Assembly: GCF_900141715.1 (NCBI RefSeq)
Contig: NZ_FQYK01000001.1
Coordinates: forward strand, 1-64,000
Source: Algibacter luteus
GTDB lineage: Bacteria; Bacteroidota; Bacteroidia; Flavobacteriales; Flavobacteriaceae
Length of the DNA: 64,000 nucleotides
Direction of reading: 5' to 3'
Part shown: positions 1-64,000 of the stretch, piece after piece
How the letters are laid out: each line of letters opens with the position of its first letter
How positions within the stretch are numbered: the first letter of the stretch is position 1
The notes under the pieces: generated by a model
The model's input: only the letters and a program-made list of their open reading frames with translations
Told to the model about the DNA's origin: nothing
Database searches by the model: none
Position numbers and translations under genes: made by a program

Positions 1-3000
1 ACCTTATCTTCTACGGTTACCGTAGCTGTTTCACTGTTTACGTTACCATGAATATCAGTGACCGTTAAGGTAACTTCTACCGTGTTGGCAGTGTTTAGTA
101 AACCTGTAATATTTGTACAATCAAAACTATCGATATCAAGTTCGTAAGTGGCAATCCCACAATTATCAGATGAACCATCGTCGATATCACCAGGAACAAT
201 AGAAACATTTCCAGTAGCATCAAGTTGAACCGTAATATCTTTGGTGACCACAACAGGAACAACCTTATCTTCTACTGTTACATTCCCTGTACAAATTGAA
301 CTATTACCATTAACATCCATAACCAATAAAGTCACTTCATTAGCACCAATATTTGAGCAATCAAAATCAATACTCTCTGCAGTAACATTGGTAATAGTTT
401 GTTTAATATGAATATTATCTAATGCAATATCAGTATCAGTGCCGTTAATTTCAGCCCTGAAACCTATATTCTGATTAGCAGCAGTAGCCACAAAAGTTAC
501 ACTAAAGGCTGTCCAATTAGTACCAGGATTTGGACGTGTAGCAATTTCTACTCCATCTAAATCAATTGCAAAAATGTCACTTCCAGTTGTATTGCTATCA
601 TTGCTTTTATAATCTCCAGTGATGGTATACGGTTCTCCAATGTTAAGATTATTGATGGTTTGAAGAATGGTAGGATCAGACCCAGCATTTCCATCACCAC
701 TTAAAAGAAAGAATTCAACAGGATTACCACCACCAGATTGTGGTCCACCAATCGAATTATTAGTAACAGCCCATGCATAAGCTCCTTGTAAGAAGCTGCC
801 ATTCTGGACTAATTCTTCTCCACCTAAAGTACCTGTAAGAAATGATACGGAAGCAATTCCACAATTATCTGATGCTCCTCCATTTATATCTGATGCGTTA
901 ATGGTTGTTGTGCCATTATCATCTAATTGAATTATACTATCCTGACAGACAATAACAGGCGGTAAATTATCAACAACCGTAACCGTAGCATCACATGTTG
1001 CTATAGCACCAAGAGTACTTTCAACAGTAAGCGTTACAGTATTCTCTCCTACATTTTCACAACCAAAAGTATCAATATCTAAACTTAGGCTACCAATACC
1101 GACAACCGAATTAGATCCATTATCGATATCTTCAGGAGCAATTGTTACAGTTCCATTTTCATCTAAATAAACTGTAATAGATTGACAAATAGCATTTGGC
1201 ACTGGGTCAATAACAGTTACTATTACAGGTACTGTTGTTTCATTTCCGCTAGGATCGGTTCCGGTTAATTGAATGGTTACGGGGCTATCTATAGCATCTT
1301 GTGCTCCAAATGTATCCTGACTTATACTATAATCGACTAATCCACAATTATCTGAACCTGTATCTAAAACATCATTAGCAACAATACTTACGGTTCCGCT
1401 CGCCGTTAATGTTACTTCTATATTTTGACCAACTACATCGGGTGGTAAATTATCCTCAACAGTTATAGTTTGTGTACAGGAATCTGAATTTCCATTAGCA
1501 TCAGTTGCTGTCCAAATAATTTCTGTACTACCAACAGGATAAACACCGGAAGCATCACTGGTTCCTGTAACATTATTAGTCAGGCTATAAGCCAATAATG
1601 GTATATCATTAATAACCCAATCTGTTGCAGGAACCATATTATTTAAAGTACCAGTGTTACCATTTCCAGAGCTATCGGCCAAAGTATTACTGCCTTCACC
1701 ATCTTCAAAATTATAGTAAGCTACTAATCCTGGTTCAGTTCCAGATAGTAATTTATTATGAGAAAAAGCGATTTCTGTTGCTGACAATGCTCGATTCCAA
1801 ATACGCATTTCGTCCATTTTTCCTTTGAAAAACTCTGGAACACCGGTAATCCTATCTTCACCTATTATTAAATCTAAATTTGAAGGTGTTATTGATGTAA
1901 AGGTGGCCATTGAAGAATTTACTTCTATACCATTTACATAAATTCTTATGGTACCATTATCAAATGTCCCTGCAACATGATTCCAAGAATTTAGACTCAG
2001 AACATTAGGACTCGAAACAGATGCTGATGCCGCATTGTTAAGAAATACTAATCTCAGACCTCGCCCATTTGGCTCAGATGGATCATAGGTATCGAACACG
2101 AATTCACCTGGATTACTACCTCCTCCTGAGTAATTAGTTAAAATTCTTGAATAAGTATTTTTTTCAGGATAGATCCATGCTTCCATTGTTACCTCGGTAC
2201 CAAAAGAAAAACTCGAACTATATGGAATAATAATTTTATCATTAATTCCGTCAAACTCTAAAGATGTTGACCCAATATTACTGCAATTATCAGTGACACC
2301 TGGTGGCATAACCGATATATTAGCTTCACATACTCCAGGGTCTACATCAACCGTAAGCGGTTCGCAAACCAATACTGGTGATGTTGTATCTTCCAAAATC
2401 ACATTTTGAGTTTGAGTTACTGAACCTCCATCAGTTTCGTATGTCCAAGTAATGACCGTTGTTCCTTGGGCAATAATTGGCAAATTAGCATCATGCATCA
2501 CATTTACTGAGCCTCCACAAACTGTGCTAGCCGAAGGAGGTGTTAATTGTGTAACTTCACATTCTGCTGTTATATCTGGCAACGTTTCCAAATCTGGTAT
2601 TGGTAACAATAAACTAAGATCTGGCGGCCCTACTGTATGTGTTCCTATTGTTAAACAACCATTGTTAGCGAGTACACTATAATCATAATTACCAGCAGCA
2701 ATGCCCGAGAATATACCCGTTGTGTTTGTAATATTATTAAATGTATAAACGAATGGCCCAGAATTATTAGTATCTGGTATAGCAGTAAGGGTTAGTTCAT
2801 TCCCTGGATTGCTGCACACTTTATCTGCTCCATAAAAACCACTATACACCGAAGTAAAGAATGAGGTATTTGGTGGTGTACTAGCATTATCATAATACTG
2901 TGTTAATGGTTGATTGGTGCCTTGCACTTCAAAAGCAAACCACACCTTAAAATCTCCTTGTTGACTAATATCTAATACAGGCCAATCTAATCCTAAATTT

Positions 3001-6000
3001 GGAAGTCCTGTTTCGCCACCATCTACAAAATGGTTTGGAATACTTCCAACAACACCTGCACTCATTGGTGAGGTACCAGTTGCTCCAACTGGTTGAACTT
3101 GCATTCTGAATTGTGTATTGACGCTTTGCAGTTGACCATTCGCTGGATTTGTCCATGTGAGTGGCGCTGTACTGTGGAAAGTAGCCACACCCGTATTTAC
3201 ATCAAAACTATGGAAAACCATAGAGCCTGTTGCTGCCTGAGTACTGTGTCTTGGGTTTTCTATATTATTAAAAGTAAACCATAAGCCACCATAATTTTCT
3301 GGTAAGAGGTCTGTAAAAGTCCAAGTTCTCCCACCAGCTTCTCCTGGGTTACTACCTGCAGAAGCAAATGTATAATCAGTACCATCTACAAAATCAACAC
3401 CAAATTCTAAAGGCGTTACAGGGCCGTGAGTAACACTAGTTACATCAAAATCCACGTCCACTGAATTCATATTATCTAGTGTGTTAGGATTACAATCATT
3501 ATCTACGCCGTCGCAATTTACTTCTGAAGCTCCTGGATATACACTGGAATTAGTATCGTCGCAATCTTGATTATTTGTTGCATAACCAGCTTGTAAACTA
3601 CATAAGGCCGTCCCTACAGTATCTGCACCAAAACCATCATTATCTGCATCTGTATAATATAGGACTTCAGACAATCTGGTAACGGCAATGGAATAGTCCT
3701 GAGTTATACCGCAAGCTTCAACTGTTACTGTAATGATATTTAGCCCTGCACTTAATTCTGTATACCCATCACCTACAATACTTGTGCTGGGTAATGTGTT
3801 AGTTGCAGTAGCACTTATTATGGTTTCTGTAATACTGTTACATACTTCTGCTGTATAGGCAAAAGTATTAGAATCAAAAGCAGGAGATAGCACCAAATCC
3901 GTACCTGTTAAACTTGCCAAAAAGGCATCTGACACAGCATTATTGTCAATCTCACCATCACAATTATTATCTATACCATCGCACAGTTCATCTGCTCCTG
4001 GGTAAATTGAAGCGTTGTTATCGTCACAATCACAATCATCTACAGTAACACCATCACCATCATTATCTGTGGCATTGGGCTGTATACCTATTGTAAACTC
4101 ATAACTTTGTTGGCAATCGGTATCATCAGTTTCTCTAATAGATACTGTATAGGTTCCTGGGCCTAAATTATCTATAGGTAGTGCAAACGGGTTTGTTGGT
4201 GGGGTACCAAAAGGAAACCAGTCTGGACCGCCTAAATTACCCTCTATAGCTACCGGAGCATCTGCAAAATTTATGGTTATTTCTGCTCCACCATCTTCTG
4301 CTGTGGCACAAGAAGCATCTATTGTATTAGCTGTTACGGAAGCAAGGTCACAACCTGTAACATTAATCGTACGTGTTAAAACTTCCGATTCATTACCTGA
4401 ACCATCAACAGCTTTATAGCTTAAAATATATTCACCAATGGTGTTTACATCTACTGTACCTGTAATTTCAATTTCAGCAGCACAATTATCTGTAGCAGTT
4501 GCTTCTGGATCTGTAAAAGTTTCTCCTATTATAACATCTATTATTGCATCGCCATTTAATGTAATGGTAGGTACAATATCATCTATAACGGTAACACTAA
4601 AGGTCTTTGACCTAGCATTACCTAATGGGTCTGTGGCAGTTAAAGTAACTGCATTTGAGCCTGAACCTCCATAAGCGCTGCCTTCAGAAATCTTTACCCC
4701 ATAGATTGTATTATTATTTTGTGAAACCCAAATTGTTTCACCATCAAAAGCAGTATTATATGGATATGTTTGAAGATAAGTAGAATTTATATAATTACCA
4801 TATAAATCTAATTTATGCAAATATCTCATATCTCCAGAATTGGTTGACCAGCCGTTAGCTTGTCCTGCTATATAAATATTATCATTTGCAACAACTAATC
4901 CTCCGTAACTATAAATTGAACCTGGTAACGTAATATTCCTTATAAATACACCTGTATCTTTATCCAAAACCCGAATGACGTTTTCCCATGCACCATAGGC
5001 ATACACAAAATTAGCGTCAGCAGAAACGGAAGCCGCTGTAATTCCCATATTATAGGTCCAAATAATATTGCTACCTGATCTTTTGGTAATAGTTCTCTGC
5101 CCCCAATTTGAGGTATAATAATCAGTTGCACTATCCGTATCCATCCATAACTGCATAATATATTGTTGCCCAGAATTAAATGATCCTAAATAATTATGAT
5201 CCTTATCATATCTATAAACATTAGAGTTTCCCCACTGTGGGTACCAAAATTCTTCAGTGATTGGATTGTAGCCTCCACCATGAGAGTGTGTTTGTTGTGT
5301 TTCTGAACCAATAAAAGTTGGTGTAATTGCTGTAGAATTACCACCTAAATTATCACAATTAAAAGAAGTATTATCTATACTAAGAGTTACAGTTCCATCA
5401 GGATCTGTAGTACCTGTATCAATGTCTTGTGGTGTAATGGTAGCGTTGCCATTTACATCTAAAAGCACTGTAATATCTTGCCCTTGAATAATTGGTGCAG
5501 ATGTATTAAATTCTATTTGATAGACCTCAATTTCTGTAATAAACCCGGAACCAAATGAATAATACGTTCTTGTTGTATTAATGCCTGTTAATGCTTTTAT
5601 TGCAGTAGATGAATTATAAGCATAACCACTTCCATCAATATTATTATAAGAGTGTGGTCTAAAATACCCACTATCCATAGAATTATTAATGAAAATATCA
5701 TGACCACCACCAAAAATTGGTCCATACCCCGGTCTGCTCAAAGTACTATTTTGTGGATAATAAGGGCTCGCTTTTCTATCAGAATTCAAGTTGAACAAAA
5801 AAGCCTGTGAACTACTATTATAATTAAAGTATGAAGAATTCCAAGAATTTGGTGTATACCCACCAAACACTTGCCCATTACTGGCTTTAAAAACAACTAG
5901 CGTTGGTCCTTTATCATCACATAAATTATGAAATGCAGTTGCACTTGCGCCATGTATAGACCTCCGGTACAACAAGGTACCAGAAGGCGCTACGCCGTAG

Positions 6001-6149
6001 TCATCTAACCAGTCTCTTAGTACTTGGTCATCATTTCCTACTGCAATTGCAGAACCTGGTACTATTGGAAAAATTGTTTGTGCATTTAATGTAGCGGACA
6101 TTAAAAATAAGAGTCCTATTATCGAAGTAATTTGTGTAATTTTTTTCAT
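1..6149 (-). CDS. Giant secreted multidomain protein (TLDc, Ig-like/HYR repeats, MopE motifs, LamG), 3' end outside window
   Basis: The frame is open from an ATG at 6149 to the left edge, over 2,040 codons, so the C-terminus is missing. Residues 1-24 form a signal peptide ending in LNAQT. Residues about 58-222 read as a TLDc domain (LLYRRSIHGASATAFHNLC, then VFGGYTPNSWNS). Then come Ig-like/HYR repeats (pattern QLDxNGxxxIxxxDI, DNCG, VTLTVTDxxGN), a beta-propeller-like stretch (plus-strand 4670-5345), a DUF5011-like repeat, two MopE-type Asp/Cys motifs (CDGIDNNCDG, CDGVDNDCN) around a cadherin-like beta-sandwich, a LamG domain (1608-2275) and a carbohydrate-binding-like domain (400-850). Such proteins are usually T9SS surface adhesins; the sorting domain would lie beyond the edge. 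It starts 5 bases after the stop of the small secreted gene upstream, so the two are probably co-transcribed. The exact ligand is unknown. Confidence 0.9.
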   Translation of the reverse strand, partial: MKKITQITSIIGLLFLMSATLNAQTIFPIVPGSAIAVGNDDQVLRDWLDDYGVAPSGTLLYRRSIHGASATAFHNLCDDKGPTLVVFKASNGQVFGGYTPNSWNSSYFNYNSSSQAFLFNLNSDRKASPYYPQNSTLSRPGYGPIFGGGHDIFINNSMDSGYFRPHSYNNIDGSGYAYNSSTAIKALTGINTTRTYYSFGSGFITEIEVYQIEFNTSAPIIQGQDITVLLDVNGNATITPQDIDTGTTDPDGTVTLSIDNTSFNCDNLGGNSTAITPTFIGSETQQTHSHGGGYNPITEEFWYPQWGNSNVYRYDKDHNYLGSFNSGQQYIMQLWMDTDSATDYYTSNWGQRTITKRSGSNIIWTYNMGITAASVSADANFVYAYGAWENVIRVLDKDTGVFIRNITLPGSIYSYGGLVVANDNIYIAGQANGWSTNSGDMRYLHKLDLYGNYINSTYLQTYPYNTAFDGETIWVSQNNNTIYGVKISEGSAYGGSGSNAVTLTATDPLGNARSKTFSVTVIDDIVPTITLNGDAIIDVIIGETFTDPEATATDNCAAEIEITGTVDVNTIGEYILSYKAVDGSGNESEVLTRTINVTGCDLASVTANTIDASCATAEDGGAEITINFADAPVAIEGNLGGPDWFPFGTPPTNPFALPIDNLGPGTYTVSIRETDDTDCQQSYEFTIGIQPNATDNDGDGVTVDDCDCDDNNASIYPGADELCDGIDNNCDGEIDNNAVSDAFLASLTGTDLVLSPAFDSNTFAYTAEVCNSITETIISATATNTLPSTSIVGDGYTELSAGLNIITVTVEACGITQDYSIAVTRLSEVLYYTDADNDGFGADTVGTALCSLQAGYATNNQDCDDTNSSVYPGASEVNCDGVDNDCNPNTLDNMNSVDVDFDVTSVTHGPVTPLEFGVDFVDGTDYTFASAGSNPGEAGGRTWTFTDLLPENYGGLWFTFNNIENPRHSTQAATGSMVFHSFDVNTGVATFHSTAPLTWTNPANGQLQSVNTQFRMQVQPVGATGTSPMSAGVVGSIPNHFVDGGETGLPNLGLDWPVLDISQQGDFKVWFAFEVQGTNQPLTQYYDNASTPPNTSFFTSVYSGFYGADKVCSNPGNELTLTAIPDTNNSGPFVYTFNNITNTTGIFSGIAAGNYDYSVLANNGCLTIGTHTVGPPDLSLLLPIPDLETLPDITAECEVTQLTPPSASTVCGGSVNVMHDANLPIIAQGTTVITWTYETDGGSVTQTQNVILEDTTSPVLVCEPLTVDVDPGVCEANISVMPPGVTDNCSNIGSTSLEFDGINDKIIIPYSSSFSFGTEVTMEAWIYPEKNTYSRILTNYSGGGSNPGEFVFDTYDPSEPNGRGLRLVFLNNAASASVSSPNVLSLNSWNHVAGTFDNGTIRIYVNGIEVNSSMATFTSITPSNLDLIIGEDRITGVPEFFKGKMDEMRIWNRALSATEIAFSHNKLLSGTEPGLVAYYNFEDGEGSNTLADSSGNGNTGTLNNMVPATDWVINDIPLLAYSLTNNVTGTSDASGVYPVGSTEIIWTATDANGNSDSCTQTITVEDNLPPDVVGQNIEVTLTASGTVSIVANDVLDTGSDNCGLVDYSISQDTFGAQDAIDSPVTIQLTGTDPSGNETTVPVIVTVIDPVPNAICQSITVYLDENGTVTIAPEDIDNGSNSVVGIGSLSLDIDTFGCENVGENTVTLTVESTLGAIATCDATVTVVDNLPPVIVCQDSIIQLDDNGTTTINASDINGGASDNCGIASVSFLTGTLGGEELVQNGSFLQGAYAWAVTNNSIGGPQSGGGNPVEFFLLSGDGNAGSDPTILQTINNLNIGEPYTITGDYKSNDSNTTGSDIFAIDLDGVEIATRPNPGTNWTAFSVTFVATAANQNIGFRAEINGTDTDIALDNIHIKQTITNVTAESIDFDCSNIGANEVTLLVMDVNGNSSICTGNVTVEDKVVPVVVTKDITVQLDATGNVSIVPGDIDDGSSDNCGIATYELDIDSFDCTNITGLLNTANTVEVTLTVTDIHGNVNSETATVTVEDK

Positions 6150-6154
6150 AGCCC

Positions 6155-6592
6155 TTAATTTTCAATGTTAATTATAAATTCGTTTAAAAAATCAGTAACT
6201 GCTATCGGATATTGGTCCTGATACTGTTTTGTGAGCATCATTTTAGGTGCCGATTCGCAAGTTTGTAATAAGGTTGTACCTGAAACTACGGAGATAGTTT
6301 CAAGTTCGTCGCTATTATTTGTTGTCGTCACTTTAGAAAAAGTTATGGATTTGCTTGAAGCATTATTATTTATAATTTTGAGCTTGAATGTTTCGTGTCT
6401 TAAATCTCCTTGTTCTGCAAATTCTATTGGATCAATATTCTGCCCACTTTCACAAGGAATTAATTCATAAAAAATTTGAATATTAGATTCTTCTTTTAAC
6501 AATGTCCAGGAGTCCTGAGCATACGTTTGAAATGAAAAAAGCATAAATACAATAATGCCACGAAAGAAATTTTTGAGTTGGTTGGTTTTCAT
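6155..6592 (-). CDS. Small secreted protein of unknown function, upstream partner of the giant protein
   Basis: 145 residues with an N-terminal signal peptide (hydrophobic FRGIIVFMLFSF, cut near TYAQD). The mature part is short and beta-rich, with two cysteines (IPCESG and QTCESAP) that could form a disulfide in the periplasm. A conserved-looking ending, YPIAVTDFLNEF, follows. I recognise no characterised domain. The stop is 5 bases before the start codon of the giant surface protein, on the same strand, so both probably lie on one mRNA. From that position I infer a helper role in export, folding or anchoring of the giant protein, or in the same surface structure. This is inference only. Confidence 0.8.
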   Translation of the reverse strand: MKTNQLKNFFRGIIVFMLFSFQTYAQDSWTLLKEESNIQIFYELIPCESGQNIDPIEFAEQGDLRHETFKLKIINNNASSKSITFSKVTTTNNSDELETISVVSGTTLLQTCESAPKMMLTKQYQDQYPIAVTDFLNEFIINIEN

Positions 6593-6852
6593 AATGATTG
6601 GTTTTAGTGATAATTAACCAAAACACAAACAAGTCAGGTAACTATTGTTTGCCTACAATAAGAAAACAATACTGCATTTAATTTTATGATACATTTAGGG
6701 TGCTAATAAGAAGTATAATTAGAGAAAACGCTTTAAATAGCCATATAAATTTTGAATTCCAGTTTTTAAATGAAGGAATACGGCTTTAAAACATGAATTT
6801 AATCGTTAGGGAAATTAATAATAGCACCGACAAATTAGAGATTAAGTCTAAG
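6593..6852. other. AT-rich intergenic region, no gene seen
   Basis: This stretch separates the small secreted gene from the PAS-LuxR gene, both on the minus strand. It must contain the promoter of the secreted-protein pair, but I find no exact TAnnTTTG box on the minus strand here. No coding frame with a plausible start was found. Confidence 0.5.
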
Positions 6853-6876
6853 TTATAAAATACCGTGAAGACGGTA
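6853..6876 (-). terminator. Intrinsic terminator of the PAS-LuxR gene
   Basis: Read on the minus strand, TACCGT-CTTC-ACGGTA is a perfect 6-bp stem with a four-base loop, followed by TTTTAT. It lies 25 bases after the stop of the regulator gene and separates it from the secreted-protein operon. Confidence 0.6.
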
Positions 6877-6900
6877 ATTCGTTAAAACGAGCCATTTATA

Positions 6901-7713
6901 CTATAAAATACCATTAAGATGGCAAAACTCTATAAGCTCTTTTTTGTTATGGCAGTTACTTTTTTTAAGGATATTTTTACGGTGAGCCACTACAGTATGA
7001 ATACTTATAAATAGAGTGCTAGCAATGTTGCTATTAGTAAAACCCTTATCAATAAGGCTGATAATTTCCTTCTCTCTATCTGTAAAAAAATTAGCGAATT
7101 CATGATAAATACTTTTTTTGAAAAGGCTTACATCTATATTACCCGCATAAAGCTCCCATTCGACAAAATTAGTACTTGTTTTGATGAACGAAATATCAGT
7201 TAAAACCGATAAATGCGTCAATAATATACCATCTTCGCCTGTTTGAAACGGTAAAGACTGCCGCATCACCCTTAAATAGGTTCCATCTTTTTTTAATAAC
7301 CGGAAGGTGACGTTCAAATATTGCTTTTGTGCACTTACATTATTTCTAATTGCAAAATTCACAACGCCTTTAAGTATGCGATTAATAACATCAATATCAT
7401 CTGGATGTATTAATGTTAATGCCATTTCCATGGTAAATTCATCTTTTGAATAGCCTAACATTTGTCGAATTCCTCGCGAATATTCCAATCGCGATTTTTG
7501 CCAGTTTAAAATATACATGGCCTGTTTTCCCATTACTATTGGGAACTTTTTTATCGACTTGAACTTATGAGTTTTTACAATACGATTATGCAGAATTTTA
7601 GCAATTTCTTTGCTAAATTTTGATGAGTCAAACAATGTCGTTTTTCTATTGTTGATCAATTTTATTGGGCTGGTAAGTTTTTTAAATATACTGAAAATAT
7701 AATTTTTGTACAA
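6901..7713 (-). CDS. PAS-domain LuxR-family transcriptional regulator
   Basis: 270 residues. Residues about 65-185 resemble a PAS fold with its PAC end (GYSKDEF, IHPDDIDVINRI, RLLKKDGTYLRVMRQS, LSVLTDIS). Residues about 205-268 are a LuxR/GerE helix-turn-helix (FTDREKEIISLIDKGFTNSN, then IASTLFISIHTVVAHRKNIL). It should bind DNA in response to a small ligand or redox cue sensed by the PAS domain; the signal is unknown. No receiver domain is present, so it is not a classical response regulator. The frame opens at a TAA two codons before the TTG at 7713. The first ATG is at 7533, just ahead of the PAS core. The intervening 60 residues (FSKEIAKILH...) look like real protein, so I take the TTG start. 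Adjacency to the giant surface-protein operon makes that operon a possible target. Confidence 0.85.
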   Translation of the reverse strand: MYKNYIFSIFKKLTSPIKLINNRKTTLFDSSKFSKEIAKILHNRIVKTHKFKSIKKFPIVMGKQAMYILNWQKSRLEYSRGIRQMLGYSKDEFTMEMALTLIHPDDIDVINRILKGVVNFAIRNNVSAQKQYLNVTFRLLKKDGTYLRVMRQSLPFQTGEDGILLTHLSVLTDISFIKTSTNFVEWELYAGNIDVSLFKKSIYHEFANFFTDREKEIISLIDKGFTNSNIASTLFISIHTVVAHRKNILKKSNCHNKKELIEFCHLNGIL

Positions 7714-8136
7714 AAATTAGTCGTACTGATGTAATAATTTATCTTGTTTTTGTTGTCATCCTTGGGGAGGTTCCGGCTATGACCCTGTGCCTTAACAAGT
7801 TTGTCAAAACCTTTTTTAAACAATTAAAAAAAAAAAGCAAATAAATAAATGTTTCTTTTTAGAGGCAATTTAGGGCTTACTTTATGTTTCACTAAATATT
7901 TGCTTTTGTACATATTTCATATGTTGTACTACAAATATATTAAATTATAGATAAAACACAAATAAATTCGATAAAATGTAATTTTAAGTTGTTTTTTCTT
8001 TCATTATATTTTATCAAACGTTGTTATATTATTGATTCTTTAGATTTTTTCTACCGATTCACTTACTATTAATATATGACTTATGGCCTTGCGCTTTGTA
8101 TAATTATTGTAATTTGAAAGTTTAAAACTGACTTTG
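7714..8136. other. Intergenic region with possible structured leader
   Basis: 423 bases without a gene, very AT-rich apart from a GC-richer island at about 7755-7795. The island can fold: GTCAT and ATGAC form its outer arms, with CC and GG inside. A minus-strand promoter at 7932-7962 would give the regulator a leader of about 210 bases that includes this island. The plus-strand side must hold the amidohydrolase promoter; only a weak TA-n-TTTG (7 bases, one spacer base short) is visible at about 8110. Confidence 0.5.
7932..7962 (-). promoter_or_regulatory. Predicted promoter toward the PAS-LuxR gene
   Basis: On the minus strand there is a TTTG (CAAA at 7959-7962), 19 bases, then TATATTTG (CAAATATA at 7932-7939). 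This matches the Bacteroidota -33/-7 pattern in sequence and spacing. Confidence 0.55.
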
Positions 8137-9864
8137 ATGAAATTAAAAAATTTCCCTTTGAAATATATAAGCTTATTATTAGTTTTTCTAACGGCTTGTT
8201 CAAATCCTAAAAACGAATTTGCGACTTTGATTATTTATGGTGGTACAATTTATACCGTAGATTCTACTTCTATTCAAGTTGAAGCTGTAGCTATAAAAAA
8301 CAATCTAATCATTTTTACTGGAAAATTATCGGAAGCCGAACGATTCAAAAATGACAATACAGAACTTATTGATTTAAAAGGAAAAACCATGACACCAGGT
8401 TTTATTGAAGGTCATGGTCATTTCATGGGTTTAGGTTACAATGAACTCAATCTAGATTTGATGAACACAACAAGCTACCAAGATATTGTTGATGCTGTCG
8501 CAGAACGCGTAAAAACTGCGCAACCAGGAGAATGGATAATTGGCAGAGGCTGGCATCAAAGCAAATGGGATTCCATGCCTTCTGGATTAGTAAATAGTTT
8601 TCAAACACATCACTTGCTAAGTGAAGTATCGCCAGACAATCCGGTTTATTTAAGACACGCTAGTGGTCATGCAGGATTTGCTAATGCCAAAGCTATGGAA
8701 ATTGCGGGTTTGCAAGTTTTAGCTAAAGAAGGTATTAAGAATTTTAAAGTAGAAGGTGGAGAAGTTATTATTGATGAGTTTGGAAGACCCACAGGTATTT
8801 TTAATGAACGTGCCCAAACTTTAATTGCCAAACATATTCCTAAAAAAACGTTAGAAACCGACCAACAAGCATTTAATTTAGCTGTAAAAGCTTGTCAAAG
8901 AAATGGCATTACCAGTTTTCATGACGCCGGAATCCCTAAAGAAACCATCGCGTTATATGAAAAAATGAAATCGGAAGGCAAGATGAATACAAGAATTTAC
9001 GCCATGTTAACTGGTTGGGATAAAGACTTGCTCGAAGACTGGTATTCCAAAGGCCCAATGATTGATCCCGATAATCTTTTAACCATTCGCTCTGTTAAAT
9101 TAAATTGCGATGGTGCTTTAGGTTCAAGAGGTGCCTGGTTACTGGAACCTTATACGGATAGACCAGATCATTTTGGTCACGAAACCTTACCCATGGAATT
9201 TGTAGAAGAAACTGCAATCAAAGGCTTAAATCATGGCTTTCAAGTATGTGCGCATGCTATTGGAGATCGTGCGAATAGAGAAATTTTAGACCGTTATGAA
9301 ATGGCTTTTAAAAAATTTCCTGATGCCACAACAAATCATAGATTTAGAATAGAACACGCACAACATCTGCATCCTGATGATATTCCCCGTTTTGCAGAAT
9401 TACAAGTCATTCCTGCAATGCAAGCCGTACACATGTCGTCTGACAGACCTTGGGCTATTGATAGATTAGGCGAAAAGCGAATTAAAGAAGGAGCCTACAT
9501 GTGGCAAAACCTATTAGAAAGCGGTGTTCCGATAGTAAATGGAACTGATGTACCCGTTGAACCTATAAATCCCATTGCGAGCTTTTATGCCAGTGTGAGC
9601 AGGAAAAAATTAAAGGGTACGCCTGAAGGTGGCTATGAACCAGAACAAAAAATGACAAGAACACAAGCTTTAAGATCTTATACCTTAGATGCTGCTTATG
9701 GCGCTTTTGAAGAACAGATTAAAGGTTCCATTAGTGTTGGTAAACTTGCTGATTTTACCATATTCAACCAAGACATCATGACCATTGAAGAATCTCAAAT
9801 TTTAGACACTGAAGTGGTCATGACCATTTTTGATGGAAACATCGTATATTCAAAAGCAGATTAG
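8137..9864 (+). CDS. YtcJ-type metal-dependent amidohydrolase lipoprotein
   Basis: 575 residues, amidohydrolase family 3. The lipoprotein signal peptide ends in VFLTAC, with Cys21 as the lipid site, so the enzyme is membrane-anchored outside the cytoplasm. Metal ligands are visible: the HxH in GHGHFMG, the His of CAHAIGDRANRE, the His of RIEHAQHLHPDD and the Asp of NGTDVPVEP. Family members hydrolyse cyclic amides or related C-N bonds; the natural substrate cannot be told from sequence. The ATG at 8137 is preferred to an adjacent TTG at 8134. It converges on pepD with only 7 bases between stops and no obvious terminator. Confidence 0.9.
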   Translation: MKLKNFPLKYISLLLVFLTACSNPKNEFATLIIYGGTIYTVDSTSIQVEAVAIKNNLIIFTGKLSEAERFKNDNTELIDLKGKTMTPGFIEGHGHFMGLGYNELNLDLMNTTSYQDIVDAVAERVKTAQPGEWIIGRGWHQSKWDSMPSGLVNSFQTHHLLSEVSPDNPVYLRHASGHAGFANAKAMEIAGLQVLAKEGIKNFKVEGGEVIIDEFGRPTGIFNERAQTLIAKHIPKKTLETDQQAFNLAVKACQRNGITSFHDAGIPKETIALYEKMKSEGKMNTRIYAMLTGWDKDLLEDWYSKGPMIDPDNLLTIRSVKLNCDGALGSRGAWLLEPYTDRPDHFGHETLPMEFVEETAIKGLNHGFQVCAHAIGDRANREILDRYEMAFKKFPDATTNHRFRIEHAQHLHPDDIPRFAELQVIPAMQAVHMSSDRPWAIDRLGEKRIKEGAYMWQNLLESGVPIVNGTDVPVEPINPIASFYASVSRKKLKGTPEGGYEPEQKMTRTQALRSYTLDAAYGAFEEQIKGSISVGKLADFTIFNQDIMTIEESQILDTEVVMTIFDGNIVYSKAD

Positions 9865-9871
9865 ATTAATT

Positions 9872-11332
9872 TTATTTAACTGGAATCGCTTTTAATATCT
9901 CTAACACAAATTTCCAATATTTTTGAACAGAAGAAATTTGAGCGCGCTCGTCTGGAGAATGTGCGCCTTTAATATTCGGACCAAAACTAATCATATCCAT
10001 TTCTGGATAATTTTGACCAAGAATACCGCATTCTAATCCTGCATGACATGCTGCAACATGTGGTTTTTCACCATTTAAATCTTCGTATAGCTTCGTCATA
10101 ACTTTCAGAATTGGCGAATCCATATTAGGTGTCCAACCCGGATAATCTCCACTAAATTCAACCTCACATCCCGTTAATTCAAAAGCAGCACGCAGCGTAT
10201 TAGCTAAATCCATTTTAGCACTTTCAACAGAAGATCGTGTTAAACAGCCCACTTTAATATGGCCGTCTTTTACAACAACTCTAGCTATATTATTTGAAGT
10301 TTCTACTAAATCTGGGATATCAGCACTCATTCTATAAACACCATTAAGTGCAGCATACATTGCTCTAGTAAATCCTTCCTGTACTCCTAAATCCATTATT
10401 TTACGCGGGCATTCCACCTTAGAAACGTTAATCTCTAAATTTGGTTCCATCGTTTTGTATTCTTTTCTTATCGCTGTAGAAATCATAGCCATTTCTAACA
10501 AAAATGCATCTTCATGAATAGCATCAATAGCTACAACAGCTTTACTTTCTCTAGGAATCGCATTGCGTAAACTACCTCCATCAATTTCAGAAATTCGCAA
10601 TCCGAAGTTTTCAAAGCCATCAAACAACACACGATTCATAATTTTGTTCGCGTTCCCCAATCCTTCATGGATTTGCATTCCCGAGTGACCACCTTGCAAT
10701 CCTTTCACTGAAACTTCATATCCTATTTTAAACTCTGGAGTCTCTTCTTCATTATAAGTTCTTGTTGCAGTAATATCAATTCCTCCTGCACATCCTACAC
10801 CAATTTCATCATCTTCTTCAGTATCTAAATTGAGTAAAATTCCACCAGTAAGCAATCCTCCTTTTAAGCCCGAAGCACCAGTCATTCCTGTTTCTTCGTC
10901 GATAGTAAACAAAGCTTCAATTGCTGGATGCGGAATATCGGTACTTTCTAAAATAGCCATTATTGTTGCTACTCCTAAACCATTGTCTGCTCCTAAGGTT
11001 GTTCCTTTAGCTTTGACCCAATCGCCATCAACATACATTTCAATACCTTGTGTATCAAAATCAAAAATAGTATCGTTGTTTTTTTGATGAACCATATCCA
11101 AATGCGATTGCATCACAACTGTTGTTCTATCCTCCATTCCTGGAGTTGCTGGTTTTTTGATTATTACATTTCCAACGGCATCCTCAATGGTTTCTAAACC
11201 TAGATTTTTTCCAAAATCTTTCATGAAAGCGATAACGCGCTCTTCTTTTTTTGATGGTCGTGGTACTGCGTTTAAATCCGCAAATTTATTCCAAAGTGCC
11301 TGTGGCTGTAATTGTCTTATTTCGGTGCTCAT
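9872..11332 (-). CDS. pepD: Aminoacyl-histidine dipeptidase (peptidase M20C)
   Basis: 486 residues, full length for PepD. It is a cytosolic two-zinc dipeptidase that cleaves Xaa-His and other dipeptides during peptide use. Visible zinc and catalytic motifs are QSHLDMVHQ, the bridging Asp of TLGADNGLG, the general-base glutamate pair of DEETGMTGA, the ECGILGQ segment, and the late His of GAHSPDER. A dimerisation-type insert lies between them (about residues 190-390). The ATG at 11332 has a TACCTTTG -7 box a short distance upstream. The gene is divergent from the DUF3810 gene, with 69 bases between starts. Confidence 0.95.
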   Translation of the reverse strand: MSTEIRQLQPQALWNKFADLNAVPRPSKKEERVIAFMKDFGKNLGLETIEDAVGNVIIKKPATPGMEDRTTVVMQSHLDMVHQKNNDTIFDFDTQGIEMYVDGDWVKAKGTTLGADNGLGVATIMAILESTDIPHPAIEALFTIDEETGMTGASGLKGGLLTGGILLNLDTEEDDEIGVGCAGGIDITATRTYNEEETPEFKIGYEVSVKGLQGGHSGMQIHEGLGNANKIMNRVLFDGFENFGLRISEIDGGSLRNAIPRESKAVVAIDAIHEDAFLLEMAMISTAIRKEYKTMEPNLEINVSKVECPRKIMDLGVQEGFTRAMYAALNGVYRMSADIPDLVETSNNIARVVVKDGHIKVGCLTRSSVESAKMDLANTLRAAFELTGCEVEFSGDYPGWTPNMDSPILKVMTKLYEDLNGEKPHVAACHAGLECGILGQNYPEMDMISFGPNIKGAHSPDERAQISSVQKYWKFVLEILKAIPVK

Positions 11333-11352
11333 AATTTAATAGTAAAGTTTTA

Positions 11353-11360
11353 CAAAGGTA
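11353..11360 (-). promoter_or_regulatory. -7 box of pepD
   Basis: TACCTTTG on the minus strand matches TAnnTTTG, 20 bases ahead of the pepD ATG. No clear -33 TTG is seen. Confidence 0.5.
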
Positions 11361-11392
11361 CATATTCATATTAGCATTCATAAACTATTTCC

Positions 11393-11400
11393 TATTTTTG
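11393..11400 (+). promoter_or_regulatory. -7 box of the DUF3810 gene, possibly leaderless
   Basis: TATTTTTG matches the consensus and ends one base before the first of two ATGs (11402 and 11405). Initiation a few bases downstream would fall on the second ATG. Confidence 0.5.
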
Positions 11401-11401
11401 A

Positions 11402-12472
11402 ATGATGCTAAAAAATAAAAAAAAATTAATTGCGCTTTCTATAATTCCGCAGTATTTGGTAATTAAGCTAATATCAAATTATCCTGATTTTGTGGAACAG
11501 TATTACAGCAATGGCTTGTATCCTATTATTTCCAAATTTTTAAGATATACCTTAGGTTGGATGCCTTTTTCTTTTGGTGATTTGATCTATACTTTTGGTA
11601 GTATTTATGCGATAAGGTGGTTTTATAAAAACCGAAAACGGTTACTTAAAGACACGAAGTACTGGTTTATAGATGTTTTTGCTGCTTTTGCTATACTCTT
11701 TGGTGCTTTTCATTTGTTTTGGGGCCTCAATTATCATCGCTTACCGCTGCATAAAAGTTTAAATTTAGAACAAGATTATACCACCGAGCAATTAGTAAAA
11801 GTCACCGAATTACTTATTGAAAAATCAAACAGTTTACATTCTGAAATTTCAGAAAATGATACTCTTAAAGTTGATATTCCATTAACTAAATCTGAAATTT
11901 TTAAAATGACACCTTCGGGATATGAAAATTTAATGCAACGATTCCAGCACTTAGAATACCACCCAAAAAGTTTAAAAAAATCGCTATACAGCTATCCTTT
12001 AACTTACATGGGTTTTAGTGGTTATTTAAATCCATTAACTAACGAAGCTCAAGTGGATGGTCTAATTCCAGTTTTTAAATTCCCAACCACTTCGGCACAT
12101 GAAATTGCGCATCAGTTGGGTTATGCTGCTGAAAATGAAGCGAATTTTATTGGTTTTATGGCAACTACAAACAATGATAATATTTACTTTAAATACGCTG
12201 GTTACACCTTTGCATTACGGTTTTGTTTGAATGAAATTTACAGGCGCGACGAAGCTTTATATGAAGACGTTGTTTTAAATGTAAATGAAGGCATTTTAAA
12301 AAACTATAAAGAGGTTCGAGATTTTTGGGAAGCCCATGAAAATCCTGCCGAACCCCTTTTTAAGATTTTTTATAGTAATTTTTTAAAAGCCAATAAACAA
12401 AGTAAAGGCATGCAAAGCTACAATTATGTTGTAGCCCTTATTGTTAATTATTTTGAAAACGAACCTCTGTAA
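11402..12472 (+). CDS. DUF3810 membrane protein with HExxH zinc motif
   Basis: 356 residues. Two or three hydrophobic segments lie in the first 110 residues (around FGDLIYTFGSIYAI and FAAFAILFGAFHLFWG). A soluble domain follows, with HEIAHQLGY at about 233-241 and then ENEANF. This is a gluzincin-like HExxH plus downstream Glu arrangement and suggests a membrane-bound zinc metalloprotease. DUF3810 proteins are widespread but uncharacterised. The ATG at 11405 is an alternative start. Its stop codon abuts, with no base between, the stop of the convergent DUF6503 gene. Confidence 0.85.
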   Translation: MMLKNKKKLIALSIIPQYLVIKLISNYPDFVEQYYSNGLYPIISKFLRYTLGWMPFSFGDLIYTFGSIYAIRWFYKNRKRLLKDTKYWFIDVFAAFAILFGAFHLFWGLNYHRLPLHKSLNLEQDYTTEQLVKVTELLIEKSNSLHSEISENDTLKVDIPLTKSEIFKMTPSGYENLMQRFQHLEYHPKSLKKSLYSYPLTYMGFSGYLNPLTNEAQVDGLIPVFKFPTTSAHEIAHQLGYAAENEANFIGFMATTNNDNIYFKYAGYTFALRFCLNEIYRRDEALYEDVVLNVNEGILKNYKEVRDFWEAHENPAEPLFKIFYSNFLKANKQSKGMQSYNYVVALIVNYFENEPL

Positions 12473-13270
12473 TTAATCAACAATTGTTGCACCTGCCGGC
12501 GCTTCAAAAATTTCTGGTTCTGGTTTTTCCGTTGAAAGATTTACGTTGGTAAATACATTTTCGCTATGTACAGTGGTCGGTAAATTATTTTCATAGTTAT
12601 AACGCACCATCGTCTCTGGTAATAATAATCCATTTACATTTTGCCAATTGCTGTAGCGTCTAAAATGAAATTCCTTAGCCTTTTCTTGAGAGAAGAATGT
12701 TACGGTATAGCCTAACCATTCCATTTTATAAGTTTCTGAGTTGTAATACAGTATGTATTCGTCTTCTGATGATTCCCCTATTCCGTTTTCATAAGAAATT
12801 TTAATACCAGGATAAGATTGCCCTTCAAAAACGAGAGGCTCAGCATCTTCATAGATAATACCATCATCGGCTAATATAAAAGGCATGGCATAAAAATAAA
12901 ACATCAGGTTGTAATAAAATCTTGGATTACCTCCGTAAAGTGTGTACGTAGTGGTATCTTTATTTTTTAACCAAACATGTTCACCATCATAACCAATAGA
13001 GTGATGTGGCATTTCTATTAAAGATTTTCTATTTTTCAAGTTGGTTGTTGTTACCTCATTACCATCGGGTTTTGGCATCGTAAATTCTAGCGACTTCATG
13101 GTGTTCCATTTATCTAAGCCTCCGTGAGCTTCGAATACTTTAGTGATGTTTTCTGGGTAAATACTTGTGGTTATATCTAGAGTTTCTTCGGAATAATCAA
13201 CCGTAGTTGTTGTTTTATTTTTACAGGCAATTACTGAAATTGTTAGTACTAAAAGAATTAATTTTTTCAT
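12473..13270 (-). CDS. DUF6503-type lipoprotein
   Basis: 265 residues. The lipoprotein signal ends in TISVIAC (Cys16). The rest resembles the flavobacterial family that begins VFEAHGGLDKWNTMKSLEF and contains YDGEHVW, a fold reminiscent of LolA/outer-membrane lipoprotein carriers (beta half-barrel). The function is unknown. The protein should be tethered to a membrane facing the periplasm. It is convergent with the DUF3810 gene (no gap) and divergent from the SpoU methyltransferase. Confidence 0.75.
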   Translation of the reverse strand: MKKLILLVLTISVIACKNKTTTTVDYSEETLDITTSIYPENITKVFEAHGGLDKWNTMKSLEFTMPKPDGNEVTTTNLKNRKSLIEMPHHSIGYDGEHVWLKNKDTTTYTLYGGNPRFYYNLMFYFYAMPFILADDGIIYEDAEPLVFEGQSYPGIKISYENGIGESSEDEYILYYNSETYKMEWLGYTVTFFSQEKAKEFHFRRYSNWQNVNGLLLPETMVRYNYENNLPTTVHSENVFTNVNLSTEKPEPEIFEAPAGATIVD

Positions 13271-13336
13271 GAATATGTTTTTGTATGATTTTGGGGTTTG
13301 TCGACCTTATCAACGCATAATTACATAAAAAACAAT

Positions 13337-13344
13337 TACTTTTG
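13337..13344 (+). promoter_or_regulatory. -7 box of the SpoU methyltransferase gene
   Basis: TACTTTTG matches TAnnTTTG and lies 10 bases before the ATG at 13355. This supports that ATG over the one at 13298. Confidence 0.55.
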
Positions 13345-13354
13345 TTTGATTCTT

Positions 13355-14149
13355 ATGAAAACAATTACCAGTTCACAAAACACATATATAAAACAACTTG
13401 TTCAATTAAAGGATAAGTCACGCGAACGCAAGAAATTAGGACAGTTTTTGATTGAAGGTGTGCGCGAAATTTCATTGGCAATAAAAGGCGGTTATGATTT
13501 AGAAACGGTTTTATTTTATCCAGAATTATTTTCAGAAGAAAAACGTAACGACTTCATAAATCAAGAAATTAACATCATAGAGATTTCAAAAGAAGTATAC
13601 CAAAAACTAGCATATCGAGATACTACTGAAGGCATTTTAGCAGTTGCCAAAACTAAACCCAATAGTTTAGACAATTTAAAACTAGAGCGTAAAAACCCAC
13701 TAATTTTAGTTGCTGAAGCGCCAGAAAAACCCGGAAATATTGGTGCCATTCTACGAACTGCTGATGCTGCTCATGTTGATGCGGTAATTATTGCGAATCC
13801 TAAAACCGATTTATACAATCCCAACATTATTCGTTCGAGTGTGGGTTGTGTCTTTACCAATCAAATTGCCGTTGGAAGCACAAGTGAGATTATAAATTTT
13901 CTGAATCAAAATAGCATCAGTATTTATTGTGCGGCGTTACAAGCTTCGGTAAACTATCATACTCAAGATTTCACAACCTCAACTGCCATTGTTGTTGGTA
14001 CAGAAGCTACTGGTTTGAGTGAAGAATGGCTAGAAAACTCAGCTCAAAATATTATTATTCCTATGCAAGGTGAAATTGATTCCATGAATGTGTCAGTAGC
14101 AGCAGGAATTCTTATTTTTGAGGCCAAAAGACAACGAAATTTCAAATAA
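13355..14149 (+). CDS. TrmH/SpoU-family RNA 2'-O-methyltransferase
   Basis: 264 residues. The N-terminal substrate-binding domain (KLGQFLIEGVREISLA) is typical of the RlmB-like branch. The C-terminal SPOUT knot carries the three SpoU motifs: EKPGNIGAILRTADA, VVGTEATGLSEEW and IPMQGEIDSMNVSVAAGI. It transfers a methyl group from SAM to a ribose 2'-OH, probably in 23S rRNA, though the target base is not readable from sequence. The ATG at 13355 is chosen because the -7 box lies at 13337-13344; an in-frame ATG at 13298 would add 19 residues unlike the family. It is followed 7 bases later by the M48 protease, a likely operon. Confidence 0.9.
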   Translation: MKTITSSQNTYIKQLVQLKDKSRERKKLGQFLIEGVREISLAIKGGYDLETVLFYPELFSEEKRNDFINQEINIIEISKEVYQKLAYRDTTEGILAVAKTKPNSLDNLKLERKNPLILVAEAPEKPGNIGAILRTADAAHVDAVIIANPKTDLYNPNIIRSSVGCVFTNQIAVGSTSEIINFLNQNSISIYCAALQASVNYHTQDFTTSTAIVVGTEATGLSEEWLENSAQNIIIPMQGEIDSMNVSVAAGILIFEAKRQRNFK

Positions 14150-14155
14150 TATTTC

Positions 14156-15388
14156 ATGACATCAACCACACTTTTTTATATCATCATTGCTATAATCATT
14201 ATCAATTTTATAATTGATAAAATACTAGACGCATTAAATGCAAAGCATTTTAATGATAAACTACCAGAAGCTATACAAGATGTTTATGACGAGACCGAAT
14301 ATAAAAAGTCGCAACAATATAAAGCCACGAAATACAGATTTGGCTTGACAACCTCAACATTTTCTGTACTTTTAACGTTAGGCTTTTTATGGTTTGATGG
14401 ATTTGAGTTTGTAGATAACATCGCAAGAACTTACAGCGATAATTCGATTGTTATTGCATTAATTTTCTTTGGTATAATTATGATTGGTAGCGATATTATC
14501 ACTACGCCATTTTCCTATTACAGCACTTTTGTTATTGAAGAAAAATTCGGATTTAACAAAACAACTTTAAAAACTTTTGTTTTAGATAAGATAAAAGGCT
14601 GGTTGATGATGGCCCTTGTTGGCGGTGGTATTTTGGCATTAATTATCTGGTTTTATCAAGTTACAGGAAAACACTTTTGGCTATATGCTTGGGGATTAGT
14701 AACTGTTTTTACCGTGTTTATGAATATGTTTTATTCTAAATTGATTGTGCCTTTGTTTAATAAACAAACGCCTTTAGAAGCGGGTACTTTACGCGATAAA
14801 ATATCGGCATACGCAAAAACCGTAGGTTTTAAATTAGATAAGATTTTTGTGATTGATGGCTCAAAACGAAGTACCAAAGCCAATGCTTATTTTTCTGGTT
14901 TTGGAAGTGAAAAACGTGTAACGCTTTACGATACTTTGATTAACGATTTAGACGATGAAGAAATTGTTGCGGTATTAGCGCACGAGGTTGGACATTACAA
15001 AAAGAAGCACATCATTTTTAATTTAATTGCTTCGATATTACTCACAGGATTGACGCTTTATATATTGTCGTTGTTTATTTCTAATCCGTTATTATCGCAA
15101 GCTTTGGGTGTTAAAATTCCTAGTTTTCATATTGGGTTGATTGCTTTTGGACTCCTGTACTCACCTATTTCTGAAATTACAGGCTTGATAATGAATCTGT
15201 TTTCTAGAAAATTTGAATATCAAGCCGACGATTATGCTAAAAACACCTATAAAGGGGAACCCTTAATTACGGCGCTTAAAAAGCTTTCTAAAAACAGTTT
15301 GAGTAATTTAACACCGCATCCTGCTTACGTGTTTATGCATTACTCGCATCCTACGCTTTTGGAACGTATTGGGAATTTGAGGAAATAA
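14156..15388 (+). CDS. M48 family zinc metalloprotease (STE24/CAAX protease type)
   Basis: 410 residues with several membrane helices (about 3-25, 65-85, 100-125, 150-195, 290-350). The catalytic motif HEVGHYKKKH sits at about 275, with the third ligand in EYQADDYA near 360. Ste24-type proteases are integral-membrane enzymes that cut CAAX-like or misfolded membrane proteins. The N-terminal part (EEKFGFNKTT) is the usual signature of this subgroup. The ATG is 7 bases after the SpoU methyltransferase stop. Bacterial substrates are unknown, and envelope quality control is the best guess. Confidence 0.9.
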   Translation: MTSTTLFYIIIAIIIINFIIDKILDALNAKHFNDKLPEAIQDVYDETEYKKSQQYKATKYRFGLTTSTFSVLLTLGFLWFDGFEFVDNIARTYSDNSIVIALIFFGIIMIGSDIITTPFSYYSTFVIEEKFGFNKTTLKTFVLDKIKGWLMMALVGGGILALIIWFYQVTGKHFWLYAWGLVTVFTVFMNMFYSKLIVPLFNKQTPLEAGTLRDKISAYAKTVGFKLDKIFVIDGSKRSTKANAYFSGFGSEKRVTLYDTLINDLDDEEIVAVLAHEVGHYKKKHIIFNLIASILLTGLTLYILSLFISNPLLSQALGVKIPSFHIGLIAFGLLYSPISEITGLIMNLFSRKFEYQADDYAKNTYKGEPLITALKKLSKNSLSNLTPHPAYVFMHYSHPTLLERIGNLRK

Positions 15389-15509
15389 CGTTTTTATGAG
15401 GCACACCCAGTTCCGAGTGCTTTTTCAGGAAAGCAAGCTAAAGAATTATTTCTGGCCAAGGCGCTAAATCACAAAGCTAAACTTGATTTTGTAAATACTT
15501 TCGTCTACC
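15389..15509. other. Intergenic, no gene seen
   Basis: This is the first part of a 554-base gap between the protease and the helicase. It is denser in GC than other gaps here but has no frame with a start and no recognisable domain. It may be eroded repeat or insertion DNA. Confidence 0.4.
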
Positions 15510-15569
15510 TTCGTTTAACTTCGGATATAAAACATTAAAACGTTGTCATATCCGCAGGGGTTAAACGAA
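15510..15569. repeat. Long imperfect inverted repeat (60 bases)
   Basis: The outer arms TTCGTTTAAC (15510-15519) and GTTAAACGAA (15560-15569) are perfect 10-mers. The inner arms CGGATAT (15522-15528) and ATATCCG (15548-15554) are perfect 7-mers. The arms are nested in register, so the element folds into one long hairpin with a small internal loop and a 19-base apical loop. No T-run follows, so it is not an ordinary terminator. Confidence 0.7.
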
Positions 15570-15617
15570 ACTTCAAAATCATACAAAAAAGCTTAAAACC
15601 GATTAGCACAGCCGTAC

Positions 15618-15737
15618 CTCCTTCGCAATGACGTTGGCAGATGCCCGCGTTAGGGATTGCAGCGGCATCCTTTTTTGCCAATAAAAGCAAAAAAGATATA
15701 GCGTAAAGCCAGACCCGACCTAAGGAGGGGAACGCCC
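15618..15737. repeat. Dispersed-repeat-like non-coding element
   Basis: The element begins with CCTCCTTCGCAATGACG (15617-15633), a short sequence I associate with repeats between flavobacterial genes. A block with GCCCGCGTTAGGGATTGCAG and GCGGCATCC follows, ending AACGCCC. Inside it, CTTTTTTGC (15670-15678) and GCAAAAAAG (15687-15695) form a perfect 9-bp stem. The composition differs from the surrounding DNA. I recall similar blocks between genes in this family; only the fold is seen directly here. Confidence 0.5.
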
Positions 15738-15769
15738 AAATAATTTAAATTAAGCACCTTATGATGAGA

Positions 15770-15793
15770 TTCCTGTCTATGAAGGAATGACAA
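15770..15793. repeat. Short palindromic repeat
   Basis: ATTCCT and AGGAAT are perfect arms around GTCTATGA, followed by GACA. This resembles the small REP-like palindromes common between flavobacterial genes. Confidence 0.4.
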
Positions 15794-15807
15794 TCCAAAT
15801 AATAATG

Positions 15808-15815
15808 TATCTTTG
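15808..15815 (+). promoter_or_regulatory. -7 box of the DEAD-box helicase gene
   Basis: TATCTTTG is an exact match to TAnnTTTG. Initiation just downstream gives a leader of about 120 bases before the ATG at 15943. Confidence 0.5.
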
Positions 15816-15820
15816 CCGCT

Positions 15821-15942
15821 TGAAACTCAAGACGAGTTTAAATTCCTCAGAGAGAGGATGTGTTACTGGAAGTTTAGGTTAAGTATGTCGATTCGCTTCT
15901 TTATGTAACACTACATAATTAAATCGCATACATAAAACAAGA
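15821..15942 (+). promoter_or_regulatory. Structured 5' leader of the helicase mRNA
   Basis: Three helices are visible: AAACTC/GAGTTT (15823-15828 with 15834-15839), TCCTC/GAGGA (15844-15848 with 15854-15858) and a longer-range GTGTTAC/GTAACAC (15860-15866 with 15905-15911). Long structured leaders are typical of cold-inducible RNA helicase genes, so temperature or autoregulatory control is plausible but not shown. Confidence 0.45.
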
Positions 15943-17751
15943 ATGAACACATTCAAAGATTTAGGTCTTAATGACGACCTATTACAAGCTATTACAGATT
16001 TAGGGTTTACAAAACCTAGTGAAGTACAAGAAAAAGCCATCCCTATTTTATTAAATTCTGAAACCGATTTGGTAGCATTAGCCCAAACAGGTACCGGTAA
16101 AACCGCTGCTTTTGGTTTTCCAATGCTACAAAAAATTGATGTAGATAGCAGAACTACACAAGGGTTAATTTTATCGCCTACCAGAGAGCTTTGTTTACAA
16201 ATTACCAACGAGATGAAATTGTATGGTAAATATTGTAAAGGCCTTAACGTGGTTGCGGTTTACGGCGGATCTAGTATTACAGACCAAGCGCGCGAGATTA
16301 AACGTGGTGCCCAAATTATTGTGGCGACTCCGGGACGTATGAAAGATATGATTAACCGTAGATTGGTTGATATTTCTAAAATCCAATATTCGGTTTTAGA
16401 TGAGGCCGATGAGATGTTAAACATGGGCTTTAAAGAGGATATTACTGATATTTTATCGCATACCCCAGAGGATAAAAATACCTGGTTATTTTCGGCAACG
16501 ATGCCTCGTGAGGTGGCAACTATTGCTAAAAAATTCATGTATGACCCTGAAGAAATTACGGTTGGAAAGAAAAATGAAAGTACAAGTAACGTATCGCATG
16601 AATACTATTTAGTGAATGCAAGAGACCGCTACCAAGCGTTGAAACGTCTATCGGATGCTAATCCGGATATCTTTTCGGTAATTTTTTGTAGAACAAAACG
16701 TGATACTCAAAAAGTTGCTGAAAACTTAATTGAGGATGGTTATAGCGCTGGCGCATTACATGGCGATTTGAGCCAAAACCAACGTGATTTGGTAATGAAA
16801 TCGTTTAGAAATCAACAAATACAAATGCTTGTGGCTACCGATGTGGCTGCACGTGGTATTGACGTTGACGATATTACACACGTTATAAACTACCAATTAC
16901 CTGACGAGATTGAAACCTATACTCACCGTTCTGGAAGAACAGGGCGTGCAGGTAAAACTGGGGTTTCTATGGTGATTGTTTCTAAAAGTGAGGTGCGTAA
17001 AATAAAAAGTATAGAGCGTATTATAAACCAGCAATTTGAGAAAAAGGAAATTCCTGATGGTTCTGAAATTTGCGAGGTGCAATTAATGTCGCTTGCCAAT
17101 AAAATTCACAACACCGAAATAAACCACGAAATAGATAAGCATTTAGCGAGCATTAACGAGTTATTTGCTGATACTGATAAAGATGAATTGATTAAAAAAT
17201 TCTTCTCGGTTGAGTTTACACGTTTCTATAATTATTACCAAAAATCGAAAGACTTAAATGTTGCTGAAAGCTCTAGCGATAGAGAGGGCGGACGCGATTT
17301 TAGTAGAGGCGGAAAAGATTCTACACGTTACTTTATTAATGTTGGTGGAAAAGATGGTTTTGATTGGATGAAGTTGAAAGACTTTTTAAAAGAGCAATTA
17401 GGGCTTGGTAGAGATGATGTTTTTAAAGTCGAAACTAAAGATAGTTTCTCGTTTTTTAACACTGAAAACGAATTAAAAGAGAAAGTTTTAGCGCATTTTA
17501 CCGACTTTAAACACGAAGGACGTTTTGTAAATGTCGAAGTTTCCGAGAACCGTGGCGGTGGTGGAAGACGCGACAGAAAAGGTGGCGGAAAACGACGTGA
17601 CGATAAACGCGGTGGCGGCGGAAGACGCGACGATAGAAAAAGCGGATCTGGAAACCGAAGCGACAGACGCAAAAGTGAAGGTAGCTCGAAACCTAGACGT
17701 TCTAATTCTAGTGATTTTGCAAGCTCTAGACCAAGACGCTCTAGACGATAA
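15943..17751 (+). CDS. DEAD-box ATP-dependent RNA helicase with C-terminal RNA-binding tail
   Basis: 602 residues. The core has all helicase motifs: the Q motif near FTKPSEVQEKAIP, AQTGTGKT, PTREL, DEADEML, SAT, and HRSGRTGRAG. After the core (about 375) come a helical linker and a DbpA-like RNA-binding domain (about 460-540, RYFINVGGKDGFDW). The tail of about 60 residues is almost wholly Gly, Arg, Asp, Lys and Ser (GGGGRRD and GGGKRRDD repeats), which should bind RNA without sequence preference. The likely roles are ribosome assembly, mRNA unwinding and cold adaptation. CsdA/DeaD-like and DbpA-like assignments are both possible. Confidence 0.95.
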   Translation: MNTFKDLGLNDDLLQAITDLGFTKPSEVQEKAIPILLNSETDLVALAQTGTGKTAAFGFPMLQKIDVDSRTTQGLILSPTRELCLQITNEMKLYGKYCKGLNVVAVYGGSSITDQAREIKRGAQIIVATPGRMKDMINRRLVDISKIQYSVLDEADEMLNMGFKEDITDILSHTPEDKNTWLFSATMPREVATIAKKFMYDPEEITVGKKNESTSNVSHEYYLVNARDRYQALKRLSDANPDIFSVIFCRTKRDTQKVAENLIEDGYSAGALHGDLSQNQRDLVMKSFRNQQIQMLVATDVAARGIDVDDITHVINYQLPDEIETYTHRSGRTGRAGKTGVSMVIVSKSEVRKIKSIERIINQQFEKKEIPDGSEICEVQLMSLANKIHNTEINHEIDKHLASINELFADTDKDELIKKFFSVEFTRFYNYYQKSKDLNVAESSSDREGGRDFSRGGKDSTRYFINVGGKDGFDWMKLKDFLKEQLGLGRDDVFKVETKDSFSFFNTENELKEKVLAHFTDFKHEGRFVNVEVSENRGGGGRRDRKGGGKRRDDKRGGGGRRDDRKSGSGNRSDRRKSEGSSKPRRSNSSDFASSRPRRSRR

Positions 17752-17852
17752 ATTGTAAGCATTTTTGTTAATTTTAAGTCAAAAAACTGGCATAATACCT
17801 GTTCTAAAGTTTTCTTTAGTACTTTTATAACTTAATTAGCGTTAATTATTTC

Positions 17853-18629
17853 ATGAAACAGTACGTTTATCTTTGTCTTTTTTTATTATGCTCTGCAGTT
17901 GGATTATCTCAAGAAACCGACAAAGTTTTGGGTGTTGTTTTAAATTCTGCCGATAAATCGGTTTTAGAGAATGTAAATATTGTTAACCTAAACCAAGTTG
18001 TGGGAACGACTACCAATAAAAAGGGAGAGTTTCAAATTAAGGCCCAAGTTAATGATACCCTTCACTTTTCTTATTTAGGTTTTAAATCTATTAGAGTTAG
18101 AGTAACTAACGACTGGTTAAAGTTTGGAAGTTCCAACATTGAATTAACAGAATTGGCTCTTGCCTTAGAAGAAGTGGTTATTAACCAACTAAAACTAACA
18201 GGGTATTTAGAAGTTGACATTAAACAAGTACCTGATATTAATACCAATTATCGTTATAGTATTTCTGGGCTAGAAGGCACAGGTTATGAAGCGAGCAAAA
18301 AATCGGGGTTAACCAATGTGATTGGTTCTATTTTTAATCCTGCAGATTTTTTACACCGTATGTTTGGTAAAAAGCCAAATGAACTGCGTAAGCTTAAAAA
18401 GATGAAGGAAGATGATGAGATTAGAAACTTACTGGCGTCTCGTTTTGATCGTGAAATGCTAACCGTTTTACTGCAAGTTGATCGTGTTGATTTAGATGAA
18501 ATTGTAAGTCAGTGTAATTACTCCAAAAGTTTTATACAAACTGCAAACGACCTTCAGATACTCGATGCTATTAGTGGCTGTTATGAAGAATATAAACTCC
18601 TGAGTCGAGGCCGAAGTAGAAAAATATAA
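17853..18629 (+). CDS. Secreted protein with carboxypeptidase-regulatory-like domain
   Basis: 258 residues with a signal peptide (LCLFLLCSAVGLS, cut near QETD). Residues about 25-105 form the beta-sandwich seen at the N-terminus of TonB receptors (VLGVVLNSADKSVLENVNIV, TTTNKKGEFQIKA, FSYLGFKSIRV). There is no plug or barrel after it. The C-terminal half is charged and helical (KKPNELRKLKKMKEDDE). It is probably a periplasmic or outer-membrane-associated protein of unknown function. A terminator follows directly. Confidence 0.8.
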   Translation: MKQYVYLCLFLLCSAVGLSQETDKVLGVVLNSADKSVLENVNIVNLNQVVGTTTNKKGEFQIKAQVNDTLHFSYLGFKSIRVRVTNDWLKFGSSNIELTELALALEEVVINQLKLTGYLEVDIKQVPDINTNYRYSISGLEGTGYEASKKSGLTNVIGSIFNPADFLHRMFGKKPNELRKLKKMKEDDEIRNLLASRFDREMLTVLLQVDRVDLDEIVSQCNYSKSFIQTANDLQILDAISGCYEEYKLLSRGRSRKI

Positions 18630-18631
18630 GT

Positions 18632-18662
18632 AAAAAAGGAATCGTAAATGATTCCTTTTTTT
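18632..18662. terminator. Bidirectional intrinsic terminator
   Basis: AAAAAAGGAATC, loop GTAAAT, then GATTCCTTTTTT form a 12-bp stem with A-tract and T-tract. It serves the plus-strand gene and the convergent VOC gene, whose stop overlaps it. Confidence 0.8.
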
Positions 18663-19035
18663 ATTTGTTTGAATGCAAAGCCACTCGGTTACCTTCAGTA
18701 TCAATAAAAACGCCCATATAACCGTACTCTGGAGATATTTGAGTTTTAGGTTGATATATTTTGCCCCCAGCACTTTCTATCCTATCCAATTCCACTTGCA
18801 CGTCATCACTCATAAAATAAACAAGTGTCCCTTCTTTACTTGGCACATAAGTTTCTTGTTTTATTAACGTTCCTGCAGCACCTTCTTTCCCTTCTGAAAA
18901 AGGAAACCATCCCATGAGCATGCCTCCAAAATCATGAATTTCAATTTGAACTTTAAAAACTGTTTCGTAAAATGCTTTGGCTCTATCCATATCGCTTACT
19001 GGAATTTCAAACCAACCTACCATATTTCGTTTCAT
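18661..19035 (-). CDS. VOC/glyoxalase-family protein
   Basis: 124 residues, one vicinal-oxygen-chelate unit (VGWFEIPVSDMDRAKAFYET, then DPDCD-less middle, VYFMSDDVQVELDRIESAGG, ending GYMGVFIDTEGNRVALHS). The family covers glyoxalases, dioxygenases and antibiotic-binding proteins. Here the metal-ligand pattern is partial, so the reaction is uncertain. It follows the SRPBCC gene by 13 bases on the same strand, so the two probably form an operon. Confidence 0.85.
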   Translation of the reverse strand: MKRNMVGWFEIPVSDMDRAKAFYETVFKVQIEIHDFGGMLMGWFPFSEGKEGAAGTLIKQETYVPSKEGTLVYFMSDDVQVELDRIESAGGKIYQPKTQISPEYGYMGVFIDTEGNRVALHSNK

Positions 19036-19048
19036 CTCTACGTATAAT

Positions 19049-19576
19049 TTATTTTTCTAAAATAATTTTTAAACTTGCTAATCCTTCTTCAAAATCCTTT
19101 CCAACGGTTTTATCCATATTAAAAAACATCATAAAAATGTTAAATGGAATTGGGTTTTTACCTGAAAATCCCCAAGTTACTTTGGTATTATTATTGCCTG
19201 CATCTTCAACTTTTAAATAGGCATCTGACTGTGATTTCCATGGTTTAAAAAAGCGTAATCGCGATTCGATAACTTCATTTTCAACAATACGCAGTATTTC
19301 CTGTTCACCAGTACCTACATCTTTGTTGCCTTCCCATTTTGACAAAAAACCTACCTCACCATCTGTTCCAATAAATTCTTGGTTCATATTAGGGTCTTTC
19401 TTTTTCCATGGCGACCAATCATTTTGGTTTTTTATAGATTTTAAATATTTAAATACTTCAGGAAGCGATTTGTTGATATCGATACTTCTATTTACTTCAT
19501 AAGTCTTTGGAGCTACTAAAGCAAGAATCACTGTTATTATGACTAATGCAATTAAAATATAGAGTAGAATATTCAT
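19049..19576 (-). CDS. SRPBCC-superfamily protein with membrane anchor
   Basis: 175 residues. An N-terminal hydrophobic helix (about 3-24, ILLYILIALVIITVILALVA) is followed by a polyketide-cyclase/START-like fold (VNRSIDINKSLPEVFKYLKS, NDWSPWKKKDPNM, VTWGFSGKNPI). Such domains bind hydrophobic ligands in a deep cavity. The ligand is unknown. It is the first gene of a probable two-gene unit with the VOC protein. Confidence 0.85.
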   Translation of the reverse strand: MNILLYILIALVIITVILALVAPKTYEVNRSIDINKSLPEVFKYLKSIKNQNDWSPWKKKDPNMNQEFIGTDGEVGFLSKWEGNKDVGTGEQEILRIVENEVIESRLRFFKPWKSQSDAYLKVEDAGNNNTKVTWGFSGKNPIPFNIFMMFFNMDKTVGKDFEEGLASLKIILEK

Positions 19577-19615
19577 GATAACTTCTTATTAATTAGACTT
19601 TTAAATGTACTAATT

Positions 19616-20272
19616 TTATTCGGGATTATAGTAGCGTTCAACAATTTCATCATAACTTTTGATGGTTTTTTTACACCAATCTAAGCGCTTTTCATTTAAT
19701 TCCTCTTCTGTTAAATGCCAATTGATATCGGTTTGCCTTAATTTAGTAGAAACTTGTTGTAATATGATAGCTGCAGAAACTGATATGTTTAAGCTTTCAG
19801 TAAAACCTACCATGGGAATTTTTAAATAGCAATCTGCCATATTCAGTACTTCTTGCGATAACCCTTCAGTTTCTCTTCCAAAGAAAAAACAAGATTTTTT
19901 GGTAACATCAAAATCATGCAATTCACAATCATGGGCATGCGGCGTTGTCGCAACTATTTGATAACCTTTTGCTCTTAAATCTGAGATACATTCACGTACC
20001 GTTTGATACCGATTTAAATCCACCCATTTTTGTGCACCCATGGCAATTTCTTTATCAATGCGCTTAGTGTTTCGTTCTTCTATAATATTCACTTCTTGTA
20101 TACCAAACACATCGCAACTTCTTATGACAGCGCTTGTATTATGAAGCTGATATACATCTTCAGTAGCCACAGTAAAGTGCTTTGTGCGTTGTGATAAAAC
20201 AGCATCAAATCGTCGTTTTCTAGAGGCAGTGAGATAAGATTCTAAATGTTCTAAGAGTTTTAAATCAATCAT
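19616..20272 (-). CDS. trmH: tRNA (guanosine-2'-O-)-methyltransferase, TrmH type
   Basis: 218 residues. SpoU motifs are complete: HNTSAVIRSCDVFGIQEV, FGRETEGLSQEVL and IPMVGFTESLNISVSAAIIL. The N-terminal helical part (LTASRKRRFDAVLSQRTKHF) and C-terminal helix extension match TrmH, which methylates the ribose of G18 in tRNA. The ATG at 20272 has a TATTTTTG box immediately upstream, so the mRNA may have almost no leader. It is divergent from the sirtuin gene, with 96 bases between starts. Confidence 0.9.
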   Translation of the reverse strand: MIDLKLLEHLESYLTASRKRRFDAVLSQRTKHFTVATEDVYQLHNTSAVIRSCDVFGIQEVNIIEERNTKRIDKEIAMGAQKWVDLNRYQTVRECISDLRAKGYQIVATTPHAHDCELHDFDVTKKSCFFFGRETEGLSQEVLNMADCYLKIPMVGFTESLNISVSAAIILQQVSTKLRQTDINWHLTEEELNEKRLDWCKKTIKSYDEIVERYYNPE

Positions 20273-20276
20273 TATT

Positions 20277-20284
20277 CAAAAATA
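20277..20284 (-). promoter_or_regulatory. -7 box of trmH
   Basis: TATTTTTG on the minus strand, ending 4 bases before the ATG. If used, the transcript would start at or next to the start codon. Confidence 0.4.
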
Positions 20285-20325
20285 AAGAAAGTTTTTCGTC
20301 CCTATGAGAAATAATGAATACTTAG

Positions 20326-20333
20326 TATCTTTG
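20326..20333 (+). promoter_or_regulatory. -7 box of the sirtuin gene
   Basis: TATCTTTG is an exact consensus match, 35 bases ahead of the ATG at 20369. Confidence 0.5.
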
Positions 20334-20368
20334 AATAGTTTTCACTTTTAATTGCATAATGTAAAATA

Positions 20369-21046
20369 ATGAAACATCTTGTTGTACTTACTGGAGCTGG
20401 TATGAGTGCCGAAAGTGGTATTAAAACATTTAGAGATGCCGATGGTTTATGGGAAGGACATGATGTTATGGAAGTGGCAACACCTGAAGGTTTTCATGCT
20501 AATCCGGAATTGGTTTTAGATTTTTATAACCAACGAAGACGGCAGTTATTAGAAGTAGAACCTAACCCTGCACATTTTGATTTAGCCGATTTAGAAAAAC
20601 ATTTTAAGGTTACTATCATCACACAAAATATAGACGATTTACATGAGCGAGCAGGAAGTTCTAATGTGATTCATTTACATGGCGAACTTTTAAAAGTAAG
20701 AAGTACTTATGATAAATCTGATATACAACAATGGACCAACGATTTATGCCTAGGCGATTTGTGTCCAAAAGGCCATCAATTAAGACCGCATATTGTTTGG
20801 TTTGGAGAAGATGTTCCGATGATTGAAAAAGCCATGGATATTTGTGCCACAGCCGATAAATTATTAATTATTGGAACCTCAATGCAAGTATATCCTGCTG
20901 CCGGTTTAATGCATTACGTACCACAACAGACACCAACCTATTTTATTGACCCTAAGCCAAATATTGAAAGCAAAGAAAACTTAACTGTAATTGCAGAAAG
21001 AGCCACGGTAGGCATGAAAATGTTTGTAAGCTCTTTTAATTTCTAA
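20369..21046 (+). CDS. cobB: NAD-dependent protein deacylase, sirtuin (CobB type)
   Basis: 225 residues. NAD-binding motifs are clear: LTGAGMSAESGIKTFRDADG, TQNIDDLHERAGS, the catalytic His of HLHGEL and GTSMQVYPAAG. The Tyr and Arg of FYNQRR (spaced Tyr-x-x-Arg) are those that favour succinyl/malonyl-lysine in class III sirtuins, so desuccinylase activity is likely. The zinc site is reduced: where CobB has its first cysteine, the sequence reads KVRSTYD. Only a C-x4-C pair (CLGDLC) is present. Its last 11 bases overlap the convergent FkbM gene. Confidence 0.9.
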   Translation: MKHLVVLTGAGMSAESGIKTFRDADGLWEGHDVMEVATPEGFHANPELVLDFYNQRRRQLLEVEPNPAHFDLADLEKHFKVTIITQNIDDLHERAGSSNVIHLHGELLKVRSTYDKSDIQQWTNDLCLGDLCPKGHQLRPHIVWFGEDVPMIEKAMDICATADKLLIIGTSMQVYPAAGLMHYVPQQTPTYFIDPKPNIESKENLTVIAERATVGMKMFVSSFNF

Positions 21047-21833
21047 CTGCCATGATACTAGACCAGTGCTTAGTGTCTTTCCAAGCTTTAAACCCATGCT
21101 TTTCTAAAATCTTGAGATAGGGTTCTACACTTTCGTTTTCGTCAAGATGCATTTCTATATTTAACGCATTGACAATTTTTAACCAGGATAAATCTTCGGT
21201 TTTTAAGATATCTTCTTCAGCACCTTCGATATCCATTTTTATGAAATCGATTTTAGTTAAATTATACGTTTCTATAATCGTTGAAATGGTTGTACTTTTT
21301 ATTTTGATACTATTGTCGCCATCAGCTTTTTCTTTTAAAGAATAAGCATCAAAATCTGAACTCGGGTTGTAGCCAACCGTAGTATTCTCTATCCAAATGG
21401 CTTGATTATGTACATGAACATCATTATAACTTTTAGTGTTATATTTTGCTAACCAGTAATTATCAGTATTCATTTCATAAGCATAAATAGTTGCTCGCGG
21501 ATAAACCTGTTTGAGGTGCACAATAGTCAACCCTATATTACTTCCTAAATCTAAAATAACAGGGTTTTCAGGTAACGAAACTTCTTTTGGTGGCAAATGA
21601 TATTGATCTGCAAATACGTAACCCACCACTTCTTTATCAATAAAATTTTTACGGATTTTTATGTCGTGACCTAATCCGTTTAAATTCAATTTCACAAATC
21701 CTTTTTTAGGATTTCCGCGTTCTATTTTTGAAAGTTTAACTCTATCTAAAGTACTATAAAGTGGATGTGGCTGAGTATATACCCTTATTTTTCGGTACTT
21801 TTTTTTAATTGAATTGTAAAGCTTTTTTAACAT
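21036..21833 (-). CDS. FkbM-family methyltransferase
   Basis: 265 residues. The SAM-binding motif PVILDLGSNIGLTIVHLKQ and the FkbM signature IDFIKMDIEGAEEDIL are both present. Family members O-methylate sugars or other metabolites, and they often sit near glycosyltransferases. Here a GT4 gene lies 66 bases upstream on the same strand, so methylation of a surface glycan is a reasonable guess. The 3' end overlaps the sirtuin gene on the other strand by 11 bases. Confidence 0.9.
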   Translation of the reverse strand: MLKKLYNSIKKKYRKIRVYTQPHPLYSTLDRVKLSKIERGNPKKGFVKLNLNGLGHDIKIRKNFIDKEVVGYVFADQYHLPPKEVSLPENPVILDLGSNIGLTIVHLKQVYPRATIYAYEMNTDNYWLAKYNTKSYNDVHVHNQAIWIENTTVGYNPSSDFDAYSLKEKADGDNSIKIKSTTISTIIETYNLTKIDFIKMDIEGAEEDILKTEDLSWLKIVNALNIEMHLDENESVEPYLKILEKHGFKAWKDTKHWSSIMAVRN

Positions 21834-21899
21834 TATTCTTGATAAAGTATGTTAGTAACGAAAGTAAATCGAATTTATAACATAATCAAATGATGATAG

Positions 21900-23138
21900 T
21901 TATTCGTTTTTATGTTTTTCTTCAATCCATTTGCTCATAAATTTGGTGCTTTGCAAAGCATGATGCTGAAGCATTTGCCCTGTGAAATTGTTCATTCTAT
22001 GTTGCTTAAGTTGACTCGCTATTTTTGAAATTTTATTCAATAATATTTTCTGATGCTTGTTCTTATCAAACCGATTATTAATCACATTAAAACCATTGGC
22101 TTGAAATGCACGCCATGAATTTTCATCTTCAAATAATTGAACCGATTTTATGGCAAAGGCTTCAGGATTATCCTCAATAAATGCATTAGGCTCTAAATTT
22201 CCATACATGCCTTCAGCTCCAATACTTGTGGTTACGACAGGAGTTCCGTTTTTCATGGCATCTACAATCTTGCCTTTTAAACCAGCACCAAATCTTACCG
22301 GTACTAAACAGACTTTGGTATTTTTCATAACACTATCAACATTTTCGGCAAAGCCTTTTATTAAAAAACCTTCCTTTTCATTATGTAATTGATTTACTTT
22401 TTGCGATGCATAAGCACCATATACATGTAGTTCTGCCTGCGGTAATTTCGCTCTAATTAATGGCCAAATGGTTTCTTTTAAATAAAGTACTGCGTTATAA
22501 TTTGGCTCGTGCAAAAAGTTCCCAATAGTTATAAAATGGTTTCTAAAATCATATTTTGGTAAATTTTCAGAATGGCTTTTTGAAATCGGTTCAAGCATAA
22601 ACGGTGAATACAAAAGCAAAGATTCATCAACTTTAAATTGTTGTTTTAAAATATCCATTTCAGCTTTAGAAATCATCAGACTCAAATCACATCTGTAAAT
22701 ACTAGCAATTTCGCGCTTAGCGATATCACTAAACAGGTAAGAATCATCAAAGGTTTTTTCATCTTTAAAAGCTTGCTGCCTACCCTTTCTCAAACTATGT
22801 AAATCTTCAGTATCTAAAACTCTTAAGGCATTCGGACATTGTTCTGATACACGCCAACCAAATTGTTCTTCCATCATAAAACGGTCGAATAACACCACAT
22901 CGGGATTTAAGTTTTTTACAAACGTATCAAAGGAGGAATTATTTAGCTCAATAGAACTTGGAGTCACATTAATACTTTCTAAATCAAAAGCATTATCACT
23001 TTTCGCACAAGGACTTGCAAAGGTAATCTTATAATCATCTAATTGAAAAGCCTCTATGAGCTGCAACATCCTACTGCCAGCCGCAGAACTTTTTGGCTCA
23101 GGCCATACAAAACCAATTATTAAAAGATGCTTACGCAT
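21900..23138 (-). CDS. Glycosyltransferase family 4-like protein
   Basis: 412 residues. The N-terminal half begins LIIGFVWPEPKSSAAGSRML, as in GT-B enzymes. The C-terminal half has the nucleotide-sugar motif region VPVRFGAGLKGKIVDAMKNG followed by TPVVTTSIGAEGM. It should transfer a sugar from a nucleotide donor, probably in cell-surface glycan synthesis. The donor and acceptor are unknown. It starts 23 bases after the stop of the haem-binding protein gene and is followed by FkbM. Confidence 0.9.
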   Translation of the reverse strand: MRKHLLIIGFVWPEPKSSAAGSRMLQLIEAFQLDDYKITFASPCAKSDNAFDLESINVTPSSIELNNSSFDTFVKNLNPDVVLFDRFMMEEQFGWRVSEQCPNALRVLDTEDLHSLRKGRQQAFKDEKTFDDSYLFSDIAKREIASIYRCDLSLMISKAEMDILKQQFKVDESLLLYSPFMLEPISKSHSENLPKYDFRNHFITIGNFLHEPNYNAVLYLKETIWPLIRAKLPQAELHVYGAYASQKVNQLHNEKEGFLIKGFAENVDSVMKNTKVCLVPVRFGAGLKGKIVDAMKNGTPVVTTSIGAEGMYGNLEPNAFIEDNPEAFAIKSVQLFEDENSWRAFQANGFNVINNRFDKNKHQKILLNKISKIASQLKQHRMNNFTGQMLQHHALQSTKFMSKWIEEKHKNE

Positions 23139-23161
23139 GAAATGGTTAGATTATTAAAATT

Positions 23162-23635
23162 CTATTCAGGCTTGGGTTCTAAACTGTATTTAAGTCGCAC
23201 TAATTTAGCCCAATCTACTACAGTTTTTATTTGTGCATCGGTAAGTTTCGCTTCGGTATGAGTCCAAGTATAAGAATTTAAAGGCATTTCTTTTTTTTCA
23301 ACCATTTCAATAAGTTCTTCAAATTTATGGTCTTTTCTTTTTACAGAATTCCCTTCCCAATTAGACACGTTAAAATGTTTTTTTCCATGCTTAATATGGT
23401 CTGCTAACCAATAATTTACAGGTGTAATATTGTTATACCAAGGGTACCGCGTTACATCGCTATGACAATCAAAACACGCTTCCTTTAAAATCATTTTCAC
23501 ATCTTCGGGCGGTTTTGTTTCAACCATAAATGCGTCAATTGAAGCCATATCACCTTGGTTTTTTTCTGGACCGAAAAATTGTGCAATCACCAAAGCAATG
23601 AGTAATAGCCAAAGTACTTTTTTTATTATTTGCAT
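23162..23635 (-). CDS. Haem-binding domain protein (exported, CxxCH)
   Basis: 157 residues with an N-terminal membrane segment (VLWLLLIALVIAQFF). It then has EACFDCHSDVTRYPWYNNIT, a CxxCH haem-attachment motif in the Bacteroidota haem-binding family, and GKKHFNVSNW. The protein should sit on the periplasmic face of the inner membrane with one covalent haem c. The role could be electron transfer or haem sensing. The distance to the divergent TTG-started gene is only 37 bases. Confidence 0.85.
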   Translation of the reverse strand: MQIIKKVLWLLLIALVIAQFFGPEKNQGDMASIDAFMVETKPPEDVKMILKEACFDCHSDVTRYPWYNNITPVNYWLADHIKHGKKHFNVSNWEGNSVKRKDHKFEELIEMVEKKEMPLNSYTWTHTEAKLTDAQIKTVVDWAKLVRLKYSLEPKPE

Positions 23636-23672
23636 TTTAAGTAAATTTAAAAACTAAAAATAAGAAATCCTT

Positions 23673-24245
23673 TTGACTACGGCGCAATTATATAGTGAAT
23701 TAAATTATGTGGACCATTCGCGAGAAAAGCGCTTACACTATGCTCGCTTAATGCAAAGCAATCCGGAATTAATTCCGATTTTATTAGACATTTTATTTAA
23801 AGTAGACGACAAAATTTCGCCACGGGCAGCCTGGGTTTTCGAGTTTATGTGTTCAGAGAATATTGAAACTATTACACCACATTTAGAGGTATTTACAGCA
23901 AACATCCATAAAGTACATATCGATTCGGCGGTAAGACCTGTTGCCAAAGTTTGTGAGTTAATAGCAATTGCTTACACTTCAAAAGAAGACAATAAAATCA
24001 AAAAAACTCTAAACGAAACACAAATTGAACGCATTATAGAAACCTGTTTTGATTACATGATTAATGATGAAAAAGTGGCACCAAAGGCTTATAGTATGTC
24101 TACACTTTTTCTATTGGGAAAAGATTATGATTGGGTTTACCCCGAACTCACTCGTATTTTAGAAACTGATTTTAGCAAACAAAGTGCTGCTTTTAAAGCT
24201 AGAGCGAGCCATATTTTAAAAAAGGTTAAGAAAATCAAATCTTAA
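23673..24245 (+). CDS. Conserved helical protein of unknown function, upstream of purB
   Basis: 190 residues, mostly alpha-helical and HEAT-repeat-like (LIPILLDILFKVDDKISPRA, then WVFEFMCSENIETITPHLEV). The C-terminal end is rich in lysine (SHILKKVKKIKS). The frame opens at a TAA at 23661. The only plausible start near it is the TTG at 23673; the next ATG (23751) would remove 26 well-formed residues. Its stop lies 83 bases before purB, which has its own -7 box. It could be a scaffold or a protein that binds nucleic acid; nothing in it points to an enzyme. Confidence 0.75.
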   Translation: MTTAQLYSELNYVDHSREKRLHYARLMQSNPELIPILLDILFKVDDKISPRAAWVFEFMCSENIETITPHLEVFTANIHKVHIDSAVRPVAKVCELIAIAYTSKEDNKIKKTLNETQIERIIETCFDYMINDEKVAPKAYSMSTLFLLGKDYDWVYPELTRILETDFSKQSAAFKARASHILKKVKKIKS

Positions 24246-24294
24246 AATAGGCAAAAAACTTCCTTGTTCAATCTTCGGTCTTCAGTAAAAATTC

Positions 24295-24302
24295 TATCTT
24301 TG
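24295..24302 (+). promoter_or_regulatory. -7 box of purB
   Basis: TATCTTTG is an exact consensus match, 26 bases ahead of the purB ATG. Confidence 0.55.
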
Positions 24303-24328
24303 CAACTTCTTAAAACCAATCTTAAATT

Positions 24329-25672
24329 ATGTCGTTATCAGCATTGAATGCCATTTCTCCAATTGATGGACGCTACAGAAGTAAAGTAAATGAATTAGCA
24401 CCTTATTTTTCTGAAGAAGCCTTAATTAAATACCGTGTTTTAGTTGAAATAGAATACTTTATTGAGCTTTGCGAAATTCCGTTACCGCAACTAAAATCTG
24501 TTGACACCAATGTATTTGATAGTTTAAGAGCCATCTATAAAGATTTTTCTTCTGAAGATGCTACAGCAATAAAAAAGATAGAAAGTGTTACCAATCATGA
24601 TGTCAAAGCTGTTGAATATTTTATAAAAGAAAAATTTGATGCTTTAGGGTTATCTGAATTTAAAGAGTTTATTCATTTTGGATTGACTTCTCAAGACATA
24701 AACAATACAGCAATTCCTTTAAGCATTAAGGAAGCCATGAACGATGTTTATGTTCCTGAATATTTTAAAGTATTAGAAAAACTAAAAACTTTAGCTAAAG
24801 ATTGGGCAGCTATTTCAATGCTAGCGAGAACGCATGGGCAACCTGCATCTCCTACCCGACTTGGTAAGGAAATTGAAGTTTTTGTAGTACGATTAGAAGA
24901 GCAATTTAATTTATTAAATGATATTCCGAGTGCCGCAAAATTTGGTGGTGCAACAGGTAATTTTAATGCGCACCATGTGGCTTACCCAAATATTGATTGG
25001 AAAACTTTTGGAAGCCAATTTGTACAAGAAAAGTTAGGATTACAACACTCTTTTCCAACAACACAAATTGAGCATTACGACCATATGGCAGCGTTGTTTG
25101 ATACTTTAAAACGTATTAATACCATTATTCTTGATTTAGACCGAGATATTTGGACCTACGTTTCTATGGACTACTTCAAACAAAAAATTAAAGCTGGTGA
25201 AGTTGGAAGTTCGGCAATGCCACATAAAGTGAACCCGATAGATTTTGAAAATTCTGAAGGAAACCTTGGTATTGCAAATGCTATTTTTGAACACCTATCA
25301 GCTAAACTACCAGTTTCTAGATTACAACGCGATTTAACTGATAGTACTGTTTTACGTAATGTAGGCGTGCCTTTCGGACATACGCTTATAGGATTTAAAT
25401 CAACTTTAAAAGGATTAAACAAGTTATTACTTAACGAAAGTAAGTTTGCTGAAGATCTAGAAAATAATTGGGCTGTGGTTGCAGAAGCGATACAAACCAT
25501 ATTACGTCGAGAGGGATATCCTAACCCATACGAAGCCTTAAAAGGCCTTACTAGAACAAATACTAAAATAAATCAGGACTCTATTTCAAATTTTATTGAT
25601 ACATTAGAGGTTTCTAACACAATAAAAGAAGAATTAAAACGTATTACTCCTAGTAATTATACTGGAATTTAA
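24329..25672 (+). CDS. purB: Adenylosuccinate lyase
   Basis: 447 residues, full length. It makes AICAR from SAICAR and AMP from adenylosuccinate in purine synthesis (cytosol). The fumarase/aspartase signature SSAMPHKVNPIDFENSEGN is intact, with the catalytic Ser in GSSAMPHK. Other motifs are HDVKAVEYF, TSQDINN and RTHGQPASPT. A small membrane-protein gene follows 10 bases later, before a terminator. Confidence 0.97.
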   Translation: MSLSALNAISPIDGRYRSKVNELAPYFSEEALIKYRVLVEIEYFIELCEIPLPQLKSVDTNVFDSLRAIYKDFSSEDATAIKKIESVTNHDVKAVEYFIKEKFDALGLSEFKEFIHFGLTSQDINNTAIPLSIKEAMNDVYVPEYFKVLEKLKTLAKDWAAISMLARTHGQPASPTRLGKEIEVFVVRLEEQFNLLNDIPSAAKFGGATGNFNAHHVAYPNIDWKTFGSQFVQEKLGLQHSFPTTQIEHYDHMAALFDTLKRINTIILDLDRDIWTYVSMDYFKQKIKAGEVGSSAMPHKVNPIDFENSEGNLGIANAIFEHLSAKLPVSRLQRDLTDSTVLRNVGVPFGHTLIGFKSTLKGLNKLLLNESKFAEDLENNWAVVAEAIQTILRREGYPNPYEALKGLTRTNTKINQDSISNFIDTLEVSNTIKEELKRITPSNYTGI

Positions 25673-25682
25673 AATTAAAATT

Positions 25683-25892
25683 ATGTTGAACGATAAACAA
25701 TCATTAATTCTTTCAGGACTAATGGCTGCTAGTATTTTCATTTTTGGAATACTAGATATCTTAGACAATTTTATCATTTTAACGGTTTTAACCATTGTGT
25801 TTTTTACGATAGTCATTAACATGTTTTATGCTAAAGTAAAACCTAAAGAAACATTAAAAGAAGTACCTATACAAAATAAAAAAGCTTCCTAA
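25683..25892 (+). CDS. Small two-helix membrane protein
   Basis: 69 residues. Two hydrophobic segments, ILSGLMAASIFIFGILDIL and FIILTVLTIVFFTIVINMF, are separated by a short polar turn. A charged tail follows (KVKPKETLKEV). No domain is recognised. It starts 10 bases after purB, and its stop codon lies inside the terminator stem, so it is the last gene of the purB transcript. The coding case rests on these membrane segments and on the spacing. Confidence 0.65.
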   Translation: MLNDKQSLILSGLMAASIFIFGILDILDNFIILTVLTIVFFTIVINMFYAKVKPKETLKEVPIQNKKAS

Positions 25893-25907
25893 TTCAGGAA
25901 GCTTTTT
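25879..25907. terminator. Bidirectional intrinsic terminator
   Basis: AAAAAGCTTCCT, loop AATTC, AGGAAGCTTTTT: a 12-bp stem. It ends the purB unit and also faces the convergent DUF4252 operon. Confidence 0.8.
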
Positions 25908-25935
25908 CGTTTTATAACAATTTCAGATTTATACT

Positions 25936-26481
25936 TTATTCTTTAAAGAAATTCAAAATGTCTTCTATTTGGCCTTCTTCAACATTGGCATGTTGTAAGG
26001 CTTCCATTAAGGTAACCATTTTTTCAGGATTCATATCATCTCCTAAAATTCTAACGATACCAAATCCCATATCTTTAGCACTTCCAAAGATAACAACTTC
26101 ATCAGCCTCTTCATCGGTACCTATATATTTTACATATATTTTGTTCCCTTTATCACTAAATTCCATTAAATCGTTGTACTTACTATCGCTTAAAATAGTT
26201 TTAACATTTTCCACTTCTTTTTTAAAAGTTTCAGCGTCGGTTTCGCTGGCTTTATAGCCTAAAAAATTCAATTTATTTACCGAATTATAGGCCTCTGTTT
26301 GCGCTTCGGTAAACTTAGATTTATCAATTTCAACCATAGAAAGTGGTAAGTCTTGAGTCATGAAGTTTTTAGCTTCTTGGTGGTCTACAAAATAGCTTTG
26401 TAAACTCGTACCATTACCGCAGCTCGTTAAAAAAACTGCGGTAAGTACTGTGTATACTAGTAATTTGATTGCTCGTCGCAT
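25936..26481 (-). CDS. DUF4252 lipoprotein
   Basis: 181 residues. The lipoprotein signal ends in TAVFLTSCGN (Cys21). The body is the DUF4252 type: a helix-strand layout with LMEFSDKGNKIYVKYIGTDE and EVVIFGSAKDMGFGIVRI. It is the last gene of an ECF sigma operon, 17 bases after another DUF4252 protein. DUF4252 proteins are common in such operons in Bacteroidota but have no known activity. Membrane-side sensing or envelope-stress buffering is an inference. Confidence 0.8.
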   Translation of the reverse strand: MRRAIKLLVYTVLTAVFLTSCGNGTSLQSYFVDHQEAKNFMTQDLPLSMVEIDKSKFTEAQTEAYNSVNKLNFLGYKASETDAETFKKEVENVKTILSDSKYNDLMEFSDKGNKIYVKYIGTDEEADEVVIFGSAKDMGFGIVRILGDDMNPEKMVTLMEALQHANVEEGQIEDILNFFKE

Positions 26482-26498
26482 TGACTGATGTTTAGTTT

Positions 26499-27059
26499 TT
26501 ATTTATTCTTATCTAAATGCTTCCCTCCTGGGATATTCATTTTATCGGTAAGTTTAGAGATTTGGTTAAGATCAATATCTCCAGTCATCGACACCACAAC
26601 GGTTTCAATTTTACGTTCTTTTCCGTTAATTTCAATCTTATCGTCCATCATTTTATCAATACCATTCACAAAGATTAAAAGTTCCTTAACGTGGTCGGCA
26701 TCCTTACCTTCTTTTACATAAAATTTCACTTCTGTACCATCGTCTTTTACCTCCATTAACTCTTCTAAACCAGCAGATCTAGATTTTACATATTTGTAAA
26801 TATCTGCAGAAATGGTTTTGTTATCCGTTACAATAGTTTTAAAACTGGTAATACTACTTACCATATCCATATATGCTTTAGCTTCTGGGTCTTCAACATT
26901 AATACCCATTTTAGCTATCATTTGAAACATTTTAGGTTTTATTGAAACATAGGTAACATCAGAGTTATCGCTATATTTATCAAAAATGTTCGACTGCGCC
27001 ATTCCCGTTAGTGGTAATAACATGATGGCCATTATTAGTACTATTAATTTATTTTTCAT
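26499..27059 (-). CDS. DUF4252 exported protein
   Basis: 186 residues with a cleavable signal peptide (IMAIMLLPLTGMA, cut near QSN). The rest shows the DUF4252 features: KTIVTDNKTISADIYKYVKS, then EVKFYVKEGKDADHVKELLI and VVSMTGDIDLNQISKL. It lacks the lipobox of its neighbour, so one copy is soluble in the periplasm and the other is anchored. Both probably arose by duplication. It lies 41 bases after the membrane protein gene of the same operon. Confidence 0.8.
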   Translation of the reverse strand: MKNKLIVLIMAIMLLPLTGMAQSNIFDKYSDNSDVTYVSIKPKMFQMIAKMGINVEDPEAKAYMDMVSSITSFKTIVTDNKTISADIYKYVKSRSAGLEELMEVKDDGTEVKFYVKEGKDADHVKELLIFVNGIDKMMDDKIEINGKERKIETVVVSMTGDIDLNQISKLTDKMNIPGGKHLDKNK

Positions 27060-27100
27060 CGTTCTTGTTTTTAAGTTATTTGTGTGTGTGTGTGTTAATT

Positions 27101-27583
27101 TTAATGATTTACTTTTTTAAAAATGATACTTGTTGTGTTTTCAATTTCATTAAGATATCCTAACGTTGCAGTGCCTTTATTCACTTCATTAAGATAACCA
27201 ACTGTTGCTGTGCCTTTATTAAAGTTTTTAGAAATCATTTCCATAGATTTCGAAAACTCATTAAAAGCCAATTCCGGATCTTCAAAAGTTCCTAGATCGT
27301 TGCTACCAATCGTAGTTCCAAAGTAAATCCCCAACGCAAGAACCGCTACTGCTGCGACCGAAATCCATTTATAATTAAAAATTGTCTTAGTTTTTAATGG
27401 AACGTCTTTAGTAAATTGTTCTTGTTTGTTTACCAAAAAATACGCAAACATAGGCTTGTACACTTCTAAATGTGGCGCAACTGTGTCGCTGGTAAAATAG
27501 GTTTTCAACACTTGCTCTTCTTTAAGCGATGTTTCACCGTTTTCGTACTTTTCTAGTAATTTTTCTATATTATTTAACACCAT
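27101..27583 (-). CDS. Single-pass membrane protein, probable anti-sigma partner
   Basis: 160 residues. The N-terminal 65 residues are cytosolic, helical and charged (NNIEKLLEKYENGETSLKEE). A membrane helix lies at about 72-92 (WISVAAVAVLALGIYFGTTIG). An exterior part of about 65 residues ends in two 13-residue repeats, NKGTATVGYLNEV and NKGTATLGYLNEI (residues 122-147). Position (overlapping the sigma gene by 14 bases) and topology fit an anti-sigma factor. It lacks the zinc HxxxCxxC motif of the usual ZAS family. Confidence 0.75.
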   Translation of the reverse strand: MVLNNIEKLLEKYENGETSLKEEQVLKTYFTSDTVAPHLEVYKPMFAYFLVNKQEQFTKDVPLKTKTIFNYKWISVAAVAVLALGIYFGTTIGSNDLGTFEDPELAFNEFSKSMEMISKNFNKGTATVGYLNEVNKGTATLGYLNEIENTTSIIFKKVNH

Positions 27584-28079
27584 AACTGTGTGTTTTTGTT
27601 AATTTTTCTCTTATTGTTTTTCTCGCTCTCGATAAGGCTACGCGTACTGCCGTATTATTCATATCCAGCATTTTAGCAATCTCATCAAAGTCATAATCTT
27701 CTATATCTCGTAGCTGAATTATCATGCGTTGTTGTTCTGGCAACTCCTCAATAATTTTTGCTACCCAATTTACACTATCATTTAACTCAACTTGCTTCTG
27801 TAACGGTGTGCTTTTTTCCTCATAATTACTATGTACAATTTTCAAATTTTGCGATTGTTTCGATTTTAATTTGTCAAAACAATAATTCTTTGTCATCGTC
27901 ATCGAAAAAGCCTCAACATTCCTATACTCAGCAATTTTATTTTTGTTATTCCACAATTTCAACAGAACTTCTTGTGTTGCATCTTCGGCCTCCTCTGTCG
28001 ATACCAACAAGCGTTTAGCCAATCGAAATACCTTATCCTTAAAAGGCAATACAATATTTAAAAACTCTGTTTGAGTCAT
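27570..28079 (-). CDS. ECF RNA polymerase sigma factor
   Basis: 169 residues. Region 2 reads VFRLAKRLLVSTEEAEDATQ then EVLLKLWNN; region 4 is ELPEQQRMIIQLRDIEDYDF followed by DEIAKMLDMNNTAVRVALSRA. It directs RNA polymerase to its regulon. The next gene overlaps it by 14 bases and is a candidate anti-sigma factor. Two DUF4252 proteins complete the operon. The stimulus is unknown. Confidence 0.92.
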   Translation of the reverse strand: MTQTEFLNIVLPFKDKVFRLAKRLLVSTEEAEDATQEVLLKLWNNKNKIAEYRNVEAFSMTMTKNYCFDKLKSKQSQNLKIVHSNYEEKSTPLQKQVELNDSVNWVAKIIEELPEQQRMIIQLRDIEDYDFDEIAKMLDMNNTAVRVALSRARKTIREKLTKTHSYGVK

Positions 28080-28332
28080 TTTGGTTTGGTTTAATTAAAA
28101 CAGCTTAGTTACGGCTATTTAGTATTACGACGATACATTAATTAATTTGTTACATGACCATGAAAAAAATAAAATATTTGGGCGCGTGCATGTCAGTCAA
28201 ATTATAGTTAAAACGCCGTTTTTTTTAACATACTATTGCGTTTTAGCCCCTATAATTCACATTAATTTTTTTATACACAATAATGTCAGTAAATTTAGGG
28301 TTTTACAGATTAAAATTATCTAAAGTATTGCT

Positions 28333-29805
28333 ATGAAAAATTATAAAGCCCTAATCCTACTTCTTATTGTTTCATTTTCCTTTTTCAATTGTTTTGAAGA
28401 TAACGATGATATTGGCGTTACTGCAAACCAAATAAACGATTTTGTGTGGAAAGGCATGAATCTTTTCTATTTATACAAAGATGATGTACCAGACTTAGGC
28501 AATACCAGATTTTCAAGCGATGCCGAATACGCTTCGTTTTTAAACACATTTTCAACGCCACCTGGTTTGTTTGAAAGTTTAGTATATGACAGACAAAATG
28601 TTGATAGATTTAGTTGGATTGTTGATGATTATATCGCTTTAGAACAATTATTAGATGGCGTTACAGCAAGTAATGGCATGGAGTTTCAAGTATTTCGGTT
28701 TGCTCTATCAGACACCAATAGATACGGAATTGTTACACACGTGTTACCAAATACAGATGCTGCAGCTAAAGGCATAAAACGTGGCGATATTTTTTATGGT
28801 ATAGATGGCATACAACTTACAGGTTCTAATCTTAGCGATCTTACTAATCAAGATAACTACACCATTAATATTGGTATTTATAACGACAATGGTACTGAAG
28901 ATACCACAGATGACACCGTGGATACTACCTCAGAAAGTATTGCACTTTCTAAATCACAATACTCAGAAAACCCAATCCATGTCAATACAGTAATAGATGT
29001 TAATGGTATTAAAATTGGCTATCTCATGTATAATGGTTTTACAGGAACCGAAACCTATAATAATGCTTTAAATACTGTTTTTGCAGGATTCAAAAGTACT
29101 GGTGTTAACGAACTTGTGGTAGATTTAAGATACAATTCTGGAGGTTCTGTGGAAAGTGCTGTATTACTTGGAAGCTTAATAACGGGACAATTTGAAGGTG
29201 ATGTTTTTAGTAAAGAACAATGGAACTCAGAATTTCAAGAAGCTTTTGAATCTCAAAACCCAGAAGCACTAATTAATAATTTTGTTGGTTCTTACAAAGG
29301 CAATTTATTGAACAGTTTGAACTTATCTAAAGTCTATTTTTTAACCACGGGTAGAAGTGCTTCTGCCAGCGAATTGGTTATAAATTCATTAAGACCTTAT
29401 ATTGATGTGGTGCAAATAGGCACAACAACAACAGGAAAATATCAAGCGTCTACGATTGTTTATGACTCAGCAAATTTTGGTCGAGAAGGTGCTAATCAAG
29501 GTCATTCTTATGCCATGTTACCATTAATTTACAAATCCGTAAATGCTGTTGGTAATACCGATTATTTTGATGGTTTAGAACCAGACATTTTAATTAGTGA
29601 GCAAGTTAGAAACTTAGGTGTATTAGGTAATGAAAACGAACGCTTCCTGGCTGCTGCAATTTCAGATATTACAGGAGAAGGACGGTTTATTCAAGAAAAG
29701 CAAAATTCAGAACTAGAATTCACTTTCAGCAGTAAAGATTATATTCCTGCTGGATTAGGCATGTATAGTAATAAAGAATTACCTTCAGGATTACTGAAAA
29801 GATAA
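28333..29805 (+). CDS. S41-family (tail-specific) serine protease lipoprotein
   Basis: 490 residues. The lipobox is FSFFNC (Cys20). A PDZ-like segment is at about 115-170 (GIVTHVLPNTDAAAKGIKRG). The S41 catalytic core follows: VDLRYNSGGSVESA, the catalytic Ser in TTGRSASASELV and the Lys in TTTTGKYQAST. It is therefore a Ser-Lys protease on the outer side of the inner or outer membrane, cutting C-terminal segments of exported proteins. A strong terminator follows. It is divergent from the sigma operon, with 253 bases between. Confidence 0.9.
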   Translation: MKNYKALILLLIVSFSFFNCFEDNDDIGVTANQINDFVWKGMNLFYLYKDDVPDLGNTRFSSDAEYASFLNTFSTPPGLFESLVYDRQNVDRFSWIVDDYIALEQLLDGVTASNGMEFQVFRFALSDTNRYGIVTHVLPNTDAAAKGIKRGDIFYGIDGIQLTGSNLSDLTNQDNYTINIGIYNDNGTEDTTDDTVDTTSESIALSKSQYSENPIHVNTVIDVNGIKIGYLMYNGFTGTETYNNALNTVFAGFKSTGVNELVVDLRYNSGGSVESAVLLGSLITGQFEGDVFSKEQWNSEFQEAFESQNPEALINNFVGSYKGNLLNSLNLSKVYFLTTGRSASASELVINSLRPYIDVVQIGTTTTGKYQASTIVYDSANFGREGANQGHSYAMLPLIYKSVNAVGNTDYFDGLEPDILISEQVRNLGVLGNENERFLAAAISDITGEGRFIQEKQNSELEFTFSSKDYIPAGLGMYSNKELPSGLLKR

Positions 29806-29813
29806 GAACGTAT

Positions 29814-29859
29814 AAAAAAAGACCTGAAGATGTTACTATAAACTCTTCAGGTCTTTTTT
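29814..29859. terminator. Bidirectional intrinsic terminator
   Basis: AAAAAAGACCTGAAGA and TCTTCAGGTCTTTTTT form a 16-bp stem around a 14-base loop. It lies between the S41 protease gene and the convergent btuB-type gene. Confidence 0.8.
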
Positions 29860-29875
29860 ATGATTTAAAATAAAT

Positions 29876-31744
29876 TTACAGGTTCAAATTCAAACCTAAA
29901 CTCACATTTCTTCCTTTGGTTGTATAACCCAATATTTCAAAATAATCTTCATTTAACAGGTTAGTTACAGTCGCAAATAACTTCAATTTATTATGAATCA
30001 ATTTATGACTAAAGTATAAATCAACTAACGAATACGAACTCAAATCTTCATTTACGAATGTTGAAAAGTTAAGATCAGTCCTACTTCCTACAAATTGATA
30101 ATTTAATGACGCAAAAGATTTTTTAGAAAAATTATATCCTAAACTTGCGTTCGCTTTATGTTTAGGTATTCTTAATCTTACACCATCTTTAACTTCTGTG
30201 AAGGTATAATTTGTAGAAACAGATAAATTCTCAATCAAATCAATCTCAGCTTCCAATTCTAAACCATGCACCGTGGCATCGGTAGTTGCATTTTCATAAG
30301 CTGTGGTATAAATAATCGTCTGTTTTTCTTTTCTATTAAAATAAACACCGTTAACTCGAAATCCGTTTTTCGTGTTAAATTCTAAACCACCTTCAATGGT
30401 AACATTCTCTTCTGGTTGCAAATCAGGATTGGCTCCAAAAAAGCCAAATAACTGAGATAAATTTGGCGCAATAAACGAAGTTGCATATGATCCGAACGCC
30501 TTCGCGTAACCCTTATCAACAGGAATATTAAAAGACGGATTTAAACTATAAACAAAATGCGAACCGTATTCACTATGGTTGTTTAAACGACCTCCAATAT
30601 TCAAATTTAACCCAGAATCAGAAACATAAACCACATTTACATAAGGGTCTGTGTTTGTAAAACTTTCATCTTCAACGAATAAACTCTCATAATCTCCATA
30701 ATTTAAACCAACAATGGTATAGAACGAATCATTAAACACATATTTGTTAAATGCATCAACAACAAAACTCTTAGCTTCGTTTACTGTACTAAAATCTGAA
30801 ATAGTTTCTCTATCAATTTTACTTAAAGCCGCATTAATTTGAAAACTACCATTTTTATAGCTCAATTTTGGTGATAGACTCACACGTTTTTGCTGAGATG
30901 TATAAGTATCTTCAGTATCAGTAAAAGTGTAAAACGGTGGTGGAAACCCGTCAATATCGGTTTTAAATTTATCATAACTTGCAAAAGCCGTTAATTCAAA
31001 CTTATCGGAGAATTCATAACCCAATTTTAAATTGGTGTTATATCTCGAAAATGGATCTTTCTCTGGAGTTTCAGATTTTGCTGCCGATAATCCATCAACA
31101 TATCGGTTTCCAAAACTTGCTAAATAACTCAATTTATTCAGTGTCCCATTTATCGATACATTATTTGTGAAATTGGCACCGTTATAATTCAAATCATCTT
31201 GAGATTGATTGGTTCCAACTACAGTTAAAAAACTTCCTGCAATCTTATCTGTAGATGATTTTTTAGTTGTAATATTTATAACAGCCGTTGCAGCTGCATT
31301 CCCATAAAGGGTACTTGCTGCACCTTTTATAATTTCAATCGATTCAATAGTATTTACATCTAATAAACGTAGATCAAAATCGTTCGAGACTAACGACGGG
31401 TCGTTTACCTGAACACCATCAATTAAAACCAATATCTGTCTGTTGTTTCCACCTCTAACAAAGCTTCCAAGATTTTGACCTTCTACACTTCTACTTCCAT
31501 TAATTTCTATACCACTTTTGGTGTTAATTAATTCGGCAACAGTTCTGCCTTGATTGTTTTCAAGCTCTTGCTTTGAAATCTTAATTACCGTTTTACCTGA
31601 ATTTTCACGTTTCAATTTAAATCGTGAATCTGAAATTACAACTTCATCAAGTTGCTCAATTTGGCTTAAATTGGTTTGCTCTTGCGCAAAACCAGTCCAT
31701 GCGAATCCTAATAATAGGAGTCCTAACACATTAGTTTTTTTCAT
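29876..31744 (-). CDS. btuB: TonB-dependent outer-membrane receptor, cobalamin (BtuB) type
   Basis: 622 residues. The signal peptide ends near GFAQEQ. Then come a TonB-box region (LDEVVISDSRF), a plug (TVAELINTKSGIEINGSRSV, LVLIDGVQVNDPSL, IEIIKGAASTLYGNAAATAV) and a 22-strand-type barrel that ends in the usual aromatic-rich strand. The size is that of BtuB (about 600 residues), much shorter than SusC. A cobalamin riboswitch lies in its 5' leader, so vitamin B12 or a related corrinoid is the likely substrate. The periplasmic binding protein, permease and ATPase of the same pathway are encoded divergently. Confidence 0.88.
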   Translation of the reverse strand: MKKTNVLGLLLLGFAWTGFAQEQTNLSQIEQLDEVVISDSRFKLKRENSGKTVIKISKQELENNQGRTVAELINTKSGIEINGSRSVEGQNLGSFVRGGNNRQILVLIDGVQVNDPSLVSNDFDLRLLDVNTIESIEIIKGAASTLYGNAAATAVINITTKKSSTDKIAGSFLTVVGTNQSQDDLNYNGANFTNNVSINGTLNKLSYLASFGNRYVDGLSAAKSETPEKDPFSRYNTNLKLGYEFSDKFELTAFASYDKFKTDIDGFPPPFYTFTDTEDTYTSQQKRVSLSPKLSYKNGSFQINAALSKIDRETISDFSTVNEAKSFVVDAFNKYVFNDSFYTIVGLNYGDYESLFVEDESFTNTDPYVNVVYVSDSGLNLNIGGRLNNHSEYGSHFVYSLNPSFNIPVDKGYAKAFGSYATSFIAPNLSQLFGFFGANPDLQPEENVTIEGGLEFNTKNGFRVNGVYFNRKEKQTIIYTTAYENATTDATVHGLELEAEIDLIENLSVSTNYTFTEVKDGVRLRIPKHKANASLGYNFSKKSFASLNYQFVGSRTDLNFSTFVNEDLSSYSLVDLYFSHKLIHNKLKLFATVTNLLNEDYFEILGYTTKGRNVSLGLNLNL

Positions 31745-31825
31745 TTAAATGACTAATTACTCGGAATGGTAAGGTGTTAACCGTACTCAAACTTTTATCC
31801 CGAAAGTTTAACTTATTTGTTTTGA

Positions 31826-32006
31826 AAATGGCAGGTCTCCTGACTTGCGTCTTCATGTTGGTCTTCCCATCAAAATGACAGTGACATTGAAGTATAACAT
31901 GAAGCTTTATAGCTTACAGTTGCGGGAACAGTTCAAGAATTGAAGACAAAGTATCGCTACTATGTATGTAAATCTTCGCACTTGATTCCCTTTTAATCGA
32001 CATAAA
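31826..32006 (-). promoter_or_regulatory. Cobalamin riboswitch
   Basis: Read on the minus strand, the conserved blocks are in order: AAAAGGGAATCAAGTGCGAA, CCCGCAACTGTAAGC, GTCACTG, ATGGGAAGAC, then GACGCAAGTCAGGAGACC and TGCC. They match the B12 riboswitch core, including the B12 box. It sits about 80 bases before the btuB ATG. Between them, AAACTTT/AAAGTTT can form a small stem that could be the expression platform. Binding of adenosylcobalamin is expected to turn the gene off. Confidence 0.93.
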
Positions 32007-32067
32007 ATATAGTCGAACCAAATTTCGGTGTAAATGTACTTTTTTAAAGATTAAAATCTATAAAAAA

Positions 32068-32175
32068 CTACTTTTTCTTATTTAGTTTGTAAATAAGATA
32101 AATAAAACCAACAAGAAAATGAGCTATTATAACTCCAGCTACTATATATATTGTTAAATTTGAACCGTCTCGCAT
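32068..32175 (-). CDS. Candidate 35-residue single-pass membrane microprotein
   Basis: ATG at 32175, stop TAG at 32068. The product is 35 residues: a polar start (MRDGSNL), a hydrophobic segment TIYIVAGVIIAHFLVGFIYL and a basic tail YKLNKKK, a classic single-pass arrangement with the C-terminus in the cytosol by the positive-inside rule. It lies upstream of the riboswitch on the same strand. Its start overlaps the btuF promoter region on the other strand. It is too short for most gene finders. There is no independent evidence of expression. Confidence 0.5.
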   Translation of the reverse strand: MRDGSNLTIYIVAGVIIAHFLVGFIYLIYKLNKKK

Positions 32176-32188
32176 GATTTTATTTTTG
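32159..32188 (+). promoter_or_regulatory. Promoter of the btuF-btuC-btuD operon
   Basis: TTTG (32159-32162), 18 bases, TATTTTTG (32181-32188). Sequence and spacing fit the Bacteroidota pattern. The start at 32243 then has a leader of about 50 bases. Confidence 0.6.
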
Positions 32189-32242
32189 TCAAAAATAAGT
32201 AACCAAATCATGTTTAAATCTGACAATTATCATATTACAACT

Positions 32243-33388
32243 ATGACCAAAACTTTTCTTTATTTATTTCTAATTTGTAGTCTGCTTGCCTGTAATAAAA
32301 AGGTTAAAACTGAAATATTAAATTCAGAAGAAAATCAAAAATCAGAATTAAAATACGCCGAAGGATTTTCGATAACTAAAACAACCAATTACACTATTAT
32401 TGAAATAAATCAGCCCTGGCCTAATGCTGAGAAAAGTTATAAATATGTGGTGATTTCTAAAGCAAATGCTGCCAAAACTAGCTTTTTAAAAGATGAATTT
32501 GATGGCATTATAATTACCCCAATTGAAAAAATAGTAGTCACTTCAACCACACACCTTCCTGCGTTAGAATTACTCGAGGAAGAAGAAACTTTAGTTGGTT
32601 TTCCGGGAACACATTACATTTCATCAGAATCCATTAGAAACCGAATAGACAATAACAAAGTAAGAGAGCTTGGGAAAAATGAAGGCATAAATACCGAAGT
32701 ATTGTTAGAATTAAACCCAGATCTTGTTGTTGGTTTTGGTATTGATGGAGGAAACCGCTCTCTTGAAATTATTAAAAAATCGGGGGTTCCTGTAATATTT
32801 AATGGCGATTGGGTTGAGCATTCACCGCTTGCAAAGGCTGAATGGATTAAATTTTTTGGTGTCCTTTACAATAAAGAAAAAAAGGCAGATTCTATTTTTA
32901 ATCATATTGAAAAAGATTACTTAGCTACTAAACAATTGGCACTTAATGCAACAACTAAACCAAGCGTATTAAGTGGTGCCATGCATAACGACATTTGGTA
33001 CTTGCCAAACGGAAATAGTACTGAGGCACAACTTTTAATTGATGCTAACGTGAATTATCTTTGGAACGATTCCGAAGGAAAAGGAAGTTTGCAGCTTAAT
33101 TTTGAATCGGTTTTTATTAAAGCGAGAGACGCCGCTATTTGGTTGAACCCGTCAAATTATTCAAGTTTAGATGCTTTAAAAAATGGTAACGAAAACCATG
33201 CGATGTTTGATGCATTCAAAAATAAAAATGTGTATTCATTTACTAATACTACCGGGAAAACTGGCGGTGTTTTATACTACGAATTAGGAATGGCAAGACC
33301 AGATTTGGTATTAAAAGATCTTATTAAAATTTGTCACCCCAACTTACTTCAAGATTACAAACCCTTCTTCTTTAAACCTTTAGAATAA
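32243..33388 (+). CDS. btuF: Cobalamin ABC transporter substrate-binding lipoprotein (BtuF type)
   Basis: 381 residues from the ATG at 32243. This start leaves a proper lipoprotein signal (FLYLFLICSLLAC, Cys17). Starts at 32174 and 32210 would precede or crowd the promoter box and bury the signal. The fold is the helical-backbone type of class III binding proteins (HLPALELLEEEETLVGFPGT, LELNPDLVVGFGIDGG, KKSGVPVIFNGDWVEHSPL). It captures the ligand released by the TonB receptor and hands it to BtuCD. A siderophore or haem ligand is the alternative, but the nearby B12 riboswitch argues for a corrinoid. No riboswitch is seen on this strand. Confidence 0.85.
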   Translation: MTKTFLYLFLICSLLACNKKVKTEILNSEENQKSELKYAEGFSITKTTNYTIIEINQPWPNAEKSYKYVVISKANAAKTSFLKDEFDGIIITPIEKIVVTSTTHLPALELLEEEETLVGFPGTHYISSESIRNRIDNNKVRELGKNEGINTEVLLELNPDLVVGFGIDGGNRSLEIIKKSGVPVIFNGDWVEHSPLAKAEWIKFFGVLYNKEKKADSIFNHIEKDYLATKQLALNATTKPSVLSGAMHNDIWYLPNGNSTEAQLLIDANVNYLWNDSEGKGSLQLNFESVFIKARDAAIWLNPSNYSSLDALKNGNENHAMFDAFKNKNVYSFTNTTGKTGGVLYYELGMARPDLVLKDLIKICHPNLLQDYKPFFFKPLE

Positions 33389-34420
33389 TTGTTGAATAAA
33401 AAAACATATCAGGTGCCTTTCATCATATTAATAGTTTTATTAATTGTGTGTTTTTTTGTGAATATCAGTTTAGGGTCGGTTTCTATTCCGTTAAAAGCGA
33501 TAGTTAATAGTCTTATTGGTAACGCCACGGATCAAGAAACTTGGCAACTTATTATTCAAAATTATAGATTACCAAAAGCCTTAACTGCGATTATAGTCGG
33601 CTCCGGTTTAGGGATTTCTGGATTACTCATGCAAACACTTTTTAGAAACCCTTTAGCAGGACCATTTGTTTTAGGCATAAGCTCTGGTGCCAGTTTGGGC
33701 GTTGCTCTTGTTATTCTAGGATCAAATATTTTTGGAGGTGTATTGGCCGCTTTAATGATTTCAAAATGGGGCATAGTTTTAGCAGCGAGTTTAGGTAGTT
33801 TTTTGGTATTGATTGCAGTGCTATTGGTTTCTTTAAAAGTACAAGATACCATGGCCATATTAATCATAGGACTTATGTTTGCCAGTATTACCGCAGCAAT
33901 TGTTAGTGTACTTTCCTTTTTCGGGTCTGCGGAACAATTACAGCAATATATCTTCTGGGGATTTGGTAGTTTAGGCAATTTAACTTGGGATGATTTAATT
34001 ATTTTACTTTCAATTTATAGCATCGGTCTTATTCTCGGCATTGCATCAATTAAATCATTAAATACATTTCTCTTAGGCGAAAATTACGCCAAAAGCTTAG
34101 GTTTGAATTTAAAACAAAGTAGGTTCTTAATTATAATTGCAACGAGTTTACTAGCGGGAACTATTACCGCTTTTACTGGTCCAATCGCATTTATTGGTCT
34201 GGCAATTCCACATTTAACAAGACAAGTTTTTAATACCTCAAATCATAAAATATTACTGCCAGCAGTTTTTTTATTTGGGGCCATTGTGATGCTTATTTGC
34301 GATATAATTGCGCAATTACCGCACAGCGATTATACATTACCTATAAATGCAATTACGTCTCTAGTAGGTGCGCCTGTGGTTATTTGGCTTTTAGTTAGAA
34401 AACGAAAAATGATATTTTAA
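33389..34420 (+). CDS. btuC: ABC transporter permease, FecCD/BtuC family
   Basis: 343 residues with about nine to ten membrane helices. Family motifs are LPKALTAIIVGSGLGISGLL, MQTLFRNPLAGPFVLGISSG and GPIAFIGLAIPHLTRQ, the last including the ATPase-coupling loop. It forms the inner-membrane channel for the BtuF ligand. The start must be a TTG (33389 or 33392): the btuF stop TAA lies directly before it in the same frame, and the next Met is inside helix two. Its last base is shared with the btuD ATG. Confidence 0.88.
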   Translation: MLNKKTYQVPFIILIVLLIVCFFVNISLGSVSIPLKAIVNSLIGNATDQETWQLIIQNYRLPKALTAIIVGSGLGISGLLMQTLFRNPLAGPFVLGISSGASLGVALVILGSNIFGGVLAALMISKWGIVLAASLGSFLVLIAVLLVSLKVQDTMAILIIGLMFASITAAIVSVLSFFGSAEQLQQYIFWGFGSLGNLTWDDLIILLSIYSIGLILGIASIKSLNTFLLGENYAKSLGLNLKQSRFLIIIATSLLAGTITAFTGPIAFIGLAIPHLTRQVFNTSNHKILLPAVFLFGAIVMLICDIIAQLPHSDYTLPINAITSLVGAPVVIWLLVRKRKMIF

Positions 34421-35214
34421 TGACAGACACCAACAAACATATCATTTTAAAAACTAAAGATTTATCTATTGGTTATACTTCCAAGAAGTCTAAAACAGTA
34501 TTGGCCTCGAGCATTAATATTGAATTGAAAAAAGGTACTCTCGTTGGACTAATTGGTGCAAATGGAATTGGTAAATCTACCCTATTACGAACGCTCACCA
34601 ATGTACAAAACCCACTAAGTGGAGAAGTTTACATCAACAACACCAACTTACTAAAATACGCTGCTATTGATTTGGCTAAAGTTTTAAGTTTGGTTTTAAC
34701 CGAACCTGTAGCTTCAAAAAACATGTCGGTTTTAGAGCTCGTAGCTTTAGGCAGACAACCCTATACAAACTGGATTGGGAGCTTATCCAAACGGGATTTA
34801 GAGATTATTAATAAAGCCTTGAACCAAACTAATATCACAGAATTAAAACACAAAAAATGTTTTGAATTAAGTGATGGTCAACTTCAAAAAGTCATGATTA
34901 CAAGGGCTTTAGCACAGGATACCGATTTAATTATTCTAGATGAACCTACAACGCATTTAGATATGTATCATAAAGCCTATATTTTAAAACTACTTCAGAG
35001 GTTAGCCATAGAAACCAATAAAACCATACTTTTTTCTTCGCATGAAATCGATTTGGCTATTCAACTGTGTGATCAATTGGTTGTGATGACAAAAACGGGA
35101 GTCGTTTCAGACGCACCTTGTAACTTAATAAAAAAAGGTACTTTTGAAACGCTGTTTCCTAAAGACTTAATTGCTTTTGATGAGAAAACGGGTAGTTTTA
35201 GGGTGAAGAAATAA
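34420..35214 (+). CDS. btuD: ABC transporter ATP-binding protein, BtuD/FecE family
   Basis: 264 residues. Walker A is GLIGANGIGKSTLLR, the signature region is ELSDGQLQKVMITRAL, Walker B is LIILDEPTTHLD, and the switch His is in FSSHEIDLAIQ. The signature reads LSDGQ rather than LSGGQ, a common variant in this family. It powers the BtuC permease. The ATG overlaps the btuC stop (TAATG), so translation is probably coupled. Confidence 0.9.
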   Translation: MTDTNKHIILKTKDLSIGYTSKKSKTVLASSINIELKKGTLVGLIGANGIGKSTLLRTLTNVQNPLSGEVYINNTNLLKYAAIDLAKVLSLVLTEPVASKNMSVLELVALGRQPYTNWIGSLSKRDLEIINKALNQTNITELKHKKCFELSDGQLQKVMITRALAQDTDLIILDEPTTHLDMYHKAYILKLLQRLAIETNKTILFSSHEIDLAIQLCDQLVVMTKTGVVSDAPCNLIKKGTFETLFPKDLIAFDEKTGSFRVKK

Positions 35215-35259
35215 ATTCAAAAAGTAATGCAATTTCAAAACTTTTAAGGCTAAAAAAAT

Positions 35260-35267
35260 TATCTTTG
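35260..35267 (+). promoter_or_regulatory. -7 box of rmuC
   Basis: TATCTTTG is an exact match, 19 bases ahead of the rmuC ATG. Confidence 0.5.
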
Positions 35268-35286
35268 AGTTTATTATTCTTTTTAA

Positions 35287-36603
35287 ATGAACGACAATCT
35301 TATTCTTATTCTATCTATTATAATTTCTGCAGCCATTGGTGGTTATTTAGGCATGCTTTTTACAAAATTGAAAAGTAAAAGTGAACAGTCCACGCTTGAA
35401 GAACGTCAAAATCAAATGCAATTAACTATTGAAGAATTAAAGCAAAATTTGAGTAAAATTGAATCTGAACGTGAAGAGATTAGAAGAGAAAAAGATTTTT
35501 TAAATACCGAATTAGCGAGAAAAAATTCGGAATACGAAAACCTTCAAGAATTAAACCTAAAACGAGATAAAGAACTTGAAGAACGCCAAGAGCAACTTCG
35601 TAAAGATTTTGAATTATTAGCTACCAAGATTTTAGAAGAGAAGTCGGAAAAATTTACACTTCAGAATAAAGAAAACATCAAAAACATATTAAATCCGCTT
35701 CAAGAAAAAATAAAAACATTTGAAGAAAAAGTAGATTTAACCCAAAAGGAAAGCATTAGTATGCATTCGGCTTTAAAAGAGCAATTGCTAGGTTTAAAAG
35801 ACCTTAACCAACAAATGACTAAGGAAGCCACCAATTTAACTCGAGCCCTAAAAGGTGATAGTAAAATGCAGGGTAACTGGGGTGAATTGGTATTAGAACG
35901 TGTTCTGGAAAAATCTGGTTTAGAAAAAGACAGAGAGTATTTTGTGCAACAAAGTTTTACACTAGAAAACGGTTCGCGCGTATTACCAGATGTTGTCCTT
36001 CATCTTCCCGACGGAAAGAAAATGATTATTGACAGTAAAGTATCTTTAACCGATTACGAACGATTGGTTAATGCCGATGATGAAGATAAAGACCGTTTTT
36101 TAAAAGCACATGTTAATTCAATTAGAAAACATGTAGACCAGCTTTCCGAGAAAAATTATCAAGATTTATATGATATAGAATCGCCAGATTTTGTGCTCAT
36201 GTTTATCCCTATAGAACCTGCCTTTGCTGTGGTTGTAAATGAAGACAATTCTATCTATAATAAGGCTTTTGAAAAAAATATTGTAATTGTAACACCATCA
36301 ACACTACTTGCTACCTTGCGCACGATTGATAGTATGTGGAACAATGAAAAGCAACAACAGAATGCCATTGAAATTGCGCGACAAGCTGGAGCCCTTTACG
36401 ATAAATTTGAAGGCTTAGTATCCGATTTAACTGGCGTTGGCAAAAAAATTGATGCCGCTAAAAGTGATTACTCCGCAGCTATGAACAAATTAGTAGAAGG
36501 ACGAGGAAATCTGATCACAAGTGTTGAAAAACTAAAAAAAATGGGTGCAAAAGCCAAAAAATCGCTCCCTGAAGCCATTATAAAACGAGCTGAAGAAGAG
36601 TAG
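35287..36603 (+). CDS. rmuC: DNA recombination protein RmuC
   Basis: 438 residues. An N-terminal membrane helix (LILILSIIISAAIGGYLGML) is followed by a long coiled coil (about 35-130, rich in Glu, Lys and Leu heptads). The RmuC nuclease-like core follows: MQGNWGELVLERVLEKSGL, LPDVVLHLPDGKKMIIDSKV, FVLMFIPIEPAF. RmuC limits inversion at short inverted repeats in E. coli and is a PD-(D/E)xK-type enzyme by fold. It has its own -7 box. Confidence 0.95.
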   Translation: MNDNLILILSIIISAAIGGYLGMLFTKLKSKSEQSTLEERQNQMQLTIEELKQNLSKIESEREEIRREKDFLNTELARKNSEYENLQELNLKRDKELEERQEQLRKDFELLATKILEEKSEKFTLQNKENIKNILNPLQEKIKTFEEKVDLTQKESISMHSALKEQLLGLKDLNQQMTKEATNLTRALKGDSKMQGNWGELVLERVLEKSGLEKDREYFVQQSFTLENGSRVLPDVVLHLPDGKKMIIDSKVSLTDYERLVNADDEDKDRFLKAHVNSIRKHVDQLSEKNYQDLYDIESPDFVLMFIPIEPAFAVVVNEDNSIYNKAFEKNIVIVTPSTLLATLRTIDSMWNNEKQQQNAIEIARQAGALYDKFEGLVSDLTGVGKKIDAAKSDYSAAMNKLVEGRGNLITSVEKLKKMGAKAKKSLPEAIIKRAEEE

Positions 36604-36782
36604 CCTCTTTTATTTGTTCTTAACTCAGAGCAATTATTGATTATCACGATTGATCGATAAATAGTTATTGAAATTATTTTTTAAAGTGAAATAATTCATA
36701 ACTTCTTAAAAATAATGGCCTACTTAAAAGCGCAATCAATATATTATTATTTTAGCTATATAATAAACCAAAACCATCACTC

Positions 36783-37319
36783 ATGTTCAAACACGCCAAA
36801 GATTCTCAAGTATCAATTACAGAACTTATGTTACCTGCCCATTCTAATTTTAGTGGTAAAATTCATGGTGGTCATATTTTAAATTTAATGGATCAAATAG
36901 CATTTGCGTGCGCTTCAAAACACTCCAGAAACTATTGTGTTACCGCATCTGTTAATCGTGTAGATTTTTTAAACCCTATTGAAGTTGGTGAATTGGTCAC
37001 CCTCAAAGCATCGGTAAATTATACCGGAAGAACTTCAATGGTGATTGGGCTTCGAGTAGAATCTCAAAACATTCAAACAGGTAAAGTGAAACATTGTAAT
37101 TCGTCATACTTCACAATGGTTGCTAAAGATGAAAATGGTAAAAATGTTAAGGTTCCTGGTTTAATTTTAGATGACAAACAAAGTGTAAGACGTTTTGCCA
37201 GAAGCATAGCCAGACAAGAACAAGCTAAAACCAGATCATCAAGATTTAAGTCTTCAGAATTTAAGATGGAAGAGCATTTAGAGGCTATAAAACTGCACAA
37301 TGTTAAACTTGAGCTTTAG
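36783..37319 (+). CDS. Acyl-CoA thioesterase (hotdog fold)
   Basis: 178 residues. The hotdog motif is HSNFSGKIHGGHILNLMDQI, with catalytic Asp in LMDQ, and VGELVTLKASVNYTGRTSM follows. It is one hotdog domain of the YciA/BACH type with a basic C-terminal tail of about 45 residues. It hydrolyses acyl-CoA to free acid and CoA; chain-length preference is not readable. The stop overlaps that of the convergent TonB receptor gene by four bases. No exact promoter box was found. Confidence 0.9.
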   Translation: MFKHAKDSQVSITELMLPAHSNFSGKIHGGHILNLMDQIAFACASKHSRNYCVTASVNRVDFLNPIEVGELVTLKASVNYTGRTSMVIGLRVESQNIQTGKVKHCNSSYFTMVAKDENGKNVKVPGLILDDKQSVRRFARSIARQEQAKTRSSRFKSSEFKMEEHLEAIKLHNVKLEL

Positions 37320-39832
37320 AAATAAACTCTAAAAACGGCATTTGGAGTAAATCCTAAAGAATTTTGTGTGGTCTCAACAACTTGTTCGTTATTAAGACGA
37401 TAAAAGTTATTAATCTGATTTTCATAATCTAAAAGGTTCCATATTGAAATTCCAATATTGGCTTTTGTATGAGGTCCTAATTTGAAATCATAAATTGCTG
37501 AAAGATCTATTCGCATGTAATCTTCTAAGTTGGAAGCATTGGTTGCACCAAAATTCACCTCGTTATTAATAATCTCATTTCCTAAAATTGGTAAGGTGGT
37601 AGGTTTTCCAGAATGCCAATTTAAACCTGCTGAAAGTTTTAATTTATTTAATTTATATGCAGTTCCCATAGTAAAAGTTTGTGTTACATCAAAATTACTA
37701 GGAAAATAATCAGCTTCTAATTCATTAAAAAAATAGCGATTATTCATTAAAGAATAACTTAGCCAGGTATTAAATTTTTTGAGTCGTTTACTTATTAAAA
37801 CGTCAACGCCTTTTACATCATACTTTCCTTTACTTTTTACAAATTCATATTGATTTTGAAACCCTTGACTCTGAGTTGTAACGCCTTTCACAACTTTATA
37901 AAACCAATCAATATCAACCAACCAACCATTATTGTTATAATTTATTCCAGTAGAAATTTGTTTACTTGTAATAACAGGGATGTTTTGATTATTTGATAAT
38001 TGCCATCTCCGTTTTTCTATGCCTAAAAAATCATTCTGAAAATTTATAACTTGTGATGTATTTTGATGCTTATATTCTCCTAAAACTTCAAACGAAAAGT
38101 GTTCAAGAAATTGGTGACTAAAATTCAGTCTTGGTTCCCAAATTGATTTTTTAAATTTATTAATATAATTGTACCTCAATCCAACATTTAAACTGGTTCT
38201 TCTGTTTAACGATTTATAATCTATCTGAGAAAAAATGCCATGAGTTCTTAGAACTTCAGAAACCAAATTTTTAAATCTAGGGATGTCAACATCATCCAAA
38301 TTTGTTACTTCAGTTTCCACAAAATGATAGCCAGTTAAAAACTTAAACGTATTGTTTAATTTATAATTCGATTTAAGTTTAATACTAGTTTCGGAGACTA
38401 TATTCTCTTGAAGATAACGCTGAGATTCTAAAACATTTACATTTACCGCTTTCAGTTTATAATCGGTTTCATAAATTTCTAGCTCTGTATTAAAATCCTG
38501 ATTCCATTCCCTAATATAATGTAACGCTCCTGCAATACTATTTTGTGATAATTGACTTTCTCGAGATACAAATTGATTATTAATTGTAGCATTCTCATTA
38601 AATTGAAGTTGGTTATGAACATTAATAAAATTAAGTCGAACCTCATCGGTATCACTAATTTTATAAATCCATCTGAAAGACGTATCGTAAAAGTCGAACG
38701 TTTCATTGCTATTGGTAATTGTTGAAGCATTACTAGAGACCTCGGTATTTTGCGAAATCCGGTCAAAAAAAGCAGTATAGGTGGGTGTTTCAACGAAATC
38801 ACTAATAGATTTTCTGGCAGCAATCTGTATTGAAGACGATTTGTTAATTGGCACATCCACAAAGCTATTTATATTAGTTAAATTAACTTCAGCTAAACCA
38901 TCAAACTCTTTATTTATCGCCTTATCGGTTTGCATTGCTATGGTACCAGAAACACCATCGGTATAGCTTACATCACTACCATTTTTTCTTAAAAAAACAG
39001 TTTGCGTAATATGTGGATTATACATAGAAATGAGACCAAAAAAATGACCGGATTGATACATTTTTATTCCATCCCAAAGCATTAAATTTTGGTCGTGAGT
39101 TCCTCCTCGAATATTAATATTAGATACCGATTCATTTATACTTTGAATACCTGGAAACGCCTGAACAGATTGCAAAACATCATCATCTATTAATCCTGGT
39201 AAAATATCAAAATTAGAAAAATCTATTTCGTAAGAACCATCACTTAACTTATTAATCCCGCCAGTAATATAGTTTGAAATAACAACCTCGGCTAAAGATT
39301 GAACATTTGAGGATAAATAAATATCTTCACATTTCAATATACTAAATTCATGTAATGGTTTTGTTATGGTTTTATAACCTAAAAACCGAATGGTTATAGG
39401 TGTGTTTATATTTTCAATTTCTATTTGAAAAAAACCATTGTCGTCGGTTATTGTTGAATGATTTGTTGACTGAATGGTTGCAGCTACTAAAGGTTGCAAA
39501 TTACTTTTATCTTTAATATAACCACAAAATATGCTATCCTTTTTAGGCTTTACTAATACGATACGATCGTTCATAATTGAAAACGACAAGCCTGTTTTAG
39601 TTTCTAAATAAGCTAGCACTTCATTTAATGACAAACGCTCCAATGGAGGCATTATAACAAAGTCGTCAATAGTATCTTCAGCATAATTAAACTGAACATC
39701 AAAACGTTCTTGTAATACATCTATAACATGAGAAAGTGACTCTTGCTTTTTAGTTTTTTGAGCATAACAACTAAAAAGAACAAAAAATAATAAACTAAAA
39801 AAAATGATTATTTTTTTTTTTCTAATTACCAT
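37316..39832 (-). CDS. TonB-dependent receptor with STN signalling domain
   Basis: 838 residues. The signal peptide ends near SCYAQ. Residues about 30-98 are an STN domain (VIDVLQERFDVQFNYAEDTI) that would contact FecR. Then a carboxypeptidase-regulatory-like domain (about 102-175), a plug (VLQSVQAFPGIQSINESVSN, INIRGGTHDQNLMLWDG) and a barrel to the C-terminal Phe (FRVYF). It should import a nutrient or siderophore and report occupancy to the FecR/sigma pair encoded upstream. There is no SusD-type partner. It starts 11 bases inside the FecR gene. The ligand is unknown. Confidence 0.92.
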   Translation of the reverse strand: MVIRKKKIIIFFSLLFFVLFSCYAQKTKKQESLSHVIDVLQERFDVQFNYAEDTIDDFVIMPPLERLSLNEVLAYLETKTGLSFSIMNDRIVLVKPKKDSIFCGYIKDKSNLQPLVAATIQSTNHSTITDDNGFFQIEIENINTPITIRFLGYKTITKPLHEFSILKCEDIYLSSNVQSLAEVVISNYITGGINKLSDGSYEIDFSNFDILPGLIDDDVLQSVQAFPGIQSINESVSNINIRGGTHDQNLMLWDGIKMYQSGHFFGLISMYNPHITQTVFLRKNGSDVSYTDGVSGTIAMQTDKAINKEFDGLAEVNLTNINSFVDVPINKSSSIQIAARKSISDFVETPTYTAFFDRISQNTEVSSNASTITNSNETFDFYDTSFRWIYKISDTDEVRLNFINVHNQLQFNENATINNQFVSRESQLSQNSIAGALHYIREWNQDFNTELEIYETDYKLKAVNVNVLESQRYLQENIVSETSIKLKSNYKLNNTFKFLTGYHFVETEVTNLDDVDIPRFKNLVSEVLRTHGIFSQIDYKSLNRRTSLNVGLRYNYINKFKKSIWEPRLNFSHQFLEHFSFEVLGEYKHQNTSQVINFQNDFLGIEKRRWQLSNNQNIPVITSKQISTGINYNNNGWLVDIDWFYKVVKGVTTQSQGFQNQYEFVKSKGKYDVKGVDVLISKRLKKFNTWLSYSLMNNRYFFNELEADYFPSNFDVTQTFTMGTAYKLNKLKLSAGLNWHSGKPTTLPILGNEIINNEVNFGATNASNLEDYMRIDLSAIYDFKLGPHTKANIGISIWNLLDYENQINNFYRLNNEQVVETTQNSLGFTPNAVFRVYF

Positions 39833-40727
39833 GTATTACTACCAGATTTGAAGTATTAATTTCATAGGTTATATTCATGGGTTGTGTTATTGCAATAAGG
39901 GCATTTTCAAGATTATCATGTGGAAAAATTCCAGTAAACAATCTTGTTACATCTATATTTTTCGAGACTACCTCAATTTTATATTGTCTTTCTAGTTCCG
40001 CTATAACTTCACCAATAGGAATAGCATTAAATTCACTTATGTTTTGAGTCCATTTTGGCGAACCTGCTAAAGTCTTTGCTTTGGAAAACTTACCATCTAG
40101 AATCAGATAGACATCACCAGCCGATAATTGTCTAACAATAGTATCTGAAACAACATTTACTTCGCCTTCAAAACATTTAACTTCAAAATAATTTTTACGT
40201 TGTTTTACATTAAATTTTGTACCTACAACGGTAACTAAACCAGTGGTTGTTTTTACCTGAAACGAGTTTCCTTTGGCGACTTTAAAATAGGCTTCACCAA
40301 TTAATATTAAAGTCCTTTTATTTTCCCAATTTCTATCATTATACTCTATTGAAGAAAGCGCATTCAATTCAACTTGCGAATTATCAGGAAGTTGTATTGT
40401 CGTTTTTTGGCTTGCTAAAGTTTTCACAACTATATTGTTATTGTAAATAAAGGTAAGGTACATCGCTAATAATAAAAATACAATACTTGCTATTTTTATA
40501 AATGGATTAAACCAAATTAACTTTTTGGTTGTTTTTTTTGATGCTTTATATTGAGCTTTTAGGTTATCAAAATCAGCTATTTTTTGAGAAGGATCTGCTT
40601 TAAAATATTTAGCACTATCAACAATATATTGGTTTACAGCAGCGTCATCTAATTCATTAAATGCTTGTTTTTCAGAATCTGTAAGATCTTCATTCAACCA
40701 TTTTTTTATTAAATATTCTTTATCCAT
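39822..40727 (-). CDS. FecR-family anti-sigma regulator
   Basis: 301 residues from the ATG at 40727; an upstream in-frame Met at 40754 is less likely. The cytosolic N-terminal part is helical (DKEYLIKKWLNEDLTDSEKQ). A membrane helix is at about 87-106. A periplasmic FecR domain follows (TTIQLPDNSQVELNALSSIE, VVGTKFNVKQRKNYFEVKCF), and the last 70 residues (IAELERQYKIEVVS, FTGIFPHDNLENAL) form the domain that meets the STN domain. It holds the upstream sigma factor inactive until the receptor signals. Confidence 0.92.
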   Translation of the reverse strand: MDKEYLIKKWLNEDLTDSEKQAFNELDDAAVNQYIVDSAKYFKADPSQKIADFDNLKAQYKASKKTTKKLIWFNPFIKIASIVFLLLAMYLTFIYNNNIVVKTLASQKTTIQLPDNSQVELNALSSIEYNDRNWENKRTLILIGEAYFKVAKGNSFQVKTTTGLVTVVGTKFNVKQRKNYFEVKCFEGEVNVVSDTIVRQLSAGDVYLILDGKFSKAKTLAGSPKWTQNISEFNAIPIGEVIAELERQYKIEVVSKNIDVTRLFTGIFPHDNLENALIAITQPMNITYEINTSNLVVIHGN

Positions 40728-40775
40728 TGTAAGCTTAACTTTAATATATAACAACTAAAACTTAGAAACTCCTGA

Positions 40776-41300
40776 TTATTTTATTTTAAATCCTTTCAAT
40801 TCTTTTTTCAAAATATTAAAAGCACTGTAAATTCTATATTCAACTACTTTTTGTGTAACCCCTAAAAGCTCTGCAATCTCACTGTGTTTTTTCCCTTCAG
40901 CTTTATTCAATAAGAAAGCTACACGTTGTTCTTCACTTAATTTCTCTAATACTTTTTGATATTGTTGTAAAAACTCCTCTTGCTCTAGAATAAACTCTGG
41001 GGACTCATTTGTATATAGTTCTGGCTTTTCTAAATGATATTTTAATACAATTTTATGATGTTTAATATCATTTAACGTCATATTATTAGCCACAGTAAAT
41101 AAAAACGCTTTAGCTTTATTGAACGGTACTTTTCTGCAATTATTCCACAGTTTAATAAAGGCTTCTTGGGTTTTATCTGAGGGATTATATTGCTCTCCAT
41201 ATTTGTAATACAAAAAGTTGTACAAATCTTTCGCGTACTTTTTATAAATACGTTCAAAAATAGCATCTTCACAAATATTATCGTTAAGTTCTTTCGGCAA
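40776..41300 (-). CDS. ECF sigma factor, FecI type
   Basis: 174 residues. Region 2 is FERIYKKYAKDLYNFLYYKY plus DKTQEAFIKLWNN; region 4 is LSEEQRVAFLLNKAEGKKHS followed by EIAELLGVTQKVVEYRIYSA. It is paired with the FecR gene 48 bases downstream. The start must be the TTG at 41300: a TGA lies three codons upstream, and there is no ATG before region 2. The start context has a GAGCCACC before it. The divergent lipoprotein gene starts 221 bases away. Confidence 0.9.
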   Translation of the reverse strand: MPKELNDNICEDAIFERIYKKYAKDLYNFLYYKYGEQYNPSDKTQEAFIKLWNNCRKVPFNKAKAFLFTVANNMTLNDIKHHKIVLKYHLEKPELYTNESPEFILEQEEFLQQYQKVLEKLSEEQRVAFLLNKAEGKKHSEIAELLGVTQKVVEYRIYSAFNILKKELKGFKIK

Positions 41301-41470
41301 GGTGGCTCATTTTATTCTCTAAAGTTAGATAAAAAATTTGTACGAATTTAAAGAGTTATATTATGTATCGAAGTTTTAATAAAAAGATAGTTGAGTAACT
41401 TATAACAATCTACCATATTATAGTTTTTACATATACTTCAAATAAAATCAAAAAAAGTTTCAGGAGTTTT

Positions 41471-41478
41471 TATGTTTG
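41471..41478 (+). promoter_or_regulatory. -7 box of the repeat lipoprotein gene
   Basis: TATGTTTG matches TAnnTTTG, 43 bases ahead of the ATG at 41522. Confidence 0.45.
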
Positions 41479-41521
41479 AGTTGTTTTATTAATAAAGGCC
41501 TTTGTTGAGGGTTTCATAATC

Positions 41522-42595
41522 ATGAGAAAATCATTTTATAAATCGGTGCTAGTTTTATTTTTTGTCTCACTGGCATTTGCGTCATGTAGAACTGAAGAAT
41601 CAGAACTCATAGAATCTCCTCCTGAAGATGTTTTAGTTGCGAGTTCTACAGTAACAAGACTAATGCAAAACGTTTCCATCAATGATGGATCGATTGACAA
41701 TATAATTGATTATGCCAATTGTTTTAATATCAAATTACCAGTTAAAGTAAACGCAAACGGGCAAGAAATTACTATTAATTATGAAAACGATTACAAAAAG
41801 ATAGAGTATATATTTGATGACTCTGATGACGACGTGGATACTATCAGCATTACCTATCCGATACAAATAATTCTTAAAGATTTTAGTGAAGTTGTTATAA
41901 ATAATAATACCGAATTATTGAGCTATTCCAGTAACTGTAATGGTGAAAATGAATATGATGAGGATATTGAATGTTTAGATTTTAACTACCCAATTTCAGC
42001 TTTTATTTTCAATTCCAATGATGAAATTATATACACACTACAAATAACTAACGATAGCGAAATATTTAACCTCATTCAGAACCTTGATAACTTTGATTTT
42101 GTATCTCTAAGATTTCCATTAACATTGACGATTTATGATGGCACCGAGTTGATAATTAATGATTTAAATCAATTAGAAACCACTATTGAAGCTTACAAAG
42201 ATTCCTGCGATGAAGACGACGATTATGATTTTAATGATGATGATTGTAATGATTGCAATCCCCTCCAGCTGATTGATATTTTAACAAATTGCTCGGATTG
42301 GACAGTAGATAAATTAAAACGTTACGGTAATGACTATGATGATGTGTATGACGGTTACACCTTTAACTTTCAAAAAGATGGAACTGTAAGCGTATATTAC
42401 TCTGGAGGTTCTGCATATGGTACATGGACAGCAAGTGGAGCTGGCAATAATATAACAGTAACTATTGATATACCTGATTTACCATATTGTAATAATGATT
42501 GGATATTACACGAGATTTCTGAATATTCTGAAACAAAAATTGATCTAAGAGTAGGAAGTTATAGTAGGTTAAGATATGAGAACATTTGCAACTAA
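41522..42595 (+). CDS. Lipoprotein with two cysteine-bounded repeats and a lipocalin-like end
   Basis: 357 residues. The lipobox is LAFASC (Cys22). Two homologous beta-rich units follow, each opening and closing on a cysteine: Cys67-Cys139 and Cys151-Cys229. Both share the pattern hydrophobic-x-hydrophobic-Pro (KLPVKV/NYPISA, then TYPIQIIL/RFPLTLTI) and end with a DGTELIIN/DFSEVVIN strand before the last Cys. An acidic linker (about 230-246, mostly Asp) leads to a C-terminal domain that looks lipocalin-like (FQKDGTVSVYYSGG, ending YENIC). It is divergent from a FecI-FecR-TonB cassette, so it is a candidate member of that regulon. I recognise no characterised family. Confidence 0.8.
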   Translation: MRKSFYKSVLVLFFVSLAFASCRTEESELIESPPEDVLVASSTVTRLMQNVSINDGSIDNIIDYANCFNIKLPVKVNANGQEITINYENDYKKIEYIFDDSDDDVDTISITYPIQIILKDFSEVVINNNTELLSYSSNCNGENEYDEDIECLDFNYPISAFIFNSNDEIIYTLQITNDSEIFNLIQNLDNFDFVSLRFPLTLTIYDGTELIINDLNQLETTIEAYKDSCDEDDDYDFNDDDCNDCNPLQLIDILTNCSDWTVDKLKRYGNDYDDVYDGYTFNFQKDGTVSVYYSGGSAYGTWTASGAGNNITVTIDIPDLPYCNNDWILHEISEYSETKIDLRVGSYSRLRYENICN

Positions 42596-42605
42596 TAATA
42601 GTGGA

Positions 42606-42627
42606 TAACAATGTACAAACATTGTTA
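42606..42627. promoter_or_regulatory. Perfect 9-bp hairpin without T-run
   Basis: TAACAATGT, loop ACAA, ACATTGTTA, just after the lipoprotein stop. No T-tract follows on either strand, so it may protect the 3' end of the mRNA or be an operator. Confidence 0.45.
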
Positions 42628-42731
42628 CCTCTAAAAAAAAATTAAGCTAGTAGAAATACTTTTATGAAAAAGAAAAGTTTCTTGATCGGATTATTTTCCC
42701 ATACAATCTAGGAAATAATTGGTTAGCTAGC

Positions 42732-42765
42732 AACTGCTTCGGTATTTGATTACCGAAGCAGTTTT
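42732..42765 (+). terminator. Intrinsic terminator of the lipoprotein gene
   Basis: AACTGCTTCGGTA, loop TTTGAT, TACCGAAGCAGTT: a perfect 13-bp stem followed by TT then AAAAT. It separates the lipoprotein gene from the redox gene run. Confidence 0.7.
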
Positions 42766-42786
42766 AAAATACTTTGAAATAATACC

Positions 42787-43167
42787 ATGAAAAAGTTACT
42801 ACTTATTATTGTGCTTATAATTACAGCTTTTTGCTTGTATAAATATGTTTATCAGAATCATAGAGATATAGAAAACGAAGAAGCTAGTTTTGAACTTAAA
42901 TCAAGCACGCTAATTAATGAGTTTTCAATAAATCCGATTGAATCAGAAACCAAATATCTTAATAAAACTATTGAAATAACTGGCTCAATTACAGATATAA
43001 ACGCCACCAATCTTACCTTAAACAATATCATTTTTTGTCAATTTTCAGAGCATTTACAAAAATCACTTTCGATGAATTCCCAAGTCAAAATAAAAGGACG
43101 TTTTATAGGCTATGATGATTTATTAGAACAAATCAAACTAGACCAATGTACAGTTGGCATTAATTAA
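42787..43167 (+). CDS. OB-fold (tRNA_anti-like) exported protein
   Basis: 126 residues. An N-terminal membrane anchor or signal (LLLIIVLIITAFCLYKYVY) is followed by an OB-fold of the tRNA_anti-like type (YLNKTIEITGSITDINATNL, KSLSMNSQVKIKGRFIGYDD). Despite its name, the family is periplasmic in this setting. It probably binds an oligomer or stabilises partners. It opens the gene run that continues with the cupredoxin 12 bases later. Confidence 0.8.
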   Translation: MKKLLLIIVLIITAFCLYKYVYQNHRDIENEEASFELKSSTLINEFSINPIESETKYLNKTIEITGSITDINATNLTLNNIIFCQFSEHLQKSLSMNSQVKIKGRFIGYDDLLEQIKLDQCTVGIN

Positions 43168-43179
43168 GAAACTATTACT

Positions 43180-43755
43180 ATGAAAATCAAACTACTAACA
43201 TTATTTTTTTTAGGAATTACATCCCTAAGCGCTCAAACAACTCATAATTTAAATTGGCAAATTGGAATTGGCACAAATGTAGATTTAACTATTGAAGTTG
43301 GTGATACCGTTATTTGGAATTGGACAGATAATGCACCCCATACTGTTACAAGTTTACCTGGAAGCGCAGAATCTTTTAACAGTGGGTCCATTACTGGTAA
43401 TGGCTCGACATATTCAAGAGTTTTCAACATTGTTGGCAGTAATCCATACGAATGTAGTTTTCATCCATTCTCAATGGCTGGAACAATTACAGTTCAAAAC
43501 ACGCTAAGCGTTAATGATTTTTTTAAAAATGGCTTTTCAATATCGCCTAATCCAGTAAAAACTGTTATCAACTTAAAAATGCCTTTAAATGTTAAGATAG
43601 ACGAAGTTAAAATTTATAATCTATTAGGTAAAGAAGTGTATTTTAATAGTATATTAGAGAAACAAATAAATATTTCTAAATTAAGTAATGGTATTTATCT
43701 TGTAAAAATATCATCTGAAGGAAAAACTAAAACTAAACGATTCATTAAAATATAG
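43180..43755 (+). CDS. Cupredoxin (plastocyanin-like) protein with T9SS C-terminal sorting domain
   Basis: 191 residues. A signal peptide (cut near SAQTTHN) precedes a single blue-copper domain with a type 1 copper site: His54 (NAPHTVTS), Cys92, His95 and Met99 (YECSFHPFSMAG). Residues about 110-191 are a type A T9SS sorting domain (NGFSISPNPVKTVINLKMPL, VKIYNLLGKEV, NGIYLVKISSEGKTKTKRFI). The protein is thus exported across the outer membrane and held on, or shed from, the cell surface, where it can carry single electrons. It is followed by a DUF5777 barrel gene. Confidence 0.92.
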   Translation: MKIKLLTLFFLGITSLSAQTTHNLNWQIGIGTNVDLTIEVGDTVIWNWTDNAPHTVTSLPGSAESFNSGSITGNGSTYSRVFNIVGSNPYECSFHPFSMAGTITVQNTLSVNDFFKNGFSISPNPVKTVINLKMPLNVKIDEVKIYNLLGKEVYFNSILEKQINISKLSNGIYLVKISSEGKTKTKRFIKI

Positions 43756-43812
43756 ACTTAAAATTATTGAACAATTACAAAAAATAAATTCTCTATAATA
43801 AATACCAGCCAA

Positions 43813-44661
43813 ATGAAATATCAATTATTAGCATTTTTACTTATTCCGATAATAGCAATTTCTCAAAACGATTTATTAGATGAAATAGATTCTGATACGC
43901 TCGTTGACCAATATGCAACTGCTGCCTTTAAAGGATTAAAAATTGTGAATTTTGAATCTACTAAACTAGTAGCTGAAGGAGAATTAAATTTTATTGTATC
44001 TCATAGATTTGGAAGTGTTGAAGGCGGATTTGATAGTTTTTTTGGTCTTGATGAGGCAGTAACACGGATACATTTTGTTTACGGGTTAACGGAAGCTATA
44101 AATATAGGGGTTTCTAGAAGTTCATTTCTTAAAATCTATGATGTTACGGCAAAGTATAGATTAATACGTCAAAAAGAAAATGGGTTTCCTTTTACCGTAG
44201 TCGGATTCAATGCATTATTAATTAACACGGCTTTAGATAAAGATAATTTGCCCCTTTTAGAATTTAAACACCGTTTAGGCTATACGGCACAACTATTAAT
44301 TTCAAGAAAAGTGAATACTGATTTAACCTTACAATTGGCGCCAACTTTTTTTCATGACAATTATGTTGTTTTTGATGCACAAGCAAATTCACAAATAGCT
44401 CTTGGTCTTGGTGGTAGATACAAATTAGGAAAAAGATGGTCTGTAAATGCCGATTATGGTTTGCATCTTAACAGAGCAGATAACTCGCCTTTTAAAAATC
44501 CGTTATCTATAGGATTCGATTTAGAAACTGGTGGCCATGTATTCCAAATGCACTTTTCTAATGCTCAAGCAATGAATACCAATGGTTTTTTAGGACAAGG
44601 AACTGGTGATTGGGGTGATGGTGATATTTATTTCGGATTTAACTTGAGTAGAACTTTCTAA
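43813..44661 (+). CDS. DUF5777 outer-membrane beta-barrel protein
   Basis: 282 residues with a signal peptide (LLAFLLIPIIAIS, cut near QND). The rest is amphipathic beta strands that end in Phe (FNLSRTF), as in outer-membrane barrels. The family pattern is FKGLKIVNFESTKLVAEGEL, NFIVSHRFGSVEGG and YGLTEAINIGVSRSS. The function is not established. It sits between a secreted blue-copper protein and a cytochrome, so it could be a porin or conduit for the same electron or ligand flow. Confidence 0.88.
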   Translation: MKYQLLAFLLIPIIAISQNDLLDEIDSDTLVDQYATAAFKGLKIVNFESTKLVAEGELNFIVSHRFGSVEGGFDSFFGLDEAVTRIHFVYGLTEAINIGVSRSSFLKIYDVTAKYRLIRQKENGFPFTVVGFNALLINTALDKDNLPLLEFKHRLGYTAQLLISRKVNTDLTLQLAPTFFHDNYVVFDAQANSQIALGLGGRYKLGKRWSVNADYGLHLNRADNSPFKNPLSIGFDLETGGHVFQMHFSNAQAMNTNGFLGQGTGDWGDGDIYFGFNLSRTF

Positions 44662-44722
44662 ATTTTTTTAGAATTAATTATTATAAAAATAAAATTCAAC
44701 AAATAACTTAAAAATAAAAACT

Positions 44723-45079
44723 ATGAAAACTAAAAATTTAATTTTCGTTCTAGCAATGTCGATGTTGCTATTCAATTGTTCTAGTGATAGTAATGATGAT
44801 GTCAAGGAACAAGAAATGAATCCAGATCCAACTACAATTACTTATGATGCACATATTGCAAGTATTATCAATAACAATTGTAACCAATGCCATGGAAGTA
44901 CGCCAACTAACAATGCGCCTTTTTCATTAACCACTTACGATGCTGTAAGAGGTAGAGTTGACCGCATCATTGCGCGTGTAAATAATTCAACCAATCCAAT
45001 GCCTCCATCTGGCCAGATAAGTTCCAATTTGAGGGACATGATACAAAAATGGAAAGATGATGGACTATTAGAAAACTAA
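44723..45079 (+). CDS. Lipoprotein cytochrome c (single CxxCH)
   Basis: 118 residues. The lipobox is MLLFNC (Cys19). The mature part has NNNCNQCHGST (CxxCH at 53-57) and a C-terminal Met-bearing segment NPMPPSG that could be the axial ligand. It is a small mono-haem cytochrome anchored in the outer or inner membrane. It stands 61 bases after DUF5777 and before YceI. Confidence 0.88.
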   Translation: MKTKNLIFVLAMSMLLFNCSSDSNDDVKEQEMNPDPTTITYDAHIASIINNNCNQCHGSTPTNNAPFSLTTYDAVRGRVDRIIARVNNSTNPMPPSGQISSNLRDMIQKWKDDGLLEN

Positions 45080-45140
45080 TTTTTTTTAATTTCTGGTTTA
45101 GTTTTTGCGTGTGTTTAGTGATTATGAAATTAAAAGAAAT

Positions 45141-45695
45141 ATGATACGAAAGAAATATTTTTTGACTTTAGTCATATGCTTTATTAGTTGTATTGGTTTT
45201 TCTCAAACCAAGTACATTACTAAAACCGGTGTGGTATCTTTTGAAGCCTCAGTCCCCTCTTTTGAAGAAGTAAAAGCATCAAACAATTCGGTAACAGCCA
45301 TTATAAATACAGATTCTGGTGAATTTGCTGCACTTGTTCTTATAAAAGGCTTTCGCTTTAAAAATGCCTTAATGGAGGAACATTTTAATGAAAATTATGC
45401 AGAGTCAGACCAATTTCCTAAAGCGACTTTTAAGGGTAAAATTACTGATTTTAATTTAGGGAATATCACAACAAACACGTCTTTTAAAGCTAATGGTGAG
45501 TTAAATTTTCATGGTAAAACAAAGCAACTCAAAGATATTGTGTTTAATATTTCCAAGGGAGAAAATGAAATTTCCATTACAGGAAATTTTAAAGCTTTAG
45601 CTTCAGATTTTGATATTAAAATTCCTAAAATAGTTAGTAACAAAATTGCTGAAGATATTGAAGTGTCTTTTCAGTTTGATTTAAAAAAGAAATAA
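45141..45695 (+). CDS. YceI-family periplasmic protein
   Basis: 184 residues from the ATG at 45141; a longer reading needs a TTG at 45105 and breaks the signal peptide. The signal (TLVICFISCIGFS, cut near QTKY) is followed by the YceI lipocalin-like barrel: FEASVPSFEEVKASNNSVTA, FPKATFKGKITDFN, FKANGELNFHGKTKQL. YceI barrels bind polyisoprenoid lipids such as quinones. In this gene run it could supply or store a quinone for the cytochrome and copper protein. A strong terminator follows. Confidence 0.9.
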   Translation: MIRKKYFLTLVICFISCIGFSQTKYITKTGVVSFEASVPSFEEVKASNNSVTAIINTDSGEFAALVLIKGFRFKNALMEEHFNENYAESDQFPKATFKGKITDFNLGNITTNTSFKANGELNFHGKTKQLKDIVFNISKGENEISITGNFKALASDFDIKIPKIVSNKIAEDIEVSFQFDLKKK

Positions 45696-45722
45696 AAAAA
45701 GCCGCTTAAAGCGGCTTTTTTT
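45694..45722. terminator. Bidirectional intrinsic terminator
   Basis: AAAAAAAGCCGCTT, one-base A loop region, AAGCGGCTTTTTTT. It ends the redox gene run and the convergent carB. Confidence 0.85.
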
Positions 45723-45738
45723 ATTCAATATATGTTTA

Positions 45739-48591
45739 CTATTTACTCAAATACATTTTTCTTCTCGAGTATAATTCGTAAAACTCATCGTCTTTCAAAC
45801 TATCTATAAACAAAATACTCTCTCCTGTACTTTTCATTTCAGGGCCTAAGGTTTTATCAACATTAGGGAATTTATTAAAAGAGAATACTGGTTGCTTAAT
45901 GGCGTAACCTTCAAGTTGTGGATTAAACTTAAAGTCTTTTACTTTTTTCTCACCAAGCATTATTTTGGTTGCATAGTTTACATAAGGCTCACCATAAGCT
46001 TTAGCAATAAATGGTACGGTTCTAGAAGCTCTTGGGTTGGCTTCAATTATGTAAACCACATCATCTTTTATTGCAAATTGAATATTAATCAATCCAACAG
46101 TATTTAAGGCTAAAGCAATTTTTTTCGTGTGATCTTTAATTTGTTGCATCACAAACTCACCCAAATTAAAAGGTGGTAATGTAGAATTACTATCTCCAGA
46201 GTGAACTCCACAAGGTTCAATATGCTCCATTATTCCAATGATGTAAACATCTTCACCATCACAAATTGCATCGGCTTCTGCTTCAATAGCACCTTCTAAA
46301 TAATGATCGAGAAGTAATTGGTTCCCAGGCATTGCGCTTAACAATTCAACTACATGCTTTTCAAGTTCTTGCTTGTTAATTACAATTTTCATGCCTTGAC
46401 CTCCAAGTACATATGATGGACGCACTAATATAGGAAAGTCTAAAACATCGGCAATGGCTGAAGCTTCATCTGCTGTTGTTGCAATATCAAATTGTGGATA
46501 AGGAATATTATTTTCTTTTAACAGATTTGAAAATAATCCTCTATCCTCAGCTAAATCTAACGATTTAAAGCTCGTTCCAATAATTTTTACACCATATCTA
46601 TCAAGTTTCTCAGCAAGTTTAAGTGCTGTTTGCCCACCTAATTGAACAATTACACCTTCAGGTTTTTCATGCTTAATGATGTCGTAAATATGTTCCCAAA
46701 AAACAGGCTCGAAATATAGTTTATCCGCTGTATCAAAATCTGTTGAAACAGTTTCTGGATTACAGTTTATCATGATGGTTTCGTAACCACATTCCTGTGC
46801 AGCATACACACCATGTACACAACAGTAATCAAATTCAATTCCTTGTCCGATTCTATTTGGTCCAGAACCAAGAACAATTATTTTCTTTTTATCTGTAACT
46901 ATACTTTCATTATCAGAGTATCGCTTACCATCAGCAGTTTGCATATCACTTTCAAATGTTGAATAGTAATATGGTGTTTTTGCTTCAAATTCAGCAGCAC
47001 AAGTATCTACCAACTTGTATACACGATTAATACCTAGTTCTTCACGTTTGTTGTATACCTGACTTTCTAAACATCCCAACATGTGAGCTATTTGTCTGTC
47101 TCCATACCCTTTTTGCTTTCCTTCTAATAATAATTCTTTATCAATAGTATCGATATTAAACGTAGAAATCTCTTTTTCTAAGAAATATAGTTCTTCATAT
47201 TGTTTTAAGAACCACATATCGATTTTAGTGATTTCAAAAATCCTACTTAAAGGAATACCCATTTTAATGGCATCGTAAATAATAAATACACGATCCCAAG
47301 AAGCATGAGTTAACTTTTCTATAATTTGTTCGTAGTTGGTATTTTCTTTACCATCGGCACCCAAACCATTACGCTTAATTTCTAATGATTGTGTAGCTTT
47401 ATGCAGTGCTTCTTGGAACGAGCGACCAATCCCCATAACCTCACCTACAGCTTTCATTTGAAGGCCTAATGTTCTATCAGAACCTTCAAATTTATCAAAA
47501 TTCCAACGTGGTATTTTTACAATAACATAATCTAAAGTAGGCTCAAATAACGCCGAAGTAGATTTCGTAATTTGATTATTTAATTCATCTAAATGATAAC
47601 CTAAAGCCAATTTTGTAGCAATCTTTGCAATTGGATATCCAGTAGCTTTACTTGCCAATGCTGAAGAACGTGATACACGCGGGTTAATTTCAATAGCAAT
47701 AATATCTTCATTATCATCAGGACTTACAGCAAATTGCACATTACAACCACCTGCAAAATCACCAATACTTCGCATCATATGGATTGCCATATCACGCATT
47801 TTTTGATACGTTCTATCACTTAACGTCATTGCCGGCGCAACCGTAATAGAATCTCCTGTATGAATACCCATGGGATCCATATTTTCGATTGAACAGATAA
47901 TCACCACATTATCGTTAGCATCTCTAAGTAACTCCAATTCATATTCCTTCCATCCTAAAAGTGCTTTATCTATCATCACTTCATGGATAGGTGAAATTTC
48001 TAATCCATGACGTAAAAGCTTATCGAAATCCTTTTCTTCATAAACAATTGCAGCACCAGCACCACCTAAAGTAAACGAAGAGCGTATACATAATGGAAAA
48101 CCAAACTCTTGAGCAATTTCTTTTCCTTTTAAGAATGAAGAAGCTGTAGCTTGAGGTGCCATTGGGATACCAATTTTTTCCATGAGCTCTCTAAATTGCT
48201 CCCTATCTTCAGTAATATTTATTGCATCAATATCAACACCAATAAGCTCAACACCAAAATCTTTCCATATCCCTTTTTCATCAGCTTCAATAGCTAAATT
48301 TAAAGCGGTTTGTCCTCCCATTGTTGGTAGAACAGCATCAATTTGAGGGTGTTCCTTTAAAATCTTTATAATAGATTTTGTATTTAACGGAAGTAAGTAA
48401 ACATGATCTGCCATTGACGGATCAGTCATGATTGTTGCTGGGTTTGAATTAATTAAAATCGTCTCAATTCCATCCTCTCTTAACGATCTAAGGGCTTGCG
48501 ATCCTGAATAATCAAACTCACAGGCTTGCCCGATAACGATAGGTCCGGAACCAATAATTAAAATAGATTTAATTTTCGAATTTTTCGGCAT
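45739..48591 (-). CDS. carB: Carbamoyl-phosphate synthase, large subunit
   Basis: 950 residues, the length usual in flavobacteria. Two ATP-grasp halves are visible, each starting KSILIIGSGPIVIGQACEFD and KIIVLGSGPNRIGQGIEFDY, with phosphate loops GGQTALNLA and GGQTALKLA. They carry out the carbamate and carbamoyl-phosphate steps. A C-terminal regulatory segment is short (sequence ends LYSRRKMYLSK after SILFIDSLKD), so the MGS-type allosteric domain appears reduced. It supplies pyrimidine and arginine synthesis. The small subunit is not in the window. Confidence 0.96.
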   Translation of the reverse strand: MPKNSKIKSILIIGSGPIVIGQACEFDYSGSQALRSLREDGIETILINSNPATIMTDPSMADHVYLLPLNTKSIIKILKEHPQIDAVLPTMGGQTALNLAIEADEKGIWKDFGVELIGVDIDAINITEDREQFRELMEKIGIPMAPQATASSFLKGKEIAQEFGFPLCIRSSFTLGGAGAAIVYEEKDFDKLLRHGLEISPIHEVMIDKALLGWKEYELELLRDANDNVVIICSIENMDPMGIHTGDSITVAPAMTLSDRTYQKMRDMAIHMMRSIGDFAGGCNVQFAVSPDDNEDIIAIEINPRVSRSSALASKATGYPIAKIATKLALGYHLDELNNQITKSTSALFEPTLDYVIVKIPRWNFDKFEGSDRTLGLQMKAVGEVMGIGRSFQEALHKATQSLEIKRNGLGADGKENTNYEQIIEKLTHASWDRVFIIYDAIKMGIPLSRIFEITKIDMWFLKQYEELYFLEKEISTFNIDTIDKELLLEGKQKGYGDRQIAHMLGCLESQVYNKREELGINRVYKLVDTCAAEFEAKTPYYYSTFESDMQTADGKRYSDNESIVTDKKKIIVLGSGPNRIGQGIEFDYCCVHGVYAAQECGYETIMINCNPETVSTDFDTADKLYFEPVFWEHIYDIIKHEKPEGVIVQLGGQTALKLAEKLDRYGVKIIGTSFKSLDLAEDRGLFSNLLKENNIPYPQFDIATTADEASAIADVLDFPILVRPSYVLGGQGMKIVINKQELEKHVVELLSAMPGNQLLLDHYLEGAIEAEADAICDGEDVYIIGIMEHIEPCGVHSGDSNSTLPPFNLGEFVMQQIKDHTKKIALALNTVGLINIQFAIKDDVVYIIEANPRASRTVPFIAKAYGEPYVNYATKIMLGEKKVKDFKFNPQLEGYAIKQPVFSFNKFPNVDKTLGPEMKSTGESILFIDSLKDDEFYELYSRRKMYLSK

Positions 48592-48626
48592 TTTCTTTTG
48601 GTTATAAGTTGTATTTTAATTTGTTA

Positions 48627-48634
48627 CAAAAATA
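48627..48634 (-). promoter_or_regulatory. -7 box of carB
   Basis: TATTTTTG on the minus strand, 35 bases ahead of the carB ATG. No -33 TTG is seen at the usual spacing. Confidence 0.45.
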
Positions 48635-48648
48635 GTAATCCGTAGATA

Positions 48649-48684
48649 TAAAAAAAGGCGTTACACTTAAGTAACACCTTTATA
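48649..48684 (-). terminator. Intrinsic terminator of rpmH
   Basis: On the minus strand, AAAGGTGTTAC and GTAACGCCTTT form an 11-bp stem (one G-T pair) followed by a T-run, 20 bases after the rpmH stop. Confidence 0.7.
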
Positions 48685-48704
48685 TTATCAACAATTGTTA
48701 ATCA

Positions 48705-48866
48705 TTATTTCTTATGTCTAGCTTCAGTTGACACAGATAACTTTTTTCTTCCTTTAGCTCTTCTACGTGCTAATACCTTTCTACCGTTAGCAGAAGCCAT
48801 TCTTTCTCTGAAACCATGTTTGTTTCTTCTCTTTCTTTTCGAAGGCTGAAATGTTCTTTTACTCAT
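48705..48866 (-). CDS. rpmH: 50S ribosomal protein L34
   Basis: 53 residues. It reads [20 protein letters not shown] and then [20 protein letters not shown], the near-invariant L34 core, with a short C-terminal addition ([13 protein letters not shown]) seen in Bacteroidota. It is very basic and belongs to the large ribosomal subunit. It is short enough to be missed by a length cut. It has its own promoter (48929-48959) and terminator. Confidence 0.97.
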
Positions 48867-48928
48867 TATCTTATATCTTTAAAACTGAATTGTAATTTTT
48901 AAAATAGATGGCTTGTTAAAACCGAGGG

Positions 48929-48959
48929 CAAATATACAAAGCCTTTATTACTTTGCAAA
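48929..48959 (-). promoter_or_regulatory. Promoter of rpmH
   Basis: On the minus strand: TTTG (CAAA at 48956-48959), 19 bases, TATATTTG (CAAATATA at 48929-48936). This is a full match in sequence and spacing. Confidence 0.7.
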
Positions 48960-49160
48960 TCATTTTTATAAAAAAATTAGAAATATTTTTTACCCTTGAA
49001 AAATCTTCGTGAGACCTTTATTTATTTAGGATAAACGCATACAATCTTAAAAGTCTTTATATATTTTTTGATAAAAATTTAGTTTCTTTGCAGTCTCAAA
49101 ACATCAATGTGGTTTCATTCTATACTGAAAACACATTTAATTATTTGAAATTTAATAAAT

Positions 49161-49739
49161 ATGTATAATAAAATCATAAAACTTATTATTGCTGCAGGAA
49201 TTATTGCTTTTGCAGTTTATCAATTTACTGAAGGCTATATTGGCAATGGTATTTCCCTTATTTTTTTAGCTTCAATCTTTGTATTCTTATACTTTAAGAA
49301 TGAGTTTATTTTATTAGCTTTTTTAAGGCTACGTAAACAGGACTTTGAAGGTGCTAAAAAATGGCTAAACAAAATTAAAGACCCTGAATCTGCGTTGGTA
49401 ACTAAACAGCAAGGTTATTATAATTACTTACATGGTATTATGGTTTCTCAAGATAATATGAATGAAGCCGAAAAATATTTTAAGAAAGCTGTTTCTTTAG
49501 GATTGTCAATGGATCATGACTTAGCTATGGCTAAACTGAATTTAGCAGGTATTGCTTTTTCTAAACGTAGAAAACAAGAAGCTCAAAAACTGTTGGCTGA
49601 AGCTCAAAAATTAGACAAACAGGGCATGCTTACTGAGCAGATTAAAATGATGAAACAAAACATGAAGCAAGCTGTTGGCCCTAACCAACATTATGGAGCT
49701 GGTGCTTCTGTGAGATCGCAAAAAAGAAGAGGTAGATAA
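49161..49739 (+). CDS. Membrane protein with TPR-like repeats
   Basis: 192 residues. Two N-terminal membrane helices (about 5-22 and 28-46) precede tetratricopeptide-like helices (FEGAKKWLNKIKDPESALVT, NEAEKYFKKAVSLGLSMDHD, AMAKLNLAGIAFSKRRKQEA). The tail is basic and probably unstructured (SVRSQKRRGR). It is probably an inner-membrane scaffold of unknown partner. It ends one base before the convergent cls stop. Confidence 0.8.
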   Translation: MYNKIIKLIIAAGIIAFAVYQFTEGYIGNGISLIFLASIFVFLYFKNEFILLAFLRLRKQDFEGAKKWLNKIKDPESALVTKQQGYYNYLHGIMVSQDNMNEAEKYFKKAVSLGLSMDHDLAMAKLNLAGIAFSKRRKQEAQKLLAEAQKLDKQGMLTEQIKMMKQNMKQAVGPNQHYGAGASVRSQKRRGR

Positions 49740-49740
49740 T

Positions 49741-51195
49741 TTATATTAAAGGAGACCAAAGCCTACATACCGATTCTTTTATTTTTTTATATCTGGAGCG
49801 TTGTAGGTAATCTTCATAATCAACTGCTTCACAATCTTGAAGGTCGTCTAAAAAATGTTGTTTTAATATTTTACTCGTTTCTTTATCATAAATAAAGGCA
49901 TTCACTTCAAAATTGATGTTAAAACTTCTATAATCCATATTAGCGGTTCCTACAGTTGAAAAAATATCATCAACAACCATAGTTTTGGCGTGAATAAATC
50001 CTTTTTTGTAACGGTATACCTTTGCCCCTGCTTCTAACAACTTATCTAAATAAGAATTTGTGGCGTGCTTTACGATTTTAGAATCAGACTTTTTTGGAAT
50101 AATAAGCTTCACATCTAAACCGCTTTTAGCAGCAATTACTAGCGCTGTTATAATTTCATCATTAGGTACAAAATAAGGAGTTGTTATGTAAATATACTCT
50201 TCGGCTGTGGCAATTGCAGTAAACATAGCCTCCATAATATTTGCCCAATCGGTATCAGGTCCGCTTGCCGCAATCTGTAATGCCACATTCTTCGTGCATT
50301 CAGTGTCTGGAAAATAAACTTTCTCAATTTGAAACTTTTGGTTTGAAACAAAATCCCAGGTGGTAAAGAAGTAGATTTGTAATGATTTTACAGCTTCGCC
50401 TACAATTCTAACATGTGTATCTCTCCAAAAATGATTTTTACTTTCGTCATTTAAATACTCATCTTCAATATTTATGCCGCCAACATAAGCAATGACACCA
50501 TCAATAATGGCAATTTTCCGATGATTTCGATAATTCATTTTGCCAGTAAATCTTGAAAATAAAACGGGCATAAAAGGATAATATTCTACACCATTATCAG
50601 TAAGTTTTCGCTTCATCACTGCCGATATGTTGCTACCTACATCATCATAAGTCAAGCGTACTTCAATGTCTTCTTTTGCTTTTTCGCATAAGATGTTTAA
50701 AATTTCGGTTCCTATTTTATCATCCTTAATGATGTAATATTCTAAATGAATGTGATGTTTGGCTGATTCGAGATCTTGAATAAGTTTTGGAAACTTAATA
50801 TTTCCATCCTTCAAGATTTCTATATCATTATGCAACGTTAAGGGTGAGTTATCGCTACTATACAGCAGATTTACGAGTTTGACCTTCTCATCTAAATAGT
50901 TATCTACTTTCTGTATTTCTTTTTCATCAAATTTAAAATCTTCCTGAATCGATTTAATAATGCTCTGATTTAGTACATTTTTTCTGTTGAAGATTTTGTT
51001 CTTTCGATATTCTTGACCAAATAAGTAATAAACTACTAGCCCTAGAAACGGAAAAAATATTAATACTATAATGTAGGATAGCGTTTTTGTAGGGTTAATA
51101 TTTTTGAGCAAAATAGTAATAGCAGCCGAAGCTGCTATTATATAGTTTAACGTTAAGAGAATACTCCAGTAATTATGCTTTATGTATTCAATCAT
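49741..51195 (-). CDS. cls: Cardiolipin synthase (phospholipase D family)
   Basis: 484 residues. Two N-terminal membrane helices (about 10-32 and 38-60) and two HKD motifs: NHRKIAIIDGVIAYVGG and IHAKTMVVDDIFSTVGTANM. It joins two phosphatidylglycerols into cardiolipin in the inner membrane. It follows the lytic transglycosylase by 3 bases on the same strand, so the two are almost certainly one operon. Confidence 0.95.
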   Translation of the reverse strand: MIEYIKHNYWSILLTLNYIIAASAAITILLKNINPTKTLSYIIVLIFFPFLGLVVYYLFGQEYRKNKIFNRKNVLNQSIIKSIQEDFKFDEKEIQKVDNYLDEKVKLVNLLYSSDNSPLTLHNDIEILKDGNIKFPKLIQDLESAKHHIHLEYYIIKDDKIGTEILNILCEKAKEDIEVRLTYDDVGSNISAVMKRKLTDNGVEYYPFMPVLFSRFTGKMNYRNHRKIAIIDGVIAYVGGINIEDEYLNDESKNHFWRDTHVRIVGEAVKSLQIYFFTTWDFVSNQKFQIEKVYFPDTECTKNVALQIAASGPDTDWANIMEAMFTAIATAEEYIYITTPYFVPNDEIITALVIAAKSGLDVKLIIPKKSDSKIVKHATNSYLDKLLEAGAKVYRYKKGFIHAKTMVVDDIFSTVGTANMDYRSFNINFEVNAFIYDKETSKILKQHFLDDLQDCEAVDYEDYLQRSRYKKIKESVCRLWSPLI

Positions 51196-51198
51196 TTT

Positions 51199-52125
51199 TT
51201 AATTATAAGAGTAGAAACCCTCTTTTGGGATTTCAACTAAATATGATTTTCTGCTACGGTTATTTAAATGTGGTTCACGTAACCAAGGGTTGTGTAGTTT
51301 TAAAATTTTATAGTTGATTCCAAATCTTTTTGCAAACTGAGTAAAGTCAGTAACAGCAGTATCCACTTCAACTTTATAGGTTGGAATATTGGTATATAAA
51401 TCTTTTTCTCTAAAGTTAAATCCGTATTTTTTTGGATTCGATAAAATCTCTTTCAAGGCTACAATTCTAAAAAGATAACGTCCTGTTTCCTCGCCTAAAA
51501 GCAAATCATAATAATCAGTAACACCTTGTTCTTCAAGTCGTCTTGAAATTCCAGCATTTCCAGCATTATAAGCAGCTGCAGCCGAAGTCCACGAACCTAA
51601 ACTTTCTTTTGCTTTTAAAATGTATTTACAGGCCACTTCAGTAGCCTTTTCTAAATGATAACGTTCGTCCACATTACTATTAACTTCTAATCCATTTTCT
51701 CTTCCTGTAGCTGGCATAATTTGCCAAACGCCCTTGGCTCCTGCCGGAGACACTGCATTTGTTAGTCCGCTTTCTATAACAGCCAAATACTTAAAATCAT
51801 CTGGTACACCGTGTTTAGCTAAAATAGGCTCAATAATTGGAAAATATTTTTTGGCCCGCTTAAACATTAATAAGCCGTTGGATTGCCAATAGGTATTAAC
51901 TAATAATTCTCTATCCATACGCTCTAAAATATCAGGATTTTGAAGTGGTACAGGCTCACCTGCAAAACTCAAATCTTCTGGAATTTGAAGTGCATAAATG
52001 TTATAATCATTAATTAATTTCGTTTCAAAATTTTCATCGGTAGGAGCATCTTGTAGGGCATAAATAAATAAGGCACATAAACTTAATAATCCCACCATCG
52101 CCAATGCTTTCTGTATTATCTTCAT
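51199..52125 (-). CDS. Lytic murein transglycosylase (SLT domain, MltD-like)
   Basis: 308 residues. A signal peptide or membrane anchor (MVGLLSLCALFIYALQ) is followed by the SLT core: YLAVIESGLTNAVSPAGAKG with catalytic Glu in IES, VWQIMPATGRENGL and AAAYNAGNAGI. The C-terminal part after about 250 resembles a binding segment but shows no clear LysM. It cuts the glycan strands of peptidoglycan in the periplasm. It lies between an alpha/beta hydrolase (36 bases upstream) and cls. Confidence 0.92.
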   Translation of the reverse strand: MKIIQKALAMVGLLSLCALFIYALQDAPTDENFETKLINDYNIYALQIPEDLSFAGEPVPLQNPDILERMDRELLVNTYWQSNGLLMFKRAKKYFPIIEPILAKHGVPDDFKYLAVIESGLTNAVSPAGAKGVWQIMPATGRENGLEVNSNVDERYHLEKATEVACKYILKAKESLGSWTSAAAAYNAGNAGISRRLEEQGVTDYYDLLLGEETGRYLFRIVALKEILSNPKKYGFNFREKDLYTNIPTYKVEVDTAVTDFTQFAKRFGINYKILKLHNPWLREPHLNNRSRKSYLVEIPKEGFYSYN

Positions 52126-52161
52126 TTTTATAAGTTTTGGTTAAAATTAAAAAAAAATACC

Positions 52162-52827
52162 TTAGCTATCTAAAATAAGTTTAGGTAAATTTTCATTAAA
52201 CCATTTATATTTATTAATGATAACTATGTGAGTTCCATTTTTTATCACAATACATCTCGTAATATATTTAATAGGAAAAACTGGGTCTTTATCTCCATGA
52301 ATGTGTATAATTTCTTCATGACAATTTTCTTGATTCCAACATACCATCTCTTTTATAGCCCAACTTAAATATTTGCTATCGTTTACAGACAAATATTTTT
52401 TATAAAGTTCTAATCGTTTTACAATATTTTTACCAAATGCATATTTTTCAAACACATCAATTTTACTTGCTAAACTCGTTGGTGCCAAAAGATAAGCCTT
52501 AGTTGCTTTAGCTAAAAGCATACGCTTAGGTAATTCATTTTTAGTTTTAACACTTGAAACAATTATGAGCTTCCTAACATTTAAATATTTACTCATTTCC
52601 TGAACTAAAACACCACCAAAAGACACCCCTAACAATACAATATTTTCATGCTTTATGTTCTTTGAAAGCCTTAACGCATAATCACTTAAAGACTCATTAT
52701 CATTAGGAATTAGCCACTCTAAAAAGTGCATTTTAAATTGAGTTTCGGGCAATTTAATATGCTCAAAAATTTTTGGGCTAGCTGCCATTCCTGGCATGAA
52801 ATACACATGTATTATCTCTTGATCCAT
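52162..52827 (-). CDS. Alpha/beta hydrolase
   Basis: 221 residues. The nucleophile elbow is LLGVSFGGVLVQE (Gly-Val-Ser-Phe-Gly), the late Asp is in IHGDKDPVFP and the catalytic His in KNGTHIVIINKY. No signal peptide is seen, so it is cytosolic. Its substrate is unknown. It heads the probable operon with the transglycosylase and cls. Confidence 0.85.
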   Translation of the reverse strand: MDQEIIHVYFMPGMAASPKIFEHIKLPETQFKMHFLEWLIPNDNESLSDYALRLSKNIKHENIVLLGVSFGGVLVQEMSKYLNVRKLIIVSSVKTKNELPKRMLLAKATKAYLLAPTSLASKIDVFEKYAFGKNIVKRLELYKKYLSVNDSKYLSWAIKEMVCWNQENCHEEIIHIHGDKDPVFPIKYITRCIVIKNGTHIVIINKYKWFNENLPKLILDS

Positions 52828-52872
52828 AAGGCATTAACCTTTAATTCCCTTTAAAATGTCGTTTTTTTTTCG

Positions 52873-52880
52873 TACTTTTG
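52873..52880 (+). promoter_or_regulatory. -7 box of the small acetyltransferase gene
   Basis: TACTTTTG matches the consensus, 65 bases ahead of the ATG at 52946. Confidence 0.45.
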
Positions 52881-52945
52881 CACAAAGTTATAGAAATAGT
52901 ACTCACTATTACGGATTTCCTAAAGAATTAAAACATTAAATTATT

Positions 52946-53242
52946 ATGGTTGAAGCTGCAGAATTAATTGACAATGATTTTTTACGTCAATTTGAAATTA
53001 AAATTGATAATGATTTAGCAAAAATCGAATATTCATTACAAGAGCGAAAGATTTTTTTAACCAAACTTATTATTCCAGATACAATTAACAATGAAGAATT
53101 CAAAAAAGAATTTTTATCACTTGTATTTGAAGAAATTGAATCGCGTAACTTAAGCGTTATGCCTACATGTCCTGCAATTGCTAAATTTGTAAGGAGTAAC
53201 AGAAAGTACAAACGTATGCTCCCTGTTGGAGTTAGAATTTAA
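52946..53242 (+). CDS. Small GNAT-like (YjdJ-type) protein
   Basis: 98 residues, consistent with the short N-acetyltransferase family that has one acetyl-CoA-binding core: AKIEYSLQERKIFLTKLIIP, IESRNLSVMPTCPAIAKFVR and a basic end KYKRMLPVGVRI. The Cys in PTCPAIAKF is typical of this group. Substrates are unknown. It ends in a terminator shared with the convergent lipoprotein. Confidence 0.8.
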   Translation: MVEAAELIDNDFLRQFEIKIDNDLAKIEYSLQERKIFLTKLIIPDTINNEEFKKEFLSLVFEEIESRNLSVMPTCPAIAKFVRSNRKYKRMLPVGVRI

Positions 53243-53260
53243 TTTTTCTAAAAAAAACAA

Positions 53261-53295
53261 AAAAGCCGAAACTATTAGTTTCGGCTTTTTTGTTT
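53261..53295. terminator. Bidirectional intrinsic terminator
   Basis: GCCGAAAC, loop TATTA, GTTTCGGC flanked by an A-run and a T-run, between two convergent genes. Confidence 0.85.
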
Positions 53296-53822
53296 TAAAG
53301 TATTTTATTTTTCTGATAGACTAAAGTTAAATCTTTAGTCTCTACTATTTCGCTAAGATCTGCATTATACACTTCAAGTCTGTCTTCAAAAACAATTGAA
53401 ATTTCAGTACCATCATAATATGCTTCTATTTCACCAATGTTAATTATCTCGCTAGACCTTGTATAAGAAGTTGCTAGACTAATAATGCCTTCAGTATCAC
53501 ATGTAACATTAAAACTATATAGATTCAATAAAGGATCTAATAAAATAATGTCTAAGTCTGGATTGAAGGTCGTGTTTAAAGAAACCACACCATTATCATC
53601 AAAAAATAAAGTTTCATTTCTCGCGCAGTCTATCTCGTTTAGAAGATTTGTATTCACTGTGCCATCATTATTAATATCAAAACCCCCGTCAATATTCCAA
53701 GCCGTTAATTCCCAAACACCTGTTAATGGATTGCTATCTGTTTCTTGATTGTCATCAGAAGAGCAACTGGCAAAACAAACTAAAATTAGGATAGCTAAGA
53801 GGTTAAAAATTACCTTATTCAT
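53295..53822 (-). CDS. Lipocalin-like lipoprotein of unknown function
   Basis: 175 residues. The lipobox is LVCFASC (Cys20). The mature protein begins SSDDNQETDSNPLTGVWELT, the start of many flavobacterial lipocalin-like lipoproteins, and continues as beta strands (ETLFFDDNGVVSLNTTFNPD). Two further cysteines could pair (EIDCARN and NVTCDTEG). The ligand is unknown. It has no operon partner. Confidence 0.75.
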   Translation of the reverse strand: MNKVIFNLLAILILVCFASCSSDDNQETDSNPLTGVWELTAWNIDGGFDINNDGTVNTNLLNEIDCARNETLFFDDNGVVSLNTTFNPDLDIILLDPLLNLYSFNVTCDTEGIISLATSYTRSSEIINIGEIEAYYDGTEISIVFEDRLEVYNADLSEIVETKDLTLVYQKNKIL

Positions 53823-53930
53823 TTTGGGGCATGATTAATTACTAGTAAAAATAATAGCGATTGTTTTAATTGCATAATTAATAGGCTAAAGGGCTTAAAA
53901 TCAAGGTTTATAAGTTTAAAATGACCTCAA

Positions 53931-55256
53931 TTAATTCATAAACAGCTTATCAAACTCAAATCTCACTAAACCATCTGCGTCAATTTCAGTTAATTCTACT
54001 TGATGTAAGGTATTAATCAACTCCGGATTCCATGGCGTTTTAACTTTAATATAGTTTTCAGTGAATCCATGAATAAATCCTTCTTTATTTTCGCTTTCAA
54101 ATAATACCGTTCTTTTTGTTTTCAACTGACTTTCATAAAAAGCACGACGTTTTTTTACAGATAACCCTCGTAACATTTTGCTACGCTTACTTCTTACATT
54201 GTTTGGCACACCACCTTCCATTGTAGCCGCTTCGGTATTATCTCTTTCTGAATAAGTAAAGACGTGTAAATATGAAATATCTAACTCCGTTAAAAAATTG
54301 TAAGTTTCAAGAAATTCCTCATCTGTCTCACCCGGAAAACCAACAATAACATCTACTCCTATACAAGCATGAGGCATCACATCTTTTATCTTCTCTACCC
54401 TATCCACATACAATTCACGCATATAGCGACGCTTCATTTTTTTCAAAATAGCATTACTTCCTGATTGTAAAGGAATATGAAAATGAGGCACAAAGGCTCT
54501 CGATTTTGACACCAAATCAATGGTTTCGTTTTTCAATAAATTAGGCTCGATAGACGAAATTCGCAAGCGCTCAATTCCTTCTACTTGATCTAATTCGGTA
54601 ACTAAATCTAAAAAGGTGTGTTCGTGTTTTTTATTTCCAAATTCACCCTTTCCATAATCACCAATATTGACGCCTGTAAGCACAATTTCTTTAATATTTT
54701 GCTTCGAAATTTCTTGCGCATTTTTTAAAACATTGGCCACGGTATCGCTTCTAGATATTCCTCTTGCCAACGGAATGGTACAATAGGTACATTTATAATC
54801 ACACCCATCTTGTACTTTTAAAAAGGCACGTGTTCTATCACCAATGGAATAGCTACCAACGTAAAAATCGGCATCTTCAATTTCACAAGAGTGCACCTCG
54901 CCAAAGTCGTTTTTAGAAAGGTCATTTAAGTAATCCGTAATTTTAAATTTCTCAGTTGCTCCAAGAACCAAATCAACACCATGAACATCGGCTAATTCTT
55001 GTGGTTTTAGTTGTGCATAACAACCAACCGCAGCAACAAAAGCATCAGGATTTGCCTTTTGGGCTTGCTTTACAATAGTTTTGAATCGCTTATCGGCATT
55101 TTCTGTAACCGAACAGGTATTTATAACGTAAATATCTGCCTTTTCAGAAAAATCAACCCTATCAAAACCTTCACTATTAAAACTTCTGGCAATGGTAGAC
55201 GTTTCTGAAAAATTCAGTTTACAACCTAAAGTATAAAAAGCAACTTTTTTATTCAT
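53931..55256 (-). CDS. mtaB: tRNA t6A37 methylthiotransferase
   Basis: 441 residues from the ATG at 55256; an ATG four codons upstream (55268) is possible. The N-terminal domain has three iron-sulfur cysteines (TLGCKLNFSE, NTCSVTENAD, VGCYAQL). The radical SAM motif is CDYKCTYCTIPLARG. The C-terminal TRAM domain follows (about 370-440). It adds a methylthio group to N6-threonylcarbamoyladenosine at position 37 of tRNA. It needs two 4Fe-4S clusters and SAM. Confidence 0.95.
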   Translation of the reverse strand: MNKKVAFYTLGCKLNFSETSTIARSFNSEGFDRVDFSEKADIYVINTCSVTENADKRFKTIVKQAQKANPDAFVAAVGCYAQLKPQELADVHGVDLVLGATEKFKITDYLNDLSKNDFGEVHSCEIEDADFYVGSYSIGDRTRAFLKVQDGCDYKCTYCTIPLARGISRSDTVANVLKNAQEISKQNIKEIVLTGVNIGDYGKGEFGNKKHEHTFLDLVTELDQVEGIERLRISSIEPNLLKNETIDLVSKSRAFVPHFHIPLQSGSNAILKKMKRRYMRELYVDRVEKIKDVMPHACIGVDVIVGFPGETDEEFLETYNFLTELDISYLHVFTYSERDNTEAATMEGGVPNNVRSKRSKMLRGLSVKKRRAFYESQLKTKRTVLFESENKEGFIHGFTENYIKVKTPWNPELINTLHQVELTEIDADGLVRFEFDKLFMN

Positions 55257-55261
55257 TATTT

Positions 55262-55290
55262 TTATCATCCTGAGTTTGCATCAGGAAGGT
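55262..55290. repeat. Short palindromic repeat in the mtaB-lipoprotein gap
   Basis: TCATCCTGAGTTTGCATCAG: CCTGA and TCAGG are perfect arms around GTTTGCA. It resembles the small palindromes common between flavobacterial genes. The TTTG of the next promoter sits in its loop. Confidence 0.4.
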
Positions 55291-55307
55291 TAAAAAATTT
55301 ATCTTTA
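55275..55307 (+). promoter_or_regulatory. Probable promoter of the peptide-binding lipoprotein gene
   Basis: TTTG (55275-55278), 21 bases, TATCTTTA (55300-55307; one mismatch at the last base). Confidence 0.45.
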
Positions 55308-55344
55308 CATTTAAAAGTCTGCAAATTTACAACTAATTACTTAC

Positions 55345-56964
55345 ATGATAAAACCAATTTTAAGTCGATCAATTACCTATTTATCAATTAGTTGCGTTAT
55401 CATTTTGTTTTTTTCCTGTGACAAAAAATCAAAGATCGATAGAGACCACTTAGTATTTCGATACAACGAACACGCCAACATAAACACCCTCGACCCTGCA
55501 TTTTCCAGAACTTTACAAGACACCTGGGTATGCAACCAACTGTTTAATGGGTTAGTTCAGCTGGATAGTGAATTAAATATTTTACCATCGATTGCAAAAA
55601 ACTGGACTATTTCTGAGGATGGTTTAACATACACTTTTAATTTACGAAGCGATGTGTACTTTCATAAACATGAATTATTTGGAAAGGACTCCACTAGAAC
55701 CGTTGTAGCAGATGATTTCGCCTATAGCTTAAACCGCCTAAAAGATGAAAAAATTGCAGCCCCTGGAAGCTGGGTATTAAATAAAGTAGCTAATTTTAGA
55801 GCAGTTAACGATACTATTTTTGAAATTAATTTAACACAACCATTTCCAGCATTTATAGGTTTGTTAAGTATGAAATATTGCTCGGTAGTACCAAAAGAAG
55901 TTGCTGATTATTACGGCACTGATTTTAGGTCGAATCCCATTGGCACAGGCCCATTTAAATTTAAGCGTTGGGAAGAAAATATTAAATTGGTTTTTAGACG
56001 AAACAATTTATATTTTGAAACTGATGAGCAAGGAATGTCACTCCCTTATTTAGAGGCTGTAGCTATTACTTTTTTACCCGATAAACAAAGTGAATTTTTA
56101 CAATTCGCTCAAGGGAATATTGACTTCTTGAACAGTTTGGATGCCTCCTATAAAGACGAACTTTTAACTGCCGATGGAAAATTGAGGGCTAAATATGCTG
56201 AAACGGTAGATATGATTCGTGGCCCATATTTGAATACTGAATACCTGGGATTTTATTTGGATTCTGAAACACCAGAAATTAAATCTGAATTGATACGAAA
56301 AGCTATTAACTATGGTTTTGACAGAAAAAAAATGATGATTTATCTAAGAAACGGTATTGGTAATCCTGCGAATGGCGGTTTTATTCCGAAAGGATTACCG
56401 GGGCACAATACAACAATTGGGTTTACTTACCAACCTGAAAAAGCCAAACAACTGGTAGAACAATTTAAAAAGGAAAGCGGAATTACAAATCCTGAAATTA
56501 CCTTAGTCACTTCTAGCAACTACCTAAGTTTTTGTGAATTTATACAGCGTGAACTTGAAAAAACAGGCTTAACCATTAATGTGGACGTGATGCCCGAATC
56601 TACATTAAGATCTGCAAGATCGAACGGCAAAGTAGATATGTTTAGAAGCTCATGGGTTGCTGATTATTTAGATGCTGAAAACTACTTATCGATATTTTAC
56701 AGTAAAAATTTCGCACCCGATGGCTCCAATTACTTTCATTATAAGAGCGCTCTTGTAGATAGTTTGTACAACAAAGCATTTACGATAACCGATATTGAAA
56801 AACGAAAACACTTATATACCACCATTGATTCTTTAGCGATGCAAAAAACCATTATGGTGCCTTTGTATTATGATGAAGTGATACGCTTTACAAGAAAAAA
56901 TGTAAAAGGCTTAGGAACCAATCCTATTAATTTATTGGATTTAAGGTACGTGAGAAAAGATTAG
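55345..56964 (+). CDS. Peptide-type ABC transporter substrate-binding lipoprotein (SBP_bac_5)
   Basis: 539 residues. The lipobox is IILFFSC (Cys25). The family-5 core follows: NTLDPAFSRTLQDTWVCNQL, WTISEDGLTYTFNLRSDVYF, NPIGTGPFKFKRWEENIKLV. Members bind oligopeptides, nickel or haem. No permease or ATPase is adjacent here, so it may work with a transporter encoded elsewhere. It converges on the GlmU-like gene with 63 bases between. Confidence 0.93.
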   Translation: MIKPILSRSITYLSISCVIILFFSCDKKSKIDRDHLVFRYNEHANINTLDPAFSRTLQDTWVCNQLFNGLVQLDSELNILPSIAKNWTISEDGLTYTFNLRSDVYFHKHELFGKDSTRTVVADDFAYSLNRLKDEKIAAPGSWVLNKVANFRAVNDTIFEINLTQPFPAFIGLLSMKYCSVVPKEVADYYGTDFRSNPIGTGPFKFKRWEENIKLVFRRNNLYFETDEQGMSLPYLEAVAITFLPDKQSEFLQFAQGNIDFLNSLDASYKDELLTADGKLRAKYAETVDMIRGPYLNTEYLGFYLDSETPEIKSELIRKAINYGFDRKKMMIYLRNGIGNPANGGFIPKGLPGHNTTIGFTYQPEKAKQLVEQFKKESGITNPEITLVTSSNYLSFCEFIQRELEKTGLTINVDVMPESTLRSARSNGKVDMFRSSWVADYLDAENYLSIFYSKNFAPDGSNYFHYKSALVDSLYNKAFTITDIEKRKHLYTTIDSLAMQKTIMVPLYYDEVIRFTRKNVKGLGTNPINLLDLRYVRKD

Positions 56965-57027
56965 TCGTTTGGTATATTTCTACTTGTATAGTTTATCCCA
57001 TCTTTTATATAAGGCAACGCCCAAATT

Positions 57028-58203
57028 TTAATCTCTTCTATATTGTTTGGTTTCTTCAAAAACATGCTCGAGAATGGCTTTATCTTGGTCTGAAAACTCG
57101 ACATTTCGTCTAGCCATAACCACCGTGGCAACTTCGAAAGCTTTTTTTGTGAGATAGGTTGTAAATCCGCTATGGCCGCCCCAACTGAAACTTGGTACAA
57201 AATTACGCGGGAAACCGCTGCCAAATATATTAGCACTTACACCCACAACGGTTCCTGTATTGAACATAGTATTGATGCCACATTTGCTATGATCGCCCAT
57301 CATAAGGCCGCAAAATTGCAGTCCTGTTTTGGCAAAACCTTGAGTTTGATAATCCCATAGACGCACTTCGGCATAGTTATTTTTTAAATTTGAATTGTTA
57401 GTGTCTGCACCTAAATTGCACCATTCGCCCAAAACAGAATTTCCTAAAAATCCATCATGACCTTTGTTTGAATACCCAAAAATAACAGAGTTGTTAACTT
57501 CTCCACCAACTTTACTAAAAGGCCCCACAGTAGTAGGCCCGTAAATTTTTGCGCCTAATTTTATACCCGCACCTTCGCAAAGTGCCAATGGCCCACGGAT
57601 AATCGCGCCTTCCATTATTTCGGCATTTTTTCCTATATATATTGGTCCAGTACTGGCGTTTAATGTTGCAAATTCAAGCTTTGCGCCTTCTTCAATAAAG
57701 ATATTTTCTGGCGCGATAACATTGTTGCTTGATGGTATTGGTTGCGACGTGTTCTCTTTAGTTAAAAGGGCAAAATCTTCTTGTATAGCTTCACCATTTT
57801 TTGAAAAGATATCCCAGGTGTTTTCTATCTTAATGATATCATCTGCTAATTCTATTGCTTCATAAGTATCAAAGTTAATATCATCCTGAGCTTCTTTCGT
57901 AAAAAAAGCAACAACATCTTCACCAGAAAAAATGGCTTGGTTTTCTGTTAAATCCCTTACCATTTCTACCAACTCTAAATTTGGCAGATACGATGCATTA
58001 ATCATAATGTTTTCATCCATTTCTACCATTGGATATTTATCAGTCAAATAATCCTCGGTAACCGTAGTAGTGGTTGTTTTTAAAAAGGCCTCCCACTTTT
58101 CTCTTATGGTAAGTATTCCAACACGAATATCGGCAACGGGTCTTGTAAATGTAAAAGGCAATAAGTTATTACGCGACGGACCATCAAAAAGGATATAATT
58201 CAT
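57028..58203 (-). CDS. GlmU-like sugar-nucleotide transferase protein
   Basis: 391 residues. The N-terminal half is of the NTP_transf_4 type (MNYILFDGPSRNNLLPFTFT, RPVADIRVGILTIREKWEAF). The C-terminal half is a left-handed beta helix of hexapeptide repeats (GKNAEIMEGAIIRGPLALCE, GAKIYGPTTVGPFSKVGGEV). The classical GxGTRM nucleotidyl motif is not seen at the N-terminus, so the first activity may be altered or lost. It belongs to the Bacteroidota GlmU family of uncertain substrate. Confidence 0.85.
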   Translation of the reverse strand: MNYILFDGPSRNNLLPFTFTRPVADIRVGILTIREKWEAFLKTTTTTVTEDYLTDKYPMVEMDENIMINASYLPNLELVEMVRDLTENQAIFSGEDVVAFFTKEAQDDINFDTYEAIELADDIIKIENTWDIFSKNGEAIQEDFALLTKENTSQPIPSSNNVIAPENIFIEEGAKLEFATLNASTGPIYIGKNAEIMEGAIIRGPLALCEGAGIKLGAKIYGPTTVGPFSKVGGEVNNSVIFGYSNKGHDGFLGNSVLGEWCNLGADTNNSNLKNNYAEVRLWDYQTQGFAKTGLQFCGLMMGDHSKCGINTMFNTGTVVGVSANIFGSGFPRNFVPSFSWGGHSGFTTYLTKKAFEVATVVMARRNVEFSDQDKAILEHVFEETKQYRRD

Positions 58204-58265
58204 ATGAAAGCGAATAGTTGAAGTTAAAAGTTTTATGTGCTATTTCTTAAAACTTATGGTTTAAA

Positions 58266-58273
58266 CAAAAATA
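58266..58273 (-). promoter_or_regulatory. -7 box of the GlmU-like gene
   Basis: TATTTTTG on the minus strand, 62 bases ahead of the ATG. Confidence 0.4.
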
Positions 58274-58290
58274 GATGAATTGTATATAAT

Positions 58291-58325
58291 AAAAAAGCCT
58301 TCACATTTAAATATGAAGGCTTTTC
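58291..58325 (-). terminator. Intrinsic terminator of rpmE2
   Basis: AAAAGCCTTCA and TGAAGGCTTTT form an 11-bp stem, with a T-run on the minus strand, 23 bases after the rpmE2 stop. Confidence 0.8.
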
Positions 58326-58347
58326 TCTATATAGAATAAAACTAAAT

Positions 58348-58599
58348 TTATTTTTTAAATTTAGAATATTTGTTTTTGAACTTATCAATACGACCAGCTG
58401 TATCTACTAATTTAGATTTACCAGTGTAGTAAGGATGCGATGTTCTAGAAATTTCCATTTTTACAAGTGGGTATTCAACACCGTCAACTTCTAATGTTTC
58501 GTTAGTATTTGCAGTAGATTTTGTTAAAAACACATCGTCGTTAGACATATCTTTAAATGCTACTATTCTATAATTTTCTGGATGTATACCTTTTCTCAT
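58348..58599 (-). CDS. rpmE2: 50S ribosomal protein L31, type B
   Basis: 83 residues: [20 protein letters not shown], then [20 protein letters not shown] and [17 protein letters not shown]. The zinc cysteines of the longer L31 form are absent, as in type B (zinc-independent) L31. Type B is often used when zinc is scarce, but here it may be the only copy. It has a full promoter at 58636-58665. Confidence 0.97.
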
Positions 58600-58635
58600 C
58601 GCTAAATGCTTTTTATTCTTTCAATTTTGGAAGTG

Positions 58636-58665
58636 CAAATTTAAGTATTTTTTATAAATGCGCAA
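58636..58665 (-). promoter_or_regulatory. Promoter of rpmE2
   Basis: Minus strand: TTG (CAA at 58663-58665), 19 bases, TAAATTTG (CAAATTTA at 58636-58643). Full match. Confidence 0.65.
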
Positions 58666-58710
58666 TACTTTTTATAATTTTTTATTTTCAATACAAATGT
58701 AACGATTTAG

Positions 58711-58718
58711 TATCTTTG
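58711..58718 (+). promoter_or_regulatory. -7 box of the DUF4199 gene
   Basis: TATCTTTG is an exact match, 38 bases ahead of the ATG at 58757. Confidence 0.5.
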
Positions 58719-58756
58719 AATACTAACTAGTCAACTAACAAATTAATTTATTAATT

Positions 58757-59287
58757 ATGGAAAAATCTTTAAAATCAATTGCCACAAATTACGGCCTTTA
58801 TTTAGGTGTTCTTTTAGCCGCTGTAACGGTTTTAGCTTATGCTGTTAAATTAGAATTACTTACAAACATGTGGTTAGGCATCACCCTACTCATTGTTATT
58901 ATTGTTTTTGGTATTATATCTATTGTTAAAGTAAAACAAGCACAGGGTGGATTTGCTTCTTTTAAAGAAGCATTTACCTCTTATTTTATTACGATTCTCT
59001 TAGGCCTGGTAATAAGTACCGTTGTTTCTTTTTTAATTTTTAACGTTGTTGATACTGATGCAGCTGAAACTCTAAAGCAAAAAACCATAGAGCAAACGGT
59101 GCAAATGATGGAAGGATTTAATACACCTGTTGAAGTTATTGATGAAACCGTAGAAAAAATGGAAGCTCAAAATCAATTTGGAATTGCTGGCGTTTTAAAA
59201 AACCTAGCAGGTCAATTGGTCCTTTTTAGTATTATTGGTTTAATTGTAGCGGCAGTTATGAAAAAAAGTAACCCAGACGCCGAATAA
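58757..59287 (+). CDS. DUF4199 membrane protein
   Basis: 176 residues with four membrane helices (about 12-30, 36-56, 76-98 and 145-168). The pattern (GLYLGVLLAAVTVLAYAVKL, then KQAQGGFASFKEAFTSYF) fits DUF4199. A short polar loop (about 100-140) faces one side. The function is unknown. It is followed 38 bases later by a glycosyltransferase, a pairing I recall as common in flavobacteria, so it could be a lipid-linked sugar partner. Confidence 0.85.
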   Translation: MEKSLKSIATNYGLYLGVLLAAVTVLAYAVKLELLTNMWLGITLLIVIIVFGIISIVKVKQAQGGFASFKEAFTSYFITILLGLVISTVVSFLIFNVVDTDAAETLKQKTIEQTVQMMEGFNTPVEVIDETVEKMEAQNQFGIAGVLKNLAGQLVLFSIIGLIVAAVMKKSNPDAE

Positions 59288-59293
59288 TTTCAG

Positions 59294-59301
59294 TATTTTT
59301 G
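59294..59301 (+). promoter_or_regulatory. -7 box ahead of glycosyltransferase 2
   Basis: TATTTTTG, 24 bases before the ATG at 59326. The gene may also be read through from DUF4199. Confidence 0.4.
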
Positions 59302-59325
59302 AATATTATTTTGAAATTATTCTAA

Positions 59326-60276
59326 ATGCATATATCTGTAGTTATACCACTACTAAACGAAGAAGAATCCTTAACAGAATTACACGATTGGATTGCAAAT
59401 GTTATGCAATCCAATCAATTTTCGTACGAAATTATTTTTATAGATGATGGTAGTACTGATAACTCTTGGAAAACCATTACGCAACTTGCTTCTAAAAACA
59501 ACAACGTAAAAGGCATCCGTTTCCTTAGAAATTTCGGTAAATCTCAAGCGTTACATGCCGGTTTTTCTAAAACCAATGGCGACGTTGTTATCACTATGGA
59601 TGCTGATCTACAAGACAATCCAGACGAAATTCCAGAACTTTATAACATGATCGTAAACGAAGATTACGATTTGGTTTCTGGTTGGAAAAAGAAACGTTAC
59701 GACTCGGTAATTTCTAAAAACTTACCTTCAAAATTATTCAATTGGGCTGCAAGAAAAACGTCTGGAGTAAAACTACACGATTTTAATTGCGGTATCAAAG
59801 CCTACAAAAGTGATGTTATAAAAAACATCGATGTTAATGGCGAAATGCATCGCTATATTCCGCTGCTATCAAAAAACGCAGGATTCAATAAAATAGGTGA
59901 AAAAGTGGTACAACATCAAGCCAGAAAATATGGTCAAACCAAATTTGGCATGAATCGTTTCATATACGGTTTTCTAGATTTAATCACCATTTGGTTTTTG
60001 TCTCATTTTGGCAAACGCCCCATGCATCTCTTTGGTGCCTTGGGTTTTATCATGTTCGCCATCGGTTTTATATTTGCCACCTATTTAGGAATCGACAAGT
60101 TATTTTTAAATCCATCTGGAAGACTTATAACTCAACGTCCGCAATTTTACATAGCCCTAACAACTATGATTATTGGTACACAATTTTTCGTGGCAGGATT
60201 CTTAGGTGAACTCATTTTACGTAACAAAACAGACAAAAAACGCTACTTGGTAAAAGATGAATTAAATTTAAATTAA
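59326..60276 (+). CDS. Glycosyltransferase family 2 (DPM1/GtrB-like)
   Basis: 316 residues. The GT-A core has SVVIPLLNEEESLTELHDWI, IIFIDDGSTDNSW and the metal-binding DADLQDNPDEIPELY. Two C-terminal membrane helices (about 233-258 and 270-295) follow. Such enzymes move a sugar from a nucleotide donor to undecaprenyl phosphate on the cytosolic face. It is probably co-expressed with DUF4199. No terminator follows; two palindromic repeats do. Confidence 0.92.
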   Translation: MHISVVIPLLNEEESLTELHDWIANVMQSNQFSYEIIFIDDGSTDNSWKTITQLASKNNNVKGIRFLRNFGKSQALHAGFSKTNGDVVITMDADLQDNPDEIPELYNMIVNEDYDLVSGWKKKRYDSVISKNLPSKLFNWAARKTSGVKLHDFNCGIKAYKSDVIKNIDVNGEMHRYIPLLSKNAGFNKIGEKVVQHQARKYGQTKFGMNRFIYGFLDLITIWFLSHFGKRPMHLFGALGFIMFAIGFIFATYLGIDKLFLNPSGRLITQRPQFYIALTTMIIGTQFFVAGFLGELILRNKTDKKRYLVKDELNLN

Positions 60277-60288
60277 TTTTTTTTGGCG

Positions 60289-60308
60289 CCTGCCTGCCGG
60301 TAGGCAGG
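60289..60308. repeat. REP-like palindrome
   Basis: CCTGCCT and AGGCAGG are perfect arms around GCCGGT. It is strongly GC-rich in an AT-rich gap. Confidence 0.6.
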
Positions 60309-60337
60309 TTACCATAAGGGTCGGACTATCACTACTC

Positions 60338-60355
60338 TCCCGATGATAATCGGGA
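60338..60355. repeat. Second REP-like palindrome
   Basis: TCCCGAT, loop GATA, ATCGGGA: a perfect 7-bp stem, 29 bases from the first palindrome. Confidence 0.6.
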
Positions 60356-60499
60356 TCAAACAAACCGTTCAATCCCTATCGCAATAAAAAACACCCAACA
60401 AATCTCAAATTTAATTAGTAATTTTATCTTACCAATCAATAAATCTAAATATTCAACTTCAAAACGTAATTTATTTAAGAGTATTCTCTCACAATTCAT

Positions 60500-60507
60500 T
60501 ACTTTTG
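60500..60507 (+). promoter_or_regulatory. -7 box of the phosphohexomutase gene
   Basis: TACTTTTG, 22 bases ahead of the ATG at 60530. Confidence 0.45.
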
Positions 60508-60529
60508 AATCACAAATTATTCTAACATT

Positions 60530-62260
60530 ATGATACACATTGAACCAGCAATCCTAAAACGTATAAATACATGGTTAACACCATCGTTTGATGCCGATAC
60601 ACAAAAACTCATTAAAGAAAGTATAGCTAACAACCCAGCCGATATTCAAGAAAGTTTTTATAAAGACTTAGAATTTGGTACTGGTGGTATGCGTGGTGTT
60701 ATGGGTGTAGGTACAAACCGAATCAATAAATATACATTAGGTAAAAGCACACAAGGTTTAAGTGATTATTTACATAAACAATTTCCAAACGAAACACCAA
60801 AAGCAGTCATTGCTTATGATTGTAGACACAATAGTAAAACACTTGCAAAAGTAGTTGCCGATGTGTTTTCTGCAAATGGCATAGAAGTGTATTTGTTTGA
60901 AGATTTACGTGCAACTCCAGAATTATCATTTGCTGTAAAACATTTAAACTGCCACTGTGGTATTGTTTTAACAGCTTCACATAATCCGCCAGAATACAAT
61001 GGCTACAAAGTGTATTGGAAAGATGGTGGGCAATTAGTACCTCCTCATGATGGTGCAGTTATTAGTATGATTAATCAAATTGATTATGCTAATGTAAAGT
61101 TTGAAGCTAATAATAATTTAATTCATTTTATAGGAAAAGAAATTGATGATGCTTTTATTGATGCATCAGTAAAAAATGGTTGTGTTGGGGCTACTCAAAA
61201 TGCCAAAGACAATCTAAAAATTGTTTTTACATCACTTCACGGTACTTCAATCACAGCTGTTCCTGAAACCTTAAAACGTGCAGGATACAAAAATGTATCG
61301 ATTGTTAAAGAACAAGAAGTTCCAGATGGTGGATTCCCAACGGTAAAATCACCAAACCCTGAAGAACCAGCTGCCCTAAAAATGGCTCTTGAACTTGCTG
61401 AAAAAGAAGGTGCTGATATCGTAATAGGTACCGATCCTGATTGTGATAGATTAGGTGTTGCCGTTCGTAATTCTGATGGAAACTTACAATTGCTTAACGG
61501 TAACCAAACTATGGTGATGATGGTTGATTTCTTGCTTAAGCAGTGGAAAGCAGAAGGTAAAATAAAATGTAAAGAATTTATTGCCACTACAATTGTGTCT
61601 ACACCAATGCTTACTAAGCTTGCTGATGCATACAACGTAGATAATAAAATAGTTTTAACAGGATTTAAATGGATTGCAAAATTAATCGTTGATTATCCTG
61701 AACTTGCTTTTATTGGTGGTGGTGAAGAAAGTTTCGGATTTATGGTTGGCGATTTCGTTAGAGATAAAGATGCTGTAACTTCTACCCTTTTAGCTTGCGA
61801 AATTGCGGCTATTACAAAATCTAACGGTAGTTCTTTTTTCGACGAGCTTGTTAAACTTTATGTAGAACATGGCTTTTACAAAGAAAAATTAGTCTCGCTT
61901 ACTAAAAAAGGTATTGAAGGTGCTCAAGAAATCAAACAAATGATGATTGATGCTCGGGAAAACCCATTAAAAGTTATCAACGGATCGAAGGTATTAAAAA
62001 TTGAAGATTACGATTTATCAATAGCCAAAAACATGCAAACCGGTAAGGAATCTAAAATTGATGTTCCAAAATCGAATGTTATTATTTACTATACAGAAGA
62101 TGGTAGTCAAGTGGCATTAAGACCAAGTGGAACAGAACCAAAAATTAAGTTCTACGTAAGTGTTAACGCACCACTAAAATCTGTTAATGATTTTAAGGAA
62201 ACAGAATCGATGCTAGATGCTAAGGCTGACGCTATTTTAAAAGACATGAAGTTAATATAA
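60530..62260 (+). CDS. Phosphohexomutase (phosphoglucomutase/phosphomannomutase)
   Basis: 576 residues. The active-site motif [20 protein letters not shown] holds the phosphoserine, the metal site is DPDCDRLG, the sugar loop GGGEESFG, and the phosphate loop [12 protein letters not shown]. The enzyme interconverts glucose-1- and -6-phosphate or the mannose forms. The length of about 575 and the N-terminal extra helices fit the PgcA-like branch. It is followed by the MsbA-type transporter gene. Confidence 0.95.
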
Positions 62261-62267
62261 TAACTCG

Positions 62268-62275
62268 TATCTTTG
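62268..62275 (+). promoter_or_regulatory. -7 box ahead of the MsbA-type gene
   Basis: TATCTTTG, 65 bases before the ATG at 62341. A strong hairpin stands between this box and the gene. Confidence 0.4.
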
Positions 62276-62285
62276 CACAACATTC

Positions 62286-62319
62286 ACATGCTTTTATGGT
62301 AACATAAAAGCATGTTTTA
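62286..62319 (+). terminator. 13-bp hairpin with T-tract after the mutase gene
   Basis: ACATGCTTTTATG, loop GTAA, CATAAAAGCATGT form a perfect 13-bp stem followed by TTTAT. It could end the mutase transcript. If the -7 box at 62268 is used, it is instead in the leader of the next gene. Confidence 0.65.
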
Positions 62320-62340
62320 TAAACAGACGTATTTTATTTA

Positions 62341-64000
62341 ATGAGTCATTTTACTAACATTCTTAAATATGCTAAACCTTATAAGAAATATGCGCTAGGA
62401 CACATTATTTCTAATATTTTTTACGCATTATTTGGTACGTTGTCGTTTATAGCATTAAAACCGATGCTTGATGTTATTTTCGATAAAAAAAAGCAACCAC
62501 CTACTACGGTTCCGAAGTTTACAAATCTCAACGAGATTGGAGATTTTGCTGAAGACTACTTAATCTATCACATGCATGACTTTACAGGTGGCGATAAATC
62601 AAAAGCTTTACTTTTTGTTATTCTACTTATTGTTGTTATGTTTTTGCTAAAAAATATTGCAGGGTATTTAGCAAACTATTTCATGGTGTTTTTACGTAAT
62701 GGTGTCATCAGAGATATTAGAAACAAGGTGTACCAGAAAACTGTAGAATTACCGTTATCATTCTTTTCAGAACAACGTAAAGGTGATATTATTGCAAGAG
62801 TTACAGGCGATGTTAACGATTTACAATATTCTTTTCTGCCCGTTTTAGAAATCATCATTCGAGAACCTTTAACCATTTTATTTACCTTAATTGCAATGCT
62901 TATAATAAGTCCGCAATTAACCCTTTTCGTTTTTATATTCATTCCAATCATGAGTTTTGTAATATCCAGAATTGGAAAAAGTTTAAAACGAAAATCGGGT
63001 CGTGTTCAAAAAGAACAAGGTGTATTTCTTTCAACATTAGAAGAAACATTAACAGGATTACGTATTATTAAAGGCTTTAATTCTGAAAAAGAATTTAACG
63101 ACAGGTTTCAAGAATCTACCAATAAATTTTACAACTTTTCTAATAAGTTATTAAACCGTCAAAACTTGGCATCACCAACCAGCGAAGTATTGGGGATTTT
63201 AATGGTTTCTGGAATTTTGTGGTATGGCGGCAATCTTGTACTTAGCGACGATGCCAATACTATATTAGATGGTAGCGCATTTTTGGTTTATATGACGCTT
63301 TCTTATCAAATTCTAACGCCTGCAAAAGCCATTACACGAGGCATTTATAATATTAAAAAAGGTGGTGCCGCAGCAGAACGAATTCAGGAAATACTCGATA
63401 CAGAAAACCCATTAAAAGATAAAGAAAATGCCATTGAAATAGAAGGATTCCATTCTGATATCGCATTTAAAAATATTTCGTTTAAATATCAGGATGAGTA
63501 CGTTCTAAAAAACTTATCACTTGATATTAAAAAAGGTGAAACTGTTGCCTTAGTAGGGCAATCTGGTAGTGGAAAGTCTACAATTGCAAACCTCATTACC
63601 CGTTTTTATCATGTTAATGAAGGTGAAATATTAATTGATGGTATTAACATTAATAATATCACCACAAGTTCTTTGAGAAAGCAACTCGGTCTTGTAACTC
63701 AAGAAGCCATATTATTTAATGATAGCATCAAGAATAACTTGAAACTTGGTAAAAAAGGTGCCACCGACGACGAAATTATAGAAGCATTAAAAGTTGCCAA
63801 TGCTTGGGAATTTGTTAAAGATCTACCGAATGGTATAGAAACCAATATTGGCGATGCCGGAGGTAAACTTTCTGGCGGACAAAAGCAACGCTTAAGTATT
63901 GCTAGGGCTGTTTTAAAAAGTCCACCTATTATGGTTTTAGACGAAGCCACCTCAGCTCTAGATACAGAAAGCGAACGTCTCGTGCAAGTAGCGCTAGAGA
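62341..64000 (+). CDS. ABC transporter, fused permease and ATPase (MsbA-like), 3' end outside window
   Basis: 553 codons are present; the frame is open at the right edge. The N-terminal 320 residues hold six membrane helices (ALGHIISNIFYALFGTLSFI, LLFVILLIVVMFLLKNIAGY and others) with the coupling-helix region. The nucleotide-binding domain has Walker A GQSGSGKST, signature LSGGQKQR and Walker B IMVLDEA. It is a homodimeric exporter half, of the type that flips lipid A core or other lipids. Drug or glycolipid export is the alternative. Confidence 0.95.
   Translation, partial: MSHFTNILKYAKPYKKYALGHIISNIFYALFGTLSFIALKPMLDVIFDKKKQPPTTVPKFTNLNEIGDFAEDYLIYHMHDFTGGDKSKALLFVILLIVVMFLLKNIAGYLANYFMVFLRNGVIRDIRNKVYQKTVELPLSFFSEQRKGDIIARVTGDVNDLQYSFLPVLEIIIREPLTILFTLIAMLIISPQLTLFVFIFIPIMSFVISRIGKSLKRKSGRVQKEQGVFLSTLEETLTGLRIIKGFNSEKEFNDRFQESTNKFYNFSNKLLNRQNLASPTSEVLGILMVSGILWYGGNLVLSDDANTILDGSAFLVYMTLSYQILTPAKAITRGIYNIKKGGAAAERIQEILDTENPLKDKENAIEIEGFHSDIAFKNISFKYQDEYVLKNLSLDIKKGETVALVGQSGSGKSTIANLITRFYHVNEGEILIDGININNITTSSLRKQLGLVTQEAILFNDSIKNNLKLGKKGATDDEIIEALKVANAWEFVKDLPNGIETNIGDAGGKLSGGQKQRLSIARAVLKSPPIMVLDEATSALDTESERLVQVALE

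Follow-up and report, generated by a model that had tools for sequence, protein, structure and literature searches.

A FecI-FecR-TonB receptor cassette of Algibacter luteus with a divergent lipoprotein partner: a predicted cell-surface-signalling regulon of marine flavobacteria

In the window studied here, a 64-kb stretch of Algibacter luteus DNA (64,000 nucleotides), we find a locus that is best read as a self-contained cell-surface-signalling regulon with an outer-membrane receptor-lipoprotein pair as its output. Its minus strand encodes a FecI-type σ factor, a FecR anti-σ factor and an STN-bearing TonB-dependent receptor (TBDR), and a lipoprotein (LP) is encoded on the opposite, plus strand, divergent from fecI. 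Signalling TonB receptors are usually described as a set of receptor, anti-σ factor and σ factor; LP is a constant fourth component of the signalling cassette across many flavobacterial genera. Because the pairing is nearly constant and both halves carry what seems to be the cassette's own promoter, LP very probably functions within the sensor rather than lying beside it by chance, and the LP-cassette partnership is, at the level of sequence, well supported. The four genes of the locus and the domains of the receptor were found at the following positions.

37316-39832, minus strand: TonB-dependent receptor, 838 aa, plug and barrel (Plug above cut-off)
39278-39526, minus strand: CarboxypepD_reg-like domain, receptor residues 103-185 (8.1e-10)
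39542-39760, minus strand: STN-type signalling domain at the receptor's N terminus, residues ~25-97 (FecR_C 8.2e-6, STN 0.0038)
39822-40727, minus strand: FecR anti-σ factor, likely ATG start at 40727, listed reading frame to 40754 with TTG (FecR, PF04773, 7.6e-19; FecR_C, PF16344, 5.9e-9)
40776-41300, minus strand: FecI-type ECF σ factor, TTG start (Sigma70_r4_2 8e-13, Sigma70_r2 5.3e-8)
41522-42595, plus strand: partner lipoprotein LP, 357 aa (reading frame and alignment)

The original prediction had proposed a minus-strand FecI-FecR-TonB cassette with an STN receptor and no SusD partner, and the reading frames, Pfam and a scan of the neighbors all bear this out. The Pfam domains are Sigma70_r2 and r4_2, FecR and FecR_C, and CarboxypepD_reg and Plug; with σ regions 2 and 4, both FecR domains and the N-terminal signalling domain, the cassette has the components of the FecI/FecR/FecA type, and none of the ten neighboring proteins scanned matched SusD in Pfam. 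FecI matches TIGR02985 at 1.3e-29, under that model's cut-off. For fecR, the ATG is the likelier start because the listed TTG would overlap the promoter described below. At the N terminus of the receptor, FecR_C scores above its cut-off and STN below its own, the match covering residues 30-97. Receptors of ~763 aa in Winogradskyella, Psychroserpens and other genera have their CarboxypepD_reg domain deleted, so this domain is dispensable. Loss of STN was suspected in these short forms as well and was ruled out by alignment, in which only CarboxypepD_reg is gone and STN is retained in the full-length partner receptors aligned, the ~763-aa forms included. The whole 3.4-Mb genome encodes 3 FecR proteins and, among 34 plug-bearing receptors, 3 of the STN type; these form exactly three FecR/STN-receptor cassettes, with LP present in 3/3.

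LP and the cassette are almost always paired in marine flavobacteria, far from random. The neighborhood of the LP family had been set beforehand as a test, and placement proved non-random in both search directions. With LP as the starting point, every one of the 78 relatives whose contig extends far enough has a divergent FecI beside it (automatic scoring covered 77; in L040, the remaining one, an over-long LP reading frame overlaps fecI), and the full FecI-FecR-TBDR set is present in 70 of the 71 with enough flank. Distant LP homologues of full architecture, which a profile search recovered at identities as low as about 20%, have a divergent FecI in 8/8, one of the eight belonging to another family. 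The reverse search, blind to LP, started from the receptor subfamily, which 104 of the 149 genomes from the family contain, and returned a divergent LP at 70 of 78 loci; the 8 loci without it are mostly among the most divergent. Genes further downstream of the cassette are also conserved in the closest clade, as would be expected if LP and the cassette were conserved neighbors held together by common descent without a functional link. Yet in Kordia, Maribacter and Muriicola the flanks are entirely different and the cassette-LP pair is retained. The promoter pairs, together with the presence of LP in three paralogous cassettes of one genome, further contradict this explanation, which we consider hardly credible. 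A downstream block at 42787-45695 (OB-fold, cupredoxin, DUF5777, cytochrome, YceI) was rejected as part of the system because its conservation is limited to the close clade. A search of open-licence papers found no description of LP.

The promoters tie the two halves together. A conserved ECF-type consensus, TCAGGAnTTTT-N9-GTTGTTnTAT, is matched at two sites in the window.

41460-41489, plus strand: predicted ECF promoter for LP, TCAGGAGTTTTTATGTTTGAGTTGTTTTAT, the only exact consensus match in the 3.4-Mb genome
40746-40775, minus strand: predicted ECF promoter for fecR-TBDR, between fecI and fecR, TCAGGAGTTTCTAAGTTTTAGTTGTTATAT, the genome's second best match, with 1 mismatch

No other site in the whole genome matches with at most 1 mismatch. 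The LP motif recurs in 79 of 80 relatives, its spacing constant. A position weight matrix trained only on LP promoters detects the site at the fecR junction in 71 of 77, and at the same threshold 1.26 Mb of reversed control sequence gave 2 matches. In the LP-blind sample, the two cassette sites occur in 51/70 and 58/70, compared with 1-4 for controls, and site similarity there is 16.6 of 21 within one cassette and 14.1 between different cassettes. Each paralogous cassette has a variant of its own: one, GTAGGGTnAA...TTGTCTTA, is exact at the LP1, LP2 and fecR sites, and the other, GGGTAGGAA...CTGTTnTAT, occurs at the LP and fecR sites only, with none besides at 2 mismatches. With such matched pairs, one can readily test how cross talk between paralogous ECF σ factors is avoided. 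Co-regulation of LP and fecR-TBDR is thus a well-supported prediction from the matched promoters, and from the cassette-specific promoter between fecI and fecR-TBDR we infer that the receptor gene is read by the cassette's own FecI; the expected dependence on the σ factor is in this way supported by the promoter pairs, which are purely in silico. Given the LP promoter and the fecR promoter, the regulon would therefore consist essentially of LP, FecR and the receptor, and a predicted regulon of this size, with two promoters in the 3.4-Mb genome, brings its function within direct reach.

So small a regulon could also belong to a cassette that monitors its own lipoprotein, the receptor sensing LP itself as it reaches or leaves the surface. 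The smallest regulon indeed holds nothing besides LP, FecR and receptor, and each of the genome's three cassettes has its own LP. We know of no FecA-type receptor that senses its own lipoprotein. Against this quite improbable reading, the ligands of some receptor-lipoprotein pairs are known (PMC10404256, PMC13142918). In the ferric citrate signalling system of E. coli, FecI-FecR-FecA, fecA is read by FecI and fecIR is not autoregulated (PMC9249621). The cassette resembles it in its ECF σ factor, its FecR regulator and its receptor with an N-terminal signalling domain, as well as in fecI standing outside the predicted loop. Unlike in E. coli, however, fecR has a separate promoter that sets it apart from fecI and makes it part of the output, the divergent lipoprotein is a second output, no conserved uptake genes accompany the cassette, and the receptor has an added CarboxypepD_reg domain.

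LP itself matches no Pfam family above cut-off, and its architecture was resolved as follows.

41585-41602, plus strand: lipobox Cys22, in CRTEES, resembling a lipoprotein export signal (alignment)
41720-41938, plus strand: Cys-bounded unit 1, C67-C139, 73 residues, half-units h1 and h2 (hhalign)
41972-42208, plus strand: Cys-bounded unit 2, C151-C229, 79 residues, half-units h3 and h4 (hhalign)
42206-42256, plus strand: Asp-rich linker, CDEDDDYDFNDDDCNDC, nearly invariant in the close clade
42260-42592, plus strand: C-terminal lipocalin-like barrel (4zgf, DUF4847, Z 9.6, 100 residues, 3.1 A; 4nyq, Z 10.0, 103 residues, 2.8 A)

The two Cys-to-Cys units of 73-79 residues that were originally proposed hold up and can be refined to four repeats. 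All four unit cysteines are conserved, 3 of them invariant, in a 75-row alignment; profile-profile comparison (hhalign) matches unit 1 to unit 2 at E 8e-14, and each unit consists of two ~40-residue half-units (h2 to h4, 2.6e-15; h1 to h4, 1.8e-7; h2 to h3, 3e-6; h1 to h2, 1.7e-5; h3 to h4, 3.9e-5). For segments lying outside the repeats, E was 0.0067 at best. The predicted model comprises four beta-hairpin-helix repeats (pLDDT 85-88 for the units) and the lipocalin-like barrel (pLDDT about 93). The four-repeat domain gave no match among solved structures (best Z 4.2, with 38-42 residues aligned, when the repeat region modelled alone was compared with the PDB), and these missing matches do not prove a new fold. 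The lipocalin-like end, also anticipated, is borne out by its fold, a calycin-type beta barrel, the sequence scores against lipocalin-like domains lying below curated cut-offs. It shares this fold with lipocalin-like Bacteroidetes domains (DUF4847 and DUF4923), but unlike in those proteins, the lipocalin-like part is only the last third of LP.

The Asp-rich linker (CDEDDDYDFNDDDC in the window LP) is real, and the calcium binding proposed for it is unsupported beyond composition: it contains no recognized calcium motif, has low model confidence, and is clade specific, being lost in paralogues (L086) and distant LP members. The surface lipoprotein export signal is defined as the lipobox Cys followed by X-K-(D/E)2 or comparable acidic residues (PMC5080379); C-x-x-(D/E)2 is found in 73/75 LP sequences and the exact C-x-K-(D/E)2 in 34/75, the window LP (CRTEE) carrying Thr in place of the optimal Lys. 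Judged by this signal, LP is probably surface exposed.

A surface protein under such control could be an output of the cassette without being the receptor's partner, that is, an effector (adhesin, protective protein or inhibitor) switched on upon receptor sensing. We regard this as possible but unlikely. The promoters show output status directly, some cassettes seem to gain further outputs (a second lipocalin-like lipoprotein, a His-rich protein, or an extra site before a DUF4382 lipoprotein or a DUF4956 protein), the barrel resembles potempin E, a protease inhibitor (Z 9.2, 88 residues), and uptake genes are not conserved nearby. However, LP is the constant output, shares the two-promoter regulon with the receptor, and tracks the receptor subfamily at 70 of 78 LP-blind loci; it is thus better suited as a receptor partner than as one of many effectors.

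We therefore favor, with slightly better than even confidence, a FecI-FecR-TBDR signalling unit with a dedicated LP partner that captures ligand at the surface, outside the cell, as BtuG or SusD do by analogy. In this mechanism, fecI would be transcribed separately, outside the predicted loop, and LP and fecR-TBDR from the cassette's own ECF promoters, both presumably read by FecI. LP would be exported to the cell surface, bind an extracellular ligand via the four-repeat head, the lipocalin-like barrel or both, and pass it to the receptor in a physical complex; the STN domain would then relieve FecR, and the active FecI would yield more LP and receptor in a positive feedback. The surface ligand-capture partner replacing SusD that was first suggested thus fits and is kept as the leading mechanism, although a mirror-tree comparison gave no specific LP-receptor signal, co-divergence not exceeding that of neighboring control genes (partial r 0.28; controls 0.27-0.57).

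We regard as unlikely a variant in which the LP-receptor pair is a dedicated sensor that imports nothing, with LP as its external ligand-binding subunit and each paralogous cassette as a promoter-insulated channel with its own ligand. Against the favored mechanism, the neighborhood comparison of relatives found no inner-membrane uptake genes conserved alongside the cassette, which is unusual for import. A FecCD-type ABC operon at 32174-35214 was set aside as an uptake partner because the genes separating it from the cassette already differ between genera.

SusC-SusD glycan systems with σ/anti-σ control also combine a receptor with a lipoprotein, with STN signalling in hybrid systems. Unlike these, the locus has no SusD-family protein, its receptor has 838 aa, and its lipoprotein stands apart on the opposite strand. 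In the pedal-bin complexes BtuB-BtuG for vitamin B12, a lipoprotein forms a lid on a non-SusC receptor (PMC10404256); our pair likewise combines a TonB receptor of Bacteroidota, not of the SusC kind, with a lipoprotein encoded alongside, here predicted to be at the surface and co-regulated, but it sits in a σ/anti-σ cassette, and the repeats and barrel of the LP model set it apart. The cassette bears on whether lipoprotein lids in Bacteroidota serve sensing as well as import. Neither BtuG nor XusB appears among the sequence and fold matches listed for LP. In the xenosiderophore system XusA-XusB, another precedent for a lipoprotein lid on a non-SusC receptor, the TonB receptor is handed a small ligand by its surface lipoprotein (PMC13142918), a service like that proposed for LP, whereas control here would run via FecI/FecR.

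The 357-residue lipoprotein (LP) is an orphan that forms the constant fourth component of a variant of FecI/FecR cell-surface signaling; no published description of it was found in the open-license literature searched. All four genes lie where the original prediction had placed them:

37316-39832, minus strand, TonB-dependent receptor (TBDR), 838 residues, Pfam plug and CarboxypepD_reg
39822-40754, minus strand, FecR, Pfam FecR and FecR C-terminal domain
40776-41300, minus strand, FecI-type ECF sigma factor, Pfam sigma regions
41522-42595, plus strand, LP, 357-residue lipoprotein, divergent from fecI

The minus-strand genes are transcribed in the order FecI, FecR, TBDR, the ATG at 40727 being the more likely fecR start. 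No SusD gene lies near the cassette, and LP matches no Pfam or NCBIfam family above cutoff. The receptor N terminus matches the STN-like FecR_C model of Pfam, and since this signaling domain (STN) is kept in the aligned receptors while the adjoining CarboxypepD_reg domain is missing from one large clade, signaling looks like their conserved function. Downstream of LP, a segment conserved in the close clade (42787-45695) encodes an OB-fold protein, a T9SS-sorted cupredoxin, a DUF5777 barrel, a c-type cytochrome lipoprotein, and YceI.

With LP as sole query, 80 relatives were retrieved from public genomes, and at all 78 loci whose contigs reach far enough, fecI and LP are divergent (77 counted automatically plus L040, where an over-long LP reading frame overlaps fecI). 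The full FecI-FecR-TBDR set is present in 70 of 71 LP loci with enough flank; at the exception, L029 from a Winogradskyella MAG, a tyrosine recombinase/integrase lies directly behind fecI (~5700-7330) and the locus lacks fecR-TBDR, owing either to insertion of a mobile element or to a join made in assembly. A profile search of 295 genomes of the class added eight full-architecture homologues, some at ~20% identity and one from another family, all eight facing the same cassette; no such cassette lies opposite proteins matched only in the lipocalin part, or opposite the single protein with repeats only. Starting from the receptor, whose subfamily occurs in 104 of 149 family genomes, a divergent LP was found at 70 of 78 informative loci, those lacking it carrying mostly the most divergent receptors. 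Of the 34 plug-bearing receptors encoded by the Algibacter luteus genome, only three are of the STN type; FecR proteins likewise number just three, and all of these lie in three cassettes on a single contig, each with LP-family genes. The placement of LP is thus non-random with respect to STN-receptor cassettes, and the two are genuinely paired in both search directions.

Little of the sequence between fecI and LP is conserved, the exception being a single block upstream of LP (TTCAGGAgTTTTtAaaa.t.aGTTGTTtTAt) that is built like an ECF promoter and whose AGG-TTGTT spacing is constant across the 77 loci in which the core was found. A weight matrix trained on LP sites alone gave a second site in 71 of 77 loci, always at the same position, past the fecI stop codon and ahead of fecR, and oriented toward fecR-TBDR (two matches among 1.26 Mb of reversed control sequence). 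Genome-wide in A. luteus, the two sites rank as follows:

41460-41489, predicted LP promoter site, the only exact motif match
40746-40775, predicted fecR promoter site, the only one-mismatch match

The remaining matches, with three mismatches, lie at the control level. Both paralogous cassettes carry diverged site pairs with unchanged spacing, GTAGGGTnAA...TTGTCTTA before LP1, LP2, and fecR in one and GGGTAGGAA...CTGTTnTAT before LP and fecR only in the other. A generic motif occurs at 51 of 70 LP and 58 of 70 fecR positions in the receptor-selected sample (1-4 in controls). Two sites within one cassette are more alike than sites across cassettes, a difference inflated by cassette relatedness.

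LP contains two Cys-bounded units, matching the predicted number and lengths:

C67-C139, unit 1, 73 residues
C151-C229, unit 2, 79 residues

Profile comparison across 75 relatives splits each unit into two half-units of ~40 residues (h1 and h2, h3 and h4; h2 versus h4, E = 2.6e-15; h1 versus h4, E = 1.8e-7; LP segments outside the repeats reach 0.0067 at best), so that LP has four repeats. In the confident AlphaFold2 model (pLDDT 85 for the whole, 88 for the repeat part), every repeat is predicted to be a beta-hairpin-helix. The last third of LP forms a lipocalin-like barrel, as had been anticipated (DUF4847 protein 4zgf, Z 9.6, 100 residues aligned); the repeat part alone matched no solved structure above Z 4.2, which is not evidence of a new fold. 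The repeat represents a domain of wider occurrence that has no name, as a lipoprotein at L152:6948-7832 has two Cys-bounded YPV..DGT units, no lipocalin end, and neither FecI nor FecR in its neighborhood. The Asp-rich linker shows strong conservation within the close clade and is absent from paralogues and distant members. An acidic signal after the lipobox resembles those directing surface export of Bacteroidota lipoproteins (PMC5080379), and LP is probably surface located.

In SusCD, the lipoprotein captures the ligand and hands it over to the receptor. The same holds for BtuBG (PMC10404256) and XusAB (PMC13142918). Because LP and TBDR would share with all three systems the arrangement of a surface lipoprotein made with one TonB receptor, we lean slightly toward ligand capture by LP at the receptor mouth, presumably in a complex. 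In Escherichia coli fec, receptor-bound ligand signals to FecR, and FecI is freed or activated (PMC9249621); as in FecA/FecR/FecI, ligand on TBDR would act through STN and FecR to free or activate FecI, which would recognize the paired promoters and transcribe LP and fecR-TBDR, not itself, with likely feedback. Alternatively, LP may be a surface effector in its own right, for which the extra outputs of some cassettes leave room (second lipocalin-like lipoprotein, DUF4382, DUF4956, His-rich protein); mirror-tree analysis of LP and receptor gave no specific signal. The original prediction of a surface ligand-capture partner replacing SusD therefore stands in part: the lipoprotein does face the cassette and the promoter pairs strengthen the reading, while capture itself we infer. 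Uptake genes do not accompany the cassette, which may thus sense without importing.

Among the loci of LP relatives, L008, L020, L061, L067, and L069 have small ORFs (61-84 codons) in the fecI-LP interval, usually preceded by an extra sigma-like site; a Pfam scan of two gave nothing above cutoff. In Kordia-, Maribacter-, and Muriicola-type loci (L053, L056, L057, L063, L064, L066, L071-L078, L084, and L085), a second lipoprotein of ~160-300 residues with lipocalin-like domains lies just downstream of LP. Extra motif copies (L073:9868, L074:9880, L053:11479, L084:8520, and L063:10650) precede a DUF4382-type lipoprotein in four cases and, in the fifth, a DUF4956 membrane protein, perhaps added regulon members. 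In the second A. luteus cassette, L086 (C5:386000-400000), both of the two LP genes are preceded by a site of their own, and another site precedes a secreted His-rich protein of 151 residues, next to a beta-barrel protein and a lipoprotein resembling metalloproteases.
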